Below, piece by piece: positions 1-64,000 of a DNA stretch of 64,000 nt. The stretch's first letter is position 1. Each line of letters starts with the position of its first letter. The notes beneath the pieces were generated by a model. The model worked only from the letters and a program-made list of their open reading frames with translations. It searched no databases and had not been told where the DNA came from. Origin of the DNA: Haliotis asinina (lineage: Eukaryota > Mollusca > Gastropoda > Lepetellida > Haliotidae); contig NC_090290.1 of NCBI RefSeq assembly GCF_037392515.1, forward strand, positions 62,001-126,000, written 5' to 3'. The position numbers were made by a program, and so were the translations under genes.

Positions 1-3000
1 AGGAATCAACCAATCGGGAGTCTCAAGAACAGTCTCATAGCTGGGCTAACGTCTGTTGAATGGGTCGCATCCTCAGCCTCGCATGCCAGACCATGTCCAC
101 TGTAGCCGCCATAGTGCCCAAAGTAGTTTTCTCATAATTCTGAGATGTAGTTGTATGCCTTATAGCACCTGAGGTAACATGATGTAACTTGTGAACTTGC
201 GTACTACGTCAGAATAATAAAGCGGGTGATTGGAACTACTCGCATGTCGTGTGTGTCCCTGGGCAGACATGGATCCCAAGAAGATACTGCAATGGCGACG
301 AGGATGGGATGCGTCGTAATGCCTCAAGGGAAGGTGATATACAAGCGACATGAACTATGTTAGTGATACAAACTCTCATTAATTGGTGGAACTTTTGAAC
401 AGAACTTTGTGTGAGAACTTTTGCACTCATGAAGACGCCATTTATTCTCGTGCATCACATGTATCTCGCCTGTCAGTGTCACGACTCGCAGTATGTCGCA
501 AGTTTCATCTACAGTTGTCTACACCATTTCAACAACATGTTTTCAATGTGAATATTTATCATATTTGTCATCATGAACTGGGTATTGAGAACATTCTCCA
601 TATTTTGTTTAGTCGAACTTGCCTTGACATTAATAAACTTTGACTTTGCCAAACTGTGTAAACAGTGTGTATCCAATATGGCTGAACCTGAACTTGTCGC
701 AGCACCTGTGAACTTAAACGTACATTTATGTCCCCTGCCAGCTCTAAATATGAATTCCACTGATATGAGTAATGAATTTACTGTTTGGATGGAATCTTCC
801 TTATTTATGAGGTTGCCAGTGGTCTAGAAACACAAGAGGATAAGGTTTGAAGGGCAACATTGTTGCACTGTTTAGGTACTCCATGTCAGAGAATTTTTCT
901 TACATTGCCTGGTCAAAAGGACACTTATGATACTGCTAAAACTGTTTTGAGTGCATACTTCAATCCAAAAAGAAATGTAGTGGCAGAACTTTACAGATTT
1001 CGTTCTAGAGCACAAGGGTCAGATGAGAGTATTGATAATTATGTTACTGACTTGAGAGAAGTTGCCAAAACTTGTAATTTTGGTGCTTTGCTTGATGAAA
1101 TGATCAGAGATCAGATTGTTGAGAAATGTGCATCGAAACACCTCTATGAGAAACTTCTGTTGAAGTATGATTTAACTTTGGATTCTGCTCTTAAGGTTGC
1201 GAGACTTTATGATATGGCCATTTGCAGGAATTTCTGTTAAAGTTGATGTTAGCTTTACTCAGTCTGGTAATCAGTCTTATAGCCAGTGTTACAGATGTGG
1301 TTTTTCAGATCACAAGGCTTCTGAATGTGGTGCTATTAATGCCAGCTGTCTGTTCTGTAAAAAGAAGTGTCATCTGGCTAGAGTATGTAAAGCTAGACAG
1401 TCAGCTGGTAGTTCAACTCCAGGTAGTAGGTCTAGTTATACATCAAGGTTTCAGTTAGGTAAGTCAGATATTGATAAGCAAGCTTATTCAAAGCAGAAGC
1501 CTGGTAAAAAGAAAAAAGAAGGTGGTAAGGTTAAATTTCAGGCAACAGAATGATAAGCAGAAATTGAATGCAGTATTGATTGATGAAACATCTGAATCAG
1601 ATTCATTTTCAGAAGAGGCTGAGTTTGTGTATTACTTTGATTCAGATCTGTGTACTTCTGTGAATGTCAATGGTAGAGATTTGGAGATGTTCTTAGATTC
1701 AGGTTCATATAGGAACATAATTTCAGAGGTGACTTATGATAGATATTTCAAACATTTCCCACTTTCTCCTACAGCTAAACATTTTAAAGCCTATGGTCAG
1801 AAGCAGCCTATGGTATGTCTTGGTTATTTTGATGTTTTTCTGAAAGTTGGTGATAATCAAGTTGAAGATAAGATTTATGTCATGTGTGGTGATAAAGTAT
1901 CATTGCTTGGAAGGAAGTCTAGTCTTGAGTTGTCTTTGCTTCAGATTAACGTAAACAAGGTTACTTCTTCAACAAATCTCGATCACTTTTTGGATGAATT
2001 TTCAGATGTATTTGATGGCTTGGGTCAAATTAAAGATTTTACTCATACGATTAAGGTTAATGAATCAGTCCCACCAGTTACACAACCGCTTCGTAGGTTA
2101 CCCTATTCTATGGTGGAAGCAGTCAGTTCTTAGTTAGATAGAATGATTGATGATGATATCATTGAAGAAGTACATCATGCTACACCTTGGGTTTCAAATA
2201 TACATTGTGTTCCGAAACCAAATACTTCTGAGATTAGAGTTTGTTGTGATTTACGTGAGGTCAACAAGGCTGTTGTTTGTGAGAGGTTTCCTATTTTTAC
2301 TGCAGATGATACACTCTATGCTGAGATCAGCCAAGCTTGATTATAAATGGGGATTTTGGCAGATTTTAGTGGCAGAAGAATCAAGAGATTTGACAAGTTT
2401 TGTTACACACAGAGGTATCTGTAGATTCAAGTCTCCTTTTTGGTTTGAATTCAGCTTCTGAAGCATATCAAAAGGCTATGAACTATGTTTTCCGTGATAT
2501 TACAGGTTTGGAGAAATATATTGATGACTTTATTTGTTATGCAGATTCTCTTGAAGAACTTGAAAATTTGCTCAGAAAAGTTTTTAAAAGATGTAGAGAG
2601 TACAATTTAAAGCTCAACAAGGACAAGTGTAAACTTGGTATGACAGAGATAGAGGTTTTAGGACTTGTGGTTTCTTCTGAAGGTGTCAGACCTAATCCAA
2701 AGAAGGTGGTCCGTGGAACATTTCCACAAGTATCTTTGGGGAAGGAAGTTTATTTTACAAACAGATCACCGTCCGTTGATTCACATGCTAACTCAAGAGA
2801 AAACAGTTCAGTTACCCCCTAGAATTCAAAGATTTGCATGGAAGTTAAATGGATGTGATTTCCAAATTAGACATATTGCTGGCAAATCTAATATTGCAGA
2901 TTTCTTCTCAAGAAAATCATTATCATCCAAGAATTGTGATAATGTGGCTGACTATTATATCAGATCTGTGGTTGACACATGTGTACTTAGACATTGATTC

Positions 3001-4505
3001 AATTACAATAGATGAAATTAGGAATTGTTCATCCAAAGATGGAGAAATTCTGAAAGTATTAAGTGCTATAAACTTGGATGATTGGAGTGATGTGTCGGTG
3101 GAATATCTGAAGTTCAAGAATGAACTCTCAACATATGACTCAATTCTTTTGAGAGGAGAGAGAATAGTGATTCCTCGATCACTAAGGTCGAGAGTTTTGA
3201 GTATAGCTCATGAGACACATCAAGGCATAGTACATACTAAACAATTCCTTCGTACAAGATTCTATTGGCCAAAGATGGATTTTGATGTGGAACAACTTGT
3301 TAACAAGTGTGCTACCTGTGTTCTGAATCAACCTTTAAGAAATGACACTACATTACAACCTGTAGATCCAGCACTAAGACCTTGGTCGAAAGTTGGTATA
3401 GACATCGTTGGACCTATTGACTCAGCCTACGTGTTAATGTTGATAGATTACTTTTCTTCATACCCATTTGTAGTGGTGATTAAAGACATTACATCAAGTG
3501 CTATCATTGAAGTTTTGGAAAGAATATTTTCTGAAAATGGTTTCCAAGAGAGTATAGTTTCAGATAATGGTCGCCAATTTGTGAGTGTACAGTTTGTGAA
3601 ATATTTGAGAATGGCATTGGGATTAAACATATCCATTCCTCACCATATTTTCCCAAGAGCAATGGAAAGATCGAACGCTTTCATAGATTCTTGAAGAATG
3701 CATTCTGTTCTGCAGCAACTGATGGGAATGACTGGAAACGACAGTTACCCAGAATTCTACAAATGTATAGAGCTACTCCACATCGAGCTACTGGTGAAAC
3801 TCCAGCTATGTTATTGCTTCATAGGAACATTAAAACTAAGTATCCAATCCTGTACTCCTCAAAACCTGATCCATTATTATCAAGAAAACTCTGTTATGCA
3901 GACAAGCTGAAGACATAAGCAGATGTGAAGAACAGTGTGAAACATCATATGTTTAGTGTTGGTGATCTGGTGTACATTGCTAATTTTGTGCGTGGTAAGT
4001 TAACTCCAACGTACAAACCTGTAAAATATGTGATCATCAACAAGAAACAACGTGATACATTCCAGGTTGTGAACTGTGATGCAGGTGTTATCAGTGTAAG
4101 AAATGCTAAATTTCTTAGACATGCTCCATGTGAGGATCCAGTGAACTTTGATAATGTTCCAACGTACAAACCTGTAAAATATGTGATCATCAACAAGAAA
4201 CAACGTGATACATTCCAGGTTGTGAACTGTGATACAGGTGTTATCAGTGTAAGAAATGCTAAATTTCTTAGACATGCTCCATGTGAGGATCCAGTGAACT
4301 TTGATAATGTTGAGATTCCTGAAGATATGATTCCGAGAAACTTAGTATCAGACAGAACTGAGTCACAAGTACAAGCAACTTCACTGCCAACAGAGAACTT
4401 TAGTGTTCAACAGGATAACTTGTGTACTGATCCAGCTGTAGATATGAATACTAATGTGACTGAAACTGAAGAAGAAAATGAACTGAGTGGATCTGCTACA
4501 ACCAT
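1..4505 (+). mobile_element. Ty3/gypsy LTR retrotransposon, broken fossil
   Basis: Parts appear in normal gypsy order. An LTR-like 5' end has AATAAA near 216-221, followed by a primer-site-like stretch starting TGG near 293. Gag-like coding lies at about 860-1550 and ends in a CCHC knuckle (CYRCGFSDHKASEC) with a second cysteine cluster. An aspartic protease with the FLDSGS motif is near 1690. Reverse transcriptase follows at about 2140-2700 (YIDD near 2516), then an RNase H piece, an integrase HHCC finger near 3220-3330 and an integrase core to about 3900. A C-terminal tail runs to about 4500. The reading is broken in several places, roughly half a dozen or more, so it is a fossil of moderate age. 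No matching 3' LTR is visible; the DIRS-like sequence begins where it should lie. Confidence 0.85.
4006..4311. repeat. 153-bp in-phase tandem duplication in the gypsy tail
   Basis: A 153-bp unit (51 codons) occurs twice head to tail, with the second copy starting near 4159. I see essentially one difference between copies (GATGCAGG versus GATACAGG). The duplication is therefore much younger than the element that carries it. Confidence 0.9.
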
Positions 4506-5940
4506 AGCCGGTGCAACCCCATGATGGCCCCCATCATCTGGCTGGCACAGCACCTAATGCTGCTCCAGATAGAGTGCATGTCTGTAAGCTGCCGGCCCAA
4601 CACTGCCGACTGCCCCTGCAAAGCAGAGAGGTAGACCACAACTCGCAGCATGTGGGCCGCATACCTATACAACTCCTCGAAGGAGTGATAAGCGGACCTC
4701 AGCACCGGAGCGGCTATGGAGAACGGAGGCAGCCGCCGGCCCTGACAGGCCGAAGCCGAGGAAGAGGAGGAGGAACCCCCAGGGTGACCGAGGCGTAAAC
4801 GCACCCTTCCACCACTGGCGGTTCGAACTGCGAATCCTCCTCTAACTGATACTGGCGGCTAATCTCCGGAAGATCGAAACGCAACCAGGTACCCGAGAGG
4901 AGGGGATTCACTATATCCCGACCAGCGACGGAAGCATGCGTAACCTCGCCTCGGCGACCTTAGTAATCTCTTCTTGCTCCTCGGACAGGGATCTCTCGCC
5001 ATAAAGCGAACCTGCCGAGGGCGTTACCGAAACCGAACATGAGGGAACAGAGGGACTGAGAAGAGCCGAGACACTTGGCCCACCCCTGCCGGAGCCTGAA
5101 CTAGGTCGCCTGGGCACCTGAAAAGAGCTCCCTACTGGAGGAGTAACTCGACAGCCCAGGGATAGGATGGGGTGCCGATGCCCCCAGCGGCTGGGCAGCA
5201 CCAGGCTGGCTGCCCACTGTGACACTAGGCGTGCTCATGACCGAAGTCGAGCTGCCGACACCGGGCGTCGTTGCCCCGCTTGCCCCGCGGGCCAAGCTTT
5301 GGCCGACTGTCCTAGGCAAGTCCGTCTGTGTGCCCGAAGCACAGGACGACTGCCCTGAGGGAGGAGCGTCCTCTGGACCCAAGCCCGGGCTGTGGCCTCC
5401 CTCAAATGAACCACCATGCACTCCCAATGATGATCGGGCGTCGAGCTCCTTACGGAAGCCCGACAACACTGAATCGATCATAGATTGGACAGAAGACATT
5501 TGCTGCTGGAACAAGGCGTTAGTTGATTCAAAAGATATTAACGGTGCTTGTGAAGCAGGGGGTGGTGCAGGGGATACAGCAGCAGGCGAAGGGGAAGGGT
5601 CCCTAGCAACCCTGGCCTTCTTGGCTGACCCCTCCAAGGAGGAAGCTGCACTCTTTTTCTTATGCGAGCTCTTAGAAGGAGGATCCTGCGCCCAAATATC
5701 CACCCCTGCCTTAAGCAGATTTTAGTGGAACAAAAAGTCTGCGTGGCAGGACTTTCTAGTTTGGGGAGTAAATACCGCACATACGTCACATGTTTGGTCA
5801 TCATGGTGACACTCGACAAGACACCTCAAGCATGCATCATGGAGGTCTTTGGTGGGAATGGATGATTTGCATGTTGAGCATGATTTAAACTGCAAAACAA
5901 CAAATAACCCCTCTAGTGTTGTGTAATGTAATAATGATGA
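4505..5940 (-). mobile_element. DIRS-like ORF1 (gag-like) fragment, fossil
   Basis: Read on the minus strand, this GC-rich block starts with a cysteine-rich segment near 5890-5740 (CSTC, then HDACLRCL, then CDVC). A long Ser/Pro/Ala-rich low-complexity region follows, with a short helix-prone stretch near 5530-5480. This layout matches the first ORF of DIRS-type tyrosine-recombinase retroelements as I know them. No reverse transcriptase or recombinase follows. The fragment is broken, and its composition is far more GC-rich than the AT-rich gypsy next to it. Family assignment is an inference from the Cys/His pattern. Confidence 0.45.
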
Positions 5941-5948
5941 AACAAAAC

Positions 5949-6089
5949 ACGCATGGGCGCAAAGCTAACTAACTAGTACTACTATGTCCTCCATCTTGCC
6001 AGCCACGTGGCTAACCGACAGGGACAGGAAAAGTTACAACATTTTAGACAAGTACACTGTAAAAAATGATTCCTAGAGCGCCCATGCGT
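5949..6089. repeat. 12-bp inverted repeat pair
   Basis: ACGCATGGGCGC at 5949-5960 is the exact reverse complement of GCGCCCATGCGT at 6078-6089. It lies just beyond the DIRS-like fragment and could be a remnant of a terminal or internal inverted repeat, or of an unrelated small element. Confidence 0.5.
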
Positions 6090-6600
6090 CTAATAAATAA
6101 ACCATACATACAGTTTGACTCTCTGAGGTACTCATCTTTGAACTTGCCTTTGCTAAGTATGTAAGAACGTCTGAGCACGTCCGGACATGCGGGCGACAGA
6201 AAAGGAAGTGTTTGGCTTGAGGCTATAGCCTAAGGGTTACCTGCTATTGGCTGTCACGGGGCCAGGGGCCCTGTAGGGGTGGTCTCACAAGACAAGAATG
6301 ATGTTTTTTGTTTTGTACATATTTTTATTTCAAAAATATGGTTACAACTGTCGCAAGAATTTAAGGAACATTTAAATGCTTATAAGTACCCCAAGGAGGA
6401 TCTCTATGGAAAAGAATGGATAGTTCACCCCTACCATGCTTCCAGGATAGAAAATGGAGTTTCATGAATAAAACGCTCTTATTCTGCGGAAGCGACGTTG
6501 TGGTTGAAGTGACAATATTATTGTAAGTAATATTATATTGACTATCTTCCAAGAGTTAAATTGTTATGTTATAAGCAATGTCATGTAAAATCCTATTGTC
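6090..6600. other. Spacer, no gene seen
   Basis: AT-rich sequence with only short open frames and no recognisable domain, RNA gene or repeat. Confidence 0.5.
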
Positions 6601-6607
6601 CATAAAT

Positions 6608-6824
6608 AAAATACATATTTTACTACCAGTAGAAAGTAATTTTGATTTTGTAGTTGGTGAAAACAAAATTAAATAGCATTCATCCTCAGACAGGGCGCCG
6701 CCATTTTTCAAATCGTGAAGTCACGGACCAAAGTCCGTTTGAATTAATGAGATTATAGTTTGTTTTCGTCAAGTTAGAAAATCAAAACTACTTTCTACTA
6801 GTACTAGTAGTTAAATATGTATTT
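6608..6824. mobile_element. Foldback MITE-like element
   Basis: Two arms of about 75-80 bp (about 6608-6685 and 6746-6824) are imperfect reverse complements. They share AAATACATATTT, TAGAAAGTA and TTTTGATTTT in the same order. The central loop holds a short palindrome, ACGGACCAAAGTCCGT. There is no coding capacity. This is the form of a small non-autonomous hairpin transposon. I could not identify a target duplication or a superfamily. Confidence 0.6.
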
Positions 6825-6829
6825 GAATC

Positions 6830-8490
6830 ATGTCCGAAAGGAGTTTGCATGACACAGCCTGTAACATAAGCGAGGTCGGGGCGAAGTGAAAATACTGCAC
6901 AATAAATTTCTTCACTTGCTAAATTTACTTGGTTTGTAAATGTTCACTCACCAGTTTGTAGACACTTGTCAGTATATGTCTTTATATTTGGCCTCATAAA
7001 CTTAATTACTTTATAATCATACATGTATGCATTTTGAAACTTAATAAAAAGAAGCGATCTGCGAATGTGTAACAGGAATGTAATATCTGGAGATTTTATA
7101 GTCCGTATATATGAATCATAATTCGCACACATGCCCTAGTGTATGTCGTCTGTATCATTACACTTCATAATGAAAACAATGATTCTGTTGAAAGCTACGA
7201 CAACGTAATAAAAACAAAATGCAAATATTAAATTAAAACAAATTAAAGTTATAGGAGCAAAGTCAGGCTATTACTGTGTTCAGGAATATATCCATCAATA
7301 TCCACAAAAACTATCTGGTCGAAAATAAGACATGAGCGCAAATAATGACCTACTTGTACATCAACTGTTTCTTTATATTACTAAAGTGTTTATGTTGCTC
7401 CAAAACCACAACATCTATCTAAACTCACTCACTAACTTTCGTTTCTGGAATGCAACTCTCTCGGTCTCTGTCCCCAGTTTACATTTCGGCTGCTGTGTTT
7501 TTTAGAATGTTGAAAGGAATGCCCAATATATAGCATCCATATAAAGTTTTGCCTGTTTGTATCCATATTTCGCCAGCACTGTGGTGTTTCATAGCACCTC
7601 TTCAAAAATGTAATGAACACACATGACGGTGCGTGGTGGGTTCACAAAATCCACACGATGACAATAAGCAATCTATGCCCTTCTTCATGTCAAATAGAAT
7701 TTTTCAGGAAATGTACACTCATGTTGTTTACACAACTGGTTAATCATCAAAACTCGAAGTGCAGTCGCCAGTTTCCAGTACATAACCACAACAATGCTTT
7801 GTTCAAAATATTGCGCTTCGTGTGACTTTCAACTCGATGGCATATACACTACTGAAATGTAAACACACAGAGCAGACTCTCGGGTATGATGTCACACCCA
7901 CAGATGTCAGAACGCTAAAAGCAAAAATATGCATATGGATGGGTGGGGCTGAAGTGTTTTTTGTTTTGGAGCATATTTATGATTTCTAGGACTTTTTTTC
8001 ATAAGTGAATGGTGCAGATGTGGTATATTTTTATGTTTGAATGAATGTAATAAAAACGCAGGGTCATGAACCTTTTTAAAAATCCTTTAAAAATACACAT
8101 CTCCTCTCAGCCTAATACAACTGTAACCATATCAACTTTGCTATAATCCTAGTTTATATATGAAGATAATTATTTTGTGGAAATACATGGGATAATCCAC
8201 AAAAATTCAAATCTCTTGAAAAAATTATACATATTCTGAAACCTAACCTAAAAGTCATAATATAATTCAACCAGATAAAATACTGCAGCTGTATAAGACT
8301 TGACCTGAAAATTGTGCATTGAACACCACTTACTTGTTCACAGATCAAGGCGAACTTGAGCTCGCCTTTCCCAGGATTGGATGAAATCATTCGGGAACAC
8401 CATTGACGCCTTTTTCTTCATCTGTCTGACAAGTATTACTGGCTTTTCGAGATTTTGGAATGTTCACTTATATTTCTTTTTTAGCTGAAA
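6830..8490. other. Spacer, no gene seen
   Basis: AT-rich sequence with short random open frames. I see no domain, splice-consistent exon set or repeat array. Confidence 0.5.
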
Positions 8491-8494
8491 TTGT

Positions 8495-9070
8495 AACTTC
8501 TGGAGTCAGAGGATTCTGACAGGCTGTAATTTGATCTGCATGTCTCCTCCACACTGTTTTAGGAGCTACCTGCACCTCATATGACACTTTACTAGTTCTT
8601 ACCACACTACTGGGTACTCACTTTTCTCCCTCCCGATAGTTCAAGGGTAGAAGTCTGCCGGTTCAATCTCGAACTTCTCTGTATGCATGTTGCTTTTACC
8701 TCTGTCAACAATCTGCCTCAGCTGAGCATCTGCAATGATTGATGGCTTTATCACGTCAAGTCTTGACTGTAGATGACACCCCATCATAGCTACTGCGCTG
8801 ATTCTTATCTTGTTGCACGAGATATGTTTTGATTAGAATGGTATACATCATCTGCTGCAAACTGAAATCTTTGTTCTGAGTTCTGAGACCTTGTTTCAGT
8901 GTTTGTACAAACCTTTAAGCTAATCTAAGCCTGGCAGAATGGTTTTGTCGCTGATGTGATATGTTTGATTCCATTTATTCCTATGAAAATCTTGAACTCG
9001 TCAGCAATGAATTGAGGGCCATTATCACTAAGAATTGCTCTGGCAACCAACACTTGCTGAACATATACAT
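8495..9070 (-). mobile_element. Ty3/gypsy integrase 3' fragment, fossil
   Basis: Minus-strand translation gives an integrase core piece (ILSDNGPQFIADEFK) and downstream an integrase C-terminal segment (VSYEVQVAP, then WRRHADQIT). This is typical of the K02A2.6-like gypsy group. The piece is heavily degenerate and has no LTR or other pol domain beside it, so it is an old relic. Confidence 0.7.
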
Positions 9071-9916
9071 GCAAAACCTCAATGGTTTAGACACTCTCCA
9101 AGACAATCGCTGTGTAGATACAAGAACAAAAAGATTCGATACTTGCATCAGAGTTTATTATATCTGTGTCTGGTTAAGCTGCAGAAAAGAAATTAAATGT
9201 TTCCTTTTCAAAAAAGTATCAAGGTTGGTAGGACTTTAAAAAAAAATTTGATTGAAAACAAGTGACGAGGGAGGAACTCATTTGTTTCTGTCACAAACAG
9301 AGATTGGGAAGTTTAGCACATGTAAATGGGTTGTAGATTCAGCCACATTCATTCTTACAGACACTAATTCTTATAGTGAACAAATGGATGATCAGGATGT
9401 GGCCAAGTCAAAATTATATTTTCTAAATGTTAATAAAAAATTGTTACACACACAAATAGAAGTGCTTCATTGACCGCAGGCAGGTGTCAATATTCCTGTA
9501 TTTTCAGTTCCTGGGTGTGGCTGTCCAGTGTGCTCAGATCTGTTGGATGCCGACTTCCACGTTGGTTCAATGGTTCAATGCCCACGATTGCCGAAGTGGT
9601 TCCAGACTTCTGATCTGAACAGACTTCTGGTCTGAACTGGTGACCTTCCACCCACGTTGTTGTAAAGTAGTCCATGAACACTTGATCTTTGGGATCCCAG
9701 AGCAGAACTTTAAACAGTCCAATGTTTCTTCACTAAAGTTCAGGTCAGATCAGACAGGTCTGATTGAGGGATGTAACATTTCTACACAAGGCAGGAAGTG
9801 TAGATATTAGGTGTACAGTACAGTCGCCTTCATGCTGACCAAATATATTTGAAAAAATGTTTGAAAAAAGTTATGCCAAAGGATGACAGAGTAGCTCTGA
9901 AGCTCTGAGTCTTTTA

Positions 9917-10181
9917 CACCTGTGAAGGTCCCGGGGTAGAATAGGCCTTCAGCAACCCATGCTTGCCATTAAAGGCGACTCAGCTTGTCGTAAGAGGCGA
10001 CTAACGGGATCAGGTGGTCAGGCAAACTGACTTGGTTGACACATGTCATCGGTTCCCAATTACACAGATCGATGCTCATGTTGTTGATCACTGGATTGTC
10101 TGGTCCAGACTCGATTATTTACAGACCAAAGCCATATAGCTGGAATATTGCTGAGTGCGGCGTAAAACTAAAACTCACTCA
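9917..10181 (+). mobile_element. tRNA-related SINE with 14-bp target duplication
   Basis: The body starts near CACCTGTGAAGGTCCCGG and ends GCGGCGTAAAACTAAAACTC followed by a short ACTC run. The sequence matches a very common abalone SINE as I remember it. It is flanked by a perfect 14-bp direct repeat, CTCTGAGTCTTTTA, at 9903-9916 and 10182-10195, the mark of LINE-assisted insertion. The intact flanks point to a fairly recent insertion. It has no coding role. Confidence 0.85.
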
Positions 10182-10559
10182 CTCTGAGTCTTTTAGGGGA
10201 ATCTTGCAAGAAAACTGGAAATAGATTCACTATAGGTCTACCTTGGAAGAGAAACATAGAAGTTCTACCAAACAACTATATATAGGCAGTTAAACTATTG
10301 GTTTCACTTAAAAAGAATTTACTCGCAAACCCAAAGAAAGGTACACTGTATCAACTACATTGAGAATAACAGGGCAGAAGTTGCTGACAAACCATTGCAA
10401 AGTATTACAGTATATTACTTACCACTGTGTATACAGAAGGCTAGCACCCCTCAAAATTGAGGGTTGTATTTGACCCTTTGAAGGAGTATCACTAAACTCC
10501 TTCCTGTACAAAGGACCATCCTTACTGGGAGGTTTACTCGCCAGTCTGCCAAGATTAAG

Positions 10560-11345
10560 AGAGAAACCGTTCCTCTTCCAAGGAGATGTGTCAAAAATGT
10601 TTCTTCAGATATGCTTTCCTGAGTCGGACACTGATGTTCACAGAAATCTATGGAGAGGTCTGAATGTCACAGCTACCAACACCAACAGTCTGTCGCCTCA
10701 AGAGAGTAACCTTTGGAGAAAATCTTCACTGAATATGGCAAACTTTGTCATTCTGAGGATGGCTAAAGAACATAGAGACAGACATGCTGCAGATGTCCTC
10801 AAGAATGACCGACACATGGATGACATTATCCATTCAACGGATATCGGAGAAATTGCAGATAATCATATGAAAAGTGTTGATATCATACTTGCTATAGGAA
10901 ATTTCAAGATATAGAAATGGTACAGTAACTCAAAAGCAGAAAAGACAATTTATGAGAGTGAATTGTGAGATATAACGGACATTTTAATCCCTGGGAGTAC
11001 AGACGATAAGCTGAAAACACTTGGAGCATTTTAGAATAGAAGGAGTGCCACAATATGCTTCAGAGTAGACATAAAATATGAGAAAAAGCTGACAAAAAGA
11101 GTTGTTTTTGTCACAAATCTATAATCCTCTGGGACTAGCAACAGCCAGAACCATCAGAGCTCGATCACAATTCTCATAGCTTCTGGAAGATGCAAGGCTT
11201 ACAGTAGGATGAATCACAATGTGATGTAATCTATTTCAAGACTTAGAAAACTTGAACGACATCCAGTTTGACAGATGCTTGAAACCTCATGATGCGACTG
11301 GGATCCCTGAGCTTCATTTATTGTGTGATAGTATATGGAACATGC
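10560..11345 (+). mobile_element. BEL/Pao retroelement pol fragment, fossil
   Basis: The translation contains a BEL/Pao-like reverse transcriptase start (GDVSKMFLQICFPE near 10580-10625 and a TDVHRNLWRG motif). A degraded YVDD-type box appears as HMDDIIHS near 10815, and a later segment contains YNPLGLATARTIRA. These motifs are in family order. It has many breaks and no LTRs nearby, so it is old. Confidence 0.75.
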
Positions 11346-12380
11346 ACTTGTGTGTTGTGACCAACGTCACAGGAACCCAGCATCAAACTTTCAGCAGCAA
11401 AGGCACGCGTTTCACCGTTGAAACAGACAACTATGGATTGACTCACAAATTGTCTTGCACTGGCTGTATTCTGATTCAACATCCAAGAAAGCATTTGTAG
11501 GAGTTATAATTGCAGAAATTCAGCCAAAGTAGGATTGTAGCGTTTGTACTCTAAAATCACAATCTGAATCTGAATCATGTTTCATTATTAGATTGAAGTA
11601 CATTCGGATTTGGCATTTTGTATTGGACCAATTTAGATATGCATTGGCATGCACAGTCTGTACAAAGACAGAGTTTTTCAATAAAGACCTACACATGTGG
11701 AGAAGCAGCATGTCTTAAATGAGATTGAATAACTTGGGAAGTTACACATGGTACAATTGGTGTCAAGGTAAATTGACAGTACAGTTGCTTCTGTCAAACT
11801 GGCTGACATTGCGGGTATTCTTGTGTTTAACTGTTCTAAGACATCCAGTCTCGTGCCATAATGGCGGAGATCGTCGTGTGCATTCAAATTTTTGTTCCGA
11901 TGGAAAGGGAGTCAAGAATGCAGAGTAAAAAAAGGCTCTGTTACTTCATATGGCTGGAATGGAAGTGCAAGACATATTCTACGTCAGTATTCACAGATGA
12001 GGGTGATGTTTACAAAGCAAAAGTTTGCCTTGAATGAATATTTCTGACCATGTGTGAATGTACCATATGAGAAGCACGTTTTTTGAGCTTTGTGTCAGAC
12101 GAATGACAATTGTGAATTTAGAGATATTGCAGCTGTTGACGAATGAATTCGAGACCAGGTCATAGAGAATGTTCCTTACACAGGTTGAGAATGAAGTGGT
12201 TGGAAAAAAAGGGGGAGATTTAACATGAAACATTTTGGTGTTGATGGCTAGAGCGCCGGAGGAATCGGAAATACAAGCAAAGGCTATTGAAGGTGCAAGT
12301 GTCGTGAATGGTGTGAGAAGTTCAAACTGATGAGACAGCCGAAAGTCTGGGAACAAGGGAAACTCAAATGTGAATAAAAA
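11345..12380. other. Spacer, possibly decayed retroelement sequence
   Basis: No domain is recognisable. The last ~350 bases may be decayed gag sequence of the gypsy relic that follows, but I cannot support it residue by residue. Confidence 0.35.
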
Positions 12381-14280
12381 CAGGAGTGATTTACCTTGTT
12401 ACAGATGTGACATCATGGACCACTGGTCTAAAGACATGAGCTGTCCTGCACTTTTAAGAGGATGTGTAATAGTTGCATGTTATATAGGACATTATGAGAA
12501 AATGTGTAACATGAAATTTGCAAACAGGGAGAAAAGGTAGAGATCATAGTAAAGTGAGACAAGCAACAGATGAGACACCCAAGGATGCAGATTCTAAAGA
12601 AAAGGAATTTGTTATCTGGAATTGATAATGAAGCTAAGGAAATGCTTGATGGCACAATTACAGTCAGTGTTGGGGGTGTATCTTTAAAGATGTTGATTAC
12701 AGTGGATTGATGTTCAACGTTGTGGGACAGAAAACGTGGAACACTATGAAGAATGATCATATTAAATACACATGTGAGAGAACTACTAGGGACATTATCC
12801 ATATGGGGTAAATGAACCATTGCCAGTGTTGGGTATATTTACCAATGACATTTCTGTGGGTGAAGCAAAGGAAACAAGGCTGAATTTATCATTGTGTAAC
12901 ATGATGGACCTGGGAAAGGATCTATCTCAGGAACTTGGAGTTTTGGCTCTGGGACACAATGTTAATAAGTTGGAATCTCCCAGACACTTTGTAAAAGAAT
13001 TTCCAGACCTGTTTACTGGATTACTCAAGGATTAACAAATGACAATTCCTATTGATGAAACTGTGGAACTAGTGGTATAGCAACTACACAGAGTTCCAGA
13101 TCATCTCGAGAGCAAACCAGAAGACAAGTTAACAGAATTAGGAAACCTTGACATCATAGAAAAAGTTTCAGGACCGAGTGCCACCAACAGTAATTGTACC
13201 TAAACCTGGTGGTGAGGACATTCGGATATGCATAGACAGCAAACAATGGGATAAGATGTGAGACACAATGTAAGACACCAGATGCCTACTATTGATGATG
13301 TATTACAGGATCTTAACCTAAGTGCAGTGTTCAGTAAACTTAATGTGAAGTGGGCATAACATCAGAACAAACTCTCTACAGATTCACGACAAATCACAAC
13401 ATTCAGCAATCACAAGGGTCTTTGCCGGTGCAAAAGACAGATGTTTGGTGTTTGTTGTGCTCAGAAGACTGTCCAGCAAGTATTGCATGGATGTGAAGGT
13501 GTGAATAACATGGATTTCATCGTTGTTCATGTTGCTAATATTGAAAACATGACAGGAAATGGCGAAGGTTCTGTCAGTGTTGCAGGACAAAGAACTGACT
13601 TTGAATCCTGGGAAGTGTCAATTTAGAGTGGAAAAGCTACTGAAACACATCTTATCCAAGAAGGGAGTGAGTCCAGCGGATGATAAAATCAAAGCAGTTC
13701 TCGAAGCTCGAGAACCAACCAACACAAAAGAAATCAGAAGCCTCCTAGGATTAGTCAACTTTAATGCAAGGTATATAGAAAACCTTTCAACTGTGTTGGA
13801 GCCGTTGAGACATCTAACAAGAAGCAATGTGAAGTTTGTTTGAGGACCTGGGTAACATACTTCTTTCAATCAGCTGAAGAAATACTTGACTAGTGCGAAG
13901 GTATGAGGATACTGATAAGAATGTACCAACACAAGTAGCTGCAAGTTCTGTTGGAATTGGAACAGTAGTAGTTCAGAAGCGACAAAGTGTGCACAGAGTC
14001 ATATCTTATCTAAGCAAGAGTTTGTCAGACACTGATAGACGGTATTCAGAAACAGAAAAGGAGGCGCTGGCTGTTGTGTAGGCACGTGAATCAGTACCTA
14101 TATGGTGCACCATTTGAGTTGTTGACAGATCATCGACCGTTGCAATATGATTATACAGTGAAATATATCGAAGGGCAGAATAACATAGCTGGTTATCTGT
14201 CAACCACTCTGTGGGAAGTAGTATTATTAATGGGGTTACTAAATCATCTCAAATATAAGCCTACCATATCAATAACATAG
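12380..14280 (+). mobile_element. Ty3/gypsy retrotransposon, heavily decayed fossil
   Basis: Parts in order are a zinc-knuckle-like cluster (CYRCDIMDHWSKD near 12400), a protease-to-RT linker (KEFPDLFTG near 13000), the RT thumb/connection (LLGLVNFNARYIENLS near 13745) and RNase H (ISYLSKSLSDTDRRYSETEK near 14010). It stops soon after. There are many breaks, more than in the gypsy at 1-4505, so it is the older of the two. Confidence 0.8.
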
Positions 14281-14396
14281 ATCTAGACCCTCTTTCAAAA
14301 ACACGAAAACCAAAATGACACAACCCGTCTCCCTTTAATGGAGCCTTAAAATCTGTAGGGTACTATGAGTTTCGGCAACCCTAGTGCAATGGAAAG

Positions 14397-14805
14397 GTAC
14401 ATGCAGACGAAAAATATACATTGTTTGTAGTCCAGATGAAAAATATACATCATTCATAGATCAGACGAAAAATATTACTCGTTCGTAGTCCGAGGAACAT
14501 GCAGACCAAAAATATGGATCGTTTGTAGTCCACACAAAAACATACATCGTTTGTAGTCCGAGATGCATGCAGACACGAAATATACATTGTTTGTAGTCCG
14601 CACAAAAACATACATCGTTTGTAGTCCGAGATGCATGCAGACACGAAATATACATTGTTTGTAGTCTGATATGCATGCAGACAAAAAACATACGTTTGTA
14701 GTTCGAGGTGCAAGATATATGCGAACAAAAAATATACATTGTTTGTAGTTCGAGGTGCAAGATATATGCAAACAAAAAATATACATCATTTGTAATTGGA
14801 GGTGA
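14397..14805. repeat. Minisatellite with higher-order structure
   Basis: About a dozen imperfect copies of a unit built on AAATATACATNGTTTGTAGTCC with a spacer such as GAGATGCATGCAGACA. Part of the array (about 14530-14660) shows a two-unit period of roughly 70 bp. The open frames on its minus strand (CIFRVCMHLGLQT-like) are translations of the repeat and not genes. Confidence 0.85.
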
Positions 14806-14881
14806 ATATATTTTAGTTCATGTGGATGGGGTCCTGGACTTCACATCGTCTTGTTTGTGTATGGGGTGCACAAACTGTGAA

Positions 14882-15508
14882 TCATCTTGTTTGGTTGATG
14901 TGCAGTGCTTCCAGGAATACCTTCCAGAGAAAAACAGCAGCCAGCAAAAGGTAGGTCCACCTTTGGGCTGTTTCTAGCATCAGCCGCACCTTCTGGATAT
15001 CCAGACGGGTCTCTTCTTGTTCCTCCTCGATGTCTTCTATATTCTTCTCGACTTTTTCCATATCCTCTTGGAGTTCTTCCTGTCCAGCATTGAGAAGATG
15101 TCGACCAACAAATTTGTGGCAGCCTGCAATGTATTTGTGGTTGCTCCACAAGAGCCTCGAGCCTCCCCAAGCGGTTGTAGAAGTCCTGGATGCTGGGCGC
15201 AGTAGGCGGCGGTCCTCAGCAGGCAATACGTTGTCGGTACACGGGGGCAGGATGGTCGCAGGCAATACGCTGCTGGCAGACGTCTCACTAGCGGGCAAGA
15301 TGGCCGAGGGCAAAGCATCTGTGGACACCGGATTTGGAGATTTCTCTCCGGTTGTGTTGTTAGACAGTTCTGTGGCCGCACTCCATATTTTGCGTAGTCA
15401 ATTGGAACGAATACCAAACCGTTGTCTTGTTTCTTGTGCTGGGACTTTTCTACGCATCTTGCAAATCTCCTCCACTTGGTCTTCCGATAGTTGTCTTTTC
15501 AGAGGCAT
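14882..15508 (-). pseudogene. Unassigned ORF: HTH-like N-terminus, coiled coil, C-terminal membrane segment
   Basis: About 208 codons, read from MPLKRQLSEDQVEEI, with one interruption. The first ~45 residues look like a helix-turn-helix (LSEDQVEEICKMRRK, then RQRFGIR, then LRKIW). A Ser/Thr/Pro-rich middle follows. Next comes a strongly charged heptad region (EELQEDMEKVEKNIEDIEEE), then a hydrophobic stretch (YLLLAAVFLWKVFLEAL) at the C-terminus. I do not recognise the family. The HTH suggests DNA binding, as in accessory or transposase-associated proteins. The C-terminal hydrophobic helix would suit membrane or capsid-like anchoring, but both readings are inference. The adjacent minisatellite and satellite give no functional context. 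Confidence 0.4.
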
Positions 15509-15635
15509 TTTGGTTGCAGTACCTATCTACATTCGCACAATTGTCCATATGGAAAACTAGTGCAAACTAGTATACAGACTAGAAAAACTACTGTACAGAA
15601 CAGGCAAACTAGTGCAATCTTTGGTGTTAGTCAAA

Positions 15636-16640
15636 TGGTGGGTAGGGCTTTGTTTCCGGAGCAGAACTCAAAAACTGTTCAATATTTTTCTTCAAAACTT
15701 GGTAGCTATATCAATCAGAACCTCAAGTGGTGCCTTTTGCTATGTACAGGTTTTTGTGATTTATCATTTTCTTTGTGACCCAGTTGAAATGTTTTGGACT
15801 TCGTCTCAAAAGTGATAGGTGTGTTTCGTTTCTGGAGTACATCTAAAAAAATATCTGTCAGCAAAAGTTGGTAGATATATGTGGCAGATCCCAAAGTGGT
15901 GCCTTTTGCTCTTTACAGGTTTTTGTGATTTATTATTTTCTGAGTTTCCATGGAAAATTTTAAGATTTTTTCTCAAAATGGAGGGATGGGCTTCGTTTCT
16001 GAAGCAGACTGTTTGTTATTATTCTGCAAAACTAGGGTCATATACCAATGAGAAGCTAAAATGGTGCTTTTTGTTATTTACAGGTTTTTGTGATTTCTTA
16101 GTTTCTCGGTTTCCATGTAAACAATTTGGACTTAGTATCAAAAGTGAGAGGTGTGTTTTGTTTCCAGAGCACATCTCAAAAAGTTCCTAATATCTGTCAG
16201 CAAAACTGGTGCCTTTTGCTATTTACAGATTTTTGTAATTTAGTATTTTTCCAGTTTCCTTGGAAACGATTCTGACTTCTCAAAATGGAGGGATGGACTT
16301 CGTTTCTGGGGCACAGCTAGAAAACTAATCAATATCTTACAGGAAAACTTGGCAGATATTTGAAGCAGACCACAAAGTGGTGCCTTTTTCTATTTCCAGT
16401 GTTTTGGCATTTTTATTTTTCCTGGTTTGTATTGAAACAATTCTGACTTAGTCTCAAAATGGAGGGATAGACTTTGTTTTCAGAGCACAGCTTAGAAAAA
16501 CATTTCATATCTTTCAACAGATCCGGGCAAATATATGTGACAGATATTGAAGTGGTGCCTTTTGCTTTTTTACAGATACTTGGCATTTATATTTTTCATG
16601 ACTTCCATGGAAACGATTCAAACTTAATCTAAGAAAACAT
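15636..16640. repeat. Diverged ~170-bp satellite, about six copies
   Basis: The anchor GTGGTGCCTTTTGCT with downstream TACAGGTTTTTGTGATTT recurs at about 15727, 15896, 16061, 16206, 16377 and 16552 (spacings 169, 165, 145, 171, 175). Each unit also carries CTCAAAATGGAGGGATGG and TTTCTGGAGCA-like blocks. Copies differ considerably, so the array is old. Open frames across it are incidental. Confidence 0.85.
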
Positions 16641-17350
16641 CAAGTAACTGTTGGATGATTTGTCCTTTCAAATATGTGGGGGCCGGGGGTATATGTCTTC
16701 TTCTGATGACTTTTGCTTCTTTAACTAGTTTGACATAAGCTTCATCATGTAGTAGTGAGTTACCAAAATCCTTTGCCTCTTTGTGTTTCAGATAAAGAGA
16801 GTGTTATTGAAATAAGTGAATTGTCTGAATCCATGCTAGGTAGTATATCTGTATTTAGCTTACTTTTTTAAAGATTATGAGACGCCAAATGCACCTGTTT
16901 AAAAGGAAATGGCTGGCGCCAGATATGGATCATCTTCACAAGGATGTGCTTCCCTCCAAGGTTCCTTCAGGTCTAGAAGTTCAATGATACTATAAACTTT
17001 TCTCGTGCTTTGGGGTTGTTAATATTCTTATAGTAAAATGTATCCTTTTTTTTGCCCAATACTAAATTCTAGATTCCAGTCTTCCAGAAAATTTGATGGT
17101 ATTGTCAAAACATATGGCAATACCCCTTGCATAACTTTTGTATGAGCTCATGTAGCATTGATTATATATCCCCATTGGTGTATTATACATTGTTCTTGGT
17201 TCTTTGAGGAAGGAGTTTCTTGAAGGGAGTAAACTGTTGCTCTTTTATGTAGGAATTTCCTTTTAAATGCATTATTCAATTCCCTACAGTTTTAGGACAT
17301 TATCTTTAATTTCTTTCCTTCACCCATTGTCTAGATGTTCGATTCTCCAA
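16640..17350. other. Spacer, no gene seen
   Basis: AT-rich sequence without recognisable coding, RNA or repeat structure. Confidence 0.45.
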
Positions 17351-17353
17351 GGT

Positions 17354-18435
17354 ATGGTAGTAACTCTGTTAGCTGCCAGGTAGATGACGTTTTCCTGACA
17401 GAATCCCGCACCTGGGATGGCGTGTCCTTACCCGAACTATGGTATACCCCCGTACTTCGGTCCTGATGATAGGGGATGTGCGAGAGGTACAATGTCAGTA
17501 CCTGGGGGCCCTTGGAGTTTACAACCACAAGACGATGATCTTCATTTAATGGTTTATTTAAACTAACTGTGTTGCTGATCAACCCACTCCATGGTCACTC
17601 TACAAGACTTCAGCCGCAAAGCTTCCGTCGTAAGCCGAATGCTGGTGCCTTTTAAGATAGATTTTTAGACGATTCCTTGTGACCAAACACCAAGAGTGTG
17701 AGTGCACCAGACTCCCGACTCTGGACTTTGGTACCGCTTAAAACTGGGTCCCTACATCACATCCAACCCTCTTCTTTTTGCCCATGGGTCAACAACCCCT
17801 AACCCTGCATACTTTTTCACTCCCCCCTCCTTATTCCGTACCCCCAATGCCATATTTGTGAGGCTGCGAGGTGGATTCCAAGAAACTCAATGTTTCTACC
17901 TCCTAACCATATATGTCTCGTGGAATACTACGAACTGCTGCCGAGGTCGGTGGACAAGTGGCTCCATCTGGACAGTACCGTCACTTTCCCTTTACCTACT
18001 CTATCAACCATCTAGACTTGCCCCCAATAAGCTCTGACGACTTACTTTCGTGCTTATTTCCTCTGCAGCCGATTACCAACCTCTCTTACCCTGTTTATGT
18101 TTTCTACATCACAGGCCTTTATTTATCATTTCCCATTCTAAATATACTATTAGAACACCTTGATCACTTATTATTTATAATATCATCCCTAGATTTAAAT
18201 ATTATAACCACAATCATAATTCCTCGGCCATGATTATTATAACAAAATCATAATTCCATGCCTCTGATACGATCCCCCTCTGACGGAGAGTGTGTCCCCA
18301 CACACTAAAGAACTGTGATGTCGAGAGCCTTTATCAGCGATCCTGTTAGTTTGGCATTCTGCCTATTCTTGTTGTGACCATGGAGTTAATTGTTCACAAC
18401 CATATAATACAGGTTACAACATTATAAACCAACAA
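17354..18435. repeat. Dispersed repeat X, copy A (left part)
   Basis: About 900 bp from ATGGTAGTAACTCTGTTAGC matches 49500-50412 with only scattered differences plus a ~20-bp indel near 17520/49667. The distal ~210 bp (18225-18435, with CCTCTGACGGAGAGTGTG) recurs at 28928-29150. Two overlapping open frames on the plus strand occur in both copies but resemble nothing I know. X may be part of a larger retroelement, but I cannot name it. Confidence 0.8.
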
Positions 18436-18605
18436 TTCGTACATGATAATATATATATATATAACACGGGAGTATGCCTCTGATACGATTACTTTAATGT
18501 ACAAGGAGAAACATTCAATAATGCATAAAACTTTAAAACATTTTCTTACAGTTGAGAGTAGGTATTTTTCAGAAATAAACATTGAAATATAAACACGAGT
18601 AGATT

Positions 18606-18990
18606 CACAGCAAAAATAACCTGGTTTCCGCAGTGCGGAAACCTGATGGAAAGTGGACTGAAACTTAAGTTTCCACCAAGAATCCAGTGAGTTTCCGTTC
18701 TTTTACACTGAGTTTCCGCAATGACGGAAACTTTCAATTACCCACTTTCTAAGGGTTTCCGCACGGTATCCGTTACCCATGCTCCAACAAGTTTCCGTCG
18801 AGTTTCAGTTAAGTTAGAGATCCATCAGGTTTCCGCAGGGTTTCAGTCACCAAGACTCCATCAGGTTTCCGCAGAGTTTCAGTTATCAGGACTCCATCAG
18901 GTTTCCACAGAGTTTCAGTTACAAACTGACCTACATAGTTTCCGCAGAGTTTCTGTTGCCAGAAAACTTTCCACAGCATTTCATTTACTC
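18606..18990. repeat. Transposon 1 left TIR and subterminal array
   Basis: More than fifteen GTTTCC/GTTTCAG/GGAAAC motifs are packed into ~390 bp. The TIR itself contains a near-perfect palindrome (GGTTTCCGCA, then TGCGGAAACC). From about 18815 the array becomes regular, with a ~37-bp unit CCATCAGGTTTCCGCAGAGT and so on. Such subterminal clusters are transposase-accessory binding sites in plant CACTA elements; a similar role here is inference. Confidence 0.85.
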
Positions 18991-19614
18991 GGGTCACAGG
19001 AGTCATTCAATGTGTGTCATTGCATAAAACATTCTTGTTACTCCTGGTTGGCAAAGACAATATAAGGAGTTTATGTACAATCATCGAGTATACAGAAAGA
19101 AAAACAAAAGATACAATAAGATTCACTGTTTTATTTTCAGACAAATATGGATCAAACATATATCTAATAAATAATAAAAAGATATAGCACTAGATAACAG
19201 ATCAACATTTGTAACTTATGACAAAAATATTTCTAAAAACATGCTATAACAGTTGCATCCCTTGACTCCTCCTGCACCTCCTTACGCTGACACAGAAAAA
19301 CACACCCCAGTCAGTCAATGCTAAACATATAATAACACACACCATGCAATACAATACAACAATGAAATGAAATGCAATAAAGAACTTAGGTTAGTACAAA
19401 AAATGTATTTAAAGTAAATAAAGGTCTCTTTGAAAATAGATAAAAATTAAGATTGAATAAAATTGTATTAATTGAAATACAATCAGAATATCAAAACTAT
19501 TAAAGTTTTACATTGAGAATAATTCAATTTTAATTGATCACAGATAAAATTGCGTTCATGTGATCGATTAGCTATTTACTAGCCCACTTGGGCATCCTTC
19601 AGCGGATATCTCTG

Positions 19615-22255
19615 TCATTCTGGTTGGATGCCGCATCCTGGTCTTAGCTTGTTGGCCTTAGCTTTGGTGGTGGCGTTGAAAATTGTGGTTGAGTCCAGTG
19701 CAGACGTCTTGAGTTTAGATTCCCAAGTAAAGGGGTAAGAGAGCAATAAATTGGCATCTTCTTCATCACTCACAACTAGTGAAGTCATTTCCAAGGTAAG
19801 TATAGTTGAAACCCTTTCCTTTCGTCGATCTGGCCAGTCAATAGTTTTCAGGCTTTTCATGCGCAGTGCAATTTTCTGAAAATTAAACAAAAATCAATCA
19901 ACAGATAAACCATAATGCCAAGATGGATTGCAAGTTATTAAAAAGGAAGTGTCGTGAAAAATCATTTACTTTATTAATCACCCCAACACAAGTTAAGCAG
20001 TTCATCACATTTAATGACATATCCTATTTTCTTATGGACACACAATCTGTTGCTCGGAAGTGACATGTAGTCACTGAAGTGTAGTAACATGTTTATATGT
20101 CATCATTAACTGACTTGATTCTTATGTTATGATTTATGAAATTATGATCTGAATCATGTGTTACATATCTTAAGAATGTAAAAAGCAATAATCCATAAAC
20201 GTTTTAAATGTATATTTCCGGAACTTAGAATCTGTCATCAGACATTGTAATGAGAAGAGTTGCTACATGTTAATATTCGAATATACTTACGGATTTTTTG
20301 GGGTTTTTTTTTGTTTTGTTTTTTTGCTGCTGCTGTTCTGTGTGACACTTTCTTTCCGGTTTCTTGTCTACCGAGATCATCACGCCTGTTCCGCCACACT
20401 CTACAAAGCGCTTCTGAAAATAAATGTTTAAAGTACTATACAGCATGTTTCACACATTTCAGTTCATCTGTTAGGCAAAGGTATTTATATATGCCATGCT
20501 GGCTGGGTTACTGAAGTTAACACCCATAAATCTGTCTTTACACTATTAATTAAATCATTAGCTATTTATAATGACAGGCAGGTGAGTAAAAATTAAAGTG
20601 ATATAGTCACTTGTTTCTTTGACTACTATATTCATAGAGTCCTCGTCATCGGCTTTACTGAAATAAAAACAAATGTCATTTTCCTTGCACTTCATTCAAT
20701 CATGCATCCAACACAATGTCTAATTAAAATTAAAGATCGTCAGTGAAAATTATACAACCAAGTAAACTACAGATTTATCACTTTGAATACATATATTGTT
20801 ATGAAAGTTTACCATTTTTTAGTTAAATGATTTGAAATAACCTCCAAAAAGGCTAACCATCCTTTGTGTTATTTCATGCAAATTCTATATACATCCTGTT
20901 TGCCAAAGTTATGCAACCGGTAAGTGAACAACTGACATAAAGATCATGATAAAAGAAGTTTATTTATATCACATGACATAACCTTGCAGCAATTAAGCAT
21001 TGTAAAATCAAGGGGTCAGTTTGATGGCAATTTCACACAGGTGTAATGTTAAACTGATTTAGTTTACCGGCTATTCAATTCCATTTGCAAATGATACTTT
21101 CATGTTTTTTTTTCATTTTGAGAAAACGTACGTAGGGAAGTGAATAAATGAAATATTCAAAGTGAAATTACCTAGTAACATGAGCACATACCTTCGATAG
21201 ACAAGGGTGATCGTCCAGGAGCAGTCGTGTCAAGATTTTTCTCACAACAGCCTGAAAGATTAAATCAAATACGTTAAATATAACAGGTATATATATAACA
21301 GGTATATATATGATTAAGCTCAACACATATGTATTGAATTACTGACAAATTACATGAAATTTCAAATGTATCCTACGCAAAGCTAACAGTTTCTTATATG
21401 AATTTAGTGTTTGCCTCAAATAGTTCAGAAACACAACTGACCCCTCTGAGCGAATTTGGGGGTAAACAATTTAATTTCACTAATGATCCAGGATTGCATT
21501 TAAGAAACTACACCGAAATGTTGCATTGTAAAAGCCCATCATTTTTATCATTCTTTAAAATATATCTGAATTGGTGAAATATATCTTGCAATACCCAGTA
21601 CACTCATGAGTGAACCACTACATATGGCGGATCTTTGTGATGCAGATCGTAATTCATCCCCACTCCCCAACACCTTTTGTACAAGTGTTAACCGAGTTGC
21701 AACGCAAAAATTTCATTCACTAATGATCCAGGATTAACAGGAGCACCAAAATCAAAAGTCTGCTCCTTTAAACTTAAATAAATACTTGTGGTTAGTACTA
21801 AGATAGTTACTTACAAATACAAGCTTGGTGTATTCTATACCATGTCGATCTATTGAAATGAAATATAAAAAAACTTATTTTTCAGGCCTATTTTACTTAG
21901 ATTTTACGATAACATTTAAAAATAATACGAGCGAAAATATGCATTCGCGGGATAAACTTTAGAATCTATCCGGATTTCAGTCATTGACGCAATAATTCTT
22001 AAAACGTTATTTGACAATAAAAAAAAACCTCGGTCTTACCTGACACATCCGAGGTACTCCGAGTTCCTCGCATCCGTTCTCTGCTTTCTTCTCCAAGTCG
22101 CGAATTCTTTCGTCGAGTGCTTTTTGGGAAAGTGAGGTGGCCGTGGCAAAGTTTACACGACGCAGCCATCTTATGCTTAAAGTTTTGAAAATAATTGCTA
22201 GGAAAACAAATTTGTTCCTACCCGCCAAACAAGATGGCGTCTCGCTAACACTCAC
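19615..22255 (-). CDS. Four-exon, 219-aa gene carried by transposon 1
   Basis: Coding exons read 22255-22040, 21251-21192, 20413-20291 and 19875-19615. All introns are GT-AG (donors GTAAGA, GTATGT, GTAAGT; acceptors TTTCAG/TTTTCAG) and all are phase 0. The joined frame has no stop until TGA at 19615-19617. The N-terminus (MSVSETPSCLAG) leads into a basic stretch and a short coiled coil (ALDERIRDLEKKAENG). The middle is Lys/Gln-rich low complexity. The C-terminal ~85 residues contain RKERVSTILTLEMTS, SDEED and YPFTWES. I do not recognise the family; the tail resembles a motif I have seen in uncharacterised invertebrate proteins near DNA transposons, but this is memory only. The start is the first ATG in a CpG-rich 5' region facing the plus-strand gene. 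Good splice logic argues that it is, or recently was, expressed. Confidence 0.65.
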
Positions 22256-22482
22256 GGGAAATACACAGCTTTGTCATTGTTTTTTTAAAAATAAATCTAA
22301 TGTGACCATTTGACAGTAGATTTCCGCGTTCTACAACAAAAGAAGAGGGTACTCCCTGTTGTGAGTTGTTTTTGTAACAATTAGATAGTCTCGCGTGGAC
22401 GTGATCCTGTCGCCATTCGTTTATTTGTTTACATTGCCGACATCAAAGGGGAGTGTGAAAAGTGGAATTCAGCGGATTGAAT
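22256..22482. promoter_or_regulatory. Putative bidirectional promoter of transposon 1
   Basis: The stretch lies between the minus-strand ATG at 22255 and a plus-strand first-exon donor (GAAT|GTAAGT at 22483). It is locally richer in CpG than the introns around it and lacks an obvious TATA box. The role is inferred from the divergent exon layout. Confidence 0.4.
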
Positions 22483-22644
22483 GTAAGTACTCAAAGTGAC
22501 AACAGTGGGCAGTTATGGTTTTAGCAGTCTTTTCAGTTTTTTAGCGTCACTGATTGTTTTTTCTCAGTGTCAAGCATCAATATGTAGGCCTTGTGATTAT
22601 TAACAGTGATTAATTGTGAAAACGTGTTCACCTTCCTTTAACAG

Positions 22645-24297
22645 GCCCGAGTCCTACTGATTTAGCACTCATGGGAAACTTTATTGTGGCAAATAAGTTA
22701 TTTTCTAAGATCCTGTCAGGAGAAGGTAGTATCCGGATATATTTCTACTGGATGGACCCCCCCCTCCCCACGTACCATGTAAGTAATTTACGCACAGTGC
22801 TCACGGGGGTTAGAAATATTAACATTGTTTGCTCTTCTCAGTTATACACCCAGATCTACTATCCCTATCTACCCTTTACGTTAACTTGATGAATACCTTT
22901 ACTACTATTAATAATATAATTTGGTGATGTGTCAAAATTTCTTTCAAACCTTAATTCATTTGACAATGTGAATGAAGAATAAAGTACAATCCCACTGACC
23001 CTTTGGTTATGATTTGTACATGCATAATTTCTGTAGACTATTCGTGGCACTTTCTGCTGCAGGGACACAGTTCTTTGTGGACATTGCGACAAGTAATTGT
23101 CAAGAAAGACAGCCTAAAATCACGAGAAATAAGTTTCTGAAATATGGTTGGTTTCTACAATATTTGTTTTAACATGGGTACCCAGAGATATTCCGTATAT
23201 ATGTCTTCGTTATATCTATTCATATAATCTGTACTCCAGAAATATTTCAACCAAGTCACATCATACATTTATTAGTTCATCAAATTATCTAGTATCTTAT
23301 GTTCTGTGACAGTTCTGTGTATTCAGTTGTCCCAGTTAATCAGTTTGATTTGATATTTGTTTTATAACCATTAAAACCTTGTCCATCAGTACATGTTGCA
23401 TGTGTTAGCCCTACAATGCATTGACATTATCATCACACCTCAAGTTTCATATTTCTGAAGGAATCATTGTGTCAGTTATTTGATTTACAGATATGGATTG
23501 TGGACCAACAAACTCGGAGAATGACAAGACGCCTTCATTGGTATTTATAATTCACGCTATATTATCTGTTATATGCCCGGTAAGGGAATCTCTATTATAA
23601 CAATATTATTCATATAGCTTTATAATGAAGCAGACACTATGTAAGTGCATACAACAAACCTTTTTGACCTCACTCAAAGTGTAAAGCGTAATATATACAT
23701 ATATTTTAAATTCCAGGAGAAATACGGCTTTTCTGTCCTCACTGCCAGACGTCTGTTTCAAGAAAAACACGTTATCTCCATCTCCGTAACGACAAGATGT
23801 TTGTTTGTTTGTAAAGATTTTTCGGGTGAATGACAAATGTTTCATCAGGTAAGTCATCCAAGAATTTTTAGATTTCACTAAAATCGAGTTTGCACTGTCA
23901 CTTTGCTATCCATGTTTAATATATTTAATGTATGTATCATACATGTAACTGTAATAACTGAAAGTGAGCAAATGGTAATACGTATTTAATATTTGTAATA
24001 CATGTTATCTGCATTATCATATATATTGCTGTGTTTCATTCATTGGAAATGTTAAGATTTTACAAGCTTTTCTTCAGTGAATTGTCTTTCAGTTGAATTG
24101 ATGATTCAAACTGAATGTCCTTTTCCTTTCCAGACACTGACAGTGACCAAGATATTAACAGCACATTCAAGGTTTGCGAGCTATTACCACCACAATGTGA
24201 GAGCCTGATTGATTCGGATTCAGATGTTTCGCCAGATATTAACCAGGACTCGCATACACCAACAAACATCTACAGAAGAACAAAGCACTTTGTGTAG
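22645..24297 (+). pseudogene. Decayed multi-exon gene with CPHC finger, plus strand of transposon 1
   Basis: Exon-like blocks with good splice sites are 22645-22778, 23491-23540, 23717-23848 (CAG|GTAAGT donor) and 24134-24297 (ends KHFV then TAG). An untranslated first exon probably ends at 22482. In one frame the third block reads LFCPHCQTSVSRKTRYLHLR, a Cys2-x11-His finger. The same frame continues as MTNVSS across the splice into DTDSDQDINSTFK, an acidic stretch. A finger followed by Ser/Asp-rich sequence resembles the N-terminus of animal EnSpm transposases as I recall them. That frame has TAA and TGA stops between the finger and the acidic part, near a TTTG microsatellite. The phases of the upstream blocks do not all agree. 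I therefore call it a broken or misread gene. Confidence 0.35.
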
Positions 24298-24599
24298 TGA
24301 CTAGCTCGTCTTCATTCAGTGTGCCAACTTCCTGAGCAATGCTTGTGTGGAGAGAATTCTGTTACTCTTCTCTGAGCGCGCCAGTTTCTTAATACAGCGA
24401 ATTGTGTACTACTGCAACTGCCCTGTTGCATTAAAATGTGACCTTTTCTAAGAAATGAAACAGTTGAATCATAACATTTCCAGAGTTTGTTTTTTGTTCA
24501 GATAAATATGTAATAAATATAACAAGATAATACAACATATTTCAGCTTTCTAAACTAACCGAACTCTCATTGTCATCTTCCTTGTACAAAAACCTAGCG

Positions 24600-24878
24600 G
24601 GAACCTACATTACCCAAGATCCACAAGGTTTCCGCAAGACCAGAAACTAACTCACTCCAGCTATAAAGGTTTCAGTAAACTGAAACTAAATGGAAACTTC
24701 CAACTACAGTTTCAGTTGACGGAAACATGACGGAAACTAAGACTTGTTAGTTTCAGTTGTGGAAACTATGCGGAAACTCTCATTGCGCGTTTCCTGAAAC
24801 TGAAACCCAGCGGAAACCTACATTACCCAGTATCCATCAGGTTTCCGCAAGAACGGAAACCGAGTTATTTTTGCTGTG
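24600..24878. repeat. Transposon 1 right subterminal array and TIR
   Basis: A dense cluster of GTTTCCGC, GGAAAC and GAAACTGAAAC motifs, largely inverted relative to the left array. It ends in the TIR GTTATTTTTGCTGTG. The inner 50 bp mirror the left end. Confidence 0.85.
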
Positions 24879-25189
24879 ATTGGAAGTGAAACAACCATCT
24901 TTTTTCATACATACCATCACTTCCTGATATGATACTGAAATCTTTTCAGTCCAAATGTTTTAAATTCATATGGAGCAATAAACTGGATAGAGTCAAAAGA
25001 GTAGCTCCAAGCATGCCACCAAAGCATGGAGGACTAAATGTTTCTATTATAAAGGAAATAATTTGTGCTAAAGAAATATCATGGATGAAACGACTATGAG
25101 AAGAAAATGCTAAATGGAGAATACTGTAAGTGTATTATATAACTTGCAGGTTTTATTTTTGCACTGTTCATGCAACATATTTTACTGAT

Positions 25190-25440
25190 TTTATAACATA
25201 CTATGAAATTCTGTTACACACATTGTGAAGAGAATTGGACTTAGAACACAACCTTGCTGGACACCACTAACTGATTTGAGGTAATCACCAATCGACGAAT
25301 AACTGAGACGAACAGAAGCCAGAATCTTGGAATACATATTTCTTAAAGCTGAAAATAATCGACCCCGAATAACTTGTGTAAAAAGCGAATACCACAATAA
25401 TGTTCTATTGACTGAATCAAAGGCCTTTAGAAAATGAACA
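25190..25440 (-). mobile_element. LINE reverse transcriptase fragment (copy A)
   Basis: The minus strand encodes an RT palm segment: LKAFDSVNRTLLW, LRNMYSKILASVRLSYSS, then GVQQGCVLSPILFTM. This order and spacing are typical of non-LTR retrotransposon RT (RTE/CR1-like style). Only about 80 residues remain; the YxDD box is not present. The same fragment is at 50870-51120. Confidence 0.8.
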
Positions 25441-26347
25441 AATAAGCAATAAAAACGAGCATCTGGATCTTATCATAAGACTTATATCGTGGCATGGTAC
25501 AAAGTCAATAATGTGTTTAATGTCACCATTTATCATCATTTTACTGGCAGGTCATTAGTAAAACAATTAAGCTTTTGTTGCCAAATTCCACTGTAGACAA
25601 CTTGAATGTGTTGTCTAAGAGGGTAAGAGGGCTGACCATTAGACAACTAACACAGTGTTGCATCTGGACTGTGTAATTGCGTAATTTACTCAGTTTCAGT
25701 TAAACAAAACACTATTTTAGTTTTTGATGCGTCACACATCAAGCAAAATTAATCTTATGTAGGCAGATTTGTACTAATGAAGTGTAAACTTTATATTTAT
25801 TATGACCAGTACATGTGGTTAAATTTAGTATCGAATATTTGAAATGAAAGACAAACAAATTTAGGAAAAAACCATTGCTTGAAATAAATACAACCTAATA
25901 CATATCAAGAAGTAATAGTTGTTTTGTTTGGCTTTCAGATATCATACTGTGTGACCCAACCAATGACTTTGATCAGAACTAATGGCGTTCTCAAGCATGG
26001 TGGTCATGGGTCAGCATAGTTAAAAATATTACAGAAAGTTTCAATAAGTGGAACTTTGAATGTTTTCTCAATAACAGTGATGTGTGAGCCTTAGAAACGA
26101 TGCATTACTGAATCTTTCACAAAACATTATGTAAGTTGAAATGCTGATATGAATGCCAGCGTGTGCCGATCGAAAATGGAAGTGTGAAAGATTGCGAGGT
26201 AGTAAATGCTCCAAGTCTGTTTTCGTTAAGATTCTTACAACTCGCTATATACCCATATTTGAAAAGGTGATGAGTTGCATAACTCACATTTGTTAATTCT
26301 TTGATGCAATACTGCTCATATATATGTGTTATTCTACATGCAATCAT

Positions 26348-26569
26348 CACAGCTCATTGGAAAACACATCCTGTCTGCTATAATCACAGCTCTTTGGACA
26401 ACACATCCTCTCTGCTATAATCACAGCTCATTGGACAACACATCCTCTCTGCTATAATCACAGCTCATTGGACAACACATCCTCTCTGCTATAATCACAG
26501 CTCATTTGATAACACATCCTATCTGCTATAATCACAGGTCATTAGGCAACACATCCTGTCTGTTACAGA
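26348..26569. repeat. 37-bp minisatellite, six copies (copy A)
   Basis: The unit CACAGCTCATTGGACAACAC continues ATCCTCTCTGCTATAAT. The variant order in the six units differs from the matching array at 52028-52249. Here the second unit is the CTTTGG type; there it is the TTTGATA type, followed by CTTTGG. Confidence 0.9.
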
Positions 26570-27009
26570 CCATTGTTACAGACCACTGATAATTGTCACC
26601 ATCAGGGTCTCCTCACTTTGCCACCACCTATTGCTTTCAATTTTGGATGCACTCAAGCATGTTGATTAAGGGAACAATAGAACACATTGGGGTCGTCTAA
26701 AAGTTTTATTCCCTCACTGCCACCTGTTTTGCCATGAGTTTGTCAATCTTGGTAAATCATGTAAATCAGGCAATGAAAAAGTACAGAAATACATTTCATA
26801 AATTCATTTGCATTCATTTTCATAACAAACAATTCACAGACATATTCAACATGATATAGTTCTTTGTTTAGCACTAATAGTCATGACAAGAAGTACATTT
26901 CAAAAATTTATTTGCTTTCATTTAACAAATAATCTAACACTAATACAATTAACAGACATATGTATTGTACATATCACAGAGCACTTTCATTGTTTTGAAC
27001 TAACAGTCA

Positions 27010-27990
27010 GGAGTCAGTTTAACACATTTTCCTCACAGGCCAATGACATGGGACACAGAGTCTGCATATTCAACTGGAGTTTTCGCACCAGATACAAGAG
27101 AGACGTTGGTCTAGTTCTAGGTACTCTCTGGATGATGCTGATGAATTTGTACAAGTTGGGATGTACGAGACCAGTTTTGTTCATCTTAGCATGCCAGCCC
27201 TCCTCATGGTTCGTTGTTCTGAAACCGTCGTTGTCGAAGTGGTTCCATGTAGGAAGGCCTGGCTTCTCCACCCAGTTCTCAGTCACACAGTCTGTGAATC
27301 TCTTCACATCAGGATTGTCAAGATCAACGTCTTCAAGTGCATTCTGTCACACATTGTTGATGTCACACAGTTGTAGCAGAGGCATGGCACAGGCACGACT
27401 GATGAGATGGTTTACAAATGGATCAGTGGAGACACTTGCCTGAAGACCAAATCGCTAGGCACTTCTCCATATGGCCTGTCTATAGTGAAACAAACAGCCT
27501 TTCAGTTGACACTGGAACACATCAAGAGCAGCTTGTTGTGCAGCAATCTCAAAGTCAGTAACAATAAAAGTGGGTTGCAATTGAAATTCATGTTAGAGTT
27601 CTTTTGTTTTACAACATCAAACAATGTCCTATAGGTGGATTGGTTCTTATCAGGCAACAAAGCAAATACAAGGGGAAGCATTTTCCCGTTAACAAGGACA
27701 AGGAAAGTATACAGTTGATGAAACAATTTTGGACAAAAGTTGAAAGTGCCATCAGCAAATATGGTGTCAGCTGATGTGAGGTATTGCAGGTTGATCTGGT
27801 AGAGAAGATCAGCATGTTGTCTTCGGAGTGAAGCAGGAATTGGTTGCCACTGCAGGTCTTGGCGTAGAGTTCAGGAAGATCGATGTCAGAGCATTGGCGT
27901 GGTAGAGGTGGTAGTTCTTTCGCTCTTGAATGGTAGAGACTGGACTGGGTGCTGTAGAAGGTCGGAGCAGATAATGTTATGTCAACCTCA
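27010..27990 (-). mobile_element. Mutator-like (MULE) transposase relic, copy A
   Basis: The minus strand reads an N-terminal part (LPPLPRQ, YAKTCSGNQFLLH), the MULE catalytic start ADGTFNFCPKLFHQLYTFLV near 27775-27715, and LPDKNQSTYRTLFDVV. Further on comes NHEEGWHAKMN near 27200, the conserved C-terminal histidine region seen in invertebrate MULE-derived proteins. The frame is broken several times, including a shift after the DKNQSTY segment. No terminal inverted repeats were identified. It is clearly inactive. Copy B (52706-53730) keeps a longer open stretch of the C-terminal half. Confidence 0.75.
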
Positions 27991-28139
27991 GCGGACCACA
28001 AACCTCGAATGAGAAAATTTAGATGTTAAATCTGCATATCGTTTCTGATTCACATGCACAAAATATGTATGCTCATATTATTTATATATTTTACGTTCTA
28101 TTAGGTAAGAAATCAAGCATGTTTACATACATATAGTGT

Positions 28140-28925
28140 TGTATGAGTAGGTAGCCTGTATGGCGTTTGTTTAGTGAGCTGTGTATAATTGGCCGGGCGT
28201 GGACGTCAGAGGAGACAGCCGGGCATCGGTTTGTGGTACCATTATGGGATTAAGAGGTTGTTTAGAGGAGAGGCAATATGGAGGGTTTGTTATGGTGTGG
28301 TACTGTTAGATTTTGTGGGCTAGATTGGAATTTGTGATGAAAGTAGCTATGGCCTGTAAGATAGATAGTTTTGGTATTTAGGGAATTTAGTAGAAGCTGA
28401 ATGTTATTTTGCTATCTGGCTGGTAGAGAGTTTTGTAACTGAATGATGTTTGAGTGTTTTAAGTGGCATTGAGTGAATATGTGTGTTATTGTTTCTTGGG
28501 TTTTGCAATGTGATCAAAGTCCATCTGGGTGTCTGTTTTGTGTGAAAAGATTGTGATTGAAGTTTGTGTTGCCTGTGATGAGTCGTGTGATGAAAATGTC
28601 CACGTGGGATGAGTCTGAAAATATGGGTGTTTTGGTGATGGGCTATGTGATGATGCTTTTAACCAGGATGGACTTGCTTGTGTTTACGTTGTGTTTGAAG
28701 TTAAGTGTACATATGTTGGTTTTTATGAGCTGTTTAATTTCTGATTTAGATGTGCGGAGATGGATGGCTGGGGATGGGTGAGTAGTTGCTAACTTTGCTG
28801 CTGTATCTTCTGGGTTGTTTACTATGTTGTGTGTGTGCAGGGATCCATAAGAGAGTGATGTTTTTGTTTAGTTGTTTCAGTGAGTGTATTTGGAGGGTAA
28901 TGTTGTGTATAAGGTCTGGTTTTTC
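28140..28925 (-). mobile_element. LINE ORF2 C-terminal part, copy A
   Basis: Minus-strand translation gives the downstream end of a non-LTR ORF2 as degraded RNase H/C-terminal sequence, with a PRWTL-like and TIRG-like Cys/His tail. The matching copy B extends upstream into a recognisable RNase H (54530-54912). Here that part is cut off at 28925. Confidence 0.55.
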
Positions 28926-28927
28926 GG

Positions 28928-30060
28928 CCCTGATTCGCTATTAGTATAACAAATCATAATTCCATGCCTCTGATACATTCCCCCCTCTGACGAAGAGTGT
29001 GACCCCACACACTAAAAAACTGTGATGTCGAGACCCAAGTCTTTGTCAGCGATCCTGCTAGTTTGGCATTCTGCCTATTTTTGTTGTGACCATGGAGTCA
29101 ATTGCTCGCAACCATATAATACAGGTTACAACATTATGAACCAACAATCGCGGCTTTGTCGGGGGTTAAATAATTTTAATTTTGTGGTCAGTCGGTCAAT
29201 GGCATACAGAGCCATCCACCCCTTGACCTTTGAGACGAGACCTTCGGGTAGGTCAGGTGATGCTGACATCTTCCCTAAATACAAATAGATAGCTGACTCT
29301 TCAGTGACAGTTTTAATCCTTTGTGTGCGGAAGTAATGTATTAACGTAATGACGTCATACTGGTCAAGAAAGTTGCTGGGAGGGAACAACACCGGATGCT
29401 TTTTCAGGTTGGGCGAAATGTCGCCTAATACATTAATGACAGAGCCCTCATATGGGACTTCACAATCCGGACACTGTTTGGTATCCAACCAACATGGTAG
29501 TCCTGAGAGTGGCAGACCCCTGTCCAGGTAGGTCTCCAGCCCGTTGTTTCAGGGTACAACCAGGCGTACGCATGTTTGCTCCCCTGGTTCCATGTCTCCC
29601 TGAGATACCTGGCGGAATTCACACCCTGCGATTTTTAAAAGTGTGGCCACACACTCTGTATGTTGAATACGACGACACCATTTACAGAAGGTTACAGGCG
29701 GGAATTTCTTACGGTCATCACGGATTGGAAATATTCCCTGGGTGTAAAGGGGACAGTACCCCAGAGTCTCCTCTGCGAACACGAATCCCGTCCTAGTAGG
29801 TTTGAAGCGGGATGCCGCTTGATTTATATAATTCGTTACCTCCTCCGATTGTGTATGGTAGAGGGCTGACCAAACCCTAGACCTCGGAATAGGTAGGTGT
29901 AAGTCTGTGGGTACAGAGCTCTCGAGAACATGACCGACCACGATGACAGCGGGTACAAGACCGTTTATTACCTGATCGGATAACAACAGGAAACTTACAC
30001 AAGGGAGATAACTCGGGCTGGCTATCATTTGATTATCGCTAAAGCCCATGACGCCTATAT
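28928..30060 (-). mobile_element. Repeat X right part with two unassigned ORFs
   Basis: 28928-29150 repeats 18225-18435. On the minus strand two long frames (about 30064-29549 and 29488-29126) encode cysteine-containing proteins. One has the motifs FCKWCRRIQHTEC and YCPLYTQG; the other has CPDCEVPYEG and ALYAIDRLTTKL. I do not recognise either; they could be gag-like or accessory proteins of the element that repeat X belongs to. Treated as a broken fossil. Confidence 0.4.
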
Positions 30061-32480
30061 ACAATCATAACATTCCTCCCCCTAGCTTATTCTAATATGG
30101 ACAATAGAATATTCCTATCAGATATGATCCTTTATAGTAATTACTTTACTTCAGAAATTAATCTTACAATTATCAATCAGCATATTAACACTCTTGAACA
30201 ATAATAATTCAAGTCTCTGGGGTGCTTGTCTTTGACGAACAGGATAACGTCTCGGCTTGACTGCAACAACATCATCTCTGGCAGTCTCTAGACTAGAATT
30301 CGACATAGCTGGTTGAACTGGTTCACATGTCAAGTTACTATCATGTGGAGCACTCGTGACGTCTCGGGATTCTGTAACATCTGACGTCTCATGTTATGGC
30401 AATGAGCAATCTGACACAACAGGCATCTAAACATGTGGCTGAAACATACAACTTTCATTATCAATAAGTTGATCAATATGTTTTCTCTTAACAGCACCAT
30501 TTGGACACAGAATCTTGTATGAAACTGGTCCAGTTTGTTCAAACACTGTACCTGACTCCCACTTCTCCCCCTCTCTATAAGACCTGAAGAGGACATGTTG
30601 ACCTGATGAAAAACTTCTAACGGTTCCTCTCAACATTGACGCTGACTGTTGTTTCTGAACTGTTCTCTGAATATCTGGTTTGAGCAAATCCAGCCTTGTC
30701 TTAAGTCGTCTACCATGCATCAATATTGATGGAGTTTCACCCGTGGTCGTGTGAGGTGTGTTTCGGTATGCCAATAGAAAATTTGCTAGCTTGTGCTTGA
30801 CAGTGACATTTTTCTTCTCAGCTTTCAAGCTGTTCTTGAGACTCTGTACAAATCTTTCAGCTAAGCCATTAGTGGATGGATTGTATGGTGCGGAAAGTGT
30901 ATGCTTGATTCCATTGGATTTGGTGAATTTCTGAAACTCTTCTGATGTAAATTGTGGTCCATGGTTGCTCACAATCTGATCTGGGATGCCATTTCTGCTG
31001 AAAATGTCTAGCAAAACCTCAATTGTCCTCTCAGACGTTGTTGACTTCATAATAGCTACTTCAGGCCATTTGGAATGTGCATCTACAACAACAAAGAACA
31101 TATGACCCATGAATGGTCCTGCAAAATCAATATGCAGTCCCTGCCATGCTGCTGTTGGGAACACCCAGGGATGGAGTTGAGCTCACTGTGGATTCTTACT
31201 GATTTCACCACATCCCTGACATGTTTTACATAGCCTGCCTATATCTGCATCTATCCCTGGCCACCAAATGTAGCTTCGTGCTAATGCCTTCATATGACTC
31301 ATTCCGGAGTGTCCTTCATGAAGTTCATCTAAGCACTTCTCTCGGTACTGTGAAGGTACGACTACTCTCATACCCCACATCAGACAACCTTGGAATACTG
31401 ACAGCTCTCTTCTACGACTGAAGTAAGGTTTCAGATCTTCACCAGGGCATACCTCAGTCCATCCTTTCAGCGTTATGTCCAACACCTTTGAAAGAACTGG
31501 ATCACGTCTGCTCCTATTATGAATCTGCTCAGTTGTGACTGGCAATGTATCAATCTGATTTACATACAAGACATCAGTCGAGTCGGCATCCGAGTTATCA
31601 TCAGGCAAAGGTAATCTTGACAGTCCATCTGCGTTACCATGTAGCGTTGTGTTGCGGTAGCCACTCTAGGTTAACCCTAACCCTAACCCTAACCCTGAGT
31701 TATCATTCGGCAAAGGTAATCTTGACAGTCCATCTGCGTTACCATGTAGCCTTGTGTTGCGGTAGCCACTCTAGGTTAACCCTAACCCTAAGCCTAACCC
31801 TGAGTTATCATCCGGCAAGGGTAGTCTTGACAGTCCATCTGCGTTACCATGTAGCCTTGTGTTGCAGTAGCCACTCTATGTCGTAGTCATACCCAGCAAG
31901 GAATACTGCGTATCTCTGAAGTCAGGGTTAGGGTCAGGGTTAGGGTTATCTCTGAAGTCTGGGTTAGGGTTAGGGTTATCTCTGAAGTCAGGGTTAGGGT
32001 TAGGGTTATCTCTGAAGTCTGGGTTAGGGTTAGGGTTATCTCTGAAGTCAGGGTTAGGGTTATCTCTGAAGTCTGGGTTAGGGTTAGGGTTATCTCTGAA
32101 GTCAGGGTTAGGGTTAGGGTTATCTCTGAAGTCAGGGTTAGGGTTATCTCTGAAGTCTGGGTTAGGGTTAGGGTTATCTCTGAAGTTAGGGTTAGGGTTA
32201 TCTCTGAAGTCTGGGTTAGGTTAGGGTTATCTCTGAAGTCAGGGTCAGGGTTAGGGTTATCTCTGAAGTCTTGGTTAGGGTTAGGGTTATCTCTGAAGTC
32301 TGGGTTAGGGTTAGGGTTATCTCTGAAGTCTGGCAGCTGTCATGGCTGGAATGGCTTTCTGTGGTGAAAAGATTGAAATGAGAGGTTGATGATCTGTGAC
32401 TAGTGTGAAATGTCTACCATAAAGATACGTATGGAATTTCTTGACTGCCCAGATCTTGCTTTAAGCTGGTGTCTTCCTTT
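30061..32480 (-). mobile_element. Ty3/gypsy pol 3' half, fossil, with telomere-like inserts
   Basis: On the minus strand an RNase H part near 32470-32340 ([14 protein letters not shown]) is followed by its continuation near 31910-31600. The integrase HHCC finger lies at 31350-31200 (HEGHSGMSHMKAL, CKTCQGCGE). The integrase core runs to about 30430 (VVVDAHSKWPEV, NGIPDQIVSNHG, YNPSTNGLAERF) and ends in a C-terminal domain (GPVSYKIL, KRKHIDQL). It belongs to the K02A2.6-like group. It is broken, but the integrase is a long open frame, so it is moderately young. Telomere-type arrays split the RNase H region. Confidence 0.85.
31669..32328. repeat. Interstitial telomere-like repeats in two opposite orientations
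   Basis: Plus-strand CCCTAA tracts at 31669-31697 and 31773-31802 alternate with ~77-bp copies of pol-derived sequence. From 31924 the plus strand switches to TTAGGG. About sixteen units of (TTAGGG)2-3 alternate with TATCTCTGAAGTC, a 13-base piece of the interrupted pol sequence. TTAGGG is the animal telomere repeat. Confidence 0.95.
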
Positions 32481-32486
32481 AAGCTA

Positions 32487-33780
32487 CGAGGGTTGGCTGA
32501 AAAGTTCTAAGCCTCACTGTGAAAAAAAGTTACAAAGTCCACGTTTGTAATTTATTTTTCTACATAGTCCCCTTCCAAGTTCACACACTTTTGCCAGCGA
32601 TGCTGCAAGGCCCGAATCCCGGTCAGGAAGAAATCTTCTTCAGCTACCCTAAAAAAATCAGTCACAGCGGAAATGACGTCATCATTACTTGCAAAATGGC
32701 GACCAGTGAGTTCCTTTTTCATTTTGGGGAACAGGTGGAAGTCAGAAGGAGCCAAATCAGGTGAATAAGGAGGATGGTCAATGAGTTCAAAGCCACAATC
32801 GCGGATTGTTGACATGGCCACCACCGATTTGTGAACAGGCGCATTGTCTTGGTGGAAGAGGACACCTTTAGCGATCATCCCTCATCGTTTAGCTTTGATT
32901 GTTTCTCGCAACTGGTTCAGTAGATTAGCATAGTATCTGCCGTTGATAGTTTGACCTCTCTCAAGATAATCAATGAGCAGAATACCCCTGGAATCCCAAA
33001 AGACTGATGCCATCACCTTTCCAGCTGAAGGAACAGACTTGGCTTTCTTCGGAGCTGGTGAATCAGGATGCTTCCACTGTTTTGACTGTAGTTTTGTTTC
33101 TGGTTGAAAGTGATGTATCCAGGTCTCATCCATGGTTACAAATCGTGCCACAAAATCATCGGGATCTGCTTTAAAACGACGCAAATTGTCAAGGGACGTC
33201 TGGAACCTGACACGTTTCTGTTCTGCTGTCAAGAGCTTTGGCACCCATCTTGCAGAAACTTTAGTCATTCCTAATTCGTTGGTGATAATATGCTCCACCC
33301 TCTCATGAGAGATGCCCACTACACTAGCAATATGTCGAGTAGTCAATCGTCGATCATCCATCAACATATCGAGCACTCGCGTGATGTTTTCTGGAGTGGT
33401 TGCTGTTGAAGGCCTTCCTGAGCGTGGGTCATCATCAAGGCTTTGTCTGCCACGCTTAAATTCTGCAGCCCACTTCTTTACTGTGGAAAATGAAGGAGCA
33501 TCATCCCCTAGTGTGGAGAGCATGTCAGCATGTATCTGTGTTGGGGACATCCCTTTCTTTTGCAAGTACTTGATGACTGCCCTGTACTCAGTTTTGTCCA
33601 TTTCTGATGATTTGAGAGGGTAGGTTTACCAAAAGAGCTGTAGTTGAGATAAAACTATTAGTACGTTTGTAGTTCTTGTGTCTATGATTCACTAAATGAT
33701 TGTCCTCATTGGTGGCAAATACCTGTCTCTACCTGGTGGGGAAAAACCGCTCAGGCTGAGAACTTTTCAGCCAACCCTCG
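32487..33780 (-). mobile_element. mariner transposon, 1,294 bp, one nonsense codon
   Basis: Terminal inverted repeats CGAGGGTTGGCTGAAAAGTT are flanked by TA at 32485-32486 and 33781-33782. The transposase runs from 33601 to 32552 (~350 codons). It has an N-terminal HTH pair (MSPTQIHADM, then RHIASVVGISHERVEHI), WVPKLLTAEQK, and the DD34D triad within VTMDETWIHHF, FHQDNAPVHKS and YSPDLAPSDFHLFP. All three catalytic Asp are kept. One in-frame TGA at 32879-32881, after TIKAKR, separates the second and third catalytic Asp from the N-terminal part. The length and TIRs are otherwise those of a complete mariner, so it is recent. A mariner-free copy of the target lies at 45675-45828. Confidence 0.95.
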
Positions 33781-33782
33781 TA

Positions 33783-33960
33783 CTACTGATCATGATGAAA
33801 TTAATATGCTATGTGTATATTTTCTTGATATCTGAATCCTAATGTATAATGCTTGTAGTGGTAATAAATGAATTTTTGTATAAATTATTATTCCATGATA
33901 ACTTCCCTTCTGTCTGAAAAAGTTTGGTCCCCAAACTTGGGAAAAATATTTCTTAGATGG
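33783..33960. repeat. Right flank of the mariner target repeat
   Basis: CTACTGATCATGATGAAATT to about 33894 matches 45706-45828. With the left flank ending at 32484 it forms a ~150-bp dispersed repeat that mariner entered. Confidence 0.85.
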
Positions 33961-33961
33961 A

Positions 33962-34145
33962 CAATGGTAGAACTTAGTTGACGGACAAATGTATTAAACT
34001 GTTAGAATAATAGATGATATTTACAATGGTATAAACATAGTGGATGGACAAATGTATTAAACTGTTAGAATAATAGATGATATTTACAATGGTATAAACA
34101 TAGTGGATGGACAATTGCATAAAAGTGCTAGAATAATAAATGAGA
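33962..34145. repeat. 63-bp tandem repeat, three copies
   Basis: GTTAGAATAATAGATGATAT recurs at 34001, 34064 and, diverged, 34127. The intervening AACATAGTGGATGGACAA is conserved. Confidence 0.85.
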
Positions 34146-34597
34146 ATTAAGTATGTTTTTGTCTCTAGTATAGGGGCACAGGTTCTTTGTGCTGTCATCA
34201 GGGCATAAGGGTATCTGGATGCGGAATCTGGCATGTCTTGGCTCTGTCTACTGGTACCAGGAGGTTTCAAATGTGCATGAAGTAAAAGATACATTAAATG
34301 GATTGTTAGTGCATTATGATATGAAGCCATGACCTGAAATAATACAATGTGCATGATTTATTAGGCATTTCCTGTTAGGATAGAAATGGTATGTATTAGA
34401 CAATACAAGTGCATTGGTTTATTGTGCTCATATACCAATTGTTAGGTACCTTGTTGAACTGAGTTATCTCAATTGTTTAGGGATTTGGGTCTATTTCGTT
34501 TCTTTTCAGTTTATGTGTACTTAGGTTCAGGTTAATGCGCTTGAGTACTTTTGTTTTTTTTGTGTTTCAGTACTTATGTTAAGTTCACGTTGGTTCC

Positions 34598-34745
34598 ATT
34601 TCAGTCTGGATTATTCCATTTCAGTCTGGATTATTCCATTTCAGTATGGATTATTCCATTCCAGTATGGATTATTCCATTTCTGTATGGATTATTCCATT
34701 CCAGTATGGATTATTCCATTTCAGTATGGATTATTTCATTTTTGA
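34598..34745. repeat. 20-bp minisatellite, about seven copies
   Basis: The unit CAGTATGGATTATTCCATTT is repeated with single-base variants. The short ORF over it is a repeat translation. Confidence 0.9.
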
Positions 34746-34749
34746 ATAG

Positions 34750-35100
34750 AGTTGGTTTAGTTTGTTTCGCTTCAGTGTGGTTTAGTGCACTTTTGTACAG
34801 CGTTGGTCAAGTTTAATTTCGCCCCGGTATGTTTTTGTGGGCTTTCGTACAACGTTGGGTAAGTTTTGGTTCGCTTCGGCGCTTTTTCATGCGTTCATGT
34901 ACAGCGTTCGGTACATTTTGTTTCATGTCAGTGCGTTTTCGTGCGTTGTTTAAGTTTTGCGTTAGTTCACTTTGCTTTTGAGATTGGTTGATCAGGTCAA
35001 TGCTCAAAATCTGTTGTGATGCAGATAACCCAGATGATCAGGCTGATGCCATCTCTTCACAACTAGTGACGTCAGTTATCACATGGTGAAATAAGTGGAC
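34750..35100. other. Degenerate GTTTTCGTGCGTT-type repeats, no gene
   Basis: Loose repeats of GTACAGCGTTGG and GCGTTTTCGTGCG around TTAAGTTT motifs. No coding evidence. Confidence 0.4.
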
Positions 35101-36605
35101 ACATGTATACACTCCTCAGAGCTAATAGATACGTTTATTAACAAGGTGCTGTACCTTTTGCAGGAATATGACTATTTGGCGACCACAGGTGTGTATCGGA
35201 ATTGAATATTGGTATGGTATGCTGATTCTGTAACTCGAGCTTACTGAACGGTATTCAAAAGAATCAACAATGCTGTTGTCGTCATCTAGTGCAATACAGC
35301 GTCTGGATTTATAGATGGGTAATTCTCCAGGAATTTCATGATCCTCTGGGGTGTCAGTCTTAGACCATTTACAGAGATCCACCCAGCTCTCGTTGATGTA
35401 ATCCTGTATGAGGTGGAGAGGAACAGTTTCAAAATATTGTGTATGGTACCTATGGTCATTTTTGTCATAGCTATATGAGACTTTGACGTAGCAGTCTCCT
35501 CGAACTATTTCAATGCCCACAACTCTCTTTATTTCTTGATTGATTTCTCGTAGGTGTAAAGGTTCCGTTGGATATGGTTCAACGTCCAAAACTGGGTCAG
35601 TAATGATTGATTGTTGTTTGAAATTCTTTGACAACACATGGATTGATGGATTGTCTTGTGGTGATTCTCTGGCTGAAAAACTTGTGATTCTTAAGTGGCT
35701 GTTTTCGATGTTTACCTGACATGTTTCTCTTGACATGAAATTCTCTCCGAATTGAATCTGGAATGCTGCTGCCGTATTCCCACGTGTTTCCTCTCTCTGG
35801 ATCCTTCCATTTCACTCTGTAGTAGATTTTGCCATTTGCTCTTTTGGAAGTAAGAATTGAGTGAATGTCATTAGGATTGAAAACCTTGGTGTCATTGCTT
35901 GACGTTGGTTGATAGGATGGTTGTTGCACTTGACTTGAATCTGGTTGTGGCCTTGATTTCGGCTGATGATGTTTACTGTTTACGCCTCGTTTTCCTTTGT
36001 TTGTATTTCCTTTCTCCTTGGTGGGATTACTTGGACCTGGGGTGCTGTGTTTCCGGTTTGTTGCTGTTGTACTGGGTCTTGCTGAGCTTTCCTGGATACC
36101 TTTCTTCTTCTTGGATGAAGTCCTTGGAGTACCAGCATTGTTTTTTGAATCGGCTTTCTTACCTTTTTGTTGGACAGGTGATTGGTCTTTAGTTGAACTT
36201 GTTGACTGTGCATTGGTGCTGTCAAGTTGTGGGTCATTGATTTGTTGTTCATTGTCATCTATAACCCCTGAATCCAGGTTGTTGTTGTTGTTGAGGTATG
36301 GTTCTGGAGGATATTGTGGGCGATCAGCTGGATCCAAATATGGTTTGTGTAATTTGTCGTCAGAACTTCGGCGTAGTTTGTAGGTGAAATTTGGACCTGA
36401 ATGGATGATGTAATAACTGCCATACCACTTTTTTGTTAATTTGTTGCAAAGGCCTTTTTCTACTTTTTGACAGGGCAGTGAAATGCACTAACGACAAACA
36501 CACACTACTGGTGTGAGCTATTGCCCGAGGAATCTTTATTTTCGTGGTCAATAAGTCACCTTAATATTTACAGAAATAGTGATACAATGAATAGTACATA
36601 AAATC

Positions 36606-36665
36606 ATCAATGTGCAATACATATATCATCGATGTGCAATACATATATCATCAATGTGCAATACC
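36606..36665. repeat. ~25-bp direct repeat, three copies
   Basis: ATCATCAATGTGCAATACAT recurs three times within the coding-free part of the gypsy relic. Confidence 0.75.
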
Positions 36666-39185
36666 TATTACTAGCGGCTATAAACAGACTAGCTAACATG
36701 AAATACACGATAAAGTTACGACTTATCTTATCGAGTGCATACCAAGACGTATATGAATAAACATTCTAAGTTAAACAAGGTCATGAACTTGTTTACAAAA
36801 TGTTTACACAATGCATGGATGGTAACTGATCTATATTACAGTTGTTAATGCAATGGATATAGTTAATGGAATACATGGATAATAATGCAAACCGGAAATG
36901 AATGATTCAAGCCATGAGCCTACCCTGTGGGTGAGACTGGGATGACGACAGAGCACAGCAACAGTCTGTATCCCGAATATATCTGAATAAAATGTAATTA
37001 TTATTATAACTGAGAGTAAGACGCTTAAAACTTATGTGCTGTGTGAAATGCTGTATGCGTACATTGTATACACATACCTAAACGACAGAATTAAACTAGG
37101 ACTACTCTACAACACATTCGAACTTCTCATGCACGCAAGGGCAAAGATGTAGAAAAGTTGTTAGTAATTACAAAAGGAACCTTACAACTGCTAAGCCTGG
37201 TTTAGCATATTTATGTTTATAGATAATGGATGACATTTAGGCAATATCAGATGCCTAGGTTACTTGAGTAGAACATATTTAACATATCACAACATATATG
37301 TGCAATGATATAAATATACAGAGATTTATTAAACTAACCTGATTTGTCAAGTGTCTGTCAACTTGTCTGTGTGGTGACTTTGTGCAGAGTGCAGGCTATT
37401 AGACAAAAGATTTAACTTTGAAGTTTAGCTTGGCCAATCAGTTGATCACGTTCATGGCTTGGGTTTGTTAAGGGCTTGAGGGACACATGACCTATTAAGT
37501 AGCCTGCAGATATACATATACAGAACAGAAAACATTAAAATAATAAAATCCCTATGTACATAGTTGTGTCTGCCACATTTTGCCAAACCCTTTGGCCTGG
37601 CGAGAAATCTGGCTCTTTAGCCTTACGATTGTATTGCTGAAAAGCATAATGAAAGGGGACTTTTGAGTTGAGGAATTTGGGGCCATCCGATAGGCCATTA
37701 TGATGCCTGGGACAAACCGGGGCCAATCGGTTTGAGTTTTGTTACAGTAGGCTCTTAGTGGTTGATTGATGTAGGAATTGAGCCTCTCTACACAGCTATT
37801 TGTTTGCGGACGGTTTGGGCTTGTATGAGAGTATTTGATAGCCAAAAGTTCACAAATAGCTTTGATTAATTTTGACAAAAAGTTCTGACCTCTGTCTGAA
37901 ATTAAGGTCCTTGGAGCACCATACTGACAAAATATTTCTCTCACGAGAACATCTGTTACCTGTGTGGCTTCTTGAGTTCTGAGGGGAAAGGCTTCACACC
38001 ATCTAGATGCTGCGTCAGTGATGACCAAAATGTGCTTATTATTGTCTGGTGTTGTTGGCAAGGGACCAAGGATGTCAACATGCCACCTTGTGAAGACCTC
38101 TTCCACAGGTAGTGGGCGTAGGGGTGCCTTCTTGCTGTGGTAGTGCCTCTTGTTTTGTTGACATACCTCACATGTCTGGACATATGTTGTGATATCGCTG
38201 TACATCTTGGGTCAGTAGTATTTTGGTCTCATGGTGTTAGGCATCCTTTCCTTCCCATGGTGACAACCGCCAAATTCAGAATCGTGGTATGATCTCAGAA
38301 CCTGATTCCTGAGAGTTCTTGGAACTGCTCGTTGTTGAATACATTTGTCTGCATGACCCTTCTGTCTCTGTGGGACAAATCTGTATAAATTCCTTCATCA
38401 ATTTCAAATGTAGTGGCTTCAATAAGGATCTTTTGGCGCTTCTTCTCATCTTCTGGAAGGACATCATCTTCTTTGTAGTCAAAAATCTGTGTAAAATCTG
38501 GACAAATCCTTTGTAGGTGACGTTAGTTAGGATGAGCATTAATGTTTGCCTCAACCATTGTGGCTTGTGTGACATCATCACTAGTGGCATGTAAGGCTGC
38601 AACAACGTTTGCTGGTACTGCTTGGTAGTCCTCTTCATATTCAAAGGTGACAGACCAATGAGTTGTCTGTGATTCAGAAACCAGATGTTTGATACTTGCT
38701 ATGCAATCGTCCTCAGTCTGAGTTGAGTGGGTGACCTGTGAGGGTAAATGTGGTCTTGGTGAAACATTTTGCCTGAGTGACGTTTCCTGTTTCTGCCTCT
38801 GAATGCTTTTTTAACAGTGCATTCAATGGCAGTGCAATTTTAGCATAATCTTTCACATACTTTCTGTAAAAGTTTGTAAGGCCTAAAAATGAACGAACCT
38901 GTTTCTGTGATTTGGGCACTGGGAAGGTTTTAATGGCTTCGACCTTTTTGTCAGCGACTGGACACCTCATGATAAAACATGACCGAGAAATGAAACCTTG
39001 TCTGTTGCAAAATTGCATTTTGATGGCTCAGTGTTAAATTTGCCTGTTTTAGATAATAGAAGACTTGGTCCAAATGTTGGAAATGCTCCTCAAAGTTTTT
39101 GCTGTAAATTATCACATCATCAGTGTAGATCAGCGCAACTTCAGGGTTAGAACTAAACTTAAAATGGCCAGTAACCTTCAACTAT

Positions 39186-41485
39186 CACTAGCCCGGACAC
39201 GAAACAAGTAGTCCAGAGGAATGAAAGTTATTCACTGAATTGTTAATATCGTGCCACTGTCTACAATTCATCTGACCCAGAAGATTGCTTCGCTAGTGAC
39301 ATGGCTGCTGAAAGAAGGTCATGGGCTCTTGCTTCAATCTTTCTGAGTTCATCAACATCAGGAGCACCTGAAGTCGTTTTTTTATTTCTTAAACTACTGA
39401 AAATAGCAGGTCACCAGGCAACGGAGGCAGAATGCACATCAAAATGATAGTAATAATTTTAGGAACCAGCCTGAATGTCAGAATGTCTGACAACACTTAT
39501 GGCATTTCAGATGGTCATACATTATTGACAGAATTAATACTTGTATTTGCAGTGTTATTTTAATTTGAAAGACAAGATTATCAAACTCATGGATCGGCAA
39601 CGTGTCCACATCAAATTTGTCAAAACAAAACCAAACCAAAGCAAAAAACAAAAGAAAACAAAAAAACCCGATGAAGCAACACTGTTTGGTGGAAATAAAT
39701 AAGCAAACTAAATAAACAAACAAATAAAATAAACAACAGTACTCATGAAAGTTGTCAAACATACCGTACCATGTTTTCGGGATATTTCTTTTCCCTGTAA
39801 TTTCTTGCGTACAGTGACATGACAGTGCCACCTGTAAACACTGTCTCGTGTCCAGAAGCTTCCGTCGCAATCGGAACACAAAATGTTTGAAATGTTCAGA
39901 TTTCACGGAAGTTGTGGCCTAATTTCTGTCAAAGTACAAAAAATCTACCATAGAACATAATGCACTTTGAAAACCTTCGTAAATGAGATCATAACTTTTG
40001 AAATAACGCTCGTAACTTGTCAAGCAGACCGTCGTCTGCTCAAGTGAAAAGCCAAACATAAATATCACGTGACTCGAATGGAATGTTGCTGACGTAATAA
40101 AAAACAACATCGTTCAAACACCGAATTGGTCATCTCTTACATATATTTTTTTCGTGCAGCAGAATTCACACCAGGCATGTGACCTCTGGGTTCATTTAAA
40201 ATGCTACTGCGATGATACTATACCGCACAGACATGACACGTTCTATTGTCCCTGCCATGGCGGACCATGTAGACAAGAAGAACGAATGCAAATGATTTAA
40301 TAACTTACCTGTAAATATGTTTATTTTTAACAAATGTTACACACACACAAAATAATAAAAAAATAAAAAACAAAATTACCAGTTTGCTTGGCTTCTTATT
40401 AAAATGATACGATGTATTTGTTGATTTCCGTGGAGAAGAATGCATCACATGCGCTTCCATACAAGGGCGTGACCCTGCGCAATAACTAGTAACCCGAAAA
40501 CATGGTACATCACTTCGAGCGCTTGTGCTTGTGGACAAGACACAATATGTATGTTGTATTGGGAACCAGCGGAAGACATGACATTCTAACAATAAATTTA
40601 TAAAAGGCGAGGTGATATTTATTTACGGAATTACAGTTTTGATAATCTACTGATACGCAGTAATATTCATGATGATCTTTAGCGCTATTACCCTGAGAAC
40701 ACGTTACACCATGGTATATCAATTTGCTGTTTAAGACTTTTTATGCAATTGCGTAAATATTTATTGAAAGTCATGTGACATCTTGAACTTCACGCTCAGA
40801 CGACGATGTTTAATGCTAAAATGTGTGCACGAAGCATTTTTATTACAGGTAACTTGTGCACGATGCATCCACTAAGTTCCATAATTTACGTATAGGTGGC
40901 AAGGTTTTGAGTAAAACGTTCTAACTGGCATGAGTTTACCTAAAACTTGCGTCTATATCTACAAGTTTTAGGTCACGTGCATGATTTGGACCAATCACGA
41001 TCTTTATAGCAGACAGGCGGAAATGCTTCTTTAGAAACCAATAATGATCCAATTATTTATACTCCATCTGGGCCAGTAGTAAAGAACTGAACATGTGGAA
41101 ATGTATGACTGAATTTGCCAGATGTTATGAGGGGCGTGTGCTCGGATGTGATTTGTCAGATATTTATTCTCTATCAGGGCCAGCTGTGAAGAACTGAAGA
41201 AATGGAAAGGGATAACTAAAATTGTAAGCCGTGTAACTCTTTCCAACCTATACTGTGAGGTAAAGCGAAGGAGCGATAACATGATTTCAAAGAAGTGACA
41301 TGATGTATATGTTAACTTTTGAGTTTTGCAACGATAAAGATTCATTAGTCTGGTGATTTGAGTAGAAAATGCATGATTTCAATTCCAGTACCAGATGATG
41401 TATAGTAACCACTGAAAAAACATGTGCATGTATATTTCCATTCGCCCGTCAAAACATTTATTCGCCACGGGCGTGCGGGCGAGCG
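39186..41485. mobile_element. Insertion in the gypsy RT, possible CACTA-type element
   Basis: About 2.3 kb of non-gypsy sequence separates two parts of the gypsy RT. The left edge reads CACTAGCCCGGACACG. The right edge, reversed, reads CGCTCGCCCGCACGCC, which agrees at about 11 of 16 positions. I cannot find a target duplication, so the edges are provisional. The insert contains a two-exon gene on the minus strand near its left end and spacer elsewhere. A CACTAG terminus would fit the CACTA superfamily, but the weak inverted repeat keeps this tentative. Confidence 0.35.
39261..39820 (-). CDS. Two-exon, 63-aa gene inside the insertion
   Basis: Exon 1 is 39820-39765 (MSLYARNYREKKYPENMV) and exon 2 is 39396-39261, ending in TAG. 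The donor GTATGT and acceptor TTTTCAG give a phase-2 junction that restores an Arg codon. The frame then reads through SLRNKKTTSGAPDVDELRKI and ARAHDLLSAAMSLAKQ, a likely amphipathic helix, to SSGSDEL. I recognise no domain. A further 5' exon could precede exon 1, since an acceptor-like TTTACAG lies just upstream. Its tidy splice phases and short length resemble the small genes in transposons 1 and 2. Confidence 0.45.
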
Positions 41486-41869
41486 TAAAGATCGAACCCT
41501 GAACTTTAAAAAGCAATTCCTTAGCACTTTGCTCATGAGTTGCTGAAAACAAAGTGGAGAATTAGACAAACCCTGTGGTAAACGTTTAAACTGATATAGG
41601 CCTTGGTGGGTGACAAAAGCAGTTTTATGCTTTGAATCTTCGTGTAATGGCACTTGGAAAAAAACGTTGGCAAGATCTAAAGTGGAGAAAATTGTAGCTT
41701 GGCCATTGCCGATGTGATCAACAACATCGTCAAAAACAGGGAGTGGCCATGACATTGGTAAGGTGACAGAATTCAATTTTCTGTAGTCACAAACAAATCT
41801 GTATGAGCCATCACGCTTTTTAATGACATTTAGCGTTGCTTCGCTAAATGGGTTTATAGGCAGCATTTG

Positions 41870-42900
41870 AAAGACAAACGCAGAGTTCTAGCAATTCATC
41901 AGCGTGTGATAAACACGCTAATACCGAGAGGTAAGTTACAACCCTAACCAGGTCGTTTTAATAGGCTCCGAGGTAACATTGCATTCAACAGGCTGTGCAT
42001 CAGATTTTATTAAATGATTTGTCCCAGTTCCTAGGCAACTAGTCGGCGCATTCCATTAATTGGTCACAGACAGCATTTACAATTCTTTCACATAAGTTTA
42101 TGCACTTAGCTCTCAACGAGTATCCAGCGTAACAATCCACGTGACAGTGTATTATTTTATTCTTCCATAACTTTACCTCAGTCACTTCCGTGATGTCACT
42201 TCCGCTGATGTCACATCCGCAGCTATACGTCACGTCCGTTCATATCTATGCTGGATGCTCTCACAAGGTAGACCATTTTGCTTTGACTCACAAAATTTCT
42301 CACCCACCCTTCCCGAATACAGTGCAATTTTGGATGGGGAGGGAAGGGAGCAGGGGTACAGGACGCCAAGATTGCCATATGTTACCCATTAGGTACGTTG
42401 GATATTAATTTTTCCATGTATAGTGTACAGTTTGCAGGACCTGTTTTGTAACACCTGTAAGTCAATTATATACATGCATATTTTTCTTAATAAACAGGTA
42501 CGGTGGGCATGGTGCCGATGGGACATAACTCCAAATTGGCTGAGAAAGGGGGATACTTGGCTTCTGCTTTTACAGTGGCAGCCCAAACCTTCCTGCCTGC
42601 TGTCTCCGCGGGAGGAAGTACAAAAGTTTCCAATGCCTTATCAGCCTGCTTTTCCTGCCTGCTGTCTCCGCGGGAGGAAGTACACACCTATGCTTTGCCC
42701 GTCTGCTTGTACACAGCAGAGGGTCGCTAACAGCTAAAATATATATCTGGTCCCGTTGGCGCCATCCACACCGTGCCCATTGTCATCCACACATTCGTGT
42801 TGTGTAGTCTTTCATCAGAGTTACGTATGGTGCCTAAGGTACGTTCAGCTACCTCATACTACCTAAGATAAAGGTCTGCATATAACTAAGATGATGTGGG
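41870..42900. other. Non-gypsy insert with promoter-like repeats
   Basis: About 1 kb lies between the gypsy linker region and the RT fingers. It holds four close copies of a GTCACTTCCG/GTCACGTCCG motif at about 42180-42240. These resemble ETS and CRE/ATF sites of animal promoters. A ~62-bp direct repeat around TGCCTGCTGTCTCCGCGG lies at about 42590 and 42655. No coding domain recognised. Confidence 0.4.
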
Positions 42901-43753
42901 CTGAATACATTGAAGTGAATTCCTCAATTAAATCATATTTGAGAAAATCTTCTACCAGTTCTTCAGTGACTCTTTGGAGATGGGGCGATTGACGATAAGG
43001 CCTACAGTTAACTGGGGGATGGTTGCCCGTGTCAATGACATGCTCGTGCATGTCAGTCTTTCCTAAGTCTGCAAGGCTTGTTGAAAATATGTCTCTATTT
43101 TGTCCTAAAAATTTGAGAAGTCTTTGTTGTTGGTCAGGTGTCAATTGTGTCGTGGTCAAGTCAAATCCTAAATCTTGAGCAATTTTGACATAATCCCAAG
43201 AGTCATTGTTAGTTTTCGTATTGTCAGTGTGAACTGTATTTACAAGTGGCTGGTCATTGTCAATTTCAAAGACAGAGTGGCTGTCAATGTAACTAAATTT
43301 ACCTACAACTGTACCTTTGTCTGAAACCTTTTCTTCTCGGGAAGGATTCATAAGCCTAAATGTAGCAGTTTTCCTATGAGCTTTCGAGAGGGTCTTACCA
43401 CCTGCTACTTCAGAATGAGCAGTGAGGGAGGCAACTGGTTCAATGAGTACAAGGGACTCATCTTCTGCGTCAGGCACTCTTACGTTGAAATGAATTTCAC
43501 TCTGAGGGGGGATATAAATTTGATCTATTGTTTTCACTAATCCACAAATTTCTTGATCTGAAGTGGTAATGAAGTTAACATACTGCCTATCTGAAGTGCT
43601 GTTGCCTATTATGAGGGAATGGCAGCTATAATCAATGACTGCATCGTTGTCATTGAGGAAGTTTTCACCCAGCAGGACTGACTGTGGTAATGAGGGCAGG
43701 ACATAGAATCGTTGTGAAAATTCCTGATCTTCAATGACAAAATCTAACAAAAC

Positions 43754-44635
43754 TTAACCCAACACTTTGTGCAATTCGCCGCCAACACCTCGAATGTGTG
43801 GAAAGGATGAGCTTTCAAGTACAGGGTTGTTGAAAGCTTTGTTTAAAAAAACAGACGAAATGCAGCAAATGGATGCCCGTGTGTCTATTAAACAAGTTGT
43901 TGTTTCAGTGCCAAATGTAACCTGAATTACACTTTTGGCAAGGGGCATTACTAAGGACACAGTTGGAACCTCTGATTTGGGGATGGACCAGTTGCTACTG
44001 TCAATCTTGAACAGCCCACACACAATGACATAGGTGACAGCTAGGAGGTTAACGACAGTGAAGATGTTGTCGAACATTGTCGACTCCTTCACACCAATAG
44101 CAAGTAAAACTGTCAGCACCAACGTAATGCTGAAAGCAAAGAAATCAGGGTATTGCAACAATCCTGTGACATCCATTGCCATGTGTTCCTTGAAGAAATC
44201 CTGTATCTTGTTGTCAATGAGAGAGTCGAAACAGGAGCTCCATGCTCGTGCCACATTTGCTGTGCGCATCACATATTCCAGGATAAGATTCCAGCCAATC
44301 ACAAAGGCAATCAGTTCACCGACGGTGACATAGCTATACACATAGGCTGATCCTGCCTTCGGCACCCGCGCAGCAAACTCCTCATAACATATCCCTGCGA
44401 AGACTGATGCAACAGCTGCTATGAGAAATGACAGGACAACAGAAGGTCCTGCAGTCTGCCGGGCTACCTGGCCAGCCACAACATAGATACCTGCTCCAAC
44501 AGTACTTCCAATACCTAGACCAATCAGATCACAGGTTGTAAGGACTCTGGCCAATGAGGTTTCTTCGCTGGGGTTGACTCTTTTCTTTCTGGAGAGTTTG
44601 CTTATAAAGTTCTCTATTCTAGACATCCCCGACAT
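43754..44635 (-). CDS. SLC7A (cationic amino acid transporter) N-terminal half fused to gypsy protease
   Basis: A single uninterrupted 293-codon frame. Residues 1 to about 218 are clearly the N-terminal half of an SLC7A CAT-type transporter. They show LARVLTTCDLIGLGIGSTVG (TM1 with the GxGxxxGAGIY substrate motif), YEEFAARVPKAGSAYVYSYV, GELIAFVIGWNLILEYV, ANVARAWSSCFD and GVKESTMFDNIFTVVN. This covers roughly the first five or six membrane helices; the family normally has about 14 and ~600 residues. From about residue 232 the frame is gypsy protease (VIQVTFGTETTTCLIDTRAS). No intron interrupts the transporter part, although animal CAT genes are multi-exon. The transporter section therefore came through an RNA intermediate. 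It cannot be a working transporter. The start MSGMSRIENF lies at the edge of the 80-bp array. Confidence 0.85.
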   Translation of the reverse strand: MSGMSRIENFISKLSRKKRVNPSEETSLARVLTTCDLIGLGIGSTVGAGIYVVAGQVARQTAGPSVVLSFLIAAVASVFAGICYEEFAARVPKAGSAYVYSYVTVGELIAFVIGWNLILEYVMRTANVARAWSSCFDSLIDNKIQDFFKEHMAMDVTGLLQYPDFFAFSITLVLTVLLAIGVKESTMFDNIFTVVNLLAVTYVIVCGLFKIDSSNWSIPKSEVPTVSLVMPLAKSVIQVTFGTETTTCLIDTRASICCISSVFLNKAFNNPVLESSSFPHIRGVGGELHKVLG

Positions 44636-45103
44636 GTTGTCTGGAGGTGGGGCTTCCGAATTGTATTAATAAGAGACAGAATAACGAGGTTCACAGGCCA
44701 CAGGCCAAAGTACATGTTGTCTGGAGGTGGGGCTTCCGAATTGTATTAATAAGAGACAGAATAACGAGGTTCACAGGCCACAGGCCAAAGTACATGTTGT
44801 CTGGAGGTGGGTCTTCCGAATTGTATTAATAAGAGACAGAATAATGAGGTTCACAGGCCACAGGCCAAAGTACATGTTGTCTGGAGGTGGGTCTTCCGAA
44901 TTGTATTAATAAGAGACAGAATAATGAGGTTCACAGGCCACAGGCCAAAGTACATGTTGTCTGGAGGTGGGGCTTCCGAACTGTATTAATAAGAGACAGA
45001 ATAACAAGGTTCACAGGCCACAGGCCAAAGTACATGTTGTCTGGAGGTGGGGCTTCCGAATTGTATTAATAAGAGACAGAATAACAAGGTTCACAGGCCA
45101 CAG
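44633..45103. repeat. 80-bp tandem array, 5.9 copies
   Basis: Units start at 44633, 44713, 44793, 44873, 44953 and 45033 with ATGTTGTCTGGAGGTGGG and end in CACAGGCCAAAGTA. Only a few point differences separate copies, so the array is young. It directly abuts, and on the minus strand precedes, the transporter start codon. The four or five short plus-strand frames in it are repeat artefacts. Confidence 0.95.
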
Positions 45104-45670
45104 AGAGTTGGTACAACCATCTGGGTTGAGGACTAGAGCTGACTTCAGTTGGAAGTCTAAACCCTTCTGCTGGACAAATGGAGTTGGAGCCTATGTAACT
45201 AAACTTGAAACAACAAAAAGGTTGTGGCTCGTTAAAAGATACAAAATGGGTGTGCCCTATAATAGCCAATGAAATACTGAATATACAGAGTGGGGTGTGA
45301 CCTACTGGAATAACCAGACAGAGGGGAGTGCTCTATTAATCCTATCTTACATGGCATTAATCCTGCTGGCACATTTACTGTATGCTTGGGCTAGTTCTAT
45401 CCAAGCCTGTTTTGATGTGTCAATTATAATAGCTTGGATTACAATAGATGTGCTTCACTAGGTCCTGCTTAATGACCTTAATTAAAAATGTTGTCACACT
45501 GTTGTACTAATGATATGTTTTCTTCAAAGAAGCTCATTAAACTGTCTAGAATGAACAGTTTCTCTAACCATGGCATTTTGAATATCTCGGGCTAGGATTT
45601 ATGTACAAACATCTTTAAACAATGCACTTGTAATTTTAAACCCTTGTGGAGTTGTAGATCTATGAAATTA
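45104..45670. other. Spacer upstream of the transporter chimera
   Basis: No domain seen. It could include 5' untranslated sequence of the transporter transcript on the minus strand, but nothing proves it. Confidence 0.35.
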
Positions 45671-45674
45671 GTTC

Positions 45675-45828
45675 TTGCTTTAAGCTGGTGTCTTCCTCTA
45701 AGCTACTACTGATCATGATGAAATTAATATGCTATGTGTATATTTTCTTAATATCTGAATCCTAATGTATAATGCTTGTAGTGGTAATAAATGAATTTTT
45801 GTATAAATTATTATTCCATGATATTATT
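45675..45828. repeat. Mariner-free copy of the mariner target repeat
   Basis: CTTGCTTTAAGCTGGTGTCT leads to AAGC-TA-CTACTGATC with a single TA, and then matches 33783-33894. It is the empty-site counterpart of the mariner insertion at 32487-33780. Confidence 0.9.
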
Positions 45829-46235
45829 ACAAAGTTCATCTTTGAATTTGCATTTATCTTCAAAATGTCCAAAGTTCCCACATCTTTTACAAGGTTCTGA
45901 GCTTCTTGTCTTTTCTTGACTTTTGTATGACTGTTTATTGAATTTAACTTTATGAACTGAATTGTCTTTCTTTCCCTGGAGTTCAAATGTATCATGCGAC
46001 GCCGTTTCTATACCAACAGCAATTTCCAAAGCTCTTGTGCAACTTACTTCTTCTGTCAAGAGACGTTTTTGGATGTTTTCATTCTTAATGCCACACACAA
46101 ATCTTCCTAACAAAAGACACCATTGAGACTAGGGCCAAATCCACAGTTTCTTGTTAATTTCTTCAAAGCAGCAAAATATTCTGATACACTTTCAGTGTCT
46201 AGTTGATCCCGTTTGTGAAATTGAAATCTTTCTTA
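45829..46235 (-). mobile_element. Ty3/gypsy gag fragment, fossil
   Basis: The minus strand encodes a gag C-terminal half (KRLLTEEVSCTRALEIAVG, then ETASHDTFELQ) ending in a CCHC knuckle (CKRCGNFGHFEDKC). It is K02A2.6-like. It is truncated on both sides and breaks into block-type repeat at 46233. Confidence 0.8.
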
Positions 46236-46298
46236 GGAAAAAACCATTGCTTGAAATAAATACAACCTTAATACATATCAAGATGTAATAGTTGTTCT
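46233..46298. repeat. Short third copy of part of the composite block
   Basis: TTAGGAAAAAACCATTGCTTG to TAATAGTTGTT matches 25861-25922 and 51541-51602 with a few changes. Confidence 0.85.
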
Positions 46299-46529
46299 GA
46301 AATGGCTTTGGGACATAAATGCTGTTGTTGTTGTCTTCTGTCTTGTTATATACAGTGCAATTTTATAAATTCCGGCTTCATAACATAGTTTTACGCAGTA
46401 TGAAGTCAACTGAAAGAAGATGGTCACGTCTCTATCTCTAAATGCTGCTTTAACGCCAAGGCCCACGAGGAGAGGAAAATCAAAATACAGGCCAGGATTA
46501 CACGATGCCATTTAGAAAGTGGTCAAATG

Positions 46530-46690
46530 CAACATATGTCATATTTGGGATTTCACTTTCTTAGTAAAGTACAAATTCTAGTACTTTTTCCGGTTGAGTC
46601 CCATCCGGGATTCGAACCCGCACCCTCAGAGTCAGGCACCTAATCGCCAGCACACAAAGTCAGCCGCCTAGCCCGCTCAGCCACCACGAC
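46530..46690 (-). mobile_element. tRNA-derived SINE
   Basis: On the minus strand a type-II tRNA-like head carries box A TGGCTGAGCGGGCTA (46683-46669) and box B GGTTCGAATCC (46618-46608), with a long variable-arm region as in Leu/Ser tRNAs. It then runs into a non-tRNA tail (GGACTCAACCGGAAAAAGTA). The acceptor stem does not close, so it is not a tRNA gene. The 3' limit is approximate. Confidence 0.75.
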
Positions 46691-46699
46691 TTCCACTTG

Positions 46700-47774
46700 A
46701 CTTTCCACTTCCATGTTGAAAATACAGGCCGTACATTAGGAATACCGCTGCCCCGATATGCAAAGCCTGGTCTATGTTTTCCTGATGGGACGGGTTCCTC
46801 GTGGCCAGGCGTGATGGCCTTGCGGCCACGAGTAGCATCTGCCTGATCCTGTCAAACAAATCAGGGGGACTGGGCGTGAACAAAAAAGCTGGCTGCCATC
46901 AAAAGACACCTCTTTTTAGTTTTCTGCCTGCTCGTTGAATAGTTGAATTCCGCGGGTCCCCCATATTATAAACGTACAAAAACAGGCATTTAAGGATGAG
47001 GGAGAGGCAACACAATTTACCCCATACTTTATAGGGAATACTGATCGTCGGGGATCGTTGAGTGAATGCGTCGTCGAGGATATCAACCATGCGGTGAGTG
47101 TTTGAGGAAGCCATGGTATAAGTAAAGATTTACTAGGGTTACCAAATTGAACCAATCCACTATATGGAAAACAATAGCCCAACGACGGACAATTATCAAG
47201 AAACACGCTGGGTTACTTTTACGATAATAGACAATGTGGAGTTGAACAAATATAATATAACTATGGAAAATAACTTACTCACTCCTACCAAGCAAACCAA
47301 CTTCGCAAACACCTTCTACTAATAATAATTCCTAACGACTGTTTCAGTTGCAGGGGTAACACACTTGCCGAACTCTGAAATTGTGAAGCGCCGACTTGTG
47401 AGAACAATTGATAGGCACTACCACGATACTCCGTCAAGATCAGCGGCCAATACAATGACTCCCGACACAGATTTGCCAGTAAAACCTCCACTAGGATACG
47501 TTTCCCGGCATTCTCACTATTTTAACTAGCACGGGCCAGTATCGGCCATGTATTCCTTCACGTAGTGTAGGATATGTGTGCACGTTGTAGGTGTGTGTAT
47601 GCGTGGTATTACTGAGTGAGATATGCTTGCGTACCAAGACTGTATTTGTAGGTGAGGTGTTATGGTTGTAGCCGCAGGAGTGGCGTATGTGTTGACGACA
47701 TGTTGTTGTAACAGGATTTGTGGTGCTTGTTGATGTCATGTGATCGTCGCATGCGTTGTGTATCCCTGTGACAG
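46700..47774 (-). other. LTR-like and leader-like sequence of an env-bearing element (uncertain)
   Basis: Just beyond the Env-like region a purine-rich stretch is followed on the minus strand by TGTCACAGGGATACACAACG, which could be the start of an LTR at 47774. Further on a short frame starts MASSNTHRMVDILDD (47114), in the place where a gag leader might begin. I recognise no gag domain. The assignment is inference from order only. Confidence 0.25.
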
Positions 47775-47777
47775 CCC

Positions 47778-49440
47778 CTAAACACTAAGAGACGGATAGA
47801 GTCCCCCCAGCATTCTGTTAGTGGACTGGTCAACCCTGGTAGCCTGAGGGGGCTTTGGCGTGCTAGCTGTAACCGGATAAGCTGTGCGAAATTGCACTAA
47901 ATACAAAAACAACAGGTATTTACCTTGTAGAACGTGGTACAGACGCCCGGTCACATATCGGGGAACGGTTAATACCACTGGTAGAGATACTTGGGTATCA
48001 GTAAGTGTATTGCATAGCGATATATTGTCTGTGGGCCATTTAATGTGTACTTCTGATGTGAGCCAGCGGTGCTTGATCTGCATGTTATCTGGGATATATT
48101 GTGGTTGAGATAGTGCCAGGACTGTAGGTGGGGCATCGACCCGTAAAAGGCTGATTCGGATATTGCACTGAGGGGACGAAAAACTTAAAAACAGGGTGGT
48201 AGAGGCGTCAGTTTGGACCTTATAAAAGTATATGGCCACAGCAAAAAAAGGATAACCACAAATAAGAGGACTATCATTTCGTGGTTCCACAGGGTTTTAA
48301 AACTGGAAGCGACCGACAGAGCTGGGGTGGTAGAAGGTCCTCCCGTAGTAGTCGGTGGCGTCCATATCAAAAGGCCCTTAGTAGTGTTCATGCTTGTTGT
48401 CATCCCTGTTGTCGTGGCTAGGGCCGAGCGCATTAATAACTGACTGGATGGCAGCAATGCGACGGTTGGTGAAGAATATTAGTAGCGCTAGAACATCCAT
48501 GACACCCCACATGGCGAAAGTCGAATATGCCACCGAACTAAACCAGTCAGTGTTCCCCTCTGAGTTGGTTAGTGCCTTCTTATATACTGGGTCAGTGGGG
48601 TCGGTGTAGATTATTTCGTTCACTTTGGCCTTAGTCACTGCATGACGGAGAGTTTTTTATCAGTTTGGATGAGTTTTGTGAAAGACGCATTAGCCATTGG
48701 AATTGTGCTGATTTATATTGTACCGATTCGTCTGCGAGGAGCGTCAGTAGCCGATTTAATATGTCCTGGGTTGAAAAGAAATTTAAGGTCACATTTAAGG
48801 TATAGTTAAGGGAAGACGTATCGCTAGCTTGTCGGCAACCGGTAAGCCAGGGAGGTAGCCTCATACCTTCGGCCTGAATCGAACAGGAACAATAGATAGG
48901 TGCTATACAAAAGTTACAGCCTGGCTGTATGTTTGTTGAATTCGGGCATGTGTAGATAACCTCCGAAACCTGTATCAATAGTAATTGGTTGGGACCCAGT
49001 TCGTATAACTGAGGTTGGGCACTGTCGGGTACGAAATGAAAATTACACCATTCAGCCAAATTGATGTCGTTCAGCCAAATGGCCAGCGTACAAGAATGGT
49101 TGTCAAAGCTTCTTTCGGCCAGTAATTTTGTACAGTGTGTGTGTGTTGAACGAACACAAGACTCAAACTCTTGTCTCGTAAACTCGACGAAATATTTTTC
49201 CTTACGGGAGATAGCTATATAAGGAGCCAGGTTCCGGACTATAGTGGTGTCAGTTGACTCCTCGTGTAGGGGAACAGGGACCGTTGTTGATCGATAGAGG
49301 GTGACATCGTCTTTGGCCGGTGTAATGGGGACCAAAAGGCACAGGAAGAGTATATTTCCCTTCCGTCTAGTTTGGACGTGGCCCGAGGTATAGTATGCTC
49401 GGGGGTCGTGGTAAACCAAGTCAAGGTAACTGAAGGCTAG
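47778..49440 (-). mobile_element. Env-like glycoprotein region, fossil
   Basis: Minus-strand frames of 262, 86 and 170 codons lie in order. The first is rich in cysteines and N-glycosylation sites (NHS, NYT, NVT, NSS) and starts with a hydrophobic segment (ILFLCLLVPITPA). Later parts hold hydrophobic stretches (WGVMDVLALLIFF, LICGYPFFAVAIYFY). This is the profile of an envelope-type glycoprotein of an errantivirus-like or other LTR element. No pol lies directly upstream, where repeat X abuts. Broken in a few places. Confidence 0.5.
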
Positions 49441-49499
49441 TGGTATTTTGATACGGCTACTGAGGTGCAGTTACTGTGTAGACAGAAGTAGGAGGAGGG

Positions 49500-50412
49500 T
49501 ATAGTAGTAACTCTGTTAGCTGCCAGGTAGATGACGTTTACCTGACAGAATCCCGCACCTGGGATGGCGTGTCCTTACCCGAACTACGGTATACCCCCGT
49601 ACTTCGGTCCTGATGATAGGGGATATGCGAGAGGTACAATGTCAGTACCTGGGGGCCCTTGGAGTTTTACTGTCGTTCCTCCAGCAACCACAAGACGATG
49701 ATCTTCGTTTAATGGTTTATTTAAACTGTGTTGCTGATCAACCCACTCGATGGTCACTCTGTAAGACTTCAGCCGTAAAGCTTCCGTCTTAAGCCAAATG
49801 CTGGTGCCTTTTAAGATAGATTTTTAGACGATTCCTTGTGACCAAACACCAAGAGTGTGAGTGCACCAGACTCCCGACTCTGGACTTTGGTACCGCTTAA
49901 AACTGGGTCCCTACATCACAGCCAACACCCTCTTCTTTTTGCCCATGGGTCAACAACCCCTAACCCTGCATACTTTTTCACTCCCCCCTCCTTATTCCAT
50001 ACCCCCAATACCATATTTGTAAGGCTGCAAGGTGGATTCCAAGAAACTCAACGTTTCTACCTTCTAACCATATATGTCTCGTGGAATACTACGAACTGCT
50101 GCCGAGGTCCGCAGACAAGTGGCTCCATCTGGACAGTACCGTCACTTTCCCTTTACCTACTCTATCAATCATCTCGACTTGCCCCCAATAAGCTCTGACG
50201 ACCTACTTTCGTGCTTATTTCCTCCGCAGCTGATTACCAACCTCTCTTACCCTGTTTATGTTTTCTACCTCACAGGCCTTTATTTATCATTTCCCATTCT
50301 AAATATACTGTTAGAACACCTTGATCACTTATTATTATTAATATCATCCCTAGATCTAAATATTATAACCACAATCATAATTCCTCGGCCATGATTCGCT
50401 ATTAGTATAACA
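49500..50412. repeat. Dispersed repeat X, copy B
   Basis: Matches 17354-18260. It includes a ~20-bp stretch (TTACTGTCGTTCCTCCAG) that copy A lacks. It joins the composite block at about 50433 through a CTGATACGATTACTTT junction also present in copy A. Confidence 0.85.
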
Positions 50413-50869
50413 AAATCATAAAATCAAAATCAAATCTGATACGATTACTTTAAAGTAGAAAGAGAAACATTCAATAATGCATAAAACTTTAAAACATTTT
50501 CTTACAGTTGAGAGTAGGTATTTTTCAGAAATAAACATTGAAATAAAAAGACGAGTAGATTGGAAGTGAAACAACCATCTTTTTTCATACATACCATCAC
50601 CTCCTGATATGATACTGAAATCTTTTCAGTCCAAATGTTTTAAATTCATATGGAGCAATAAACTGGATAGAATCAAAAGAGAAGCTCCAAGCATGCGACC
50701 AAAGCATGGAGGACTAAATGTTTCTATTATAAAGGAAATAATTTGTGCTAAAGAAATATCATGGATGAAACGACTATGAGAAGAAAATGCTAAATGGAGA
50801 ATACTGTAAGTGTATTATATAACTTGCAGGTTTTATTTTTGCACTGTTCATGCAAAATATTTTACTGAT

Positions 50870-51120
50870 TTTATAACATACTATGAAATTCTGTTACACA
50901 CATTGTGAAGAGAATTGGACTAAGAACACAACCTTGCTGGACACCACTAACTGATTTGAGGTAATCACCAATTGACGAATAACTGTGACGAACAGAAGCC
51001 AGAATCTTGGAATACATATTTCTTAAAGCTGAAAATAATTGACCCCGAATAACTTGTGTAAAAAGCGAATACCACAACAATGTTGTATTGACTGAATCAA
51101 AGGCCTTTAGAAAATCAACA
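50870..51120 (-). mobile_element. LINE reverse transcriptase fragment (copy B)
   Basis: Same as 25190-25440. The palm segment begins FLKAFDSVNTTLLW and ends GVQQGCVLSPILFTM. It is truncated on both sides and is carried within the duplicated block. Confidence 0.8.
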
Positions 51121-52027
51121 AATAAGCAATAAAAACGAGCATCTGGATCTTATCATAAGACTTATATCGTGGCATGGTACAAAGTCAATAATGTGTTTAG
51201 TGTCGCCATTTATCATCATTTTACTGGCAGGTCATTAGTAAAACAATTAAGCTTTTGTTGCCAAATTCCACTGTAGACAACTTGAATGTGTTGTCTAAGA
51301 GAGTAAGAGGGCTGACCATTAGACAACTCACACAGTGTTGCATCTGGACTGTGTAATTGCGTAATTTACTCAGTTTCAGTTAAACAAAACACTATTTTAG
51401 TTTTTGATGCGTCACACATCAAGCAAAATTAATCTTATGTAGGCAGATTTGTACTAATGAAGTGTAAACTTTATATTTATTATGACCAGTAAATATGGCT
51501 AAATTTAGTATCGAATATTTGAAATGAAAGACAAACAAATTTAGGAAAAAACCATTGCTTGAAATAAATACAACCTAATACATATCAAGAAGTAATAGTT
51601 GTTTTGTTTGGCTGTCAGATATCATACTGTGTGACCCAACCAATGACTTTGATCAGAACTAATGGCGTTCTCAAGCATGGTAGTCACGGGTCAGCATAGT
51701 TAGAAATATTACAGAACGTTTCAGTAAGTGGGACTTTGAATGTTTTCTCAATAACAGTGATGTGTGAGCCTTAGAAACGATGCATTACTGAATCTTTCAC
51801 AAAAGATCATTTAAGTTGAAATGCTGATATGAATGCCAGCGTGTGCCGATCGAAAATGGAAGTGTGAAAGATTGCGAGGTAGTAAATGCTCCAAGTCTGT
51901 TTTCGTTAAGATTCTTACAACTCCCTATATACCCATATTTGAAAAGGTGATGAGTTGCATAACTCACATTTGTTAATTCTTTGATGCAATACTGCTCATA
52001 TATATGTGTTATTCTACATGCAATCAT

Positions 52028-52249
52028 CACAGCTCATTGGAAAACACATCCTGTCTGCTATAATCACAGCTCATTTGATAACACATCCTCTCTGCTATAA
52101 TCACAGCTCTTTGGACAACACATCCTTTCTGCTATAATCACAGCTCATTGGACAACACATCCTCTCTGCTATAATCACAGCTCATTTGATAACACATCCT
52201 ATCTGCTATAATCACAGGTCATTAGGCAACACATCCTGTCTGTTACAGA
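52028..52249. repeat. 37-bp minisatellite, six copies (copy B)
   Basis: Same unit as 26348-26569, with a different order of unit variants, so the arrays have rearranged or exchanged units since duplication. Confidence 0.9.
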
Positions 52250-52705
52250 CCATTGTTACAGACCATTACAGACCACTGATAATTGTCGCCATCAGGGTCT
52301 CCTCACTTTGCCACCACCTATTGTTTTCAATGTTGGATGCACTCAAGCATGTTGATTAAGGGAACTATAGGACACATTGGGGGGTCGTCTAAAAGTTTTA
52401 TTCCCTCACTGCCACCTGTTTTGCCATGAGTTTGTCGATCTTGGTAAATCATGTAAATCAGGCAATGAAAAAGTACAGAAATACATTTCATAAATTCATT
52501 TGCATTCATTTTCACAACAAACAATTCACAGACATATTCAACATGATATAGTTCTTTGTTTAGCACTAATAGTCATGACAAGAAATACATTTCAAAAATT
52601 TATTTGCTTTCATTTAACAAATAATCTAACACTAATACAATTAACAGACATATGTATTGTACATATCACAGAGCACTTTCATTGTTTTGAACTAACAGTC
52701 AGGAG

Positions 52706-53730
52706 TCAGTTTAACACATTTGCCTCACAGACCAATAAGATGGACCACAGAGTCTGCATATTCAACTGGAGTTTTCGCACCAGATACAAGAGAGACGTTG
52801 GTCTAGTTCTCGGTACTCTCTGGATGATGCTGATGAATTTGTACAAGTTGGGATGTACGATACCAGTTTTGTTCATCTTAGCATGCCAGCCCTCCTCATG
52901 GTTCGTTGTTCTGAAACCGTCGTTGTCGAAGTGGTTCCATGTAGAAAGGTCTGGCTTTTCCACCCAATTCTCAGTCACACAGTCTGCAAATCTTTGCACA
53001 TCAGGATTGTCAAGATCAGCATCTTCAAGTGCATTCAGCCACACATTGTTGATGTCACACAGTTGTAGCAAAGGCATGGCACAGGCACGTCTGATGAGAT
53101 GGTTTACAGATGGATCAGTGGAGACACTTGCCTGAGGACCAAATCGCAAGGCACTTCTCCATATGGCCTGTCTATAGTGAAACAACCTTTCAGTTGACAC
53201 TGGAACACATCAAGAGCAGCTTGTTGTGCAGCAATCTCAAAGTCAGTAACAATAAAAGTGGGTTGCAATTGAAATTCATGTTAGAGTTCTTTTGTTTTAC
53301 AACATCAAACAATGTCCTATAGGTGGATTGGTTCTTATCAGGCAACAAAGCAAATACAAGGGGAAGCATTTTCCCGTTAACAAGGACAAGGAAAGTATAC
53401 AGTTGATGAAACAATTTTGGACAAAAGTTGAAAGTGCCATCAGCAAATATGGTGTCAGCTGATGTGAGGTATTGCAGGTTGATCTGGTAGAGAAGATCAG
53501 CATGTTGTCTTCGGAGTGAAGCAGGAATTGGTTGCCACTGCAGGTCTTGGTGTAGAGTTCAGGAAGAGCGATGTCAGAGTGTTGGCGTGGTAGAGGTGGT
53601 AGTTCTTTCGCTCCGGAACGGTAGAGACTGGACTGGTTGATGTTGTAGAAGGTTTGAGCAGATAATGTTAACCTGGAATGAGAAAATTTAAATGTTAAAT
53701 CTGCGTATAATTTCTGATTCACATGCACAA
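52706..53730 (-). mobile_element. Mutator-like (MULE) transposase relic, copy B
   Basis: Better preserved than copy A: the C-terminal 164 codons stay open (NNVWLNALEDADLDNPDVQR, RTTNHEEGWHAKMNKTGI, HPNLYKFISIIQR). Upstream lie ADGTFNFCPKLFHQLYTF and LPDKNQSTYRTLFDVV, and an N-terminal LPPLPRQHSDIALPELYTK. A frame change remains after the DKNQSTY part. The DGTF aspartate and the EGWH histidine are retained. It is probably an internal deletion derivative, since the expected ~100 residues between the core and the C-terminal region are reduced. Confidence 0.8.
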
Positions 53731-53789
53731 AATATGTGTGCTTATATTATTTTTATATTTTACGTTCTATTAGGTAAGAAATCAAGCAT

Positions 53790-54912
53790 GTTTACATACA
53801 TATAGTGTTGTATGAGTAGGTAGTGTAGAGTTTGTTTAGTGAGCTGTGTATAATTGGCCGGGCGTGGACGTCAGAGGAGACGGCCGGGCATCAGTTTGTG
53901 GTACCATTATGGGATTAAGAGGTTGTTTAGAGCAGAGGCAATATGGAGGGTTTGTTATGGTGTGGTACTGTTAGATTTTGTGGGCTAGATTGGAATTTGT
54001 GATGAAAGTAGCTATGACCTGTAAGATAGTTTTGGGATTTAGGGGATTTGGTAGAAGCTGAATGTTATTTTGCTATTTGGCTGGTAGAGAGTTTTGTAAT
54101 TGAATGATGCTTGAGTGTTTTAAGTGGCATTGAGTGAATACGTGTGTTATTGTTTCTGGGGTTTTGCAGTGAGATCAAAGTCCATCTGGGTGTCTGTTTT
54201 GTGTGAAAAGATTGTGGTTTAAGTTTGTGTTGCCTGTGATGAGTCGTGTGATGAAAATGTCCACATGGGATGAGTCTGAAAATATGGGTGTTTTGGTGAT
54301 GGGCTATGTGATGATGCTTTTAACCAGGATGGACTTGCTTGTGTTTACGTTGTGTTTGAAGTTAAGTGTACATATGTTTGTTTTGATAAGTTGTTTAATT
54401 TCTGTTGTTTGAAGTTAAGTGTACATATGTTTGTTTTGATAAGTTGTTTAATTTCTGTTGTTTGAAGTTAAGTGTACATATGTTCTGATATGTTCTACAT
54501 TTCTGATTTTGATGTGTTGAGATGGATGGCTGGGTATGGGTCAGTAGTTGCTAACTTTGCTGCTGTGTCTGCTGGGTTGTTTACTATGTTGTGTGTGTGC
54601 AGGGATCCATAAGAGTGTCATGTTTTTGTTTAGTTGTTTCAGTGAGTGTATTTGGAGGGTAATGTTGTGTATAAGGTCTGGCTGGGTTTTAGAATGTTTG
54701 TTTTGAAGTTGTTTGATGGATGCTAAGGACTCAGTGATTATTAGAATGTGAGAAGCTGGGAGGGTTGGGATGGTATGGAGGGCTTTGAGTATGGTGGAGA
54801 GTTCTGATGTGTTAATGTTTATGTAGTTGTTTGTGTAATGTAGTGTAATGTGTAATGTAGCTGCACTCCTGTTCGGTTGATTTGTCATCTCTTTCAACAA
54901 AATATGACACAA
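53790..54912 (-). mobile_element. LINE ORF2 3' part with RNase H (copy B)
   Basis: The minus strand encodes an RNase H: ININTSELSTILKALHTIP, then HILIITESLASIKQL and MTLLWIPAH. The usual catalytic Asp of the TDS motif appears as Glu (TES). C-terminal decayed sequence follows to about 53790. RNase H in a LINE ORF2 points to the I/Nimb/Tad-like group. A ~53-bp internal tandem triplication at 54360-54490 (AAGTTAAGTGTACATATGTT) is absent from copy A. Confidence 0.7.
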
Positions 54913-54914
54913 GG

Positions 54915-55740
54915 CAGAAGTGTAAACAATGATAATGATTTATTCTGTTAAATAAAACATAAGAAAAATAAGCAAAACAAATTACAACAAAAACTGAACA
55001 AAAGTAGCTCTCTCTCACTCAACAAAAAAACCCCAAAACCTATTTCCTACTCTAGTTCCTACATCTATAGTTCCTACATCTACTTAATTCCTAACACTAA
55101 TTTCTCCCCCAACCCACACTACCTACATGTTATCTCCGTAAATATACTGTGTCATAATCTATTTTTCCCACCTGACAGCTGTATAAAACTACTCAACAAT
55201 AAGAGTCCTAACAAAACAAACCAACCCTAACGAGCCGTAGGGAACATCCCCCATATAGGCAGTGGAACATCAATACACAAGACAATGATATCAGCCACAT
55301 CAGGCTCTTATATACCACGTGAGCTAACCTCCGAAAGGTCACAATGAAGTGTTACGATTGGTTACGCAATAATAAACAACTTCACTGCGGCACCGCGCAC
55401 CTTCCGGCGGACAGCGAAGGGATACGACAGATACCCAGCTACACTACATAACCGACGAAGGAAATTCCAATGGAATTTTACTGCCAAACGTGAGTAATAA
55501 GTAGAATAAATGACTACAACCGTCAATACAGTGCTTGCACAATAGGCAAAGATGTAATTATAAGCCACCTAACGTATTTGTTTATATAACAAAACCACGT
55601 GTATAAAAAGCCACTCAACCTGCCGATATATAAACACAAACAACCCCAAAACACCATAGCACCATTTCATTCCACACGACATCCCGTTTCTACTCTATAA
55701 ATTACCCGATCTCCTACGGGTCCGAGAGGGTGCTGTGAGA
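54915..55740. other. Insertion between LINE RT and RNase H parts, LTR-like
   Basis: About 0.8 kb of AT-rich sequence interrupts the LINE. On the minus strand it carries AATAAA near 54950 and a GC-richer end (CTCGGACCCGTAGGAGAT). It may be a solo LTR. No coding, and the edges are approximate. Confidence 0.3.
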
Positions 55741-55789
55741 TTTGACTATTATGTATCTATCTTTAAGAAAATGGTGAATGAAATTTAGA

Positions 55790-56177
55790 ATCTTACTGTG
55801 TATGGCATTGTTTTTAATGCCAAACCATATCAAATGCTTTACTGAAATCTATAAAAATGTCCATTGTGTATTGTTTTTGTGCTTGTGCTACCCTAATGTC
55901 ATATTCCAAATGCAAAATATGGTCTAAAGTTTGTCGATTTGGAGTGAAGCCGCTCTGGTCTTAGTTAATTAAGTTGTGGTTTTAGATGTGGTGTTTTGCC
56001 TATTGTTGATTATTGTTTCCATTGTTTTGCATAGGTGGGATGTTAGAGAAATGGGCCTAAATGAATCTGGGGAGTTAGCTGGTCTCCCTGGTATCAGGAT
56101 TGTCACCACCGTAGCTGTTTCCATGACATTGGTAAAATTCTTTGGGTCCAGATTTTGTAAAGAGAGTGAGGATGAGG
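55790..56177 (-). mobile_element. LINE reverse transcriptase, left part of the split ORF
   Basis: On the minus strand the frame resumes after transposon 2 with LILTLFTKSGPKEF. One frame change further on it shows TATVVTILIPGRPA, SFRPISLTSHLCK and FIDFSKAFDMVWH, the RT fingers and palm A motifs. The order is that of a typical LINE RT. The upstream part is at 60499-60640. Confidence 0.85.
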
Positions 56178-56470
56178 CACTGCAAAAATGACTTGGTTTC
56201 CAGAAACCTGGAAACCATCCGTAATGTGGGTAATTGCGGAATCCAGTTGGTTTCCATTCTCTGAAACTCACTAACTGAGTTTCCAACTAGATTCCATTTT
56301 GGAAATGTGATTTTGGCATTTCTGTAAATGGAAACCAAAATGAAACTAAGTTCGGGGGTTTCTTGTTGGTTTCCATACCTGGAATTTGCAACTCTCAGAT
56401 CTCACTAAATGGAAACCAACATAAAAGTAGAAAATGTAGTTTCATGTTGGTTTCCATTGCGCTGTTTTGA
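56178..56470. repeat. Transposon 2 left TIR and subterminal array
   Basis: Clusters of GGTTTCC, GGAAACC and TGAAACT/GAGTTTCC in both orientations. The first 40 bp can fold on GGTTTCCAG/CTGGAAACC. Confidence 0.8.
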
Positions 56471-56809
56471 ACTAACTAACATAAAATGTGTAATTGTTTA
56501 CCATCCTGACATCCAGTTGGTGTCCATTCAGTATCCATCTGAATGTGCCTGGGGAAGGAATAGTAGATTCGGTTCTTTGCTTAGAACAAGACAACAAAAG
56601 TAAATTGTTGACGCATCATTCTGTGGATATCACAATATTAAATGTGGCTTCAAACTGATGATACAAGAACAAACTATACACTTTTTTCCTTCACATTCTT
56701 GTTTATTCGTAATGTAATGAAGCATCATATTCCAACTACCATGCACACAAACTTCACAATAACCGCACTAAACATGAAAATGGTGCTAGGCACACTTAGT
56801 TCCGTTTCT

Positions 56810-57529
56810 CTAGATAGGGTTTTGGTTGTCTGCTTTGTCAAATTGAGGATCAGACGCTTTCTTTATCTGAAAAGAAATAATAAAACAGTGATATCTATAT
56901 ACAAGAATAAAAGGTGAGTTGACTCTGCATAGAAACATTGCTCAAACTTTTATTATATATTAATTATAACTTATTGGATCATTGAGTTGTGTACGGGCTT
57001 GTATTCCTTTCAGTAAATATATTGTATAAAAATAAATAAAATTAAAGCCACTTTAGCAATAGCAATAGTTCAGATATATATTAATAATTAAAAGGTAAAT
57101 GATGCAATATATATTAAAAAAACAGGCTATAGACTGCCAACTCCTGGGAATGTGAAAGAGTGTAAGCATTTAGGAAGATTAGTATAAGTCATTAAAACAA
57201 TTGTCAGTTCGGTACTTACATGATGACATTTATGCAGAATATACGTGAATTATACAATAAACTGAGGCAGTGCGTAAAGTTTAGCGTTAAAAGCATTTAT
57301 AATTGGCATACTTTGACACTGAGTTTAAATACTTGACAACTAATCAGTGTCAGGTCATTAGTGTGTTGGGGTTCGTGTGTCGGCTTCACTGGGGCAGTCC
57401 CCACTTAACAGGCTCCTATTATCAAAATTAGCTAGCTGTAAAAACAATAGAACTTACCTGAGTCAGGTGTTGACAGACAAACCCGGAAGTAATGAACCGG
57501 TAATCCATGGGCACGCGAACTCGTGACAT
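56810..57529 (-). CDS. Two-exon, 42-aa gene, left arm of transposon 2
   Basis: Exon 1 is 57529-57458 (MSRVRVPMDYRFITSGF, then VCQHLTQ) with a CAG|GTAAGT donor. Exon 2 is 56866-56810 (IKKASDPQFDKADNQNPI, then TAG) with a TCTTTTCAG acceptor. The phase is 0. The product is too short for domain recognition. Position and orientation match the 219-aa gene of transposon 1, but I see no residue similarity. Other exons could exist in the 590-bp intron. Confidence 0.4.
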
Positions 57530-57831
57530 TTTATGAAAGCAACAGTTTTATGTACTGAAGTGGTCGTTTTCAGTCTTTGTCTTAAAATCACATCCAAATT
57601 GGGTCAGTGAAGGATTTCGGGCCTGCCAATCGAAAAAGGATCAGGTATTTCTTATTACCCACAATGCCCCTACGCACAGTTGCCGCCATTTTGTCACTTG
57701 ATCCCAAGTTGTTTTGAGACGACTATTTTGAAAGCAGTTCTCACCCGGTATGTCCAGTAACGACGACAAGGAAGTCAACACAGTGCAGTATTCCTACGTT
57801 TGCCCGTGTTATCTGATTCAAGAGACTGGCA
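57530..57831. promoter_or_regulatory. Putative bidirectional promoter of transposon 2
   Basis: The intergenic stretch between divergent start codons, with a locally higher CpG content and GCCGCCATTTTG near 57681. A short upstream ORF (MSSNDDDKEVNTVQYSY...) starts at 57750 and overlaps the plus-strand start, so it could damp translation. The role is inferred. Confidence 0.4.
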
Positions 57832-59765
57832 ATGACATTTACAATAGAAGCTTATGAGATTCGGATACGTGAAAAATTGAGAAGAGCAGCAGTCGTCGAT
57901 CGCAGCGGGAGAAAAGGAACATTCCACGATCTGGTCAGGTACGGTGTTATTTTCTTGAAATAAGCAATAGCACATGTTATTCGTAATGTTTAACGTAAGT
58001 AAGTAACTATTACAATACATATGAAATTTTAGACTTGACGGACCTCGGTAAACACATGCGTGTCGAATTCTTAGCAAGAGAGATGTATGGCTTCCTTCAC
58101 TCAGCACTCGGTTAATTCAAGAACTCAATATTACTATGATTTGGATCAGCTCACACACAATTAAAATGGTTCAATGTGTTAATGAATTATCTTTGCAAGA
58201 AAAAAATAAATCACAAACATTTCTGGTATATTATTGCTAATGTGCTTGTTACGACTCAAAATAACTTCAAACGTATTTATAAACACGAATATTTATTTGA
58301 GAAATCCTTTTCATATTGCTTTTGATATTTGCACGTTTGAAAACAATGTAGTCGGGAATAGTGTGTCATTTTGCATTTTTAGGTTAGGCATTCTCTGACC
58401 AGATTTGGTGCATTGTTTGAGGGAAATTTCAAAATTGAAATTTCACAATGTTTTCAAACTAATATTGAAGAGTTTTATATTATTGATTTATGATTTAATT
58501 TAGATTTGCCATCTGATGTAAGTAGTATTATGCTTATCATATCAAGATTTAACGAACTCTGAATGAAGAAATGTGGATTGTGTTAGTCCCACAGAAAAGG
58601 TTATGAAGAGTATATAAAGAACATATGGGTATACAATGATGGATTGCCAACCCAAAAGAGTATATGAATTTGCTGACCTGGATTCTTTTCATGTAGCATA
58701 TTCTACACTTTGCAAATTGATATTTATTCTTTTTATTCGACACTTTATTGTTTTCAAGAGTGCAATATGACAAGTTCCTGACTTTTTTTTAATCGATGCA
58801 TTTCTACGTTTCCAGCATAAAGGAGGGCAGTGTTGGAAAAACTGAAGACGGCAGTCTGGACCAACTCATTTTGACATACAAAAGGTATGTATAACCTGAA
58901 CCGTCCAGTACACAATGCACATACAACATAACCAAATAATGTAAATCCTGGGAATCAGTAAAAATGCATGGCGCATGTCACTATTCTTGTAACCTCCAAC
59001 TGGAAACATGTTTCACTTATAGTTATGCATCATGCACATGTCTCCTTTCAGAAGCTTTTTGATGGGTTTGGATGAACAAGATGGATCACTTATGAAGGTG
59101 TGGGGAAAACAGAGGCCCAAGGCTTGCATGCAAAGAACGGCAAAAAGTTCAGAGTAAGTAAACGTATTCTAGTCATTTGACATCTTGCAGAGATTAAAAA
59201 TTTTAAGGAAACCTTTAAAATATCAAGTTAATTTGGATTCTTTCTATGTACATTCAAGGAATTTCAAAACGAACACTGTTTAAAATGTGCAATTTATCCT
59301 TTGAAAAATACAGCTTAAAAAGTTTTAAATATTATGCAGCACATTATGCTGCAGCGTGTGCTTGTGACCCCATATTCATAGCTTGTCTGCCTGAATGACT
59401 CCACATTATTGGTAAAGAAAACATGTCTTTTCACAATAACGGATAAATCGTAGTTCTATACTCATAATGTGCATTGTAAGTAACATTCAGAAAATAAATA
59501 ATGGCTTTCAAAGGCGAATTTCTTCATGTCTCTGCACTCTATCATATATCAATAAGATGTTCTGCGATTGAAACTTTTGATGTCAAATGCTCAGTTTATA
59601 CTTTTTGATCTCTTTGCTTATCGGACATGGGGGTTCAGTGTATTTCACCTCAAGCAATGTTTGACAGTTTTCTTTTCTCTAGCCATGGATATCGTAGACG
59701 AATGCTTGTTTGTACTGATAGTTTGTTTTCTAAATTTCAGAAGCTGGAAAGCAGGAAGGCTGTGA
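57832..59765 (+). CDS. Four-exon, 100-aa gene, right arm of transposon 2
   Basis: Exons are 57832-57938, 58816-58884, 59052-59153 and 59741-59765. All introns are GT-AG with TTTCAG/TTCCAG acceptors, and all are phase 2. The product starts MTFTIEAYEIRIREKLRRAA, contains SGRKGTFHDLV, EDGSLDQLILTYKRSF and GLDEQDGSLMKVWGKQRPK, and ends SWKAGRL. It is basic and probably helical at the N-terminus. I recognise no family. The repeated DGSL- motifs flanking exon junctions are notable. AATAAA at 59885-59890 would serve as polyadenylation signal. An alternative last-exon frame stays open to TAG near 59837 but does not fit the splice phase. Confidence 0.5.
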
Positions 59766-60044
59766 AACGATTGACTGGCCGGAGAAGAAGCACACAGTTT
59801 TTCCTCTCTTGGGGAAAGAGCTATCATTTTTCAAACTAGGAATATTCCGAATATTATTTGTTTACAAACATATTGTTGGATATAAATAAACTTTTAATGA
59901 ATTTGTGTTTTATTCTGTTGTTTGTCATCCTGAAGCCTTTTACCATTTTGCAATTGTATAAAATACCTGATTTGCTACATGTGAGATATGAAACAACATC
60001 TTTTCCGGAGGACCGGGTAAAGGGCCCACACGAGCAAGTTTCAG

Positions 60045-60498
60045 TTCATGGAAACTAGGTATTAAACTAGGTTGGAAACTACAACACGGAAACCAGGTTG
60101 AAACCTGCAATAAACTCCTACATGGAAACCAGGTTGAAACCTGCAATAAACTCATACATGGAAACCAGGTTGAAACCTACAGTAAACTCATACATGGAAA
60201 CCAGGTTGAAACCTGCAATAAACTCATACATGGAAACCAGGTTGAAACCTACAATAAACTCATACATGGAAACCAGGTTGAAACCTACAATAAACTCGTA
60301 CATGGAAACCAACTGGATCCCGCTTGGAGGAGTGGGTAATGAAACGAATTGGAAACCATCCTGAAATGGTGCAGTTTCAGTTGCATGGAAACCACAATGA
60401 AACTATAGGAAACTCCCTGGAAACCAACTGGAAATGTTGGTTTCCATGACGTTTCTTCTCGGTTTCAGTGTTCCGGAAACCAGCTTATTTTTGCTGTG
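60045..60498. repeat. Transposon 2 right subterminal array with 36-bp tandem repeat
   Basis: From 60085 to about 60310 a 36-bp unit (CATGGAAACCAGGTTGAAAC plus CTGCAATAAACTCATA) is repeated 6.4 times, with unit starts exactly 36 bp apart. Single GGAAACC/GGTTTCC motifs follow up to the TIR. The frame through it (KPAINSYMETRL repeats) is not a protein. Confidence 0.9.
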
Positions 60499-60640
60499 AG
60501 GTTGAGCATGTTAGAGACTAGTTTATTTATTATTGTGTGTGCTATGTTATCTGGACCCGGGGCTGAGGTTGTTTTTCTATGTGTGAGTGTATTGCTTTGT
60601 TTATGGGTAAGTGAGAGTGGGTGGTTGGGGAGTGAAGGTT
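60499..60640 (-). mobile_element. LINE reverse transcriptase, right part of the split ORF
   Basis: The minus strand reads LTHRKTTSAPGPDNIAHTI and NKLVSNMLNL, the conserved start of LINE RT, directly up to the AGG of transposon 2. On its other side it stops at the AACGTT-rich array. Confidence 0.85.
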
Positions 60641-60900
60641 TCCCAGCTAACAAAAGTACGTTTTGAGCAGCAGATAACGTCCCACTTACGTCTTTTTTGT
60701 GGAGTCGAAAACATGTCCTCACAACGTTATTTTCTACGTTCATACGACCCAAAAATAATGTCCCCGCGACGTCATAAACATAACGTTGTAACAACGTTAT
60801 TTTGCTACGTTTATACGACCCAAAAATAACATCCCCGCGACATCATGAAGATAACGTTGTAGCAACGTTATTTATAGTTTTTTGGGTATATACGTACTCA
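60640..60900. repeat. AACGTT-rich tandem repeat, edge of a possible third element
   Basis: About 2.5 copies of a ~74-bp unit: CAACGTTATTT, TACGTTCATACGACCCAAAA, then CCCCGCGACGTCATAAACAT. It starts where the LINE ends, at TTTCCCAGCTAAC. This looks like a subterminal array of another DNA transposon. Its far end is not recognisable in the window. Confidence 0.6.
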
Positions 60901-61205
60901 GAACGTACAGTAGTCTGAGGATAAAATAGTTGTATTAGGTTTCTGGGTTGTTGTCACCATGATCATAACAATATCCAGGGCTAAAAGTCATAGTTTCTGT
61001 TGTTTTTGTTAGATCTAAATTACGAATGCTGAAAAAAGGTCAAGTGATCAACAGTTCGAAAACTTATTTCGGCAATTATAAATGTGTGGTTTGGATTTTT
61101 CGAAACTGTCTACTTTGAACCCTGGTAACAAATAACAGAGATTCTTCTTTTGTTTACACTGAACCATTTATTCCAGTACAATACATTGCTAAGAAACGTT
61201 TCTTT

Positions 61206-61247
61206 CTAGAGTTGCACTTCCTCATCTTCCCCGGTGGCAGCGTGCAT
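61206..61247 (-). other. Candidate terminal exon
   Basis: The acceptor TTTTTTCAG is followed by ATGCACGCTGCCACCGGGGA and a TAG stop after 13 codons (ending EDEEVQL). A facing plus-strand donor (GAGAT|GTAAGT near 61955) lies beyond. This repeats the divergent layout of the other elements, but the support is thin. Confidence 0.25.
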
Positions 61248-61249
61248 CT

Positions 61250-63180
61250 GAAAAAAGAATAGTTTATCTTTAAGACCTAATATTATTCAAAAGCACAAGA
61301 TTAGAACATGCTGTTACATTTGTAATACCCTTAATGCCGAGGGTTTTTTTGTTGTCTGCATACGGCTATTAAATTACACAGAAAATGTACAAATAATTTT
61401 CATTAATATTATTAGTTTTACTTATAACTTTGAATTAAATCGCTGTTTATTAGCCTGTTCATATGAAACTGCAATATTTGTCCCAGCATATTGAATATTG
61501 TACATCACAGGAACTAAAGCACATGTTGCAATAATGGTTACGTGTGATCCTCTAACAGTTGTGTAGAGGCTTAAACTGTGATAGATCCTAGCTATAGTAC
61601 ATTTACTGAGTCAAATTCCCGTGTAAATATTCAAACAATCAAAAGCTTTCAATGAATGAAAACTTTCACCCTATAATCCACATATGATATGATGATGAAC
61701 AAGGATATATGAAGATACTGACATTAGTTTCATGAAAAAGTATCTGAATGAAAAATATAAATCACAATGCTGAAAGCGCAGTCGGAATGATATGGCCATT
61801 GTGTTTACTCTTGTTCAACCGAGCTTCACCTCCAAGAAATTGCCTAACATGTGCAACGATGTTTACGTGTGACATCATCGAGGGCCGATTTCTTTCAAAA
61901 TAGCGGCCTCGCTGACATGGGTACACAGGATTTTGTGAGCACTCAAAAGTGAGATGTAAGTAATCAGAATTATTCTTACTGTCTGTGTATTCTTATATGT
62001 TTTTATCGTTTTATCGTTGTAAAGGACGGAAGAAGTCAGAAATGCCGATAATTACCGCTGTCGTTCTGCGTGATTTTGCGTCAGTCATGTTGTCACGCTG
62101 CACTGACACGACAGTTTTTTTTATGAATGATCATATGATTGCATCGTATCTATTTTTAATTTGCTATTTCCTGCTACGGTACTCTTCCCCTGAATATTCA
62201 AAGCGTATTGAGCCATTGTAAGCAATGATTAGATGGCTAGATGTCTGAAAATTTCCGAAAATGCTACGTGGTGTAAAATCGGAATTTTTCTTTGTTTTCA
62301 TTTCAAACAAGCGTAGTCTTTCGAGCACAGCGTTCCTTTTCATGCCCTGTATCTTTTGTTTTGTTTTATCCAGACCCTTGGTATTGGTAACAAAGCCCAT
62401 TTGTAATTTGATTCTAAGATATATGGGGAAATCAATGATGCATTTGTCGCACCTGACAATGGAATATACATGATGAAATAGGCGTCTCAATACCGGCCTT
62501 AGCGAACACTAGATCTATCCAATATGGCGGAAAGCGGATTTTGGCGTTTGTGAAGGTGTTTTCGAAAACATCCCAACTGATTCTGGGTTCAGCGGCGACG
62601 TTTCAGAATTATCATTGCTGGTTACATGAAAACTTGATATTAGTGATCTGTTATATTTGAAATTCAGTACTCCCAGTAATTATCCGATTTTCGCATTTCA
62701 AAGCATACAGTAAATAATGAATCGCGAAAAGCGACATTTACGATGAAGCCAGTTTTGAGGGGTTAAGCAATAGTGCATGGTATCAAGAAACGGGGAATTT
62801 CCCACAGAATTCACAACTGTGAAGTACATTTGTGCAGGGATAAACCTGGCTCAGAAAACATGTGAGATAAAATCTCACATGGGATCAAAAGCATGAGATT
62901 TTTTCAAATCTTATGAGATTTAACTGATCATGATCGTTCAGAAGAAATAGAAAACGAGACAAATAAGACATTGTCTGCATTCTGGTTGTCATCAAGGTCA
63001 GCGACTCTTTCAACATCAGTCAACCAGAGGCATATACTGCCAACTAGCAACTCTGAGGTCATAGATGAAGTTCATGTTTATCAAGAGAAAATATCAACTT
63101 ATAAATTATTATTGCTACTGCATATCATACACCAGTTGAAAGGACTAATCTTACTGTTTATAAATATGAAAGTTATTTTT
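61250..63180. other. Spacer, no gene recognised
   Basis: AT-rich sequence with short frames only. A perfect 10-bp-stem hairpin, CATGTGAGAT-AAA-ATCTCACATG, lies at 62859-62881. Confidence 0.45.
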
Positions 63181-63188
63181 ATCATATA

Positions 63189-64000
63189 CTCATGGAAAAA
63201 TTTAAGGGAACGCATGAAATAGCCGTAACTTTTAATCTTTGAAACAGTAAGAGAAAAGTTCATACAGATGAAAAGGCTTATGTCAAGTGATGAAAATCAA
63301 TATCGGGTGTGTCCCCCATGTCTCTGGAGAACTGCTTGGCATTGTCGTGGCATGCTGCGAATGAGTGTACGGATGGTAACAATCGGAATTCTACGCCATT
63401 CTTCCTGGAGAGCCACGAAAAGTTTATCCAAATTGTTGGGTTGAACAGGTCTGTCCCGAACATTGCGGCCAAGAACATCCCAAAGATGTTCGATGGGGTT
63501 AAGATCAGGACTTTTACCTGGCCATTGCAACACCCGGGCACCTGCAGCCCTCAGTCTGTCCCGACAAACATGAGCGATGTGAGGGCGGGCATTGTCATGC
63601 TGGAACTCGAACATTCGACCTGCTGTACGCGCAAAAGGGATCACAGTCGGGCTCAAGATCTCATCACGATATCGTACACCTGTTATCCTGCCATCAACAC
63701 GCACAAGATCTGTTTTGTGGTTAAAGGGAAACCTGCCCCACACCATAACAGAGCCCCTCCAAAATGATCATGCTGTTTAATGGTGCAGGCACTGTGACGT
63801 TCCCCAACGCGTCTCCAAACTCGAATTCGACCGTCATTATGGTCAAGGGTGTACCTGCTCTCATCACTAAACATGGTGTTTCTCCATTGATGTACTGTTC
63901 TTCCTCCACGGTTCCGTGCCCACTGCAGTCTCAAGGGCTTGTGTTGCTCAGTCATGTTGATTCTAGCCAATGGACTACCAGCCGATTTAAGACGATTACG
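63189..64000 (-). mobile_element. Tc1-like transposon, cut by the window end
   Basis: The left end CTCATGGAAAAATTTAAGGG follows a TA at 63187-63188. On the minus strand the transposase contains FSDESRYTL, FQHDNARPHIAHVCRDRL and WPGKSPDLNPIEHLWDVLGR, giving the DD34E triad, and ends HGGHTRY. The part before GGALLWCGAG is in another frame than the part from MVWGRFPFNHKTD, so one frameshift breaks it near 63740. The N-terminal DNA-binding part and right TIR lie beyond the window. Confidence 0.9.

Follow-up and report, generated by a model that had tools for sequence, protein, structure and literature searches.

Extent of the element and its empty site

The window analysed here, a stretch of 64,000 nucleotides of Haliotis asinina DNA, contains a gene-bearing segment with inverted ends, and the question it raises is what kind of mobile element this is and where its genes come from. 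Our reading, to which we assign a probability of about 0.93, is that the segment (element 1) is a copy of an abundant non-autonomous EnSpm/CACTA family of H. asinina, which came from the loss of ∼2.4 kb of transposase gene in a longer element. The relevant features are as follows (here and below, strand is given where a feature has one):

18603-18605: ATT target-site duplication, left copy, element 1
18606-24878: element 1, of 6273 bp, bounded by the perfect 15-bp inverted repeat CACAGCAAAAATAAC; other genomic copies support the left boundary
24879-24881: ATT target-site duplication, right copy, element 1
50559-50561: empty site with a single ATT, duplicated block B

The termini of element 1 are CACAGCAAAAATAAC on the left and GTTATTTTTGCTGTG on the right. 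The initial annotation had placed the element at 18603-24881, with inverted ends and an ATT duplication; this extent was correct to the base, except that it counts both copies of ATT, and the ends form a perfect 15-bp pair with ATT on both sides. Chance expectation was obtained from 100 sequences, each of 64 kb, generated with a first-order Markov model, in which CACNG pairs 80–15,000 bp apart were counted. Perfect 15-bp pairs were expected at 0.01 per sequence and those with a matching 3-bp flank at 0, which rules out chance inverted repeats as the origin of element 1. When identical 3-bp flanks were demanded, the window yielded 5 pairs with ≤4 mismatches (1.63 expected) and 2 pairs with ≤3 mismatches (0.34 expected); the latter are element 1 (0 mismatches) and a pair at 56178-60498 (3 mismatches), referred to as element 2.

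Around the empty site, copy B reads ...GACGAGTAG-ATT-GGAAGTG..., with GTAGATTGGAAG at 50555-50566 and ATT present once. The flanks of blocks A and B align across the junction over 127 bp at 96.1% and over 3881 bp at 95.9% identity, and the unoccupied site reported earlier was thus substantiated. Insertion of element 1 into block A would postdate the A/B duplication. In principle, copy B could once have held the element and lost it by precise excision, as the block is represented here by only two copies, with no third to polarise the direction. Such an event is very unlikely, given that exactly one ATT is retained between collinear flanks of 96% identity and that insertions of the family elsewhere in the genome are demonstrably flanked by 3-bp duplications.

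Copies of element 1 in the genome

The left end of element 1 had 482 candidate places in the genome, of which 40 were scored and all 40 matched (element 1 included); with 40 candidates scored per search, the copy counts for both elements are lower bounds. Among the 39 other matches, 37 align from query base 21–26, the element itself beginning at query base 27; the other copies of the left end thus begin at the first base of element 1. The 20 best of these 39 places were fetched. The right end was present in 17 of them, and paired ends with identical 3-bp flanks were found in 16. These complete copies measure 5107–6200 bp and have a mean mutual identity of 98.7–99.2%, and of 96.2–96.8% to element 1. 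Three places (L012, L017 and L028) had no right end within the stretch examined, and in L017 and L028 it was absent even when 3 mismatches were allowed and 3–7 kb more sequence was included. L019 contained a 1021-bp end pair with unequal flanks (TTT/AGG). The search for recurring paired ends that had been proposed for this locus was therefore positive (3-bp duplications flanked the ends in 16 of the 20 element-1 copies and 3 of the 5 element-2 copies), and the recurrence of ends and of paired copies rules out element 1 as a single-copy oddity.

A transposase-bearing relative and the genes of element 1

A search for PF02992 in the genome of H. asinina gave 18 candidates; all 18 were scored and 6 matched, each above the cut-off, and none was found in 14 control genomes. 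One of the six places lies inside an 8953-bp element on another contig (C13:324276-333228; the C13 relative), which has the same ends as element 1, is flanked by GTA/GTA, and is collinear with element 1 at 71–82% identity over most of the latter's length. Its frame contains Transposase_21, the EnSpm/CACTA transposase domain (E 2.7e-14), so that the proposed check for an EnSpm transposase under the same ends was affirmed. In tblastn this frame matched element 1 (E 4e-16) and gave no match to element 2; four of the six Transposase_21 places had no DNA match to either element. The domain of the C13 relative sits in ∼2.4 kb that is absent from element 1, in which the genes are arranged as follows:

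22645-24427, + strand: transposase gene, 5' portion, matched by its counterpart in the C13 relative
24427-24472: site of the missing ∼2.4 kb (Transposase_21 domain of the C13 relative)
19615-22169, − strand: the family's second gene, with exons 22040-22169, 21815-21849 (optional), 21192-21251, 20291-20413 and 19615-19875

Because the C13 relative is collinear and has Transposase_21 in the segment that element 1 lacks, the rightward gene of element 1 is, judged from its sequence, the 5' stump of a transposase gene. It comprises zinc-finger-like exons (the first of them with stops in element 1), an acidic exon and then a further stretch. Pfam analysis of the 118 frames of ≥40 aa overlapping either element, together with 5 gene products, gave no transposase domain; 22 families appeared at E≤0.1, each in 1 of the 123 members (lowest E 0.00013; RVT_1 0.054). 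The 15 frames of ≥200 aa in the window matched integrase, mariner transposase and others, and Transposase_21 was absent from them. A padded protein search, covering only database proteins of ∼469–1491 aa, returned 4958 candidates with 0 at E≤10 and did not recover the C13 gene. The earlier statement that no transposase is visible thus holds for the domain, but not for the gene, of which the 5' piece is present. No copy combining ends of ∼99% identity with a transposase was seen among the 20 fetched; the C13 relative, at only 71–82% identity, is at most a candidate source of enzyme for element 1.

Both elements might instead be moved by an enzyme of another CMC-clade group (Chapaev, Mirage or similar), as CA..TG ends and 2–5 bp duplications are described as common to most CMCT lineages (PMC12730594). 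The relative with the same ends, however, has Transposase_21 (tnp2), and element 1 retains a piece of that gene, which makes this explanation extremely improbable.

The second gene, read from MCQ with the optional exon skipped, corresponds exactly to the annotated H. asinina protein P0001 (150 aa); of the two frames read in the first exon, only one is consistent with the annotation. Counterpart exons are present in the C13 relative, with 52–69% amino acid identity over four exon pieces. When read without the optional exon, the frame is broken in 14 of 17 copies and reaches the last exon in three (element 1, L025 and, with a deletion, L024). The product had no Pfam family above the cut-off, and the structure prediction for P0001 was unusably poor (mean pLDDT 43). 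We infer that this multi-exon gene, which runs leftward, belongs to the family itself as its ORF2-like second gene, now mostly decayed; the case for a present service to the element is weakened by the broken frames. Both genes are ascribed to the element itself because both have counterparts in the transposase-bearing relative, which rules out capture of a host gene by element 1. The intron-bearing genes noted at the outset were real in that annotated H. asinina proteins support the same splice junctions, although most copies have broken frames. The notion of a special carrier of multi-exon genes was not supported: the genes are native, the transposase gene being truncated and the second gene disrupted in the majority of copies, as given above.

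A second element in the window

56175-56177: AGG target-site duplication, left copy, element 2
56178-60498: element 2, 4321 bp, ends CACTGCAAAAATGAC...CTTATTTTTGCTGTG
56810-57529, − strand: possible small two-exon gene, 42 aa; read by eye, weak
57832-59765, + strand: four-exon gene, 100 aa; exons 57832-57938, 58816-58884, 59052-59153 and 59741-59765
60040-60363: subterminal array of 36-nt units with GGAAACC
60499-60501: AGG target-site duplication, right copy, element 2

The end pair of element 2, with its 3 mismatches, is not significant alone; it becomes so because the ends match those of element 1 and copies occur in the genome. The right end had 301 candidates, of which 40 were scored and 40 matched, so that this boundary is backed by 39 other places, and three of the five copies examined were complete with matching duplications. 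Element 2 is a member of a second large family, with ends related to those of element 1. Comparison of the genes of the two elements gave E 0.052 in one case, which is not significant, and over many frame pairs a lowest E of 0.009, unremarkable for that number. For the stretches between genes, 170 and 137 of 200 shuffles were equally good.

The product of the four-exon gene is identical to the annotated H. asinina protein P0003 at 94 of 100 residues. A search among proteins of ∼78–246 aa found three relatives, all uncharacterised H. asinina proteins, covering 55–68% of the query; this is its correct part, the query tail of ∼49 residues being wrong. Structure prediction for the P0003 family was unusably poor (mean pLDDT 48). 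The one P0003 match in a scan of viral contigs spanned 15 residues and was judged to be chance.

Element 2, rather than element 1, is possibly the Pack-CACTA-like carrier, its four-exon gene being captured host DNA or of other origin. This tentative reading is consistent with the lack of a detectable counterpart of that gene in element 1 or the C13 relative (best P0003 match in the latter E 0.97), with the failure of the C13 transposase frame to match element 2, and with the description of Pack-CACTAs in plants (PMC8903248). Against it, the three uncharacterised relatives, within the size range searched (∼78–246 aa), include no donor gene. That the many copies of the element-2 family, with their CACTA-type ends, act as an animal Pack-CACTA-like spreader of the four-exon gene, with cargo annotated as ordinary abalone genes, is a more speculative and rather unlikely extension.

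Subterminal repeats

18624-18991: subterminal repeats at the left end of element 1, with motif GTTTCCGC
24540-24860: subterminal repeats at the right end of element 1, with GTTTCC/GGAAAC/CTGAAAC

The left zone of element 1 has a 25-nt repeat in seven copies, spaced 29–38 nt, at 18755-18991. GTTTCC/GGAAAC occurs 23 times in element 1, 26 times in element 2 and 25 times in the remaining 53,406 bp. In four comparisons of the subterminal zones of the two elements, 14, 12, 1 and 0 of 200 shuffles were equally good; for the 36-nt units the number was 34 of 200.

Relation to known systems

CAC...GTG termini are found at all four element ends in the window and in the C13 relative; such termini together with 3-bp target-site duplications have been termed consistent with EnSpm (PMC12730594). 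The strict CACTA/TAGTG pentamer is absent from the four element ends in the window, three of which have CACAG and one CACTG; in the element-2 family, the left ends of L040 and L045 begin with CACTA. The 3-bp duplications comprise ATT and AGG in the window, GTA in the C13 relative, and those of the complete copies above. Zones of direct and inverted subterminal repeats are present. Transposase_21 (tnp2), described as a CACTA hallmark (PMC1636069), is present, for element 1 only, in a relative that shares its ends (C13:324276-333228). The designations CACTA-like and non-autonomous were thus well founded.

Termini, 3-bp duplications, subterminal repeats, Transposase_21 in a longer relative, a second gene and non-autonomous copies are shared with EnSpm/CACTA elements as described (PMC12730594, PMC8978399, PMC4158355), whereas the ends here are CACAG/CACTG instead of CACTA and the second gene product has no Pfam family above the cut-off. 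SmTRC1 and the animal TRC elements are likewise animal CACTA-superfamily members with Transposase_21, spliced transcripts and truncated copies, but SmTRC1 is reported to have ends starting with CCC and 2-bp duplications, compared to CACWG ends and 3 bp here (PMC1636069). Plant Pack-CACTAs are gene-bearing and non-autonomous with CACTA-type ends (PMC8903248); they differ from element 1, whose genes are native to the family and not captured.

The suggestion that no such molluscan family had been described is not supported as it stands: a survey reports CMC elements across all mollusc genomes analysed (PMC10294476), and EnSpm is tabulated for the hard clam (PMC8905726). These reports share superfamily and phylum with the elements here; they give survey counts and consensus elements, among which no large non-autonomous gene-bearing family is presented. 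The particular family may be unnamed in the literature outside Repbase and most subscription journals. Element 1 does not constitute a new system but a clean and sharply delimited case of an established type of transposon.

Proposed mechanism and implications

Longer copies would make a Transposase_21-type enzyme that binds the CACWGCAAAAAT ends, probably assisted by the subterminal GTTTCC/GAAAC sites. The enzyme would excise short copies and insert them at cuts with a 3-bp stagger. Element 1, having lost most of its own transposase, would depend on the enzyme of relatives.

With elements 1 and 2, two abundant, large non-autonomous CACTA families have been delimited to the base in a gastropod. 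Element 1 shows the origin of one of them, by loss of the catalytic part of the transposase gene, and with element 2 a possible instance of gene capture is available for testing. For the abalone annotation, it follows that some proteins listed as 'uncharacterized' are decayed transposon genes.

Element 1, its empty site and the duplicated block

The initial annotation had described a CACTA-like transposon (element 1) with its empty site in the same window. The relevant features are as follows.

18606-24878: element 1, 6273 bp, starting with CACAGCAAAAATAAC and finishing with its exact reverse complement
17351-28919 and 49498-54681: directly duplicated block, copies A and B; pieces ~91-96% identical, 26-32 kb apart; element 1 in copy A only
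50559-50561: empty site, a single ATT, in the block copy without element 1 (~49.5-54.7 kb)
18233-18436 and 28940-29148: ~205-bp sequence present twice, 90% identical

The observation was confirmed by the ends, the ATT on either side of element 1 and the single ATT in block B. Two flank alignments between the block copies with and without element 1 gave 96.1% identity (127 bp) and 95.9% identity (3881 bp). In 64-kb Markov sequences, a perfect 15-bp CACNG pair would arise by chance 0.01 times each, and none of 100 such sequences contained one with a matching 3-bp flank. The empty site could reflect a precise loss of element 1 from block B, which is possible but less likely than an order of events in which the block would have been duplicated first and element 1 would then have inserted into block A. 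Because the first copy of the ~205-bp sequence corresponds to the ~210 bp of block A that are missing from block B, this sequence looks like a short dispersed repeat.

Copies of element 1 across the genome

A genome search with the left end of element 1 yielded 482 candidates; all 40 that were scored matched, element 1 itself included. Among the 39 others, 37 started 1-6 bases ahead of the first base of the element and were 98-100% identical. The remaining two were 93-94% identical with an alignment starting further out; in one of these (L010) the flank differed from block A. The 20 best-scoring of the 39 places were fetched for pairing. The right end was present in 17, and 16 had both ends with identical 3-bp flanks (TTT 4, AAT 3, ATA 3, ATT 2, GTT 2, ATG 1, CAT 1), which bears out the reading as a transposon. 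One place (L019) had a 1021-bp end pair with unequal flanks. Within the stretches examined, no right end was found in L012, L017 (with 3 kb more sequence) or L028 (with 7 kb more). The left ends of L012 (from 143) and L028 (from 141) resembled element 1 at 99% identity for 118 and 511 bp before passing into unrelated sequence; these two are solo or truncated ends. The 16 complete copies measured 5107-6200 bp and were ~99% identical mutually and 96.2-96.8% identical to element 1. They form a young burst, and element 1 is an older cousin of these copies.

A transposase-bearing relative and the genes of element 1

The search of the genome for Transposase_21 (PF02992) gave 6 matches over the cut-off (18 candidates, all scored). 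One of these lies in a relative of element 1 on another contig, the C13 element (C13:324276-333228, 8953 bp), which has the same ends and GTA on either side. The two elements were collinear, with 71-82% identity across most of their length. The C13 element has about 2.4 kb more than element 1, with the Transposase_21 domain inside this extra stretch; the corresponding place in element 1 is bases 5822-5867 (window 24427/24472). A 366-aa frame of the C13 element matched the rightward exons of element 1 (VSPDINQDS..., NACVERILLLFS...; tblastn E 4e-16). The first zinc-finger-like exon, so named from a by-eye reading of a C-x2-C...H pattern, was open in the C13 element and contained stops in element 1. 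Element 1's rightward gene is therefore the 5' portion of a gene for a CACTA transposase. A further Transposase_21 match (L034, contig C5) partly matched element 1 DNA; the other four (L033 and L035-L037, on C1 and C4) had no DNA match to element 1 or 2 and probably represent other EnSpm lineages of the same genome.

The second gene of element 1 runs leftward:

22040-22169, 21192-21251, 20291-20413, 19615-19875: exons of the leftward gene

Read from MCQ, its product is identical throughout to the annotated H. asinina protein P0001; P0002, encoded on another contig, is 89% identical to P0001. Four exon pieces have counterparts in the C13 element (52-69% amino acid identity), where two contain stops. 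The splice dinucleotides were conserved wherever the site was present (17 copies), but an open frame through to the final exon remained in just 3 of the 17. Since it has counterparts in the C13 element and its frame is broken in most copies, the leftward gene is a decaying second gene that belongs to the family itself and was not captured. The genes of element 1 had been proposed as cargo, a view not sustained by the counterparts of both in the C13 element.

Element 2

56178-60498: element 2, 4321 bp, with ends CACTGCAAAAATGAC...CTTATTTTTGCTGTG and AGG on either side
55969-56174 and 60502-60842, minus strand: probable, decayed LINE reverse-transcriptase frame, interrupted by element 2

The end pair of this second, related element (3 mismatches) was not significant alone (0.34 expected). 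Its ends differ from those of element 1 by 1 and 2 mismatches, and its right end was 84.6% identical to the left end of element 1 over 39 bp (E 1.5e-5). All four ends are mutually similar over ~25 bp, leading into GGTTTCC. GTTTCC/GGAAAC was dense in the subterminal zones (23 in element 1 and 26 in element 2; the remaining 53,406 bp of the window contain 25). The genome search with the right end gave 301 candidates; all 40 scored matched, itself included, and the 39 others ended 0-9 bases past the last base of the element. Complete copies with identical flanks were found in 3 of 5 examined (GAG, 4623 bp; ACA, 4339 bp; ACC, 4419 bp); in L042 and L044 the left end was not found within the stretch examined. 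Joining the flanks of element 2 with one AGG left the frame open through the joint; the adjoining RVT_1 match was weak (E 0.023, below the cut-off). Element 2 was probably inserted in a decayed LINE reverse-transcriptase gene. The product of the gene in element 2 (100 aa) was identical at 94 of 100 positions to the annotated P0003 (cluster of 12 sequences), and comparison with element 1 and the C13 element detected no counterpart.

Other features of the window

32882-33625: frame encoding a mariner-type transposase (Transposase_1, E 1.7e-23)
43754-45103: frame matching an amino-acid permease (E 1.2e-15), its end running by eye into retrotransposon-like sequence
44632-45103: tandem array, 80-bp period, copies 96-99% identical, adjoining the permease frame
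48631-49470: 279-aa frame with a weak Baculo_F match (E 0.086, below the cut-off)
1459-4524, 30427-31182 and 35597-38211: frames resembling, by eye, LTR-retrotransposon parts

Integrase (rve) matches occurred in 3 of 15 window frames scanned.

Relation to known elements and proposed mechanism

The literature describes EnSpm/CACTA elements as having CAC..GTG termini and 3-bp duplications (PMC12730594); they also carry subterminal repeats and, besides a transposase, a second ORF (PMC8978399, PMC4158355). The abalone elements resemble them in termini, duplications and subterminal repeats, with a transposase and a second ORF in the family; unlike strict CACTA elements, elements 1 and 2 lack the pentamer. 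The classification as CACTA-like thus holds, on the termini, the 3-bp duplications, the subterminal repeats and the Transposase_21 domain of the C13 element. The initial annotation had considered the kind undescribed in molluscs. Animal CACTA members are reported from Schistosoma (PMC1636069) and Daphnia (PMC2884549), CMC elements from all molluscs of one survey (PMC10294476) and EnSpm from the hard clam (PMC8905726); the last two reports contradict that claim. Among the matches listed, no paper dealt with this particular abalone family.

Overall, the elements are members of the already known EnSpm/CACTA kind. Judging from the ends and the C13 relative, longer copies would produce a tnp2-type transposase, which would recognise the ends of shorter copies and move them by cut and paste, and reinsertion would generate the 3-bp duplications.
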